DNA from: Hirudinaria manillensis
Taxonomy: Eukaryota; Annelida; Clitellata; Hirudinida; Hirudinidae
Direction: 5' to 3'
Length of the DNA stretch: 64,000 bases
Assembly: GCA_034509925.1 (NCBI GenBank)
Contig: CM067537.1
Span: forward strand, 9,442,001-9,506,000
Shown: positions 1 to 64,000 of the stretch, one piece after another
Layout: every line of letters starts with the position of its first letter
Numbering within the stretch: position 1 is the first letter of the stretch
Notes under the pieces: generated by a model
What the model saw: the letters and a program-made list of their open reading frames with translations, nothing else
The model's database searches: none
What the model was told of the DNA's origin: nothing
Translations under genes and position numbers: made by a program

Positions 1-236
1 TTCATGATGAATAAATTATTGCCACACGATTTTGACGATACATTTAAGACTCGCAAATTTAACCGCATTTCACTTCTAAAAGATTTGCATAAATTATTAT
101 AATTTGTTATCAAGATTAGCATAAATTATTACAATTTGTTATCAAGGCTAATTAATGAATAAGATAAACTTTGTTTTGAGAGTGATACAGGCACGTTGAG
201 ATAAATTGCGTTTAACGTTTTAACGTCGTTCGAAAG

Positions 237-3791
<3,555 letters not shown>

Positions 3792-5797
3792 TGTTGCCAG
3801 AGAACGGCAGTTTTGAGATACGAACGGCTAAGTGCAACGTTTCGCACTTGAGGATGCCGTCATGTGTCCAAATCATGTCGTGATTGTTATGATCATTTGT
3901 TACGATTAAATATATTTTTTTTTATGAATACCATAAATATTTCACTGATGTGGAACAGAATCGTTTTAGCCATCTAACATTTTAACAGATCTAACGAATT
4001 TATCAGGATTTGACTTTTTATTTTTATGGTTATGGTAGTCATAGAACGTCGGGTCTCGTGGACCAATTCAAGATCTAGAATTAGTAAGCTACAAAACCTT
4101 GATGGCTATCTTGATATCCAAACAATCTAAAACCGGATCTAAAATCTGTAGCGATCTGTCGAGATCAGGTGCAGGGATGTTTAGGTTCAGATATGTTAGG
4201 ATTATTCAACAATCTATATGCAACATCATACAGTGATTATGGAAAACCAAAACTAAAAATAGAATTCATTTCTCAGTCATCACTTGAAACTTCGTTACGA
4301 GCTAGCCAGCAGACTTTTTTCACAAAATGTCAGAATAACCATTGCATAGCCTCAGTTTTGTCATGTTGAAATCTTGCTAAAAGTATAAACAACGACAACT
4401 TTAGTAAATAAAAACATTTCCTTGTAATACTAGAACAACTCGCAGTACAACTTGTGGTACAACTCGTAGTACAACTTGTAATAACCCATGAGATTCAAGT
4501 CATTCCTTAAGAAACACTTCAAAAGACACTCACAATGTGATCATGTGATCATGTGCCTCCCCATACAAAAAAATGCTACTTTTAAGACAATTAGGACAAA
4601 AGTAAATGAATGAATAACAGAGAGAAGTGGTTCTATAGTGAGGACTCAAGCAATATTCGGCAATATTAAGCAATGTTCAGCATCTCCAAGGACATAGTTC
4701 AAATAGGGATCAAACTATTAAGTGAAATCTTGTAATTTTGCCAGCTTAAAGCATGCCGTGAACAACAGTCGATCCTCATTATGAATTCAACGTAAGACGA
4801 GCAGGAAACATTTAAAATCTAAATCTTAAAAAACAAAGATCCACGACCATGCTCCATCAGATTAATCACATTTCTAGAATCATAAAATGCTAGACAGGCA
4901 AAGTCATAGTTGTCTGAATCTGTGTAATTAGCAAAAGGATGGCAAAAGGTATGTTGTCGGTAGAATTTAAATCCACGAGTCTTCAAAATCGTGATCGATG
5001 TTTGCTCAACGATGAAGATTTAAAAACTCGAGTAAATCCGAGTCGCAAAGCAGTAAAGCCTATTACGTATAAAAACGATAAGATTAAGAACCCGTCGTTA
5101 AAAATCATCCATAATTAAAATCAAGCCACGGCACGATGAGAACGAATCGAATAACATAAATTTCTAAAACAGCCAAATCGGGATACAAAAATTTCAGTTA
5201 AAATTAACATTCTTTGTCCAAAAAAAACGAAAAACAAAGAAAGCAAAGATAAACTCCGAACATCTTCAAAAAAAAACTAAATGCGTTCAAGGTTGGTATC
5301 AACACTAGTAGCCATTGATTCTCTTAAAGCACTACTTTCAATGAAGTAAGCAATTATTAATTTAGCAATGCTAATATATTATTTATATAATATATTTATT
5401 ATTTATATTCCATTAAATTCAGGTCAAAGCATCTGAAACGTTGAAATAAGAAGAAAGTTCCTTTTAGGGTCGTCGAGTCCGTATTCGTCGCTCAAATGCG
5501 TTCGCTTCGTGTTCCTGATGATGATAATTTAATGATAATAATTTAACGATAAGGTTTCAAACTAAGGTAAACAAATCTACTTTTTAAAACCTATGCAAAT
5601 ATATCATTATATAATTGATTATTATAACCCTAACCCTAATTAACAAATTCAACAACAGACAACAAAGGCAACTGAAAGTGTAATTTTAAGAAAAAATAGT
5701 TTGTCCAAAGTATCTTATGTGCACCTAAGCCGACCAATGGTATTTAAGGATAGAAACCGACCAATAGTATTTAAGGATAGAAACCGACCGATGTTAT
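3792..5797. other. Intergenic spacer between two convergent genes
   Basis: AT-rich sequence between the 3' ends of the PKC gene (+) and the LamG-WD40 receptor gene (-). No coding segment is convincing. It should contain both 3' UTRs; AT-rich sequence with ATTAAATAT near 3904 could serve PKC polyadenylation. A two-unit CCCTAA motif lies near 5627. Confidence 0.6.
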
Positions 5798-5810
5798 TTA
5801 AGGGTTGAAG
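5730..5810. repeat. 27-bp unit in three tandem copies spanning the receptor stop codon
   Basis: Three adjacent 27-base units at 5730-5756, 5757-5783 and 5784-5810, each beginning CCGACC and containing TATTTAAGG. Read on the minus strand, the first unit met contains the receptor's last sense codons and its TAA stop (5798-5800). The next two copies repeat the stop context in the 3' UTR. Confidence 0.9.
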
Positions 5811-8090
5811 GTCCTTCGATCGATGGTTGCCGTAGATCGAACCACTCTCAACATGATCAGTTTCCTGGCTCCTCCCTTATCGCCGAGAGCAACTACCGTC
5901 TTCTTATTGTTGCTAAGCAACACCTAACAAAAGTTAAAACGTTAACTTCACCTTTGTAATATTAACAATGTTATTTTCAATGCTATAATAATAATAATAA
6001 TAATAGTGATAATCATCATCATCATCGCTGCAAACAAACAAAAACCTTGAAGATGGTCATTCCCGCATCGATGGCAGCCACGGAGGTTCCGTCCGAGACT
6101 TTCCAAAGCCTGATGGTTCCGTCCCTGGATCCCGAACCTATCAGTTCGTTGTCAGGTGAAATAGTTGCACACCACACCTGCGACGAGGAAACAAGTGTTT
6201 TTTTAAAAATAAAGTATTCGAAGACGACGACTCCCGAAGTCGTTCGAACCTCGTCTCGGTGTCCGATGAGGGTGTGAACGAGATTCTCGCTTTCCACGTC
6301 CCACGCTTTCAGAGTTCCGTCGGCGGATGCGGACACGAGGAGCTGACCGTCCCTGCTCACGACGACCTCCTTGATCTCTCCCTGATGAGCCAACAATCCC
6401 GGACCTCCGATGCTTCGAACCTGTCTTCCGGTCTTCAAACTCCACACGACCATCTCCCCCCTCCTGGTGCCGGTAACCGCTTCTTTGTCGTTGAGAAGGG
6501 CCGTCACCTCCACCGCCGCATCCATCGCGGCGACTTTCGTGCCCGCTGCGCCCACGTCGGGAGAAGCCAAGTCGAAGGTCACGTAGTTGGCAGTTCCGTC
6601 GTAAGAGTTCTGGAAACCGGCCACGACGTAGCGCCCGTCCTTCGAGGAATTCAGGTAACTGGAATACAATTAATTCAGGTAATTGGAATACAATTAATTG
6701 TAATACAATTTTTATGTCTATTATTTCCAATCGATTTCTCATCAATAAACTCGTCCTAACCTGATGTGGTCTGCAAATCCGATGCTGGCATCGCACTTGA
6801 TGTGCCTCACTGGTTCGTTGTTTAGGATGTCCCAGATGACGATGGTCGTTCCTCCTCCGAACTTTTCGGTCCTTCCGAGCACCACTTTCTCTCCGTCGTT
6901 CATCATGCAGCTGGCCGTACACATCTCTGTCCTGCTCATTTCCAGAGGCTTACCAGTTTCAAAGTCCCAGACCTGGAGCAACAAAACAAAATCAATGAAT
7001 GGAAATATGAATAATGGCAACTCTTGAAGCTGATACGTCTCTTGGTATTTGTACCGAGTATGCAATCATTATCGACATCACACCTGCAGCCTTCTGTGAT
7101 GGACTTTGTTGCTCGAACCGGTCTCGTTCAGATCGACGGGCTCCAATTCTGCTACTTGGCCGACCAATAAGGTGTCTCCGTTTGCGAGGTGAAGGTCGGT
7201 CGAACCAAGCTCCTCCCCCCTCATGACTTTCACGAGTTCGCCGGACTGTCGACGAAGTTGTTAAATCGATTAGCCGACCGAGCGGAAATCAATTGTCACG
7301 TGATAACTAATCACTCTAACCTATAGAAAAGAGAAACAAAAAATTTGAAAAATGTCTTACCTTCAGATCCCACACTTGAGGCGGTCCGCAGTTTGAACCG
7401 GTCACGACGAATCTGCCGTTGTTGGTCATCTGGACGCAGTCGACCCTGATCTCCTCGGCGGTCACGAAACTCCTCTGACCTTGACCGAGCGTCGAGGAGC
7501 GTCCGAGAGTGGAATCGGGTCCCGTGAGTTGTCGTTGTTGTTGGATCATGCGCTGTTGTTGTTGCTGGGTGAAAATCTCCTGCTGGTTGAAACCTCCGTA
7601 ACTCAGGTCGACGTTCTTCATGGAGAATTGACCGGTGCCGAACTGGTTGAGCCCGAACTGCCCCCCGGGAGACGAAGGGAGGCTGAAGTTGTCCATGGGA
7701 ATTCCCCCTTGCTGGGTCAGTATCTGGTCAGTAGGAAGATTATTGCTATTTTCCTCTGCTTAATTATTGCTTAAACAAAATGCAACTCCTATTCTACCAG
7801 ATCTACTGGCAATCAATCATCAGACATTATCGCCTTTGTGCTTACCCGATAGCAACAATAGAGGATGCTTAATGAAATCAAAGCTCATGAAATTGGTGCA
7901 AAGTATTTTTTACGAAGTTGTAAGCGACCTGGCTACGTTCGTAGGAATAAGTGACCGATTGGTTGAGCGGTTGAGGAGGAGGCTCCTGGAATCCTTGCAG
8001 CCCTTGCACGTCTTGCCTGTATTCGGATGCAGTCGACCTGACAGTATGGTAGCCTGCAGGAGCATTGGCAGTTCCAGAAATATGGTAGCC
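5798..8090 (-). other. Cytoplasmic linker and WD40 beta-propeller of the receptor
   Basis: Exons 7929-8090, 7361-7723, 7084-7245, 6761-6972, 6250-6658, 6046-6177 and 5798-5923. The linker is Gln/Pro-rich and holds a poly-Gln run (IFTQQQQQRMIQQQRQ). Blade-ending strands are QVWDLK, QVWDFE, VIWDIL, VTFDLA, VVWSLK, KAWDVE and RLWKVS, with GH-type turns (LIGHRDE) and structural Asp residues (SASADGT, GSGSRDGT). The last exon gives another half-blade and ends in RRTFNP. No enzymatic motif is visible, so an intracellular protein scaffold is the natural inference. Confidence 0.88.
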
Positions 8091-11000
8091 CTGTAAGAAA
8101 ATGCATATAAATTCATAAGCATATCGTTACTGTTCAATCGTTTATGTTATTCTGTAACACGTTCATCATCTTCAATTCTAACCTGGATGGTTCCGCCCGT
8201 TCCTCCGGTGATGATCACTCCCGAATCCGTTTGCATCCCTCTCTGGTCCACGCCGTCGACTCCTCCGGTCGTCTTTGGCGCATTCATGGCAGGGAAGTGA
8301 TCCCTCAGGTCGGTGCCCGTCGGAACCCCGCTTTCCCCGTTCGCAGCTGCCGAGAGAAGAGGAGCGGCCGCGGACGACGTCGAGGGTTTGGAGCCTCCCA
8401 AGAGACCTGGCTTGAATTTGTAAAGAGCCCACATGGCAGAACTGGCGAGAAGGAGCGCCCCGATCATGGCTCCCGCCACTCCGGCCGCCCTGGCACCTCC
8501 TCCGTCGCCGGCCGGAACGACCGCGGCCTCTCCGATGACCTTTTCGAACACCGGTCCCCCCTCGGGGTCGAGTACGCCTCCGTTGCCCCAAGAGATTCCG
8601 GTGCCGTCTCCGGGGTCGTCGACGTTCTCGCCCGGGACGATCGGGGGTTTTATGCCCGGGGGGAGGGTGGTTCCTGGGGTGGGCTGTATGGGCCTGATAA
8701 TAATTTCATTCGTTACAAATATTATTAAAGATAACAAAGCAGGAACAAAGTCGACTGAATATATTGACAATAACATGACAACGAGCTGTGAGTCGTGATA
8801 TGGGACAATATCAACAATGTCAATAATTACATTTAATTAATTAACTTCTTCAGCAATAATTACATTTATTTAAGTAATTTCTTCAGAAAAATCTTAAAAG
8901 TCTCCACCGAGTGACAGAAGGAAACATGGTAACGTATTAAAGAACGCGTACGTCGTAACACGTCGGTACAAAGCACGTACATTAAAATCGAGAGAACTTA
9001 CGTGACTTTGGGGTAATGCTTCTCGACGTAGAAAGGATGAGTGGCATCGTAAACGTCTCCTCTGGTGTTCGTTTGACCATTTTCAATGACTCTCCATCCA
9101 TTAACATAAACACCTTTCGTGGATGGTATAAATTCACCGAGTTATAGCAGTTAGTGTGATATCATTATTTTTTAAACTAATTTAAACCAGAATTTATCTA
9201 TATTTATTTTATATCAATTTATTTATACTAACAGAGACTTAAAATTAAAGGTTCATTAAAGTTAACCACAAACAAAATAAGAGAACGAACCTGCTATGAT
9301 ACCATCAAAGTGTTTAATAATTTCATTTCTGGAATCCAAATCTCCGCCTAACTTGATGATTGACATGTCATCAAAAAGTACATTGGTCGCACCAGCTGTA
9401 ACAAATAAATATTCATTCAACAATAATTCAACACTCAAATGCAATCAAATATTCATAAATAAAATATTTACCATTAAAACTGATTATTCATCCACTAAAT
9501 ATTCAGAATTATTATTATTAAAAATAACACGACGTGCCGGCCGCTCGTGCCGGCCAAAGTCGAATCGCTAAATAACGGCGACGTCCGACGATGACGACGT
9601 CGGGAAGCAAAGAACCGAGACCGACCGAAGTCGATTCTCTTCTCGGGGTAATCGTCGACCCTCAGGTAGGCCCCCTCCCCCTCCCTGACGAAGACGACTC
9701 GATGAGGATGCCCGTCGCCGAAACTTCTGGTGCTCTCCGCGATTCGATGGATTCTGTCGCCGACTCTGTAAAGGGACACGACGTGTCCGTTCTCCTGACG
9801 ACGAAAGACGATAATAGTTTAACGATGTAACAGAGATAACAGGTCAACGATGTAACAGAGATAACTTGTCTTAACAGAGATAACAGGTCAACGATGTAAC
9901 AGAGATAATAGTTTAACAATGTAAGAGGTATCAATAATGTGTTAATACACAATACATTGAATGGATTGCACATAAGAAATTATTCATAAGTATTACCAAT
10001 AATATTAATTTCATCGGTCTATGGATTGCCGTCGTGCAACTAGTAATTATTTTCTTAAATTTTCCCCATTTCTACTCAATCATTGCTTATCAATCGATTG
10101 AATAATATTAGATTGAATAATATTATTATTTACTTGCAGTTATAAAGAAATAAAAGAATTACAGCAGAAAGATTAGAAAGAACACACAAATTATTAATTT
10201 AAATTTATTATAAAATTATCATAAAATTATTATAAACTTAATTGTTTCAACTCACGAGTTTTAATTCTATGAAATCTCCTCCAATTCCGTCTGCCCTGAG
10301 CAGCGTTCCGTTGTTTTCGTGGGTCACGAACATCAGCGAAATTCTGTCACCAGAGGTCGTCTTCGTAGGTTGGAGTCTCAAGATGGCGATGCCTTTATTT
10401 TCCCTCAACGAGAAGATGAAGCCACGTGCCTCTGCGGACGAACGATTGCAAAAGATAAGACATTGAAAGACCATTATTTGTTATTCGTTTGTTATTTATT
10501 TGTTATTTGTTATTAAGATCTTGTTATTCATATTCATATAAGATCCAAAAATAGAATATTTAAGATCATAACATTAAGAGCGACAAATAAAACGTCAAGA
10601 CGTTAAAACGTACCGTCGTTGCATTTGTTTCCGACATAAGAAGTCATGTTGCAGTCGCACCAGAAACCGTCCGATCTCTCGTGACATTCTCCTCCGTAGC
10701 TGCAAATTCCTGGCACGCAGTAACCGCTTGCATCTGAAGTACGAAAAAATATTCAAATTACGATCCGAAATCATAAAAACATCAAAATCCGCCGACGTAC
10801 GACTCTCGCCTTTCGATCGATTGGAATCGATCGGTCCGACTACTGACGACAAAAATCCTGCTCGGCAAGTAATAGAAATAATTAATGACTTACTGTTATT
10901 AACGACGTGATGTTATTAACAACATATTGTTATTAACGACGTAATGTTATTAACAACATATTTTTACTAACGACATATTGTTATTACCAACATATTGTTA

Positions 11001-14000
11001 TTAACAACATATTTTTATTAACAACATATTGTTATCAACGACGTAATGTTATTAACAACATATTTTTATTAACGACGTAATGTTAAAACAACTTAAATTT
11101 CCATCATTCCTTCCTACCTGAACATCCCGCGGTGATGAACGGACCGAGATGAGAATCGACGTCGAGTCGAATGAATTTCCTGTCCACGACGAGATTTGCC
11201 AAACAACCCGAGTAGCCCTTCCCGGATCGGAGGGCGCTCGGCAGACGTTCCTTGATCTCGGCGGGCACGTTGCCGAGGTAAAGTCTGTCCTTCAGGTCCA
11301 GGGTGTGTCTGCTGGGTCTGCGGAACGTGCGGGGTTTTAGAACGACGGAAAGGAACGACGAAACGAGTCTGTCGAAAGAGAGACTCACTCGAATTGCAGA
11401 ACGTTTCTAAACTTCTGATCGACGACGACGTGATATAGGTCGTTCGACTTCTGAGAGATGACGATTTCGTGCCACTTGTCGTCGTTCAAGCGACCTGCAG
11501 ATGACGTCACTTCCTTGACGCCCGTTCCGTCGTTGGCCGCGACGTGAAGGCGTCCGTCCACGAGTTCCACTGGAAAAAAGGTCGAAACGTCGGAGGCGAG
11601 TACAAAAGCGTCGTAAAATCTAGAAACGAACCCGCGAAGAAATCTTCCTCGTGTCCGGGGTTGTAGAGGAGGAGGACGTCCGACTCCTTCGTCTTGAACA
11701 TGAAAGTCACGTTGGTGTCCCCGAGGAATTGAAGAGGATCGAGGTAGAGGAAGGCGTCGGAATTCGCCCTGACGGTGACGGGGTTGTGCGGCACGACCCT
11801 CTCCTCGCCCGTGACGTTGAAAGTCGCGACGACGTTCGAGTCGGGGTTCGCGACGCCGATTCTAGGCAAATAATCGACTCCGTCGACGAACAAATTCTGA
11901 ACGTGTCCGACGAACGAACGTTCTTCGTCCCTTCCGAGAACGATTCGATCGATCAGGAAGTCGAAGTCCTCTGCAGGGAACGTGACTGAAAAGTAATGAA
12001 AAAGCCATGCAAAAGTAATGCAAAAGATGACGGACTCAACGACGGACTCAGAGGACAACATTTTGAAAATCAAATGCAACTCACAGGTGGTCTTCTCGCA
12101 GTCGTCGACGTAAGCTTCGAGGTGATTGGCTCTTCTCTTTATGTGCACGGTGTGCCATTGGTTGTCGTTGAGAGGATGTGCACATTTGAATGATTCAAAA
12201 ATGGACTTTAAAGAAAAACAATAAATAGGGATGAAGTTAACATTAATAATTATTGTTGCTGTTACACATATTTTTGGAATGAACTTATTATTATTATTAT
12301 TAATATTAATATTATTATTATTTACAATTATTTATAAACTGACACTTTTAGCATTGCCAAAGCGACTCTCCACTCTTCCGATTCCTCCATCCAAGGTGAC
12401 CTTGAGAAGGTCAAAATTGCGGTAGTTGTTGGCGGTGAAGAGATGGACATCCTCCTTTGGGGTTTTGAATCTGACGGAGATGTCGTTGGTGTGGGTGACC
12501 TTTGTGGGTGTAAAGGTTATCTCAAATCGATCTTTATCTCCTAAGTGGGCAAACCCTGCAACTAAAAGACAAGGAGACAAATTTCAGATATTTGTTCTGG
12601 AAACAAAATCATTGACAGTCAATAGTATAATAATAATAATAATAATAAAATAATAATAATAATAATAATAATAGTCCTATTTTCATTGAATAAATCACAT
12701 AAATACACATAAATCCTACAATTATTTAATTTTTTCTAAATTTGTTTTCTGATTGGTGTTCAGAATCAATATTCAGTCTCCAGTGGGAATTAAATGAATG
12801 CACCGAACCACGACCGACCTAGCTGGCAGTTCCTTCCCGTGAACGTCGTATCCGAGCAGTCGCAACGATACCCTTTCTGAACTTCGCTGCAGATTCCTCC
12901 GTTTCTGCAGGGTCGATGAGAGCAGAATTCCAAAGACGGCGTGCACTGGGGCCTGATCGGCCCGACCGCCCTGCCGAGGGCCTCGACGAGGTCCAAGGTT
13001 TCTCCGCTGTCGAACCTGACTCCCCACACGCAGCCCTGGAAAAATTCTCGTCTCTCCTTGTTCCAGGAGTGCCACGGAAGGTCCCGATCCGTGCCGCCAA
13101 GGTACAGGGTTTTATCCTTGTGAGAGAAAATGTCGAGGGATCTGTTCCTGCCTTGCACCAATTCGTGGGTGACCGTCTGGTCGTCCAAGGTCAACTTCAG
13201 TCGGTCGTTACTGCTCGCCACTTTAATGTAGTGCTCCTTGTTGTCGTCGACCCTCGACGCTCCGTGACCGAACCTCAGCCTCTGATAACCTCGTCCGAAG
13301 TCCGCCACGAGGTAAGGGGTGCCGTCGTACAACTCGATCAGGGCGGGGTTGTATGGGTACGACCGGTGCTGAAGAGCAGATGGATGATGATGATGATAAT
13401 TATATTAGGTATAGTCTTGGTTAATAACGACGTGGCATGATCATCATCATAAAGCGTAATGTTCAAACATTAAATAATTAATATCCATTTAGAGATCAAC
13501 CTGAATATAAGCGAGTATGCCCCTAGGTTGTATGGTCCTGAACTTCATCTCGTAGCTTGAAACTCCGTCCTCTGGATGAGGTGTCTTGATACCAGAAATG
13601 CTCACGAATCCAGTTCCATCAAAAGTTACGGGTACGTCTTGTTTCGGCTTGCTCTGGACGGCGACGATGATGGTAGACTCAATTTATTTATTCCATTTAT
13701 TAATTACATTAATTAATTTCATGTTTACACGAAGCATAACAAAAGAGCGACCTTTTCCTCTCCTTCGGTCACGTGGAACGTGATCGGCGACGGATGTCGA
13801 AGTCCCACGTAGTCGTCTCTTTCGTCCGTCCACGACCCCGTGACGTTCACGAACGGCGGATACGGTCGAATGAACACCAGTCCTTTGTAATCGAAGTCTT
13901 GAGGGAAGTTTTCTCCTTTGTGCCAAATCTTCGAGGAATAAATTAAAAACCGACTCAAAACGGTTCTTTGAAACATTCATTTGCAAAACGTTCATTCGTT

Positions 14001-17000
14001 TGCAACACGTTCATTCATTTGAATTCATTACCTCCCTGATTTTTCCATCAAAATTGGAGTTGATGAAGTGATGGGTGAGATTCCAGGTTTGGCTGGAACC
14101 TCCGACGTAAGTCTGTCGAGGCCCGAAGAACGTGACCGGGAAATCTACTTCGAAGGTTTTATCTTGACCATCCACGAGGACGTCGATCTGTCGTTAACGA
14201 ATAATAATTAGTTAATGATCAATAATAATTAGTCAACGAGTCGTAAACAAAGTAACGGCTTCGCCTCGTTTCGTCGGCAAAGGACGGGTTTCCAGGCGAA
14301 TGTAAAGTTAGACATTTCTAACCGATAATTAAGCGGTTATTATGAAACGCGTCGACTTTAATTACTAATAACTTCGTGCAAACATTATTTTGTTACTAGA
14401 TCGTAGTAAATGTTAAAACCTCTTTGTCATTTCTCGATATGATGATCTCATGCCATTGGTTGTTATTCATTTCAGGCCGACCAATGGGAGTCCTGGCCAC
14501 TTTACCATCTCGGGTTATGACAAAGTACAGCTGTCCACCCTAAGGAAGGACAACAACAAATGTTGTTTATCACTATCATCATCATCATCATCATCATCAG
14601 CAGCACTACGATCACGAAGTATCGAACCTTGATCACGAGATGGACGTTATTGGATGGATCCCCATTGAACCAAAGGAGTCCGTCGGGATTGTTAGTCAAG
14701 AAGTTAATCTTCATTTTCTCCTCGCGACTCGGCCTCAAGAATTCCTGAGGAAGGTGGGAAAGGTCATAGACGTACCAAGTTCTTCCGTCGAATATCATCC
14801 TCTTGTTAGATCCCGGATAGACGGAAGGAAAGACGAAAGGCGGAGAAGGAGTCGCGATTCCCCAGGGAAGCGTGGGACCCGAAGTCCATTCTGACGGTCG
14901 AACGCGTACTCGTTTTAAAACGCGTGTGTTTTAAATTATTTTCATTCGATATAATAATATGATATTTAATAAATTTTAAAAAATTTCACAAAAGCAGTCG
15001 GATCATTGGCCAAAGAGGGATCGCTTCGTACCCGATGAAATGAGACCCTTCCTGACGAGTAAATCCCTCCTGGCCTCCCAGAACTGCATGTCGTCGAACA
15101 CCGCGCTCGCGAACTTCCCGCCGAACGTCTCCGCGTTCGCACGTCCGACGTAGAATTTCCTGAGGCTGTTAAAGGTGTGCTGTCCGCCCGGATTGGCCTC
15201 TCCCACGGTGGAGCTCGCCTTCTCTCCGTTGACGTACAAAGACGCACCTTCGACGGGGGACCAGGAGAGGTCGACCTTCAAAACAAATGTGCTTCGATTA
15301 ATTTTTAAGGATTTTTTCTTGCAGATATTTTGGCGATCGTCCGTCGAACGTCTCGTTCGTTCGTGCTTCGTTCGTTTTTCCGACTCACCTGGTACCAGGT
15401 GTCGGGTGATAACTCGCCACTCGAGACTTTCCACATTTTATAAGAAGTCCTCAGGTCTGCAACGAGCCTACAAAGATTTTTTTATGTTTTTTCTAATAAC
15501 ATAACAACAACAACAACAACAATAATAATAATAATAACAATAAAAATAAATACAACAGCATGGTTCAGATATTATAGGATGAAGTGAGAAGACAACAATA
15601 ATGACTAAATTGATTTTATAACAAAGGATGGATGGATGGATGAATGGCAAAAACTTAAGAATTACCTCCTATTTCTGAGGTAAACATCTATGGGAGCACT
15701 GGAGAGCAAGTATTGGTTGTCCAGAATTTGGTTCGGTTTCAATTTCATTCGCAGGGTGAAACCTTGCTGGCAATCTTCCAAGTTTCCTAAAAATATTAAA
15801 TTTAGGAAGGTAAATGATGCAGTATTTGATTCTTTTAAATTAATAAATTAAAAATGCAAAAAATAATTCGTATAAAACACATTTTGATGTATTTCTGCTA
15901 ATCGATGGGAAGGGTTGTCTTATTTTATACAATTAGTTAAGGTTTATTAATTAATTAATTATTAATGCTCCACAAAAGGAAAGTTTTGACCTCGACAGAT
16001 GAACTGGCTGTCTGCACTTTCGAGGTATTGATTGTACCCGTCCAGTTCGACTCCCGTGGCGTTGATCGCAGGAACGGTGAATGCGTTTCCGTAGACCCTG
16101 ACCAATTGGTAAGGATTCACGAGTCGATTGCCGGCTATGACGTCCATGTCGAGGATGATCCTGTTTATGACTGGAAAAGAAAGCGAGTCGTGAACGCGAG
16201 GCTACGACCGAAAGACGGAAGAGTAAAAGATGCGATTCGCACTGACTCGGGTCGAGATCCAATGCGTCCCTGCTGGCATACCAGAACTGCAGTTCGTCGA
16301 CGCTGACGTTGCCCGTCTGCCTGCCGCCGACCTCCATGGGCCAACCCAGGTACACCTCGCGATTTTGAGGTTCCGGATGGCGGATCGTCTCGGGAACTTC
16401 TTTGCTGGCCACTTTCCGATCGTCCACCCAAACTTCGGCTCCCTTCTCCGGATGCCACGACAGGTCCAATTGTTGCCAAGTGTTGGGTTTTAGGACGTTC
16501 CTGGCTTCGATATTCCAAACGTAAGTGCCATTTTGGAAGTTGACTTGGAGCTGAGGGAAGAAACGATAACGATAATATTAATTTAAATTAACAAAAACGA
16601 CGGAGTCGCTCGTGAAAGCTCATAAAGTTAAAACATGTTTTTATTTACAAATGTTAAGAATTCTGAATCCAAACAGTTAGCGACATAACAAATTATTACT
16701 TAACTAACCTCGTCTCCGATCAGGGACAGGGAGTAAGATCCGGAAGTCAGGATCCTTCCGACCTCCCCGGACGCACGAATCAACATCGATATCGTCAGGC
16801 CGTTCGGGCACAGGGCAACGTTACCCATGCAAATTCTACTTTGATCCTGGAAAGAGGCGTAAGCCCTTGGGACGAGAACGAGACCGTTGCCCACTCTTCC
16901 CTGGCCGAGCGTTGCACCGTTGCGAAGATAAATGTCAAAGTCGGGATGATAAACTCTGCTTCCATCTTGTATTTCAAATGGAAAGTGGATGAACGTGATG

Positions 17001-17858
17001 GGATCTAAAAGAGAAACAACAAAACTTTTTGTTTGAAATCAAAATTTCAGCAATTATGAAAGCAAAAAGTAAATCAAAGATTCTGAAAATTTGCATTCAG
17101 AAGAACAAATTGTAATAGTAATCGTAATCGTAATTCTAGCTCTTGGAACATAACCTTCCAGCAAACAAAAACAGTAACAGAGCATTATGCTTTGTACCAC
17201 CCATACTAGTTGTAAACTGGTTACTTAGCCTATTATGATATAAAGACCTGTAGCTTATTACTAATGCACTACTGAGATTATTACTGATATAATCAATTGT
17301 TTCTAATCAATTGACTTTTTTAATTGCCCAACAATTCAATTCTGTACAAACCTCTCACAATGCTTTTAGAGCCAATCAGAGAATCCCTATTCGAGAACCA
17401 ATATTCGAATTCGTCGATGGTCGCGTCTGCATTTTGCGCCACCCCCCCGTCGTCCGGCTCCCCGGGATTGGCGGCCCCGACGAGTACGCGCGCATTTCGA
17501 CTGGCGAAGCCTCTGATCGAGGACCGATAGGCCGAACAGGTGCCCGCGGGACGATTGTTGACGTAAACTTTGAGGCCGGCGGTCGGTTGCCACGTGTACT
17601 CGACGAAATACCACTTGCCAGTTCGGAGACCCGGTACGATGACCTGCCACCTCTTCCCTCCGATGTTAACCACCACAAACAGTTTCTCACCACTGGCTGT
17701 ATAAACCTTTAATGGACAAACAGTCGATGTTCTTGAGTTGAAAATACAACAGATATTAAATCATGATATTTGGATAGAAGATATTCAAGGCAAATATCAA
17801 TGATTTAGGATAAATATCATTTAATATAGTGATAAACTTTATATTTTTAAACTATTTA

Positions 17859-17903
<45 letters not shown>

Positions 17904-20568
17904 TAAAACATCAAAACCTGAAAGACCAAAAATAAGCGACACTTACCTGGAGACCTCCCCCATTGGAAAAGAGATATCCGTGATCGGGGAAGGAGTTGAA
18001 CCTGACCCACATCGATCCCGTTATTCCGTCCTCCTGGCAGAGGATCAAGTCCCCGAGACAGTTGTCCCTGTGGCTTCCCAAGTCCAGATATTGACCGACG
18101 CCGTTGAAATTCAAAGCGTTCGCCACTTTCCCGCCGACCGAGGCAGGTTCCCCGTGAACCGAGACGTCGAGGAATCGGTGGACGAGTTTGTTGCCTCGGA
18201 CTTCGTCCATGTTCAGGTGAACGTGGTCCGACAATTGGCCTTCGAATTATTATTAAAATTATTAGAAATTAAAACGTAATGTTATTGCTTACTTTGCTTA
18301 CCACCAACACTACAATGACATGAGTTAGCAAGTTTAACAATAAAAATTACAAGCAACAAACCTCTCTTAATGAAATTAAACTTGGTGAGGTAATCTCTGT
18401 TTGCAAACCAATATTCAAACTCATCTACAGTGAATGTTCCATACAGAGAGTTTGGTCTGAGCAAAAAAGTGAATTTTCAATTACTATTATTAATTATTAT
18501 TATTAGTAGTAGTAGTAGTAGTATTACTATTATTATTATACTGCACTATTACTACTGGTGACAACCTGGTGCCGTCCCCACGTCCGATGTAGACGTCGCT
18601 CGAAGGCTCCCCGAGCACTCCGACCTTCGGTCGACCTTCTGAGTCGGATTCTCCTTCCAGTCGTCCGTCGACGTAAAACTTCAACTTTCCACCTCTGGCG
18701 TGAGGGTCAAAGGTCACTTCAACAAACTGCCACTTGTCCTTCACCAGGGACGTTCGTCCTCTCGTCACTAACGTCCATTCTTTGTCCGAGGTCCGAGCAG
18801 AGACCATCGTCTTTAATTACAGGTAATTTATTTGATTAATATTTTGTTTATTATTTTATTATTATTTTGTTTATTATTTTATTATTATTTTGTTTATTAT
18901 TTTGTCATTTTAATTCGATTCGTCGTCACGGACGTGCGTCGTAGCTCACCTTTCCTCCCTCCTGCCACATTTGGAACCCGTAAGTTCCGGTAGAAAAGAA
19001 CTCCATGCCGTCCGAGAGTTCTCCCGGCTTGACCCACATGGAGACGGTGGCTCCGGCTTTGCAGAAGTCGAGGTTGCCGAGGCAGGGCTGGACGTGGCCC
19101 TGACGAGCGTCCGTGCGGATGAACTGACCTCTCCCGTTCAGGTCGATGGCCTCTCGGACCTTCCCCCTCACAATCGTCGGGTTGTTGACGACGGCAATGG
19201 AAAGGTTCCCATGGGGCATCCTGCCGCTGTACACGTCGAATTGGTCCATGGGGACGTGGTAGCGGATCGGTCGTCCTGCATAAATTAATAAATTACCATC
19301 GGGTCTCGAGCCACTAAACAGGACATGATTTTGTTACAAACTTTATGTAATTCCACATCATCATCATTATTAATAATAATAATAATATTAATCATTATCA
19401 CCATCAACATCTTCCACGCCAACACAAAAACCCACCTCGAACGATGTATCCGAGGACTTCCAGCATGTTTCGATCTGCAGGCCACAATTCAAAGTCGTCG
19501 AGAGTGAAGGCAGCTTGACCCAAGTTGTGGCTTCGTCGGCCAAATTCGATGTTCGAATCCGGAAAGTCATCGGGGGGCATCCTCTCCCTGCAGGACCTGG
19601 CTGTGGAGACCCATTGTTGGTCCACATAGAGAGTAATAACTTCATCTGGACTCATGGATAGCTCCACAAAGTACCATTGACCTTCAATTCCTCTCTTCCA
19701 CGACACCTTGCAAGTAATAAATTATTTCATATTATTTGATGTAATCGATTAAATTTCTTTAACGTTAATAAGATCTTTATTCGATCCCCGACTAAAACCG
19801 AATATTATTTCCCCGATATTAACGATAATAATAATAATAATATTATTAAACCAATATTTTGATGTAAGACGGTAGAAACCTACATTCCAGAGTTGATTGT
19901 CAAACAGAGCCTCTCCGACCAGTGCTTTATCTTTGTAGTATAACTTGAGGCCGTAATCGCCGGTGCTGACGTAGTGTCCTCCGTTCTTGAAAGGTCCGAA
20001 CTTCATCCAACCGGAAAGGAGGAACCCGTTGAAACAACCGGAAACGTTGCCGTAGCAACGGTCCTTCAAGTCGTCCGAGAAGAAGGTCGTCTGCCCGTCG
20101 AATTCGAGGGCGTCGGCGCTCTTTCCCGTTTGGACGAACTTCGGCATCGTGGGATCTCCCTGCCTGAAGCGAATATCTCCTACGGGCAGTCTGTACGCAT
20201 CGATGCGACCTGGAAATTTATTCTGTTATAAACGCATTACCATCGTTTCCATGCTGCCTATTCAAAATCGTGACGACGACGATGATGATGATTTTGACCA
20301 CCTGTGGAAGGTTATTTGCGAGATGATTAAGTCGCACAGGTGAGGTTAGTCATAAGTGCAGAAAGACAAAATGACGGCAAATAAAGAAACTAATTTAGCA
20401 ATTTTCCTCGGTTAAATAAACGTATTTCAACCTGATGACAGAAAAATGCAAAAGGCTTAAATTTTTAAAACTGCTCCTACCAATGTTTTTACATGATTTT
20501 TCACATCAATAATTTGGGAAAATAAAATTCAAACTTTGAATGATAAAAAATATATATAATATATTTTA

Positions 20569-20613
<45 letters not shown>

Positions 20614-22943
20614 ATGACACGGTGAATGTGTATACACAATGTACATACATATAACATACAAATTGCATACCAATGAATCGAATTGTCTTGTCATCCAACT
20701 CGGTCATCCAGAAGTGAACGTCATCGAAGATGATCGAATGATCGTACGAAGAATAACTGTCCGACCTCAACGACCTTCCGAACCAGAACTGCCTCGGTTC
20801 GTTCATTCTGACCCTGGAAGCGTAGCTATCAGAAGGATGTCCTCTCACCTTAAAGCAATTTAATGATAATTTATACAAATAAATGTATAAATAAATCTAC
20901 ATAACACCATAACGTGTTTAAAAATTATTATCGATCGTAGAAAAAAAGCCGGGGGCACCGACCCTGAGACCGTCGACGTAGAGGCGAACTCCGTTGCCCG
21001 AAGAAAAGGTGGCTAGGACGTGGTGCCATCTGCCGGGAAGAATGGAATTAGATTCGCCGACGTACTTCCTCGTGAGACCGTCTTTGAGTTTGAACGTGAA
21101 GCTCAGTCTTCCGTGCCGGTCCAGCGACATGGCCACCCCGTGGTTGTCGTGGAGGTCGCCTCCCGACGAGAGGTACACCCGTTCTTCGCCGGGGAGGCTG
21201 GGCAAGTTCATCCAGAAACCGATGGAATAACCTACGATCGGGAAATGCATCCACGATTTGAAATTTTAATAATCATCATCATCATCATCTTAGCAGTCAA
21301 GGAGTGTTCATCAGGTTTTTAAATTTTCTGATGAGTAACAAACATCATCAAATAGGTACGCATTTCTGTTCAAGGATATCATTATCAGCACCTCCACCTC
21401 AATGCCACAAACATCTGGAAGAATGCAACTCAAAAGTTCCAAGGCAGCTGCCCTGATAGCAGTAAGCAAGGTAGAAACACGTTGCATGCAACCATCCTCG
21501 TGATTCACATGCGCACATGCGCACATGAGCACACAAACGTTCTCAACAAACTGCAGGAAGGAAATGGCCAAATATCTTGGTGGAACTATTTTGGAGTAAG
21601 ACGTGAAGATAAATAGCAGAATTATTGATGATGATGATGATATCCTAAAATATGTGCATATCAAGTGTCAGAAGTTTAAAAGCTATTTGAGTGCATATTT
21701 AATATTTTATTTAATAAATGCATATTTAAAGACTTTTACAAGGAATTGATAATTAAACACAACCATCAGATGAAGATCGATTAAATGTCAATAACTGTCT
21801 AAAAGTGAGAAGAGGAATGAGGGAATGACAAATGACCAGAGAAAGGAATGAAGAGCAAGGAATCCTCCAACAAGCAGTTAGTTACAGCAAATACTTCTCT
21901 CTGAAAGAGATCCCATAAGCTAAGCAACAGTTAGATAATAACATAAACGTAACAACGTTAAATCTTCAGAGAGACTCTATGATGAGATTGAATTTGGGCA
22001 GGCAGATAGATAATAGCATCAGTAGTTGAACTAGAAAATGGATTCCAACCTCAAGCCAACAGGCTGATTGCATTGTTATTTTATGCCTAAAGAATCTAAT
22101 TGAAACAATAACGTAAAAATGTCAATATTAATATCGGTATTGTTGGTAATTATTTCAAAGCAAGACTATAATTGCAATACCTGAGATGGCAGGGCCGCTA
22201 ATGGAAGTGAGTCATGACTGAGAAACGTATTAAGGAGATATTAATGAGTTTGAGAGAAAGTTAGGATAACAATAACTTAGAGTGCAAGAACATAGAATGC
22301 CATGGGTCTTTGGGTTCATTGCAAAAGTCCGGAGACGTAGGAGCCATGGATGAACCAACCAGTAAGGAAACCGAGCAATCTAAGCAGTAGTTGGGCTTCA
22401 CTGGTTCAATAAAGTGTTTGTGATTGATATATTTTCATACTTTGTGATTCCTTTCAGATGAAAGTTCATCTTAGTTGATGTCAATATTTAACAAATTGTC
22501 TAACGCATTGAGTGAGAACTGAGTGAGTGAATGAGTGAATAAAAGAGATTGCAGTTCACAGACAAGGAATGCAATCAACCTTGGAACTGACTCAGCCATG
22601 ATGATAACTTACATTTCTGGAAAGTTTTATCAAATCATGAATGAGTAAATCAAATCATGAACCACAGGTGATGGAGGCATCTCATTCCAAGCTGAGTAAT
22701 GTTGATTAAAATGTAGCATTTTATCAGTAACGTGTTTCTAGATATAGAGCTGTTATTTATACATTGTTATTTATACATTGTTGTGGTCTCCCACAAAATA
22801 CAATACTTGCTCTATCGATGTCATCAACATCATCATCATAATTATTGGATAAATTGCAAATATCAGTTTATCAGTTAATTAATGCTTAAGAAAAACATTA
22901 TCAAAACTATGCCCTTATGAATGAATCTTTAAACTCATCCATA

Positions 22944-22975
<32 letters not shown>

Positions 22976-23894
22976 TATCATTATCGACAAGTTATTGGTC
23001 CTTCAATATAAAAAAGTTCCACAGGCATTGAATGCTACTTTCCACCTCCTCCTTTGTAATCATCTTCATTCTCATCGCCGTAATCGTCATCACCAAGATC
23101 ATCATCATCATCATCATCATCATGACTAAACAAATCAACAAAAGCTTTCAAGTGGTTCTTTAAAATCCTACTTAAGTTTATAACATCAAATAAAACTCTC
23201 AAGTTCTAACTCCAACGATGATGATGATGATGAAAGTATCGATGATGATGACGGTGAAAGTATTGATGACGATCGTTATCTCTCCTCCAAAAGGGAAGTA
23301 CGAGGCCAACAACGTCGACGAAACAACGGCATCGCCTCACCTTCTCGGCAATAGACGAGATCGAAGAAACACTCGTGCACCATGGTTCCTCCCCTGCTCA
23401 CCGAAGCGCTGCTTCGACTCCCGCCCTGGAACATCAGGGCATTTTTCCGGACCCCTCGCACCGGATTCGGGGCGCCGTTCGTAGTTGCATTCAAACCCGA
23501 AGGACTTTGCATGTTGCCCTCCACGAAAAGGTCCATCGGTAATTCGTAGTGGACGGGTACTTCTGGAAGAAGAAAAGTAATGTCATAATGAATCCGGTGA
23601 CTAAAGCAATCGAGGCATTAGAAAGATGTTGGAAAAGATCAAGATACAATGCATCATTGAATCTTCGTTGACCAACAAAAACATAAAGCGACCTTCATCC
23701 ATCTCGATGATGATGTTGATGGTTTCGTTGACCAGCCTGTCTTTGTCCTCGTCCGTAATTCTGACTTCCCTCTGGAAGGTCGTCTTCACGTAGCCCCTGG
23801 TCTTTACGTTGCTCCATCTGGATTCCCCCGATCCGATGATGGAGATCAATAGGGCCAGGCCAATCAAAGAAAATTGGCCCAATTTGTAAGTCAT
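5798..23894 (-). CDS. Giant neurexin/axotactin-like LamG-EGF transmembrane receptor with a cytoplasmic WD40 propeller
   Basis: I traced 41 exons from ATG (23892-23894) to TAA (5798-5800); every junction keeps phase and the exons total 9282 bases (3093 residues). Order: signal peptide (1-25); six LamG-like/concanavalin modules (about 68-1336); LG1, LG2, EGF, LG3, LG4, EGF, LG5 (about 1336-2402); proline-rich stalk; membrane span (about 2471-2493); Q/P-rich linker; seven WD-type blades plus a closing segment (about 2700-3093). LG and EGF order matches the C-terminal part of alpha-neurexins and, from memory, axotactin, suggesting a cell-surface adhesion or organising receptor. It lacks the short neurexin/CASPR tail that binds PDZ or band 4.1 proteins. 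The 3' gene neighbour is convergent, and the large intron after exon 2 (21232-23340) carries only simple repeats that I can see. I do not recall a described receptor with this tail; ligand and partners are unknown. Confidence 0.88.
6651..6705. repeat. Duplicated splice-acceptor region
   Basis: The sequence around the acceptor of the receptor exon ending at 6658 (minus strand TGTATTCCAG then TTACCTGAATT) is repeated about 25 bases upstream in the intron. In that copy the AG is replaced by AA (TGTATTCCAA then TTACCTGAATT). Confidence 0.75.
8183..8693 (-). other. Stalk, transmembrane span and proximal cytoplasmic tail exon of the receptor
   Basis: One 511-base exon. It begins with a Pro/Gly/Thr-rich stalk (PIQPTPGTTLPPG) and an acidic stretch. 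A single hydrophobic segment follows (AAGVAGAMIGALLLASSAMW), then a Lys-bearing stop-transfer ALYKFKPG. The tail is Ser/Ala/Gly-rich. The exon enters in phase 2 and leaves in phase 0, so it switches from the phase-1-dominated extracellular part to the phase-0 cytoplasmic part. Confidence 0.85.
9824..9932. repeat. Imperfect tandem repeat in a receptor intron
   Basis: Copies of AACAGAGATAA alternate with GTCAACGATGT or GTTTAACAATG in the intron between the exons ending at 9794 and 10256. Simple decayed minisatellite. Confidence 0.7.
10890..11096. repeat. Minisatellite of about 18 bp in the intron between LG4 and EGF2 exons
   Basis: About eleven imperfect copies of a unit resembling TGTTATTAACAACATAT, with alternating ACGACGTAA and ACAACATAT variants, fill most of the intron between 10733 and 11118. 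Confidence 0.85.
12627..12673. repeat. (AAT)n microsatellite
   Basis: ATAATAATA run in the receptor intron between exons 12344-12561 and 12819-13368. Similar runs occur near 15505, 17862-17902 and 20572-20611 in other introns of the same gene. Confidence 0.9.
15032..23562 (-). other. Six tandem LamG-like/concanavalin modules of the receptor
   Basis: Exons by module: M1 23341-23562, 20963-21231, 20671-20848; M2 19884-20209, 19436-19706; M3 18950-19275, 18566-18810, 18362-18456; M4 17947-18239, 17352-17706; M5 16709-17004, 16247-16550; M6 15991-16170, 15666-15786, 15389-15467, 15032-15275. Every module is a multiple of three bases (199-223 residues) and is flanked by phase-1 introns. All six contain a C-x6-C octamer (CFFDLVYC, CYGNVSGC, CLGNLDFC, CLGDLILC, CMGNVALC, CRGNLEDC). 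All contain W-[YQH]-type strand segments and a closing D-[ED]-[FLMV]-x-[FYL]-W motif such as DEFEYWFANRD. I infer jelly-roll folds that arose by tandem duplication. Confidence 0.85.
22943..23123. repeat. (ATC)n microsatellites in the large receptor intron
   Basis: Two ATC runs (22943-22980 and 23098-23123), with a related GAT run near 23216-23233, lie in the 2.1-kb intron after receptor exon 2. Confidence 0.9.
23693..23894 (-). other. First coding exon of the receptor: signal peptide
   Basis: ATG at 23892-23894 opens a classic secretory leader: a short Lys-containing start, hydrophobic core LIGLALLISIIG, then small residues at a likely cleavage site near SGES. The exon ends in phase 1 at EMDE(G), matching the next exon (23341-23562). 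Confidence 0.85.
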
Positions 23895-24486
23895 CAGTCT
23901 AAAATGATCCCAGCTACTTTTTGATACTCTGACAATCTTGCAAAAAAATCAAACTTTCATGTCCCGACCTATAAAAAATAAAAGTTGAATGGCTAATTTA
24001 ATAATATTCAGAAATTTAAGTCACGCAACATTTCTACCAGCTCGATCACAATGCAAAATCAAAAGTTATGACAAAGCAATGCAATTATCGAGTCTCTCAG
24101 AGTTATGGCAATTATTATAATGACTGGCATAACAAGAATAATCATTGCAGAAATAGCTGCAAATTGTGGAAATAGTATCATTGCAATCATAAGTATCATT
24201 ATAGTTTAGAACAAGCCACGTTTTTCTTGCTAAGCTTGCTTGTGTGCATGTGCGCGCGATGTGCGTGATGTGCGTGATGTATGCGTAGGTGCACGAACGA
24301 CAAGCATTCCAGTTGGCTGGTGTCTCCAATTCAGTGAGTCTCCAGCTTTTAGATAAAAAAATTCAACTGTAAACAAGAACATCCAGTGGCTGATGCTGCC
24401 AACGCTTCAATATTAAATAAAGCCCATAATTATACAAGTTTGTAGTTTGTATCATTAAAATTGCTTCTGAAATAGATAACAATAGA
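23895..24486. other. Upstream region of the receptor gene
   Basis: Spacer between the receptor start (-) and a small ORF (+), so it should include the receptor promoter and 5' UTR. It has no coding signal. A GT/GC-rich run (TGTGCGTGATG repeated) lies near 24240-24290. Confidence 0.5.
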
Positions 24487-24864
24487 ATGTCCTTTGAACC
24501 ACCAATTGATTATAAAGTGACTTTGATTTTCTTGGCATCGAAGGATAAAAAAACCTTTATCGAGAAGACCACATCATTAAACTCCAGAATTAATAAATAT
24601 ATCCAAACACAACCATTAACCTACCTCTTTCCTTATAATGAAAAATTTGAAGTACAAAATAAATTGCAAAAGAAAAATAAATTGCATGTTTTATTTGTGA
24701 GAAGAATTTTAAGAAAACATAATTGCAGATCAAGTGACATATCGCTCCATGAGAATACATTATTGCTAACAATTACAGATAGATGGAAAAATGGTGAAAG
24801 TTTCCAGCTTAAGAATATTTTAGAGGATAATATATATATGTTATTATATGATTTTGAAAAATAA
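24487..24864 (+). CDS. Hypothetical single-exon protein, 125 residues
   Basis: Uninterrupted frame starting MSFEPPIDYK and ending YDFEK. It is rich in Lys, Asn, Ile and Leu, with no signal peptide or membrane span. The start context is AATAGAATG, and a poly(A) signal (AATAAA) overlaps the stop. Composition is more AT-rich than the exons of neighbouring genes. I do not recognise the family. It could be a short intronless gene, a retrocopy or a chance frame; a 125-codon frame in this AT-rich background is longer than expected by chance but not conclusive. Confidence 0.4.
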   Translation: MSFEPPIDYKVTLIFLASKDKKTFIEKTTSLNSRINKYIQTQPLTYLFPYNEKFEVQNKLQKKNKLHVLFVRRILRKHNCRSSDISLHENTLLLTITDRWKNGESFQLKNILEDNIYMLLYDFEK

Positions 24865-27800
24865 AAAAGGAGACCAATTATTTCAAACTCTACAGAAAAA
24901 TTTTAGTTCAGTGTCCAAGTGAGTTAAAAGTTAGGTAAAATCCTGGGGTTCAATTGTGACATTAATTTATATTTTACTTTGTACATTAATTTATAGACTG
25001 GAACACATGAAAAGCTCCTGTACTGTGACCCATATGACTGGCTTCAATTATTTGAGAGCAGCCTGAAGAAACTGGAGAAGGTTGAAAATAACTTTGGTAG
25101 GATGTTCTACCCTTTAACACAAATGTCCCATAGTTTTTCTTTTGATGCTCATGTGCTGATCCTGACAGACACAATCTCAAATCAACATGGTTGTGACATT
25201 ACCTTTAACTACTGAGGCTATCCTGATAACATTCATCAATGTCTCCTATTGTCATCTATTTGTTATTGCATCCTTCATCAGAATCTAATAGTGGAATGAC
25301 ATCAATCACTTGGCAAATTCTGACAAACATCCTGTAGCATCCCTGTTGACTTATGAATTGTTTCATAATTTGGCATCATCTTTAAAATATTTTGTGAAAT
25401 TTTAAAATATTTTCATCAATGTCGTTGCACGTTCAAAAAGAAACTGAAGTCATCTTTCAGTCATGTTGGTAATGCATTCTATCCAGGTTTTAAATTATTA
25501 TCTATTAAAACAAAACCACCAATCAATTGTTGATTTTTTTGAATAGTAAAGCAATTATAATGGAAATCTTCTTTTTTTCTTAATACAAAATATTTATTTA
25601 TTTTAAATAAATTATACAAATACCAAGTTTATTTGATAACATAAAATCCCCTTAAAAATAAGATATAAAAAAACATAATTTGGAAGGAAAATATTCACCA
25701 TGGGCATACAAAGGTACATAGTTTCAGATTTAATGAGCGCAAGTCTATACAAAGTCAACTGATTGGATCGCTTGTCATGCAGAATGTCTGGCCTTCCAGA
25801 ACAATGCAGTGCATTTTGCAGTGCATTGTGTAGGCCACATCCTTCAGGCATTGCATTTCATTTGAAGGCATTGGAGACACAGATAAGAGAAACTCTGAGA
25901 CTTATGACTAATGTAAGCTGTAATTAATAATAAATAAGATGCCCTGTTTATGCAATCAAATTCAGCTTAGGATAAATAATTTCTAAATTCATTTACTTCA
26001 AATGAATAACATAATTAAATAAGCAACTAATTAATATGTTTGCTTTAAATGATTAAAACTATTTCTCTTTCCAGAATTATTAGACTGTTTGCTAAGATCA
26101 GGGTTCTCCAAATTTCTCATCGACTTAGTTTCAATGAAAGACTTACTTTAGATGTAAATGAAATTTTCAACAAACCACGTACACAGCAAATTGAAAAATT
26201 CACTGTGACATTTCAAGGTGGCATCAGCATAATGCCTAATTTTAATAAACTATAAAAATTGTGTCATAAGATATATTGACAGCTCACCTTATTTTATATC
26301 ACAGGTTTTCAAAATGTCCTCGTCGTGAAAATCTTTGATTGAAAATCAAAAAAAAACTAATTCCCCTCCTATTGCACCGTCAGCGAATGGAGGCTAGTAC
26401 ATAAGTTTATCTAGAGAGAATGTTTATCTACTGAAGAGCGCTACGTGCAGCCCACGTACGCATTCGGACAATAACGGTTTGATGAAATTGTAGCTCAATA
26501 GTAGAGGTGGTAGCGAGTGTAGGCAGTTATATTAAACAGAAAGGCACTCAACCACTCATGCATTCTTAGTGCCAAGATTAATGCTGCGGCGCTGGTATAA
26601 CTATTTCTCTCTCTTTATCTCTCTCTATGCCAGGCATTTTGGAGCAATTAGAGTTACACATCAAAGCAAGCCTCCATTTCCTACCTGGAATGGTTAATAC
26701 GACCACATTCGTAAACTAAAATGGCACCATGCCAACAAGACACTATAGACAAAATGTCAGAAAAGGTAACCCGACATATAAAACAAGATCTATTAATAGC
26801 CCACACCGCCACTCTACAGAGTAACCGCTGTCTTGTTGACCACAAAACGTTGAAAAATGCAGCTTTGAATTTTTTTTATAAGTAATATAAGTGTTAACGC
26901 CATAAATTTTTCGCAGTTTATAGAATGGCAAAATTTATCAATTTTTGAGACTGATAGGAAGCCTTGTCCAATGAAATAATTTCCAGTCTAGCAATTCCCA
27001 ATAATAGGCTGACTTATTAACTTTTTTGTTAATATATCTAGAATCGGTCAATCAAACAAACAAGCGATGCTTCTAATTTATTTTTTACTAGCTATTACTT
27101 GTAATAGGCGGAATAAGTGGTACAGTTGAACCTGACTATAGGGACATTTAGATCTGTACATGAAGATGATGTCCCTATGGGGAGATTGTCCCTTTTATCT
27201 GGTGTCAAATATTAAACTAAAGTAAAATCTGTTCCTAGAAAAACCGACCCTTAAGTCAGGTTTTACCCTATTCTCTGGTGTCCCAACTCGCAGGTTTTAC
27301 TAAAAATCAGTTCTTTGAGAGAATGTCACAAGCTAATATAAGAGGCTAATCGTCCCTGCCTGAATAAGAAACAATCAGTTTTAAATTGGAACAAAAGTAC
27401 TTAATGATGCATTATTTTCTATTAGAATCTGTACGTTATATATGATGAGCAAAACAAGGCTGAGAAATATCCCTAAATACACAAGAAAACATTCAAAAAC
27501 ATTTCACACCTGTCAAGGAAATCATTCTTAAGATAAGAATTCAAAATTTAATCAATAGAAAATTTTCACTGAAAAAAAATTGCAGTAAATTCAGAAAAAG
27601 TAAACTTTGATTGAAAGCAATGCTGGCTCAGCACCAAGACAGTTCCACCATCCCCAGAGACAAGACAGATTTTGAAGCCACCTCAACCACACCGAGCCAA
27701 AAGCACAGGAACACCACGCCACATCAGACTGCCTCGGCTTACATACGCAAGAAGCTTCGATTTTTCATTCAGAGCAGATTGCCCCATCAGACTAAAGGTT

Positions 27801-28808
27801 GTGGTGTCCTACAAACCAAATATTATGGTGGCAGAACATTATTATGGAATTCTAAAACCACCAGATATCTCCCTATTTTTGAAGAGTCAAGATGGATACC
27901 AAGACCTCAACTAAATTAGTCAAAAACTCAACACAGCACCTACAACTTTACCAAAAAAGACCACCAAACCAAAGAGTTTTATTAATTAAGAACATAGGTC
28001 TGTAAACCACTTCTCAAAACAAAATTTGCTTAACCAACATCACATTGCCAATGACCAAAGACTAAATGGTGAGCCCCTCCAGCTCAAAAATTAGCAGGTA
28101 CTAAACCTCCGTTCTTTCCTTATCAAAGCACTCACCAAACTCAGAACTACCAATATAAGCAAATCACCAACCAAACACCACTAAATAACTGGTGAGTTAC
28201 TGCAATGAGAACCACATATTACCACTTCCATCATCCTCATAAATGCCAAAAATTTGAGCCCATTTCTACAGCTCAGGAAAAACATGAGTAATTTAAAATT
28301 TTATTATATGCAGCAAGCAATTTTGTTCAGAATTACATAAAATAAAAGAATGTTTACAAGTTTGAACATTTACAGTTTCTAAAGTGATCAACCTCAACTA
28401 TGTCTATCCTCGTTCTTAAATATTTCTCACCTAGCTGAACTGAAACACAGCCCATCCACCCAGCACACGGCCAGGCAGCAGCCAGGACAGGGTTCCTCGG
28501 TCCAGGCTGACAAAAACCAGCACCGTCCACCGCTAAAGCAAGCTTATTCATTGACTATGAAGTATATTTATATTCAGAAAAATGTGTTTTGTCATTTAAA
28601 GAAATCTTGTGTCGAATGCTGCATACCACCCCCACTCATTGACATCTCCAAATCATACAACATACAAAACATTTATATGGTAATAGAAAATAGTTGAAGT
28701 CATATGCAATACATGTCTCCTCGCTGGTTGTCAGCTCCCATCCCGGTCCCTGGCTTGCACGGGCTCTCTGATCTGTTCTTCAAGCTCCGTTGCCAGGCCG
28801 AAATGAAT
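24865..28808. other. Long spacer without recognised genes
   Basis: Nearly 4 kb of AT-rich DNA. Short frames at 25755-25910 (+), 26072-26255 (+, after a good acceptor TCTCTTTCCAG) and 27611-27919 (+) do not join in a consistent phase and resemble no family I know. Part should be 3' UTR of the CNBP gene. I see no tRNA, rRNA or transposon ends. Confidence 0.5.
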
Positions 28809-29329
28809 TTAGGCAACTTGGGGGCACCTATCAGCAAAGTGACCAGGCTGATCACATTTGTAGCATTTCAGCTCAGAGTTACGGGATTTTCTTTCCTCTG
28901 TGCATTCCCTCGAGAAGTGTCCTTCTCCACCACAATTGAAGCAAGTGTCAGGTTGACGCGAGTTGCCAAATCCGCCACGTCCCCTTCTTGGCCCAGCAGC
29001 CTTACAATCACGTGATAAATGACCAGACTCCCCACATGTGAAGCATTTCCTATCATCCACGCGGTTGCTGGCCTCCATGCATTCACGAGCGAGGTGACCC
29101 GGCTTGTTGCAGTTGTAGCAATTTCCGGCTGTGATTAAGATGGCAATGTTAGAACTCTAAGTAGCGATATCCAAAATGAAACAATATAAAAATTACATGG
29201 TCCATTCCTGGGAGCTCCTCCCCCACGTCCACCACGAGAACCTCCCCTAGGAGCACCAGTTGGTGCACTTCTGCAATCACGTGCGAGGTGACCTGGCTTG
29301 TTGCAGTTGTAGCATTTGGAGTCAGACAT
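28809..29329 (-). CDS. CNBP: CNBP-type CCHC zinc-knuckle nucleic-acid-binding protein
   Basis: Two coding exons (29197-29329, 28809-29128) join in phase 1 to give 150 residues. Five CCHC knuckles are visible: CYNCNKPGHLARDC, CYNCNKPGHLAREC, CFTCGESGHLSRDC, CFNCGGEGHFSREC and CYKCDQPGHFADRC. An RGG-rich box (GGSRGGRGGG) sits between the first two, as in CNBP. Family members bind single-stranded RNA and DNA, promote translation and remodel G-rich structures. Human CNBP has seven knuckles, so this copy is shorter. The start ATG lies in context AAGATG, and the upstream GC-richer segment is probably the 5' UTR. Confidence 0.9.
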
Positions 29330-30486
29330 CTTTGAAAGATTTCTATAACGTATAAATATAAATTCAATAAAATTCCCGACGATCGTATAACGCAAAGCAC
29401 GACAAAAAAACTCAGAAACCCGACTGACCGAGACGAAAGCAACAAGGCAAACGACTTTGAGTGAGAAAGGAAGATGGACCTCACGCGCAATACCAGTAAA
29501 CTTCAAAAAAAGTCAAATAGTAAAATTATTTATTTTAATAGATTATTAATTAGCATCTTTTTAATAATGTAAATATAGTTATATTTTTTATTTTTATAAT
29601 AAATCATACCGGCCACAAAATGTTAAATAATTAGATTTAACCACTTTATGTAAACATTTTGTTATAATCATTAAATTGTTCAAAAAAATATCTAAATAAT
29701 AAGTTTAAATTAAATTCAAAATCAAATTTTACAATAACCAGAGACTCAATTTTGGGTGGGACATGCGATGTTACAAATTCGGAGAAAAAGTCTGCATCCT
29801 CTGGAAAAAATTGGATCGTTATAAATGGGCATTGTCAAATATCCTTATCCTGAACATCTAGCAAAGGACATCAAGAAAATATTACTACTTATATTATAAT
29901 ATTGTAGTTTTTTTTTGCCAAATCCTAATATTTCTTATGTCTTGGACACATATCGCAATCGGTGGCGGATCTAGAACACTTTGGCAGAGATGGCAAAATC
30001 TGGAGGAGTGATGAAAATCAAGCAGCGAGGATAGAGGCTGGCGACTAGGGTAACAAGTTTATAAATATTCAATGTAAAGGTTGAATGACTTCCCCGGTCG
30101 TCGAATTTGGATTCTTTCTTAATCTAAATCAGCCACTGAAACTATAGCAGCGGTCGAAGGGGGCATTACCACATTGATTCAAAAAGATCTAAGTATTTTA
30201 AGCTTAGCGACCAGGGTAAGCAGATTCAACTTTGAAATGGTATAGTAAATTTCTCTTTTCTAAATGTTAGGGTTAGATGTTCTAGATCTGCTACTGAATT
30301 GTGACATAACAAGAACATTTTATTTTTTAAAATCTTACTATAACAATAGAATTAAAAAGTATTTAAAGCCTAGCAATATTTTTTTTTAATGAAAATTATT
30401 TTGAAAGAAAACCGACCTACAGCCATCCCCACATAGAATGACTTTAGTTTTGATCGGTCGAACGAGTTGTGTTTTTGGGTTTTGAG
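29330..30486. promoter_or_regulatory. Shared upstream region of the divergent CNBP and OPA3 genes
   Basis: About 1.15 kb between two divergent start codons; it must hold both 5' UTRs and promoters. No precise core promoter can be called. A two-unit TTAGGG motif (GTTAGGGTTAG) lies near 30269. Confidence 0.4.
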
Positions 30487-31244
30487 ATGCCGTTCCCCCT
30501 AATTAAGCTCGGATATTTGGTTGTGAAGCAGATTAGTAAACCGCTAGCTAACATGATTAAAAGCAAAGCTAAAACTACGCCGTTCCTGAGAAATAGGATT
30601 CTGCTGCCACCAGCGCAATGTAAGAGAACATAATGTTACTCCAATCTTAAAGCATGTCTTGCCAGTTAATCTACTTACACATTTTTCCCTTTTGCAAACC
30701 TCCAGTGTATCACAAATTTGACACTACCATCAAAATGAAGTTGCTTGGCATCGGGAAGGTTTCAACAGTCAAACCGCTGAATGAGGATGTGGCCGTAGAT
30801 CTAGCAGCTGATATGTTAGGAGAATTTGTCATATTTTCGATTGCTGCTTCGCTGCTTCTTGCAGAATATAAACGTCAACAATATAAAGACCAAATCAAGG
30901 TATGAATCATGCAATGACAGGACAGCTTTCGGCATGCGTCTTATTTGGATATTTGTTGGAAATTTACTTTTCAACAACTTTTGCAGGAGGACATGCAAAA
31001 CCAAAGACTTCAGAGCCTTGAATCTGAAGTGAAGAAACTAAACACTGTGATAGAAGAACATGACCTTTGGTTAGAAAGAATCTCAAAACAGATCAAAATA
31101 CCTCGCCCGGTATGCCCTTCCACTGAAAACAAGGGTGGGGTTCAAAATGCTGAAAAGGCAACTGATGCCGATTCTCTGCCCACAGAGTTGCCTCCTCATA
31201 TCAGAGACAGCAAATCCAAGATCATTCTACAAGTTTACAAATAA
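30487..31244 (+). CDS. OPA3: OPA3 family mitochondrial protein
   Basis: Three exons (30487-30619, 30706-30899, 30987-31244), phase-consistent, 194 residues. N-terminus MPFPLIKLGYLVVKQISKPL and the following LLPPAQ, VKPLNE and LGEFVIF stretches match the OPA3 family, including the intron after PPAQ. Residues about 90-108 (FVIFSIAASLLLAEY) form the hydrophobic segment. The third exon is a predicted coiled coil (QNQRLQSLESEVKKLNTVI). OPA3 is a mitochondrial membrane protein whose human gene is mutated in optic atrophy and 3-methylglutaconic aciduria; its biochemical role is unsettled. Vertebrate OPA3 is about 180 residues, so length is normal. Confidence 0.92.
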
Positions 31245-32016
31245 GCTAATCCATTAAATAGGAAGAATAAATGGCACGCATGTCGTTGATTATCTTATCG
31301 AGTCATCTCGTACGTCGCTTTCCTCTCAATTATGTTCTGTAAAATTCAGAGGTTATTGCTTCATCATTCCAAGATCTTGTTGGCCACATATGGTTTCTAT
31401 CATCTTATTGCCTGTTTGTGGATTTAATCAGGCATTACTATTATTTCTTGATTATGGTTATACATCACAAATTGCACACATGTTTAATAGCTGAGTGTCT
31501 AGAAACTGTTCTTGGTCCTGAATTTAACTATCCATCACTTAGCCATTTATCACTTACCTGAGATTCCGTTTTTATAAACTTAAACAGAAAGTAAGAAAAT
31601 TTAAACAAAAATTTTAATGTAGCAAGGTATTATTAAGTTTTGTGAATTTTTTATTTTTATGATATAACATTTAGCAACCATATTGATTAATGACACTCGA
31701 TGATAGTACAATAAATTCACCGAGTTTTGCAGTAGATCGAATGCCAGATCGAGACCCAAAACGCACGGCCAATTAATTGATAGCAAAGGTATCGGGATTA
31801 CACAAACCTCCTGTCGCGTTTGGTGCTACAAAGGGCCTCTAATAAAAAATAAAGAAAAATGAAATGGCACACTTTCCTGCAAAATCAAAACCGTACGATG
31901 AAGTCAACAAATGATCTCAGAAATGAAGTGTATTCGATTAACAGCAACACTAGGTATTTAACAATGACAATGTAAAATAGTAATTAAAGCTTTGAGGAAT
32001 TTCATAGAACTGGTGC
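31245..32016. other. Spacer between convergent OPA3 and ZFYVE1 genes
   Basis: AT-rich sequence that should contain both 3' UTRs. AATAAA-like signals occur shortly after the OPA3 stop (GGAAGAATAAATGG near 31261). No further gene seen. Confidence 0.5.
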
Positions 32017-35000
32017 TCAGATATCCTTTCTGTCATAACAGGACCAACACACCCTGACCGGATAGGTCCAGTTTCTCGACATGACGGTCCTGTGGCGAGA
32101 ACAAGCGTCGCAGACGCCTTCTCCGCATCCTCTGCAGTGGTGTATACTTAATATTTCTAGAGACTCCTCGTTGGCCTTGCCCGAGAACCTCATCTGGCCG
32201 TTGCCATCCCTGACCATTTTTGGCACTGGGGTACTGAATTTCCTTTTACAGATGCAACAATCCTCTATCAATTCGTCTTTTACCCAATATGAGGGCCGTG
32301 CACTTTCTTTGATGACCTCTAGGTGGAAAGCAATTTCAAGTGGATGAGTTTTACAAGATTATTATTAAAACTTTCTTAATCTACATAAAGATCTTCAAAG
32401 CAACAGGAAAAAATTTTAAACATAATAGAAAATGCAACCCACCCATTGGATATTTGATGGCAGTTGAGAGAACTCCCAATGTGTTTGTAAAATACTCTCC
32501 AACTTTTCTAGGTAGGAGCTGGCTAGTTGAAATTTCTGGTTTGTAGTGGTCTGCTGTAAAAACTGATGTTGATGACAAAGCACGTGCCAAGGATATTCTT
32601 AAGTTAAACGTTTCGATCGGTATAAATATGATCTCACCCTCCAAAGGATTTGAAAAGCAATCGTCGCAAACCCTCACTGGCTCTTCCCCCCATCCCTTTT
32701 CGGGCACGGGCCTTTTGTTCGTCGAACAGGAGTGGCAGACGCATTTCCCGCACCATCTGCAGTGATGTCTCGTCTTCAGGTTTCCAAACATTTTTCCACA
32801 ACGGCTACAGTTCTGTCGATCGCAAATCATTTTTAAAAATAAAGGATATCTTTTCAATAATTTTAATAAAGTTAATTTAAACAATTCTAGCAAAGGTTTT
32901 TAATTTTTTAATGCAACATACTGGTTTGGTGTTGGGTTCCCAGTATGTCGGCGCAATTTTATCGGCAGCCCAGTTACTGACTGCTTCAACAGGTGCTGCC
33001 CCAACACTGGCCAGAACTCCCCCGATCTGAGTGACTTGTTCGATTAACCTTCGCCCGGTATAATCGTCGTCTTGAAATTCTTTCTCTCCCTGTCAAAATT
33101 ATTTCGAAGTAACATTACAATCAAATTCCATTTGATCATTTTCAGTACAAGTTGTTCAAACTGTTCAACTTGAGTTTAAAACTCACATCACTCCAGACGT
33201 GGTAGTAATCGGTGACGGCTGCCGTGTCAACCGAATCATTTCCATACCAATATTTGTTGCTGGTGTAAATTACTCCACACATTTTGCAATTCAATATATA
33301 CCTAGACATTAGTATATGAATTTATTAAATTCCCGTGTATCTGATCAAAATCATGTAAGGGAGATGTCAAATTAGAATATTTTGAATCCAGTCTCACCCA
33401 GACCACTTCAATTTTGTCAAACTGACAATAAGACCAAAATCTGATGGAGGCATTTTTGGCACAACCCTATTCTTTTCATTGTTTCTTTCATAACAAGTCT
33501 GCAAAAAGATTTGCACATTTAATGTAACAATATTTTAAAATGTTACTCGTGCCTTCTGTTGTTAGAGCAATAATTACGACACAAATGGTAGAAAAATACA
33601 TTGAACTTACTCTGCAATACATGATAGAATTTTGGTGCTTATTGTTGCTCCTGCAAGAACTTCCAGAAGAATGAGGAATGCCAGACTTCAAGTGGTTGCT
33701 GACTTCATCACAGGACACCCTGCAATGCAACCAAATATAGTCAAATCATTAAAAAAACCACTAAAAATTCATTGAATGCTGAGTAAATCTTTTTTAATTA
33801 TAAAACAATTGTTGAAAAAACAAAAGAACATAATTATATTCATACCTGCAAATCTCACAGTGGACTCTGCAGGTAAAAAACTCTTCGAGGTAAAATGAAT
33901 TGCTGGGCTCGAGGTTACCATAACGTGACATTAATCTCTGAAAACAAAAAACAAATTCAATTAAAAATCAATAAAATATGAAATAAAGTTGTTAATATAA
34001 AATTTATAACAGGATACCTGCAAGGCTCTATAAACAAAGACTGGTTTTCTAGGACATCTAAACTTATTATTGAAAAGAATCTTTTGTATTTCACTATTCA
34101 CTCTCCCAAATGAAACTTCTTTCGTGTTCTTGTGGAGATAATGCAGAGACGAATAGAAAATGAAGCTCTCTTTTATTTTCTGCCTCATTCTCTGCTCGAT
34201 GGCATCGGCATATCCTGATAAACGTTTATGTTCGTGTTACGATTGTTTGCATTAATTTGATAATGTTGAAGCTTACAATGAATTAATTTTGAATAAAAAA
34301 ATAATTCTTCTATTGAATTGCACATTGAATAGATAGTAAGAACAAATTACTACCAACTTTCAGAATGTTCTTGACCGACTACGATCGGAGTTTCGTGAAG
34401 GATGATCAAGTCGGGTCCGAGAGTCCTGAGGTTATTTTTCCCGACCTTTAGCTGTCCGCACATGGCTTCCAAAAACGGTCCGTAGTTTTCCATGAAAGTC
34501 AAGGATAACTCCATGAGCAAGTGCACGTTGTCGTTATGGATCACGTGATTGTTTTGGTGGTAAACGACGACATCCGACAGAGCCATTATCTTGAAATTGA
34601 AATAAAAAAATAAATATAAGAGAGCACTAAGAAGGATGAAGACAATAATTGTAGAAAATGGATAACAAACCTTCAACAAGACCCAAGCATTGGGGTTATT
34701 TTTGATGGACTGTATACCCTCCACCATCAAAATGATGGCTGTTAAGGATTGACAATAAGCAGCCCATAAACCCCCAATGGTTGTGGGCCTGAAAATGACC
34801 ACTCCATTGTAGAATGTCTGATTGATCACTTCTGCCAGAGCATTGCTATCGTCTCCGAAAACAGAAATAACTTTCACCTTCATGTCGATCTCGCAACCTA
34901 ATTTCATTATGAAGTCTTCGACGGTCTTAACCTTCAAAGAATACAGTTTGTTAATTAGTTAGGTAATAACTAAATCTTCACATTATACAAATTATATAAT

Positions 35001-35990
35001 TGTACAAAATATGTTTGAAAAAAGAATCGTCGCGGTCGACGCGAAATTAACCGATTCCTTTGGACGTAATGCCGAATAAAATGCCTCACCATGATTTCGT
35101 CGGGTGCATTCAGCAAATGGAAACTGCTTTCGGTATCAAAAAAACTGTCGCTGAGAGGATCGTGATGAATCTCCTCGAATTTAGAACTTTGCTGATCTAA
35201 TTGAAGACGATACATGTGATCGTGCAAGATGAATTTCTGAAACGTAATTGCATTATTGACATTTAAATAAAAATGAACTCATTTAATCATTTCTGCACAT
35301 ATTATAAGTCCTTAAAATTTACATTAAACAATGATTTGAAAGAAGAATAATTTCTTTTATAAACTTCCCTAACCATTAAAAATAAGCATTTAAAATAATA
35401 TTTCAAAGCCTATTCTCATTATTGACATTGACACATCTAGGACATGGCAAGAAAAGCACACATTGGAATATAAACTACCCCAAAGGGTAATATAAATGTA
35501 ATATTAAATCTAAAGCTTAAATATATCTTATTATTTATTTCTCTAAAAGTTAAATATTTATCTAAATTGCAAAGAGCACATGACCTTAATCAATTCAAGT
35601 GATGCTAATTATTCCTATTTCAATCTGCACTGCTGTCAATTGTCATAACTAATCACCTAACCCTAACAAACTGACAAATACATGAGGCACTTCTCAATAT
35701 AATTTTGCTTTAATGTGAGCAATGACATTACGAATGTTAAAACATAATACGTTAATCTATGCACGATGCAGAATGCCAGTCAGACAAACCCTGGAATCTC
35801 GGCCGGTCTTCTGCAATGGATTTTCAGCTTCAGATACAGAGCCATGGTCAACCATCGGGCCCTTAAAGCCAGCAGTAGAAGATGGATGCGAATAAACGAT
35901 TTCATTTATGACAAAATTTGAAGATGCACTGGAGTTTGGAGTTCTCGGTTCTCCTCGTCCTGGACCGGCATTCTCTCGGTCATTTTCCAT
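32017..35990 (-). CDS. ZFYVE1: ZFYVE1/DFCP1-like tandem-FYVE protein with a degenerate NTPase domain
   Basis: Thirteen phase-consistent exons: 35790-35990, 35090-35236, 34671-34931, 34358-34589, 34018-34214, 33846-33937, 33611-33719, 33398-33498, 33187-33301, 32922-33089, 32638-32812, 32443-32553, 32017-32318. They total 2211 bases (736 residues; human is about 777). Family landmarks are WAAY, LHNDN, LGPDLIILHET, a Cys-rich middle, IAPTYWEPN and two C-terminal FYVE fingers (TRHHCRWCGKCVC; SIHHCRGCGEGVC). DFCP1 binds PI3P, marks omegasomes and lipid droplets, and hydrolyses ATP. Here the P-loop position reads GDDSNALA and the Walker B position reads ILMVEG, so nucleotide hydrolysis looks lost. 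I see no N-terminal B-box-like zinc finger. FYVE2 carries an insertion of about 30 residues and lacks the basic residue before HHC. The start codon is uncertain. Confidence 0.88.
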
Positions 35991-36139
35991 CTCTGGAAAG
36001 CTACATTGGTTCCTTCTATTTAAACATCATTGATTCAAAGAAAGGAATAACATTTCAAACAAAAACATATGGCAGCAGCAATCAATTACAAAATCATTAG
36101 TTCAAGATTTTGAGGACGAAATCAACAAATCTTACTCAA

Positions 36140-36295
36140 GGTCTATGTCCTGAAGGATTATAAATTGAGTGTCATCGTTCTGTTTAACGTCAGTCTCTCC
36201 TTGTCCCGAAAAGTGACTGCTTATCCAGCCATTTGTGTGTTGATACTTATCATCTTTGCTTGCTCTCGAAGTGAAACTATTTTTGTCGGGCATCA
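36140..36295 (-). other. Possible 5' exon or uORF of ZFYVE1
   Basis: An ATG-initiated frame (MMPDKNSFTSRASK...) ends at a good donor (GA then GTAAG). Splicing to the acceptor just upstream of the MENDREN start (TTTCCAG then AGATGG) runs into TGA overlapping that ATG, so the two frames do not join. It may be an upstream ORF in the 5' UTR, or the real N-terminus with a sequence error. Confidence 0.35.
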
Positions 36296-37829
36296 TTATG
36301 GGCTCCCTTTACAGATTTAAGATTTTAGATTAACAGCATAAATTGCAGCCAAAAAGAGTTCGCTTTTATCGGGTTAAGATGATACACACTGAAATCACAC
36401 ACCTTTAATATAACAATGATAGCATGAACCTTCTTTAGTATTGAGTCGATTAGTCTCCAAAAATCAAAGATATTTATGGTTTAAAAATGCTTGTAATAAT
36501 AAAAGTAGATGTAATAAATTTATGATAATACAATAAATAGCTAAAATGTTTCTTAAAATATAATCTTGGCAATGATATGATAGAAAATTTATTTTTCGCA
36601 TTATTAATTCTTTCCATTATTAAATTTAGCTATTTACTGGTATTGGCATCAAATTCCACTTTGCTTCAAATTTTCAACATTGATTTTCATTGATGCATTT
36701 AATTATAATACTGTTATATATATAATATATATCGTTGGACTTGTTAAGAAGTCGAATCAATAACTGCTTCAATGCTTATCTTAACATTTTCATTTTCCTA
36801 AATTTCAACGATTTTTAACGTTTAATTAAATAGTCTTAAATGTGCCTAATATGTGATTCCAAATTTCGTTACCTGATTTGATCTGGCTAATCGCTTTAAA
36901 AACTTAAATTAACCTAAGTCAATATGTTTTAAAGTGCCCGAAGACGCAAGATTTTCTTCTCATTTTAATGTGATTTATATTTTGCTTTCATCATTTTTTC
37001 AAGATCTTTAAATCTAGATCTAATTTAGACCAAACTCTAAAAATAACTGGCGGCGCCCAACCCTACACGAAATAATATCGCAATATTCCAAAATATTAAT
37101 AAACAAGACAAACAATGTTAACGGATTTTACCACCGAAGCTAGTTCTAGTTTCAGTTACATGCTAATGGTCAATCGTATAACTGAGACTTCTCTATTGGA
37201 GAAAAGCCATAAAACCAGCAGATTCAGCTTTACCATTTACCTACAGGCATAGTAAAATAATTAGAATGCGCTTATCAGATAAACAATTTAAGAATTCGTG
37301 ACATAATATCAGTCGACCAGCCGGTCAAGAGCCTCAAGTCATAATTCTTATTTTTTTGTAGGAATGAAAAGGATCCATTAAAAGTTGTATCGCGTGCATT
37401 CAATTTTTTTTAAACATAAGTGAGATTCATCCATAAATGCATGCCTTATCAATGGGTCTAACGGTCGTTATGGAAACAAGCAGTATACGGATTAACGACC
37501 ATCTGAGAACAGGATGAAATAGATGCGTTTGACAATAAAATTTCATTAGCATATAACCAAAGTTATGTAAGCTTCGCATATTTCTAAAATACGTAAAATC
37601 TACTAAACGTTAAACATATTTATAACTGAACTTATAAAGCGCCATATGTACAACTTCCTAACAATTAACCTGGCGCCTATTCAAAAAATGATTACAAATT
37701 TTAATATTGTTCCCTTAATTTCGCATGGGAACCCAATTAATGACTTGCCGGCTTTCTTCCATAAATGAAACAACATCGATTTCTATAATCCAACAGCAAC
37801 AATTGCACATCCCCTTAACATCCGTCCTA
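36296..37829. other. Spacer without recognised genes
   Basis: AT-rich DNA with a short TATATATAATATATAT run near 36717. I see no coding or RNA gene. It probably includes the ZFYVE1 promoter. Confidence 0.5.
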
Positions 37830-38264
37830 TCATTTGAATCCTAGATTGCTGGCCTCGTTCGTGTTGTCCCTGTTCGTTTTTTTCAAGACGTTGTCCGAAG
37901 ACTTTTGGAGACCGTCGCTCGTGTTGCCATTGTTAGGGATGTTTCCGCTGATCTCGCAAACGTCGGCATCGTAATTATCGTCCAGAACGACCACAGATAA
38001 CATCCTCGGTTCTCCGTTTTTTCTAAAATCCTCGAGAGGCAGATAACCGACTTCGTGGTCTGACGTCACGAGACTAGAAACGACCTGCGACCTGATCCTA
38101 GACCCGGTGGTCAGGGAGTTTCTGGCTTTTGTTTGCTGGCCTTTCGAAGATTCGGTCGTTTCTTGCGATGTCCCCTGCTTCGCGTGATTGTTCAAAACGG
38201 CAAGCGATGGGTTGTTTTCATCCTGAAAGCTGATAATTCGTAATCGCTTGAAACTTGGTGACAA
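37830..38264 (-). CDS. Unrecognised coding exon, about 144 residues
   Basis: Open frame of 145 codons ending ASNLGFK-stop, rich in Ser, Asn, Thr, Asp and Gln, with a basic start SPSFKRLRIISF and an acidic middle VVLDDNYDADVCE. It begins directly after a plausible acceptor (GTTATAG then TTGTCACC) and has no ATG of its own. It is therefore most likely the last exon of a gene whose 5' exon I could not find. Codon use is GC-richer than the spacer, like the real exons nearby. It looks intrinsically disordered and nuclear in character, but I recognise no family. Confidence 0.45.
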   Translation of the reverse strand: MSPSFKRLRIISFQDENNPSLAVLNNHAKQGTSQETTESSKGQQTKARNSLTTGSRIRSQVVSSLVTSDHEVGYLPLEDFRKNGEPRMLSVVVLDDNYDADVCEISGNIPNNGNTSDGLQKSSDNVLKKTNRDNTNEASNLGFK

Positions 38265-40185
38265 CTATAACAAATGTAACAAATTAGAGGATTTTAATTG
38301 CGCAGTTTCCTACTCAATGAATACTACCTCACATTTCGAACGACCCCTCGAAAAGTACGTGGAAACACAAACATGAGCGAAACTTACTCATTAATAGGCT
38401 GAACGCACCGCGTGACATTTCGTCAGCCAATCAACTACATTGTTCGAAGGGTGCGTTCTTAAAGACGAATTTTGTTATCATCACATCATCACCTTTGTTG
38501 CCAATATGCAGAACATGCACAGTTTTTGACGCTTTACTCATATGTTGGTTCAAAGTTTGTTTTATTAAAAATAGTTTTATTAATTAATTACTTTTCCAAC
38601 ATTTATTTTTGTCAAGGTTTAAAGGAATGAAATGTTTAGATTTACTCAGCTGTTTGTTAACAAAATATATTAACAATTATATTAACACATTATAAAACAC
38701 TTAACAAAATTGTCGTGCATGAAATCATGAATGTACTCGGAAGTAGTATGTAAGTCGTTGCGATCTTATTGTAAGTGGTGGTCACGCAAACTTTTTGAAT
38801 CGTGAGACCTTCATTACGACATCGTGGGTGAAGTTTAAAGTTTCATTTCAGTGACATTCTGTTAAAAGCGTTGTAATGTATGCACGGAGATGCATAATTT
38901 AAACAAAAATTTTTCATTGGAGAACTAGGGATGTATTTGCAGGACTTGATACCAAAGAAGTCAACGGATGACCTTTATTTGCTTTCCCAGGTCAGGTTGA
39001 CCCCACTTACACGCTTTAGAGTGCATGTTTACAGTGTGCACTGTACACTATGCAAGTATATAAGAATGCAAGTACAATACTACAGCATACTATAATATAA
39101 TGTCTTCTGTACATTATGCATCCATCAATGGGGAACTGATATTGGGGAGAAACATTTTGTCCTAAACATTTTTGGAGTCGAGCAGCCCTCGCAATAAGTG
39201 AATCCCTAAATGGCAGGCAGACATCTACTAATTATTCAATCTATCACCGATATGATCATCATCATCACCATCATCCACCACGTGACATTCATTATTGCAA
39301 TCTTTAAATATCTCCATTTTGAGGTCCATAGTTGATGTTTATGACGTCATAGATGCCATCACGATAGCGAATGGTTGAATTGGAGGGTGGGTGGGAGATA
39401 GTAAAGGCAGAATTGAGGGGAGTCTAACGAGGACAATCCAAGATGGCGATGTAATGGTTCATGGACAATCATGGACGCCTCGCAATGTAGATTGAATGAA
39501 AATGATTCGTTAATATACTATTCATGAATTTATTTATTTAATTTAATTTTATTAATTGTTTATTAATTATTAAAAAAAGTAATTTATGGTACATAAAATA
39601 ATGTAGCGCATTCTTTACATGATATAACATGATATAACATGGCATGAAAGACTATGTAGATAGGAGATTACTTATTGTGACTATTTTCTTGTTGTTGATA
39701 TTTTTTGTTGCTTCCCTCTGGGCCTATCATTAGGATGGTCTGATCGATTCCTGTCGAAGACGATTAAATGGCGCAAGAATACACGAGGACAGAAAATGTA
39801 GTCCCCGGTGGCTCTCCGCCCTCTTAATGAAGTGTGCCGGATTTCTTTCGACTTAAACTACGATTTCATTGCTGGGATATTTATGATTTAATTTCTATTG
39901 TAATTATTTTAATTATAAATATTTTATGACGATATGTCACTAAACACGTACAATCTGCAGATGACATCTTGGTGGCAATTTTGGTGAAAGTTTTTAATTA
40001 AGCATCAAAGTATCAAAGCATGATTGCATGAAATCCTAATTATGCATATTTATTTAAAATAATAATAATTATATCCGAATGTTATTCGCTAAGTTTAAAT
40101 TCAACTCGCAATATACATGATATAAACATATGTACATGTATAAATGTATTAAGAATGACTAAACATCTACATATTCTTTAAAGCC
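38265..40185. other. Spacer without recognised genes
   Basis: AT-rich spacer between an unrecognised exon and the 3' end of the LHX gene. No ORF of interest; the part next to 40186 should be LHX 3' UTR. Confidence 0.5.
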
Positions 40186-43100
40186 TCACCTGCCTCTATC
40201 AACAGAACCATCACTGATGATTTCATATATCAGTTGATCATTATCATCACCAATGTCATCAGCAACATCATTGTGCAGGATGAGTGGATGATTGTCGTAA
40301 AGGTGTTGGAAAGCAAAAGGAGACACTTCCATAGTATAGCGGAGGTGATAATCGGATTGGTGGTGATGATGATGAGGAGGATGGTGATGATGATAGTGAT
40401 CATCTAAGCCCATTGGATGATGAAAGTTGCTCGCAAGTTGGCGCTCGTGTTCGTGAAGGAGAAGATGACGATGATGATTATGTTGAGGAAGGGCATCGCG
40501 ATGATGATGATTGTGGTTATGGTGATGATGATGATGGAATTCAAAGCGAGAATGGCGATCTGAGTTTCGAGTCTCGTCGTTGAGGTTTTCTTCATTTTCA
40601 TGTCTTGTTGTCAAAAGTAGACGATGGTTATCATCATCATCAACAACAACATGGCAGACCTGATGGAGAGGCGCAAGAAGTTGCTGGTGGAAGCCGAGTG
40701 GCGGACTCGGGACTGCAATCATTTTTCCTAATTTGGAAAGACCTTCGCCGAACACGACAGCCGTTTTGTGAAGAAGACCCCCCGATGATGATGATGATGA
40801 TGAACCTTGAGTCAAATGCAAGGACGTGCAGTGGTCGAAAGTGGGACCACTTGCCATGGTGGAAAGCATGGTAGACGAGGTCGACGACGATTGTAATGAT
40901 GATGATGATGATGTTGCTGTCGAAGAAGACGCAGACGAGGATAACGAAGACGTTGTTTGGTGTTTCTTTTGTCTTGCTCTCGAGTTCTGGAACCAGACCT
41001 GTAATCGATTGTTCGAGTGATGGTGATAGTGATAGTGATGGTGATGGTGATAGTGATAGTGATAGTGATGGTGATGGTGATGGTGATAGTGATGGTGATA
41101 GTGATAGTGATGGTGATGGTGATAGTGATAGTGATAGTGATGGTGATAGTGATAGTGATAGTGATGGTGATGGTGATGGTGATAGTGATGGTGATAGTGA
41201 TAGTGATAGTGATGGTGATAGTGATGGTGATAGTGATGGTGATGGTGATGGTGATAGTGATAGTGATGGTGATGGTGATGGTGATAGTGATGGTGATAGT
41301 GATAGTGATGGTGATGGTGATAGTGATAGTGATAGTGATGGTGATAGTGATAGTGATAGTGATGGTGATGGTGATGGTGATAGTGATGGTGATAGTGATA
41401 GTGATAGTGATGGTGATAGTGATGGTGATAGTGATGGTGATGGTGATGGTGATAGTGATAGTGATGGTGATGGTGATGGTGATAGTGATGGTGATAGTGA
41501 TAGTGATGGTGATGGTGATAGTGATAGTGATAGTGATGGTGATAGTGATAGTGATAGTGATGGTGATGGTGATGGTGATAGTGATAGTGATAGTGATGGT
41601 GATGGTGATGGTGATAGTGATGGTGATAGTGATAGTGATGGTGATGGTGATAGTGATAGTGATAGTGATGGTGATAGTGATAGTGATAGTGATAGTGATG
41701 GTGATGGTGATGGTGATAGTGATGGTGATAGTGATAGTGATAGTGATGGTGATGGTGATGGTGATAGTGATGGTGATAGTGATAGTGATAGTGATGGTGA
41801 TAGTGATGGTGATAGTGATGGTGATGGTGATGGTGATAGTGATAGTGATGGTGATGGTGATGGTGATAGTGATGGTGATAGTGATAGTGATGGTGATGGT
41901 GATAGTGATAGTGATAGTGATGGTGATAGTGATAGTGATAGTGATGGTGATGGTGATGGTGATAGTGATGGTGATAGTGATAGTGATAGTGATGGTGATG
42001 GTGATGGTGATAGTGATGGTGATGGTGATTGTGATAGTGATAGTGATGGTGATGGTGATGGTGATAGTGATGGTGATAGTGATAGTGATGGTGATAGTGA
42101 TAGTGATAGTGATGGTGATAGTGATAGTGATGGTGATGGTGATAGTGATAGTGATAGTGATGGTGATGGTGATGGTGATAGTGATAGTTATCTCACTTGC
42201 TTAATGAATGGAATAATAATCATCATCGTAGCCATCGTCATCATTAAACGCCACCTGGGTTACCCTCTTGGAGAGTCCGGTCTGATGGGCTATCCTTTCT
42301 AAATCTTGTCCATCAGGATTGCTGTCTATCCTGAAGTTAGCGTGAAGAATCCTCAGTTGTTCCTCGCTAAACGATGTTCGAACCCTTTTCGTCTTCTGTT
42401 GAGGATGTTGTTGACTTTTGTGACTGCTACCACTGCCACTCAGACTGGTCTCGTCGCCGTCTTAAACATTTCATTCGATCCTGATGACGATCCGATAAGT
42501 GGAAAACATTCGTGATATTCGTTACGGAGCTGCTATGGGTGCGAATGAGTGAATGAACATGATTCCGTTCGAGCAAAGACCGCGATGAACTGAAGGGGAA
42601 AGAAAGAAAGTCATCAAGAACTTCCATTTCGAGCAGGTGGAAATTGAGAGGCAATTGTTACGTTTGGGAGCGAAAAGTGCATTTCAGTTATAAACGCTCT
42701 TTGAAGATCCCATGTTTCCAGATAGTTACGATGAAGGCGAATTTGGATATCGTTAACATTAGCGGTTTAAAATAGCATTTCTTAATATATCTGTTACATT
42801 ATTCAATATTTCTATTATTTTAAGACATCGCGGAGATCTAAGTACGTCTCTTTTGTTAACATTGGCTCACACGAGACACGATAAGGGAGCGATAGGTCAT
42901 CTCGGGTCGAGTCCACTGTCTCGTGGTTCGCGACCTCTTGAACGCGTGTGGCGTGAACGCGCGCACAACGGTCACAAAACGCTCGCGTGTAACTTTCAAT
43001 ACGCGAGAGTATGCAATACGCAATTGGATAAAAGCTAATAAAAATTTCTTTTCCAAAACTCTGTCTCAAATGAAAGCTTCTTTTGTAAGCAATAAGATTA

Positions 43101-46002
43101 ATTGTTGCCGACAATCTCTAACCCTAACCTGACTTATTTTAGCGACTAACCTGCATCCGTTCCACCGCTAGCAATCTCCACGTAGTGCATTTTACAGAGA
43201 AGTTTGTCATCGTGAAGCGCAAACTCCTCTCCGGTTGAAAGCTGTCTCTTGCAAACGTCGCAAGCAAAACATGCCAAGTGGAAAAGATGGTTCTTGGCTT
43301 TCCTGACCCAATCCGTCGGACCCAATTGCCTCTCGCACCTGGAGCAGGTGACGGGCTGCGACCTATAAATAATGTCAACCGTCAATGAAGTAAATTGAAA
43401 GTGGACAATTTTGTTCAGATTTCTGTAGCTGTCAATATTGCTTTTAAAAGGTAACATGTTACAAGATGGTGGAATGATTAATTATGTATAATATAATAAT
43501 GGATAATTATATATAATAATGTATAATAATATAATAATGTCTAATTACAAATTTATTGAAAAACAGTCCTCTTGGCTTCTTAAATCACCGTCAACACAGT
43601 CGTCGTCGTCGTCATCATCCTCATCATCCTCATCATCATCATCATGACCAATAACTACCAACTTCCTCCTCTTACTCGTAGTCACAAGTAGACCCTCCCT
43701 TGAAAGAGAATGAATAATCAAATCAATCAAGAGTAGCTACAAAGAATAGGAGGAATGATATTTTCCAGGAAATCCATGGCAACCGCACACGATTCTGAGA
43801 CCAACGATGGGAAGCATTTAAAACTTTCTGAAAATAATTCGTCAAACATCAATCCTCAGATGTCCTCATCAAGTCATGTTTTTAAGGTTTTTAAGGTTTT
43901 TTGGTAATTTGTGTTTTTTATTTTATTTTTGGTAATTTGTGTTTATTAATTTAAAAGACATTTTCATCTCTTGCTGAAACTATTTTCCAACGTTTGTAAA
44001 CAACGGGTCTGGAAATTTTGATTTACTTTTGTTTTATAAAAGAACCACGCAAATTTTAAAATGTTAATTTTAATTACTTGTTAGTTAAATATTTTATGTT
44101 TATTTAATTCGATGAAATAATATTTCTATTCGATGTATATTTCAATATATTTCAATATATTTCATATATTGCCCCTCTTCAAAGGAAATTCAATTCTGTC
44201 CAGCTTTCCTTTTGGACTTTTGCTTTCAAATGACAGAACAATGTTCGCCTTATGTTCGTCTGTTTCTAGATTTATTAATAGATCATCCTTTTGCTTATTC
44301 ATCGATTCATTCAAGTCATCTTTAAAATCTGTAATCCCTTCCACCTGGGGTTTTTCAACAAATTCGGTTATCCACTTCCATATTCGAATCGGCAACTTAT
44401 CATAATCATTACAATAATTGTCATAATTATTATAATTATCAGCACTCCACGTATACATGACAAGGATCTCACCGTCGTCGTCATCATCATCACCTTTACA
44501 TCATCACATTCATTATCATCTAACGTCTGAGGTCGTCTAAGGCCTCATCCCCATCGTACCATACGCCGCCATGTTTGCATGGGCGTGACTCGACACAGGA
44601 AGTGACTGTTGCATACCAAGATGGCAGATAAACTTTTGTCCGAGACGCCAATTACCGCGATCTCTGATTGGCTGGCTTCCGTCACGTGTTCCACTTCGTT
44701 AGCACCGCCCTCCCCTGCTCGATTCCGAGATGGAAAATCGAATTATGCGAATCCATGTTACGCTGGATGAGTACGTTATCACTATCATTATCATCACCAG
44801 CATCTTTGCGATCATCATCATCATCGCCGTCCCGTCGAAGAACTTGGGGTTATTTCAGAATCGTGGGATTTTGACGAAAACCATTGGACTGTAAAAGTTT
44901 CGTGTTCAATGAAGCGTGACTCTTAACTAGGTGATCGAATCCACTGCATCTCTGATACGCCCTGCAGAATGTCGTCCCATGGATTATGAGGACGACGACG
45001 ACGATGATGATGATGATGACGATGACGATGACGACGATGATGGTGGTGGCGATGATAACACAGAGGATGAAAACAGTAACGACAATCGTTACAATCACAG
45101 TCATCATGCATGGCAAATAAGACGTTCCTGAGTAGAAGCAGCCATTGTGTCGTCAAGCTGCGATTAAATTCTTTTCACGAATCTCTTCAATGCTTCGCCA
45201 TCTTTCATTCCTACTCATCTTCCTATAGAAAATGTCGTCATATATTTTTATGCATTTAAATTATACAGCTTCAAACCTCTTCTCTGAGCGAATGGATTTG
45301 TGATGTTTAACAAACACGTGATTTTTAAGTTCGAGTGATTGGTCGGTCGGTGTGCGATGGCGATGTAAACAACGTAGAGGAGCGAATGTGGATGCCTAGA
45401 ATTGTATGCATGATTACGCATCATTTCACGCCTCGAGTGGCAATTATTACCTCCCGACGAATGTTTTTGTGTCTTTCTTGACGCAAGTCTCTGCACAGAA
45501 TCAAGAACCGTTACTCGATGCTTTGCAATATCTTTTAGTTCTGTATCTTAGTTATAGTTCTCTATAAAAAAAAAGATGAAATTTTAAAATGTTTCCTGAC
45601 CAATAACGGGCTGATAACAGATCGATCAAATTATCTTTCTTTGTTGAAATCTTAAATTATCGAATTCACAATAATAATAATAATGTAATAATAAAAAAAT
45701 GTATCCTTTAAGTGCTTCACTTGGCTTTTCAATGCGTTTGACCTCCCTTCGTTTGTCACTCACTTTTGATTCGAGTAATCGCTCTTGCAGTAAATGTTGT
45801 CCGCTTTGCAGAAACAAGTCTCCTCTGAGTCCAAAGGTTGTTCGCAAACGCAACATTTCAGGCATCGCAAATGCCAAGGTCGAGGAAAACCCACGACTCT
45901 GAGCAGTTGAGGCTCTCTGATTGGTTGACCGCAGCTGACGCAGCAGACGTTGTCGCCGTCGTCGTCGTCGATTTTGCTCGAAGAATTTGCTGCATTTATC
46001 TG
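40186..46002 (-). CDS. LHX6/8-like: LIM-homeobox transcription factor, LHX6/LHX8 (Arrowhead) class; first exon not found
   Basis: Four phase-consistent exons: LIM1 45764-46002, LIM2 43151-43362, homeodomain N-part 42255-42460, homeodomain C-part and tail 40186-40998. LIM1 shows [16 protein letters not shown] and YCKSDY. LIM2 shows [15 protein letters not shown] and [20 protein letters not shown], a phrase typical of LHX6/8/Awh. The homeodomain reads [20 protein letters not shown] then [13 protein letters not shown], with the intron before VWFQN as in other LHX genes. The tail is unusual: Ser runs, then His/Asn-rich stretches such as [12 protein letters not shown]. The class specifies neurons and other cell types. 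The start codon must lie upstream of 46002 and was not located. Introns hold a large satellite and possible nested exons. Confidence 0.88.
41016..42188. repeat. GATRGT hexamer satellite with 198-bp higher-order repeats
   Basis: About 195 uninterrupted hexamers, each GATGGT or GATAGT. The order of the two hexamer types is itself periodic: a 33-hexamer pattern (198 bp) is repeated exactly at least twice near the 5' end and partially several more times. The array fills most of the 1256-bp intron between the two homeodomain exons. Its long open frames (Ser-Asp-Gly-Asp or Val-Ile-Val-Met) are artefacts of the repeat. Confidence 0.95.
43590..43646. repeat. ATC/GTC trinucleotide microsatellite
   Basis: CGTCGTCGTCATCATCC-type run in the LHX intron between the LIM1 and LIM2 exons. 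Confidence 0.8.
44162..44410 (-). CDS. Possible nested exon of an unrecognised gene in the LHX intron
   Basis: Between LIM1 and LIM2 exons, the minus strand holds an open stretch after a possible acceptor (GATAAG), beginning [12 protein letters not shown] and ending FPLKRGNI-stop, about 77 residues. Composition looks protein-like (charged, amphipathic), but phase, start and family are unknown. It cannot be an LHX exon because LIM1 joins LIM2 in phase without it. Confidence 0.3.
   Translation of the reverse strand, partial: NDYDKLPIRIWKWITEFVEKPQVEGITDFKDDLNESMNKQKDDLLINLETDEHKANIVLSFESKSPKGKLDRIEFPLKRGNI
44621..44770 (+). CDS. Small ORF with a strong start context, antisense in the LHX intron
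   Basis: 49-codon frame opening [20 protein letters not shown], preceded by ACCAAG, in GC-richer DNA than the surroundings. The stop TGA is followed at once by GTACGT, which could be a donor. It may be a first exon of a plus-strand transcript or chance. No family recognised. Confidence 0.2.
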   Translation: MADKLLSETPITAISDWLASVTCSTSLAPPSPARFRDGKSNYANPCYAG

Positions 46003-48600
46003 CTGTTGGACAAAAAAAAATAGAAGGAAAGAAATTCTTAATAAATGTTCACAAATATTCGCAATTAATGTTAATTACCATTATACATGTAATATGTTCT
46101 GGATCGTTCTGTTTAATATGAATATTATTATAAATATTGTTATATTTAACACATAAATTTAAATTAAATACAATTTAATTATTAATGTGACGGTGGGCAA
46201 TTAATGCTATTTTTAGGTAATCGAAAAATCTCTTTTAGATGCATGTAAGGATCTCATCTCATTGGAGTTAATTACAATTATGAACAATAAATAAATAAAT
46301 AAATAATTTATTAGGGTCTAATTAGTAATCGTCATCGTCGTCGTCGTTGTCATCGACAACAGTGGTTAACTGGGAAAAAAAACTCTCCGCATGAAGAGCA
46401 GATGAAATTGCAAAATCTCTTTAATGCAGAAGAATGTAATGAACATCATCTCCATCTCCATCTTAGTGGAGTCCATCCCTCTATGGAGATGTCGAGGACT
46501 TTAATGTTACTTCCTGCTCTTCCTTATCGATCGAATGACCTCTGAGGAAAGTGACTGGATGAAGGCGTGAGTGAGTGATTGGTTTATGAATGAGTAGGTC
46601 CATTATCATTTTGTCATTTTGCCATTTTGGATCTATAATGAAAACGGTGAACAGACATGTTTCTGATGCAAAGTCATTAAAGCAACATTTGCAATAATTC
46701 ATTAAATAATTCATTCAAACAATAATTCATTAAATAATTCATTCAAACAATAATTCATTAAAACAATCTTAAGAAAAGATTTTTTACTAATGTTGCAAAA
46801 GATCCGATGTAAAATGTTAGAGTTATGTTTGCCCACAAATAGATAGTAAATCATTTTCCCAATAAGACTTACTTAATCCTTCAAGTTGTCTAATGATTTC
46901 TATAAATTAACAAGTCTACTAATAACTAATTGTTACTATTTTATTAGAAACTATTTCTAGTGGCTAAGATTTGAATTAGAAGCGGAAGCAACAACCATAA
47001 CCATTGATGAAACAATATCGATTACTTGTATCGATGGTATTATTGATTATAGCATAGCATAGCATAGAGAAGAGGATTATCAATTACATACAACCACTAA
47101 GCATCTAAAATTACTTTTGGAGATGCAGCTGGTGACAGTTCGGCCTCCAAGTTGGATTTTCCATCAAGTATTTTTGGAAAGTTGCATTGAAAAGACATGA
47201 ATTCCATTTGAGAATCGAAACTATCTTCACTGATCATGATGATCTACTTGATGCAAGCAAAACATCCATTCAGTTCATCACCTCGTCATTTACCTACACT
47301 GTTATTTTATACAATCTGCGTATTTTCTCTTTTATTTACTTCGTTTATTTCAACTGTGGGTTTTTATCTGGCAAAAAAAAATCAAATTTTCCGAGAAAAT
47401 TCCGAGAAAATATCCCTTCATTTCCTTTTCAACCTGGTCTCAGCAACTTTCCTCATATGGGCGTATTCATATCTATGATTGGCGTGAGAACTGTCCAATG
47501 GAACCCATCCCATTTCTGACATATTTTAAGAGAATGGAATAATTCCAATAGGAAGCACACGTGAAAATTAGTAGTTATAATGATCATTAGATAAATTTAT
47601 TGAATTGCTAACATTAACTATGACTATTTAACGATATTTTTAATAACAACTTATTATAATAATTAAGCAAATATGATCAACTGAATGCGTCAAACAAATA
47701 AGTTGAATATAAAACGTTGCTTCCTAAAGTTACACGAGCCCAAATATAAAGTGCGGCAGGTGATAATCGCTGATAAATACATTCTTTAAAGTCAACAAAA
47801 GCCATACTCAAGGAATGTTCTTTCAAATTAGTAATGTTTTTGGAAAGCTTCATTAAATTTTTGTGGATTGTTAGAAAACATCCACTACAAGTGATCTAAG
47901 AAAAGGCAGAATAAAAAATTACTTTGAGCAAATGACCTAAATATTTTTATTTATCAATTTAGAAAATTCATTATAAATTATACGCTGTTGCTTCTTTGAA
48001 TTTTGGAGTTAAGCAAAAAAAGGCCTGATGAAATAAAACACCCCACCTTATATCGATAAAGTGATCACCTTTATGTTTATATATAAGCTGATTTAATTAT
48101 GTAGTAATAAACAAGATGAAACAATTTCGGTTAATTGACTTAATGTTTATAAAGTTTTAAATATTAATCCAAAATATTTATTAAACTATTTCTCAAAATA
48201 AAATATTTTTCGGACATCAAGCTTACTTAAAACTACTTAAAAAAAGAATCATTACGGTAAAAACAATATTTTTTCATTAATAACAATCATAAAATAGTGC
48301 TGAAATGATTTTATTAAGTAATTGTTATTATAGATTGAGTTTATGATTTCCATCGTCTACGTCGGATTTATTTTGGTTAATTTTTTAATTAAAACGACTT
48401 TTTTAATTACTTTTAAATTTTAATTAAATCATACCGCTTGAGGATATTTTTGAAATAAGATTGGGTTTAACATTCATCTACAAGCTTTTATTTTTACTTG
48501 ATTAAATTGGTCTGTGGTTTGCCTTATCGACGTGTTGGCTTCTTTCCGCTTCAAAATATTGGGTATTCACTGCGGCTATTTTGCAACATAATAGATCAAA
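46003..48600. other. Region between the divergent LHX and seryl-tRNA synthetase genes
   Basis: The LHX start exon must lie here or be missing; I could not identify it. AT-rich, with a (TAAA)n run near 46280-46305 and a GTCGTC run near 46330. The last few hundred bases should be the SARS1 promoter. Confidence 0.45.
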
Positions 48601-51182
48601 ATGGTGTTGGATATCGAATTGTTCCGTACCGACAAAGGCAACGATCCAGAAAAAATACGTGAACATCAGAGGAAGCGTTTTAAGGATATAACTCTGGTTG
48701 ATAAGGTGGTCGAATTTGACCAGAAGTGGAGGAAATGTTAGTTTGTTTTATGATTTTCGATATTGTCACGACAATGTTTTGAATTATATGTTTTTGGATG
48801 GCGGATTTTTACACGTTGAAAGATATATATGAAAAATTCTGAATTTCCAGTGAGGTTTCAAGTTGATCAGTTAAATAAACTGAAGAATGTATGCAGCAAG
48901 TCCATTGGTGAGAAGATGAAGGTTAATATCTATTTCTTGACAAATTCATCAATAAGTGTGGTATGTTTGCTATTTGGGATTGATTTATGAATATTGTTTC
49001 AAGGCAAAGCAAGCTTTGGGAGATACTGATCTAATTCCCTCTGAAATGGTTGAGGACCTATTCAACATTGATGTTGAAAAAGTTAAGGTATGGATTTGTC
49101 TCAATAATTTGACTAATACTAGAAAATTGGAACATTATGTTTTATTTTTATATTTTCCCTGGTGGTCAGCTAATTTTACTGTGAAATTTGAAGAAATAAA
49201 GCCATTTCTTTTTTATTCAGGCCCTGAGCATCGTGCAACTGAAAAAGTTGTCAACATTGGCAGACGAGCAGACCAAGAAATGCAACGAGCAATGCGCTAA
49301 TTGCGAAGACAAGAGATTCGAATTCCTCAAGGAGATCGGCAACTTGGTTCACGAGTCCGTCGTCGTCAGCGACGACGAGGTAAAATATCGCGATGTCAAT
49401 TCTTTAACCATCGTTATCGGAGCGACCGTAACTCCGATTATTCTATCGATTATATCGCGTGGCTTTTAATTTGTATATTTGCTTAGGAAAACAATGCCAT
49501 AGTCAGAATGTGGGGAGACACCGAAACGAAGAAGAAATACTCCCACATAGACCTCGTTCACATGGTGGACGGATTCGACGGGGAGCGAGGTGCCACGACC
49601 GCAGGAGGAAGAGGATATTATCTCAAGGTGCAGACATTTTCATTATACTAATCATTAATACTTTTTTGCTTAAAATACAATAATTAAATGTTTATTCCGT
49701 TCCATTTCGACGTCACATTTTTAATCGTTCCGACGGCAGGGACCTCTAGTGTTTTTAGAACAAGCCATCATTAACTTGGCCACGAGAATGCTTAACGACA
49801 AGGGCTACGTTGCCTTGTACACTCCGTTCTTCATGAGAAAAGAGATCATGCAGGAGGTTGCCCAGTTGAGTCAATTTGATGAAGAGCTTTACAAGGCTAG
49901 TAATCGGATGCAGTCCGTCGATCGATTTTTTGCGTATTTTATCGTCTCGCGAACGAGATTTTAACCGATCTGTCGACGACACGTTTTCGTAGGTGGTCGG
50001 CAAGAGGAGCGAGAACAAAGAAGAGCAGGGCGAAGAGGAAAAGTATCTGATCGCCACTTCCGAGCAACCCATCGCCGCTTTCCACAGGAAGGAGTGGATT
50101 CCCGTTCAAGACCTTCCCCTCAAGTACTGCGGCCTGTCGACTTGTTTCAGACAGGAGGTGGGCTCCCACAGCAGAGACACCAGGGGCATCTTCAGAGTTC
50201 ATCAGTTTGAAAAGGTATGATTGACATAGTTTACGTAGCACCGATTTTATCATTATTTTTGTACATTATTTTTGAAACGGGCATCGAGGTTTTTCATTAA
50301 GTCGAGCTTTAATGCTTACCAGGTGGAGCAATTTGTGTTGACTTCACCTCATGACAACAAGTCCTGGGAAATGATGGAGGAGATGATAGCCAATTCAGAG
50401 GCCTTCAACCAAGTCCTTGGTATTCCATACAGGGTTGTCAATATTGTCTCAGGTAGCAATAAATATTTTTTAAAACGGAATATCTGAAAATCTAGCCAAG
50501 TTTTACTCTCTATTGAAACGGTAATCGCTCCATTTCAGGCGAATTAAACAACGCAGCTTCAAAAAAACTTGATCTCGAAGGTTGGTTCCCTGGTTCTGCT
50601 GCTTTCAGGGAGTTGGTGTCGTGTTCCAACTGCACTGACTACCAGGCCAGAGCTCTTCAAATTAGATATGGAGCCACAAAGAAGATGAACCAGGAGGTGG
50701 TAGCCTTTTTTAAATGTTCTGAGAATTTGTCAATTGTTCTGCAGAGCTGTGCTTTGTCTAATAGTAATTTAATGTGCATTTTGGTTGGTTTTGCTTTGTG
50801 AAGGCTTTTCATTGCTGCATCTGTATCTGCATAGTAGGCACACAACTTTTATGATTTTGTTCGTTTAGGCCGAATACGTGCACATGTTGAATGCCACCAT
50901 GTGCGCCACCACTCGTACCATCTGCGCCATACTCGAGAACAACCAGGAAGAAGACGGAATCAGGGTGCCTGAGGTCCTCGCGGTCTTCATGCCGACAGGT
51001 AAAACGAGCGAGGAGCTCCGATCGCCACGGTCTCGTTGAAACGACGTATTATTTTCTCAGCTTATTCGGAGAAGATTCCCTTCGTGAAGCCTGCTCCGAT
51101 CGACATGGAAGGCTTAAAGTCGAAGAAAGTCGAAGACAAGTTGGTCAACAAGGCTGCCAAGATAAACATCGGGGACGCTTGA
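48601..51182 (+). CDS. SARS1: Cytosolic seryl-tRNA synthetase
   Basis: Eleven phase-consistent exons: 48601-48736, 48851-48921, 49004-49087, 49221-49379, 49487-49627, 49740-49895, 49993-50214, 50323-50452, 50539-50696, 50869-50998, 51061-51182. They encode 502 residues (human about 514). The class II enzyme charges tRNA-Ser, and tRNA-Sec, with serine. The N-terminal helical arm ([15 protein letters not shown]..., residues 1 to about 115) grips the tRNA. The catalytic core shows [26 protein letters not shown], motif 2 [30 protein letters not shown] and [16 protein letters not shown]. The vertebrate-specific lysine-rich C-terminal extension is essentially absent. The intron after 49895 is GC-AG. 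AATAAA at about 51256 is a likely poly(A) signal. Confidence 0.97.
49896..49992 (+). other. GC-AG intron in the seryl-tRNA synthetase gene
   Basis: The exon ends EELYK at 49895 and is followed by GCTAGT. The next exon starts VVGKRSEN after CGTAG. The frame and the family's YKV(I/V)GK junction require this GC donor. Confidence 0.8.
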
Positions 51183-53905
51183 AGTCGAGAGGAAATATTT
51201 TGTTTCAGGAAATATTTGAGCTTGTGGAAGAAGTTGGATTAGGAATAATTAATCTAATAAAATTGAATGTATTTTTAGGGAATTAAGAAGCAGGTTTTCA
51301 GAGCGAAGCGATCCGTTCCGAAGCGGTTCGGCACTTACACCGTTTATCATTAATTTAGAGGGATTGTTAGTTAATTTTAAGTAAAATGTATCTGCACATC
51401 GAAGTTCTTGGATCTTTGTACACTGCGATCGCCTGGTGATGTCAGTTTATGGATGCCTTCCTGTCATTCCAGTGCTTGCAGTTCGTTGGTTGTCTAAAGT
51501 GATAGCTGTGAAAATGAGACTTCTTTTGCCTACGTTTTGCTGGAGCTTCACTCGACCACATTTTTCGTAGCGTTCGAGGGTTGTCGGTAATATTGGTTCT
51601 TTACAACATTGTAGAAATTTTCAACATTGGTACAACATTTCCTGCAGAAGTAATTATAGTCAAGTATTGGCGCCAATTCACTAGATTTTTTCACTGGATG
51701 GTTAGTGGTTTTATGAGTATTTTAACTGTTCCCAGCGTAAGTTATGACAGTTTATTCGTTATCCAAAGAAGGTGAATTGGATCGGGTACCCGAGTTGCGA
51801 CGGTGCGTTTAAAGGACCACACAATTTCGATCGGGTTTATTTTATGTCTCGCAATATCGCGCTCGGCCTACAAAGATTAATGTGGTGCTTAACAATTACT
51901 GTAGGTTCATTCTCTAAAATGAATCGGCGACTTTAACGTGACGCTCTAAATTCGTTAAATCCAGGAAGATATGAAACCAATAAAGGCTAATGAACCTACC
52001 GCATCACAGGCCAGCATAATTTACGTGAATGTTCGAAATGAATGGAAATTCTAGTGAAATACCTTGACAAAACCATGGGTAATATCTTAGGTGTCTGTAT
52101 GCTTTGCTTTTTATCATTATGCTATTGGATGTATTTCTTCGGTGTCTCCTAGTGGCTATCAAATAAAGCTTAGAACACGTACAATTTTATTCACGGACGC
52201 TGAACACATCATACTCTTTCGACTTATCTCCAAGTCAAGGGGCTATTGTAACTTCATTGTGCGCCTTTAAACTTGCGTCTTGTACCGATATAGTGACGCT
52301 TCAAACTTGGGAGGATAAAAGAGTACGACACTCCAGCTTTCCAGGACCTCCTACCTTTGACTGATCGATACACGCGTCTGTCGTCCAAACCGGTTTCGTG
52401 TAACTCATGATAATACTATGTCAGTCATGGAATGAGACATTATAATATTTATTTTTCAATTTGAAAATGTCAAAACTGATGCAGCACGTGACCCGATTCT
52501 CGTCTTCTGATTGGCGCCTTATAGGTCACAAAGATATCGACGACAAGCAGTGAAAGGTATTTAAGCTGAGTGCTCTCGAGTTTGTCAAACAATACTCCGA
52601 TACGGATCTGAAAGTTGGCTAGGTCTGAGAATCACGAAATCGAGGGGATATTGTCTCATTTAAATGTATCAGCGTACAATACTAGATATTAGGCGTCTTT
52701 AATTAACAGATTGATTTGTAAAAAAAAGTCCTAAAACTGAGAAGTAGTAGTTTAGTTTATTCATAAAATTTTCGTAGAATTATTTGATTTTGGATGAGTT
52801 GGAGGATTTCTGGAGCTTAGCTGGTACTTAGCCAGGTACTTGAATATTGTAAAACTTACTGTTTGCTTTTATTTCGCTCAATTGCAACATTGGATGTAAG
52901 TACCAATGGAGTCAAATTTAATAATCAATTTCGGCAAAAGCAAAGATTCTTCGAAATGCCTTGAGGCAAAAGTGTGTAACATTGCACGACGTCTTATCGA
53001 AGCTGCGAGCCAGGTGATGGGTGGAGAAACCATAGAAAATTTAATCCTATATGTGTTATATATTCTGTGCATTATTCTCGGTGCAAAGGTCATCCTTTAC
53101 AGTCAGAGATTGCAGAGAGTTTGTACACAAATTAGCTAATTCTAATAAGCTTGCGTCCGCTTAGGTTTCACCTGCATATCACAGAAGAAGAAGACTTTAG
53201 CGTGCAATCGTCAAGAAGGCTCTGCAAAGCCAACGCATTAAAACAAGCGACAAAACAATTGCTACGTTGAACAGCAATCAGTTAACTTTTAAATGAGAGA
53301 AGCTTCAACGAGGACAAGTAACACTTGAAGTGACAAAATTCCTGAACTCCTAGTCATTATTCCTTTGAGCGAAGCAAATATCGGATGAATTTTGTACTCG
53401 AACATACATTGCATTAACCGTTTCCGTCAATGTCTGCCATCCTTAAATCCTTTGAGCCGCTAAAGTCATCAATAATCATTCACTTTATTCGAGTTTTACC
53501 TCCGTATTCCAGACACAGCCAGTGATTATGGTGAAATTCTTAAGCTGCAAATTGACATCGTCATGCATTATTAATCTCGTCAATGCAAAACACTTAACGT
53601 TATCTTTAATATGTTATGGTTACATTTTCTTATAATTTTCTTGTTATCACGCAATTTTTTTCATTGTAGAACGTCCGACAGAAGTATGAACAACATCCTA
53701 ACATTCCAGGAGCTTTTGTGGACAGTTATACAATAATAATAACCCTTCTTCTCCCATTAACAGCCTTGTCTGAAATGCCATTTTGATTCATCCTTACAAT
53801 AAAATACTTACAAGAGACGAGGCAACATCTCTGAATAATAGAATTTTTTGTACATAATGTTCCTTTAAATTTTTCCCACAACTCAAGAAGGGATTGCAAC
53901 TTATT
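51183..53905. other. Spacer between SARS1 and hedgehog
   Basis: Contains the SARS1 3' UTR and presumably the hedgehog promoter and 5' UTR. One short ORF at 52906-53139 is listed separately. No other gene or repeat array seen. Confidence 0.5.
52906..53139 (+). CDS. Candidate small membrane protein, 77 residues
   Basis: ATG in context CCAATGGAG opens a 77-codon frame with a hydrophilic N-terminus (MESNLIINFGKSKDSS) and one hydrophobic segment (NLILYVLYILCIILGAKVIL) that could span a membrane. No family is recognised. AT-rich DNA easily yields hydrophobic frames, so this may be chance. Confidence 0.25.
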   Translation: MESNLIINFGKSKDSSKCLEAKVCNIARRLIEAASQVMGGETIENLILYVLYILCIILGAKVILYSQRLQRVCTQIS

Positions 53906-60055
<6,150 letters not shown>

Positions 60056-60908
60056 AAGAAACACAATTCATTGTAATAGACCCTGTGTAAAGCTTTCGAT
60101 TTCGGCTTTCTTTCCATCAGTATTTTACAAATAATTTTAAAAAATAGTTCGAGCATTATACATTATAAATGTTTTGTGGAAACCTGTTTTCAATTTCGAT
60201 AGTTGTGAGTTAGATAAGTCTAGTATGGACGTCTTTGGATTTGTCGTTTCAGCGTCATTAGCTAACATTAATGAATTTAAACGGATTCTTTTTTCTAAAG
60301 TTCATCACAAACATTTGCGGCTTATAAAAGCTTTATAAATCATTCAGCCAATGTTGATCCAATAAGCAATTTAAGTACTCCTTAAGCGATAGAAAGTTTC
60401 AAACCATTTGATATTGGGGGGGAAGTTCTAGGGGATAATTTCTAAAATTTGTACAGAATTTCTGAGAACGGGGAGGAGATAGAATTGTCTGCTGGCTATG
60501 GGAATGCCGAAATTAGTTTAAAAGGGACGGAATTGGAACGAATTATTTTTTGCTCGTTGTTCAATGGCTGTTGAACACTCGTTCAAAAATGTGATATTCA
60601 AAAAATATGCCTTGAAGGAGGTAACTTTTAGTTATCAATTTAAATTAAATTATAGTAAAAATAAATTTAAAGCGGGAGCTTAAATTTAATCGGATCCTTC
60701 AATAACGCCATTTTTAAATGATTTGTACCAAAATATAAACAAAAACATTACTTTTGTTTATCAATGCTTATATATAGATGTTCGAGGCCGTAATTTCTGA
60801 CTTTTCTGGAATCCCCATCATTTTTTAAGATTTAAACGGTGATTTTTAAATCATACAGGAACCCAATTCGCAGTTACTCGAGTTATTATTAATTTTTTAG
60901 CATTTAAA
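60056..60908. other. Spacer between hedgehog and the GEN1-like gene
   Basis: Includes the hedgehog 3' UTR and the upstream region of the next gene on the same strand. AT-rich; nothing else recognised. Confidence 0.5.
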
Positions 60909-63773
60909 ATGATTCAGAAATTATTAAGGGACCTGAAGTGGAATTTTTTTGAAAAGCGTCAGATTTGTAGTGAAGATATCAGATACCAAAAAATTGTTAT
61001 CGATGCGAGAGTTTGGTGTCGCGATCAATGTATCCCAATCGCAGAAAATAATAGCAACGTTGAAGAATGCATAAGTTTGAAATGCGTTTTTCAGCAATTA
61101 TATCGACTAGTTGTTGAACAAATTCAAATCTTGGTTGTGTTTCCAAAGACCATTAAAGGATCCTTGCAAATTAGTGATTTCTTTGCAAACTGCATTGCAC
61201 TACTACAAGTAATGAGTATTCCTTATATTCAAGATGATAATATTCCAGGCTTAATAGCCCAGCTAATCAAAAAACAGGTAGCTTTACCACAACGTTATAA
61301 GGAATTTTTGTTCAAATTAATTTGTTTTACTAACTTTTTGAATATCTAAATGTTATTCTGTTAAGTTCTTAAATTTCTACATTTCAATTCATGATTGTTT
61401 TACTGTAATAAATATATTGGATGATTGACCTAGGTTGTGGACCACTGTCTAACAGATGATGCTGAAGTTCTCCTCCAAGATATTCAATCAGTCTTCCAAT
61501 ATTCACATTTCAAATCTGTAGTCCACAGCAAAAATGTGAGCAATGAGGATAATATGATTGACTTTACATTGCTTATTTAAAAACAAACCCTAAGGAAAGA
61601 TCTTAGTACTAAAATGTGAATAAAGAAATTTTAATTGACCTAGAACACATGCTGATATATAGAATCTTAGTATTAATGCCTTCAATTTGTTGACAAAATT
61701 CCTTCACCATTTCTAAAATGATTATTATTATCCTTATTGCCTGGATATAAATTGATCAATACAGAACCTATATCAAAGTGTGGTTTGATTGTTTTGTTTA
61801 TTTTAAAACTGAATATTTCATCAATTATTAATCACATCAGTTATTAATATTAGCCAATGTTAAATTTTGTAGCAACTTTTCCTAGCAAAATATTCCAAAT
61901 GTTCTGGAGCATCTTCCAACCAACTGATTTGCTTCCTTTCACTTTCTTCATCTCTACTTGATGCCAACTTACAAATTAGCCACACCACCGAAGTACGGTC
62001 GGGTCTTCCTAAGGCGGATGACCGTACGTCGCCTGCAACGCCCACCCGTCCAATTATCAACAGGGCTTGCAAAAAAACTTGGGTTCGACCGGTGCTAGTG
62101 TCAAAGGTTGGAAAGACAAAGGTGACTTCAAAAGGAAAAAGTGAGGAGAGAAAAATGAATAAATGTCAAAATAAAGTTGCACCCAATGCTGGGATGGATT
62201 TTGCCAAGGTTCTGACTAAACTTGGTGAGGTTATACTAAGCTGGTCAGATAATCCACAAGATAGGCAAGTCTAATTTTATTATTATCAATAGCATTATTT
62301 ATAATGCCAAGTATTCGACCGTATTTTTGATTTATTTGCTGATTCTCGATACAACATGCAACGGTTTAACAGTGATAAATCATAATTATGCTTCATATTC
62401 ATTAATTCATTCATTAATCATGCATTTATATGATTCAACTACTGGCTACTGAAATGAATAATTTATTTGAGCAGATTGAAACTGTTTCAAGTTGCCATTG
62501 ACAATCAGCAAATTGAACAAGTCACTGAATTGGAAAGAGAGTTCTTGCTGATCTGTTGTTCAACTTCAGGAAAAACACTCTCTGAGGTATTTATCAAGGT
62601 TAAGGTGTAACAATGAAATGGCACGTGACTGTCTGTTGACTAAAAAGCAAATTTGTGGTACAATCATTCAGTTGACTCAAATTAAACTTAAAGTTTTTAT
62701 GAAAATTAATTTGTTATTAGAAACTATTGCCAATTACTCAGGCATTATTTGTTCATTGATTGAAAAATAAAACAAAATATTGATCATTTCAACTTATTTG
62801 ACATACTAGATCGGAACTGTCGTCAAAGCGAACCGACCCGAATGCGACCAGACGAAAGCAACTTCTAAGATTGCAGTCGTCCGGTGGGAGAGGGCAGAGT
62901 TCGCAAGGCTCCGAGATTATTTGCAGGCCAATTGCATTTCAATTCCCCTTAAGCATTTGCTGGGATACCTGGTTGCATTTGATTTTTTCCAGCTTTTTAA
63001 GAGCCACATTTCAGGGGATTCATATCCTGATGGCATCGCCAGGCCAGAAAAGTAGGTAGCATAAGTTGGTAGTGTTTTAAGATAAGTTCAATAACTATTT
63101 TCTACAGAGTCCTCAAAGTATCCAAGAAAAATGGTCTTGAAATATATGATGTCAAGTGGCTTTATATACGTTTGTTTTGATAACCTTTTGAATTGATTTT
63201 TGATTGCATGATGATTGACCAAAGAACTCAAATATGTAGCTGGAACTGAAAAGCTGAGCCAAGAAGATCTTATTACAAAAGAACAAAAGAACATATTCTG
63301 TGCTGCATTCCCTAAAGTAGCATCTAAATTTGAAGGGTGGAATCTTATGAGTAGTAGCAGCGATGATGATGACGACAACAATGATACAATAAGAGATGAA
63401 CAAAACACACTTAATATGTCAGGATCTCTAAGTCAGTTCTATTTGTTTGTCTCTAAGTCAGTTCTATTTGTTTGTAATTATTTGCATTATTTACAAACTG
63501 ATAAAATTTCATCACATTGCAAATTGTCAATGTTTCAATGGATGTAACAAAGTAAATTCAAGATTATTTAGACCAAATTGTCACCAATTATTTTTCCTTG
63601 ATTGTCATGATAGTGATTTAAAACTTCAAACAGAAAAATGCATGAGAAAAAAGAATCGAGCCAGGAGGGGCTCTGTGGAAACTCCAGCTTCCACCACTAG
63701 TTCTGGAACAAAGTCCACAGTGAAACAATATTTTGTGGCAAGAAAAAAGTTGATCTTTGATGCTATTAAGTGA
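60909..63773 (+). CDS. GEN1-like: GEN1-like (XPG/FEN family) protein with degenerate nuclease core
   Basis: Exons with consistent phases: 60909-61277, 61434-61535, 61873-62264 (GC donor), 62475-62586, 62810-63051, 63108-63169, 63225 to about 63430, with a final exon ending at 63773 in another frame whose junction I could not fix. GEN1 normally cuts Holliday junctions. The best-matching part is C-terminal: VRWERAEFARLRDYL..., then PEKVLKVSKKNGLEIYDVKW (chromodomain position) and ITKEQKNIFCAAFPKV. The N-terminal core is recognisable (IVIDARVW, FFANCIALLQVMSIPYIQ, VVDHCLTDDAEVLL). However, the glycine-Asp start, the EGxxP segment, the paired-glutamate EAEA motif and LLGCDY are missing or replaced. 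It is probably a pseudo-nuclease or a very divergent enzyme. The tail ends in basic and Ser/Thr-rich sequence. Confidence 0.7.
62265..62474 (+). other. GC-AG intron in the GEN1-like gene
   Basis: The exon ends with codon start AG at 62264, followed by GCAAGT, an otherwise perfect donor. The acceptor at 62474 (TTTGAGCAG) continues as RLKLFQVAID in phase 2. Confidence 0.7.
63425..63474. repeat. 25-bp tandem duplication near the GEN1-like 3' end
   Basis: Two exact adjacent 25-base copies beginning TCTCTAAGTCAG. They lie where the frame changes between the last two coding segments, so they may mark an exon-intron border or a recent frame-disturbing duplication. Confidence 0.9.
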
Positions 63774-64000
63774 AATCAAAGCAAACATCCTGTTATTTTC
63801 TCCAATCATGTAGCATCTGCTTAAGATTTCACTTCTTTTGCTATTTCCATTAAAAAATAGTCTTCAGATGATTGGTTCTTTTATGCAAGGAAATCACCAA
63901 GGAACTACAATCTTAATCATGCATTGTTTAGCCAATAATTGCCTCTCACAGCTAGTATCGAGCCTTTTGTTACTTCTAAAAGACAAATGTACTTTATCTA

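Follow-up and report, generated by a model that had tools for sequence, protein, structure and literature searches.

Organization of the window gene

The window, that is, the whole stretch of 64,000 nucleotides of Hirudinaria manillensis DNA analysed here, carries on its minus strand a gene of 41 exons that runs from 23894 to 5798 and comprises 9252 nt of coding sequence (3083 amino acids), as obtained with a gene finder and refined by hand. Its length is divisible by three, its single stop codon is terminal, the protein ends in RRTFNP, and all 40 introns are of the GT-AG type, the only type admitted by the gene finder (a Viterbi model of our own that could divide the stretch into several genes). 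In the encoded protein a signal peptide precedes six LamG_3 repeats; these are followed by LamG-LamG-EGF-LamG-LamG-EGF-LamG, a single membrane span, a linker rich in Gly and Gln and, last, a WD40 domain.

23820..23894, minus: start codon and signal peptide MTYKLGQFSLIGLALLISIIGSGES, within exon 1 (23693-23894); hydropathy 1.79, sequence
15032..23562, minus: exons 2-17, six tandem LamG_3 (ConA-like) repeats; PF13385 in 2 + 4 stretches, E 1.2e-21 and 2.3e-40
9002..14890, minus: exons 18-33, LamG-LamG-EGF-LamG-LamG-EGF-LamG, equivalent to neurexin LNS2 to LNS6; PF02210 in 5 stretches, E 1.3e-89; PDB 3qcw
12819..12933, minus: first EGF module, aa 1771-1808; PF00008, E 8e-05
10614..10733, minus: second EGF module, exon 29, aa 2164-2203; cysteine pattern by eye, inside the collinear neurexin alignment
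8183..8693, minus: exon 34, stalk, membrane span and start of the cytoplasmic linker; gene model, homologous exon in both paralogues
8423..8479, minus: membrane span, aa 2464-2482, VAGAMIGALLLASSAMWAL, then YKFKPG; top hydropathy peak
8225..8242, minus: conserved linker motif RGMQTD, resembling an LC8/DYNLL site; pattern [KR]xxQT[DE]
7929..8090, minus: exon 35, cytoplasmic linker; gene model
7361..7723, minus: exon 36, Gln-rich linker, then WD unit 1 from ~7501; gene model, unit 1 at 12.8 bits in the first round
7084..7245, minus: exon 37, WD unit 2; gene model, motif and spacing
6761..6972, minus: exon 38, end of WD unit 2 and WD unit 3; gene model, motif and spacing
6250..6658, minus: exon 39, WD units 4, 5 and 6; Pfam WD40 families, repeat HMM (unit 6 at 60.4 bits in the first round)
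6046..6177, minus: exon 40, WD unit 7; repeat HMM, 67.0 bits in the first round
5798..5923, minus: exon 41, blade-8-like or closing strands and stop codon; gene model
5395..5533, minus: poly(A)-signal-like ATTAAA (5533) and AATAAA (5400), 3' of the stop

When trained on 1578 codons from extracellular exons chosen by eye, the gene finder returned one gene leading from 23894 via the membrane exon into the WD40 exons, with the last short intron read through to a stop at 6022; a 42-nt exon of this model (10842-10801) was removed on refinement. With exons 1-33 of the refined model as training set, the result was a single gene of 43 exons (23894-5798). A control on the plus strand scored 861.4 against 1840.0; the higher G+C content of exons relative to introns is, we think, why it did not score lower. 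The exon count, start, stop and membrane exon (8183-8693) given in an earlier note on this DNA agree with this independent gene model, in which the claimed signal peptide, LamG/EGF domains and single membrane span are also present. The length claimed there, 9282, is divisible by three but exceeds that of the refined model by 30 nt: some splice choices thus differ.

LamG/LNS and EGF modules in neurexin order, together with one membrane span, place the gene in the neurexin superfamily. In comparison with neurexin-1-alpha (PDB 3qcw) the longest matching stretch of the membrane-proximal ectodomain is collinear with residues 573-1216 (E 1.4e-112). A 644-residue piece of the LamG_3 array found a single weak match in the PDB, to an S-layer protein. 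Hydropathy in the window protein peaks at the membrane span (1.85), followed by the signal peptide (1.79) and the LamG_3 array (1.52).

Topology reasoning places the residues that follow the span in the cytoplasm: 601 in the window gene, 687 and 781 in two paralogues (2 and 3, described below). Sequon densities per 100 aa (ectodomain 0.62, linker 0.95, WD40 0.51) do not separate the two sides of the membrane. The linker, of ~210 residues, is rich in G, Q, S and T. Each of the three proteins has, in its C-terminal part, one match to the pattern [KR]xxQT[DE]; two of them have M or N at the position that T, V or I occupies in the published LC8 motif.

The earlier claim of at least seven WD-type blades is borne out in part. 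With a repeat HMM, units 1, 6 and 7 are clear in the first round (12.8, 60.4 and 67.0 bits), and units 4 and 5 reach 19.5 and 24.7 bits after iteration of the model on this family; unit 2 (5.0 bits) and unit 3 (1.0 bits, where the best of 50 shuffles reached 1.7) are recognized by WD motif and spacing only, and exon 41 is not recognized by the HMM as a WD unit. A structure model of one exon was unreliable (pLDDT 47.1). The WDxR motif that marks DCAF-type WD40 proteins is absent from each of the three paralogues. Among 31 WD40 matches in the genome, 12 belong to the window gene and paralogue 2; the remaining 19 are of a different subtype, with identities of at most 49% (over 39 aa). On prokaryote contigs the WD40 profile gave 15 pattern matches and no relative.

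Paralogues and the age of the fusion

Two further loci in the same genome have the domain order of the window gene, the three being spread over two chromosome-scale contigs. At all three loci found to have the membrane exon, the WD40 domain lies downstream on the same strand. A genome search with LamG_3 gave nine matches, three of them beyond these loci (C8, C9, C10). In paralogue 2 the membrane span and the first WD unit lie inside one stop-free frame of 447 codons, as compared to a longest open frame of 209 codons in 200 single-base shuffles of this 38-kb locus. A plus-strand WD40 match at C6:8155987-8156253, considered as the WD40 of paralogue 3, proved to be an antisense, intronless WDR5-like frame; that of the paralogue itself lies on the minus strand.

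The three genes share three introns within the WD40 domain, at the same alignment column and in the same phase (769/0, 833/0 and 1089/0): the fusion thus predates the duplications. Pairwise identities (with the window gene as paralogue 1) show that, of five C-terminal regions, the WD40 domain (59.0%, 232/393) and the membrane span with its juxtamembrane segment (62.2%, 28/45) have changed least between paralogues 1 and 2; values for the last LamG, stalk and linker are 43.0% (77/179), 31.9% (15/47) and 30.5% (58/190). This is consistent with a function that requires the WD40 domain. Between paralogues 3 and 1, identity is 26.2% (100/382) in the WD40 and 39.8% (70/176) in the last LamG: paralogue 3's WD40 has diverged, and the domain is thus not uniformly constrained.

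Judged by their sequences, the window gene and its two paralogues are neurexin relatives in which a WD40 domain replaces the short tail. The in-frame union of a neurexin-like receptor with WD40, as the earlier note had it, has the support of domain searches, of two paralogues that share the layout and of the single frame of paralogue 2; at the level of genomic sequence the fusion is confirmed, and the two further copies indicate that it is old.

Proposed function and alternative readings

Ordinary neurexins recruit scaffolds through a PDZ- and band 4.1-binding tail. The product of the window gene is probably a single cell-surface receptor of the neurexin superfamily that crosses the membrane once (type I): a signal peptide, LamG_3 array, alpha-neurexin-type LNS/EGF core and one membrane span, with the linker and WD40 continuing in frame. 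The LNS/LamG ectodomain would bind partners in the matrix or on other cells; in the cytoplasm, the WD40 domain would itself serve as a docking platform, taking over from the tail that binds PDZ and band 4.1 proteins. The conserved R-x-x-Q-T-D motif of the linker might, more speculatively, recruit an LC8/DYNLL dimer and so pair two tails. A broader view, which we hold as plausible but tentative, is of a lineage of "propeller-tailed neurexins", neurexin duplicates that gained the LamG_3 array outside and the WD40 scaffold inside before duplicating in their turn and that were retained alongside a short-tailed neurexin; with tails paired by LC8, recognition and scaffold would be combined in one chain.

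Neurexins undergo extensive alternative splicing, and the gene might produce both a WD40 form and, by intron retention after exon 34 or 35, a short-tailed receptor. Read-through past exon 34 meets a stop after 11 codons, and past exon 35 one after 16; intron 39, of 72 nt, has no in-frame stop. All of this accords with two forms; however, the introns after exons 34 and 35 lack a poly(A)-like signal and the model of paralogue 2 is intronless at both places, and we regard this reading as rather unlikely.

Axotactin-type proteins were named in the earlier note as the first to compare. That the gene is the annelid orthologue of axotactin, and that axotactin orthologues generally have the same tail, unnoticed, is a somewhat less likely possibility. 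A figure legend in PMC12414531 does show axotactin as a member of the neurexin superfamily, to which the window gene likewise belongs. However, the key to that figure, which includes axotactin, lists LamG, EGF, discoidin, fibrinogen and Kunitz domains and no WD40, and the term WD40 occurs 0 times in the text of PMC12414531. The Kunitz domain of the key is absent from the window gene (Pfam) and, among 32 genome matches, from all three loci. A further point against this reading is that axotactin is a secreted protein.

A different role for the WD40 domain is that of a releasable effector: ectodomain shedding followed by intramembrane cleavage would free the linker and WD40 to act off the membrane. 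Such processing is known in other type I receptors, and a ~210-residue linker rich in G, Q, S and T is compatible with it, but we consider this unlikely.

It is highly improbable that the locus comprises two adjacent genes, namely a neurexin-like receptor with a short tail ending at 7878 and a WD40 gene starting from an ATG at 7696. The best model with a forced break between the membrane exon and the WD40 scored 1828.9 against 1840.0, a cost of only 11.1 log units, of which 8 are a fixed gene-start penalty, and the window by itself is therefore not decisive. No poly(A)-like signal (AATAAA or ATTAAA) was found on the minus strand from the membrane exon to the stop at 5798 (the first such signals, 5533 and 5400, are 3' of it), or between the membrane span and the first WD unit in paralogues 2 and 3; AATAAA-like signals are present in later WD40 introns of these paralogues. 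The order is identical at all three loci. Above all, both parts lie within one open frame in paralogue 2: it is on this, rather than on the window score alone, that we reject the two-gene reading. A pseudogene or misassembly has negligible probability, given 3083 stop-free codons and three loci on two chromosome-scale contigs.

Comparison with known systems

Neurexins are understood as adhesion receptors acting via short tails that bind separate scaffold proteins, and a scaffold-type domain fused to their relatives would be a natural test of receptor-scaffold coupling: it can be asked which partners the WD40 has, and whether it substitutes for PDZ or band 4.1 scaffolds. An exon that holds both the membrane span and the first WD unit offers a clear marker for following the fusion across animals. 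The titles and abstract openings surveyed describe no LamG/neurexin-WD40 fusion and no such receptor with a cytoplasmic WD40; in PMC8006247 the WD40 belongs to Lgl.

With alpha-neurexins (neurexin-1-alpha) the window gene shares the order LNS2-LNS3-EGF2-LNS4-LNS5-EGF3-LNS6-membrane, aligned collinearly. Paralogue 2 additionally shares LNS1-EGF1 (E 2.6e-45), for which tblastn of the N-termini of paralogues 2 and 3 against the window gave no convincing match; the window gene instead has six LamG_3 repeats ahead of LNS2. Its ~600 cytoplasmic residues with WD40 contrast with the short alpha-neurexin tail. A separate locus (C5) combines neurexin-type exons with a tail of 52 residues that ends in EWYV. 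The Syndecan-type family (PF01034) gave 13 genome matches, none at the three loci or in their tails, in a search that is insensitive, since it missed the short-tailed C5 locus too; two of the four syndecan-family matches inspected carry syndecan-like tails, which end in EFFA and EFYA.

CASPR, neurexin IV, ITX-1 and NLR-1 are likewise LamG-EGF receptors with one membrane span, but Pfam found neither the N-terminal discoidin domain nor the fibrinogen-like region of the CASPR type in the window gene, and short tails are described for the C. elegans members in PMC12414531.

Units 6 and 7 of the window gene are canonical, as in WD40 proteins of the WDR5 and G-beta type, and hhalign against a WDR5-like gene of the same genome gives a probability of 98.6 over the stretch from the end of unit 5 through unit 7; the window gene differs in that units 1-5 are diverged, in being fused to a receptor and in having no close match elsewhere in the genome. 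With SCAP and Sec12/PREB it would share a WD40 domain on the cytosolic side of a membrane protein, although these are ER-resident and have no adhesion-type ectodomain.

One gene or two at the receptor locus

A gene finder written for this analysis (codon table from 1578 codons, extracellular exons chosen by eye) was left free to place any number of genes on the minus strand of 5798-23894. Its top path is a single gene that starts at 23894, takes in the membrane exon, continues with the WD40 exons and ends at 6022, where it stops because the last short introns are read through. A hand-refined splice model carries the gene on to 5798 in 41 exons, with GT-AG borders at all 40 introns, 9252 nt and 3083 residues closed by one terminal stop: the exon count of the earlier note is thus recovered, but its length of 9282 nt is not (30 nt difference). 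Retrained on exons 1-33 of the refined model, the gene finder again places one gene, with ends at 23894 and 5798 and 43 exons. The following features also lie in the window (positions are those of the window).

6178-6249 (-): intron 39 of the receptor gene, 72 nt, stop-free in frame; retention would insert 24 residues within the WD40 domain
10881-11092: tandem array of 17/34/51 bp in intron 28 (between exons 28 and 29) of the receptor gene
32381-32899 (-): exon for a FYVE zinc finger, on the strand of the receptor gene and upstream of it
41016-42188: (AGTGAT) hexamer array of roughly 195 copies, with several frames open
53858-60052 (+): Hedgehog gene, with two HH_signal exons (53858-54259, 55055-55414) and one Hint exon (58961-60052)
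56530-56882: (AAT) array, 119 copies

Forcing a split between the membrane exon and the WD40 exons lowers the gene-finder score from 1840.0 to 1828.9; because 8 of the 11.1 units lost are the fixed cost of starting a gene, the window alone favors a single gene but falls short of proof. The earlier note had set a poly(A) site between the two parts against the fusion: no AATAAA or ATTAAA occurs from the membrane exon to the final stop of the window gene, the first ones lying past the stop at 5533 and 5400. Paralogues 2 and 3 (on contig C6, at 2.63 Mb and 8.16 Mb) likewise have no AATAAA-like signal between membrane span and WD unit 1, but some are present in their later WD40 introns.

It is these paralogues, rather than the window alone, that decide between one gene and two. 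The searches for them were run on the genome that the window comes from (148 Mb, 23 contigs). With the WD40 part as query, a second locus appears on C6; its match is broken into six pieces, of which five are 51-69% identical and one is 41% identical. The membrane exon plus linker matches three loci only, the window itself plus C6:2.63 Mb and C6:8.16 Mb. The first of the C6 loci matches the window protein in order from the LamG_3 repeats (PF13385) to the last WD unit; the second has the same order of parts with a diverged WD40. Thus, at each of the 3 loci that match this membrane exon, WD40 lies downstream on the same strand. In paralogue 2, moreover, a frame of 447 codons without a stop (C6:2629231-2627891) covers the membrane span together with WD unit 1, so that the single-chain fusion there is independent of any splicing; among 200 single-base shuffles of this 38-kb locus, no stop-free run exceeds 209. 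The in-frame receptor-WD40 fusion claimed from the window is borne out by this frame and by the common order at three loci.

Age and divergence of the fusion

Across the C-terminal alignment of the three genes, introns at columns 60, 157, 769, 833 and 1089 are common in position and phase, and at two further places (about 120 and about 200) introns lie near one another. Since columns 769, 833 and 1089 fall within the WD40 part, the shared positions imply that this part was already present in the common ancestor of the three genes. Other WD40 introns are not common (931 and 1133 in paralogue 1; 947 and 1008 in paralogue 2), and the linker has two introns in paralogue 1, one in paralogue 3 and none in paralogue 2.

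Identity between paralogues 1 and 2 is 62.2% (28/45) in the membrane segment, 59.0% (232/393) in WD40, 43.0% (77/179) in the last LamG, 31.9% (15/47) in the stalk and 30.5% (58/190) in the linker. Against paralogue 3 it is 26.2% (100/382) for WD40 and 39.8% (70/176) for the last LamG: paralogue 3 has drifted more in WD40 than in LamG. Other loci in the genome were recorded as follows.

Paralogue 3 stretch (L035), local 5603-6736 (+): intronless WDR5-like frame, 378 codons, antisense between the paralogue 3 WD40 exons; looks like a retrogene
C2:1550812-1552877 and C2:1572749-1581621 (-): LamG exons with, some 20 kb away on that strand, a Kunitz array; a true axotactin might lie here
C9:3026446-3027786 (L009): chromosomal COX1 copy scoring equal to the mitochondrial contig (C23, L010); a recent nuclear copy or an assembly artefact
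Mitochondrial contig: TGA read within COX1; order on one strand COX1, COX2, COX3, ND6, CYTB, ND4, ND1, ND3, ND2, as read from frames, with a family match for COX1 only and part of the contig N; this order marks the animal as an annelid

Ectodomain and WD40 part

Pfam assigns six stretches of the window protein to LamG_3, five to LamG_2 and one to EGF; a second EGF is assigned by its cysteine pattern. The membrane-proximal ectodomain aligns with the neurexin-1-alpha structure 3qcw (E 1.4e-112, longest stretch 573-1216), and a query that starts where the first EGF ends gives a single continuous match, 678-1211. Domain content and collinearity together uphold the neurexin-like ectodomain read from the window. 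Laminin and agrin chains score below alpha-neurexin chains in the PDB search, and single-domain matches to the first LamG include 2h0b and 6pnp, both structures of the LNS2 domain of neurexin-1. No N-terminal LamG-EGF was found by tblastn upstream of the window gene. The N-terminus of paralogue 2 matches residues 9-218 of 3qcw (E 2.6e-45; three pieces, joined by eye) and is a LamG-EGF pair at the place of LNS1-EGF1; with this pair, the ectodomain of paralogue 2 reads as that of a complete alpha-neurexin into which a LamG_3 array has been inserted behind EGF1. Paralogue 3 has an N-terminal LamG similar-looking to that of paralogue 2.

The claim of at least seven WD blades holds in part. The seed of a repeat HMM combined WDR5-like repeats with units 6 and 7 from paralogues 1 and 2. 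In its first round the window gene scores 60.4 and 67.0 bits for its own units 6 and 7 (both in the seed) and 12.8 bits for unit 1, which is outside the seed. For units 4 and 5, scores of 19.5 and 24.7 bits come only after iteration on these WD40-tailed genes, which favors them. Units 2 and 3 score 5.0 and 1.0 bits against a best of 1.7 among 50 shuffles, and their call as putative units therefore rests on WD motif and spacing; the predicted propeller would have seven or eight blades. By hhalign, the stretch from the last part of unit 5 through unit 7 matches a WDR5-like gene of this genome with a probability of 98.6. The predicted structure of exon 39 by itself consists largely of strands, at a pLDDT (47.1) too low to count.

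Proposed working and relation to known receptors

The three genes hold their parts in one order, in one chain and by common descent. The signal peptide, the one span and the basic YKFKPG that follows this span point to type I topology, in which the LNS/LamG part would serve adhesion and the WD40 domain docking. Each C-terminal part carries one R-x-x-Q-T-D motif (RGMQTD, RGNQTD and RPTQTD; 3 of 3 genes). In PMC3078936 the LC8/DYNLL motif reads [D/S] K X [T/V/I] Q [T/V] [D/E]; paralogue 3 fits it well save for R in place of K, and the other two genes deviate at one place, with M or N. LC8 may pair receptor tails through this motif, a lead rather than a result.

A further locus, at C5:6.335 Mb, has a signal-peptide-like start followed by LamG and EGF (neurexin-1-alpha 4-228, E 9.2e-38), with more LamG exons downstream on the same strand. 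An open frame at C5:6344872-6345501 (+) (L043) encodes a membrane span and a 52-residue tail ending in EWYV, an end that resembles the PDZ-binding end of neurexins; the Syndecan-family search of the genome missed this short tail. This set of exons suggests that a conventional neurexin has likely been retained alongside the WD40-tailed genes.

Among titles and the opening parts of abstracts, with most subscription journals and all protein databases outside that scope, no description of a receptor-WD40 fusion of this type was found: a WD40-tailed relative of neurexin is apparently undescribed, which is short of proof. By its ectodomain the window gene belongs to the neurexin superfamily, but it is neither an alpha-neurexin nor a CASPR: it is alike to alpha-neurexin in the ectodomain core and differs in tail and N-terminus, and tail and N-terminus also set it apart from CASPR.
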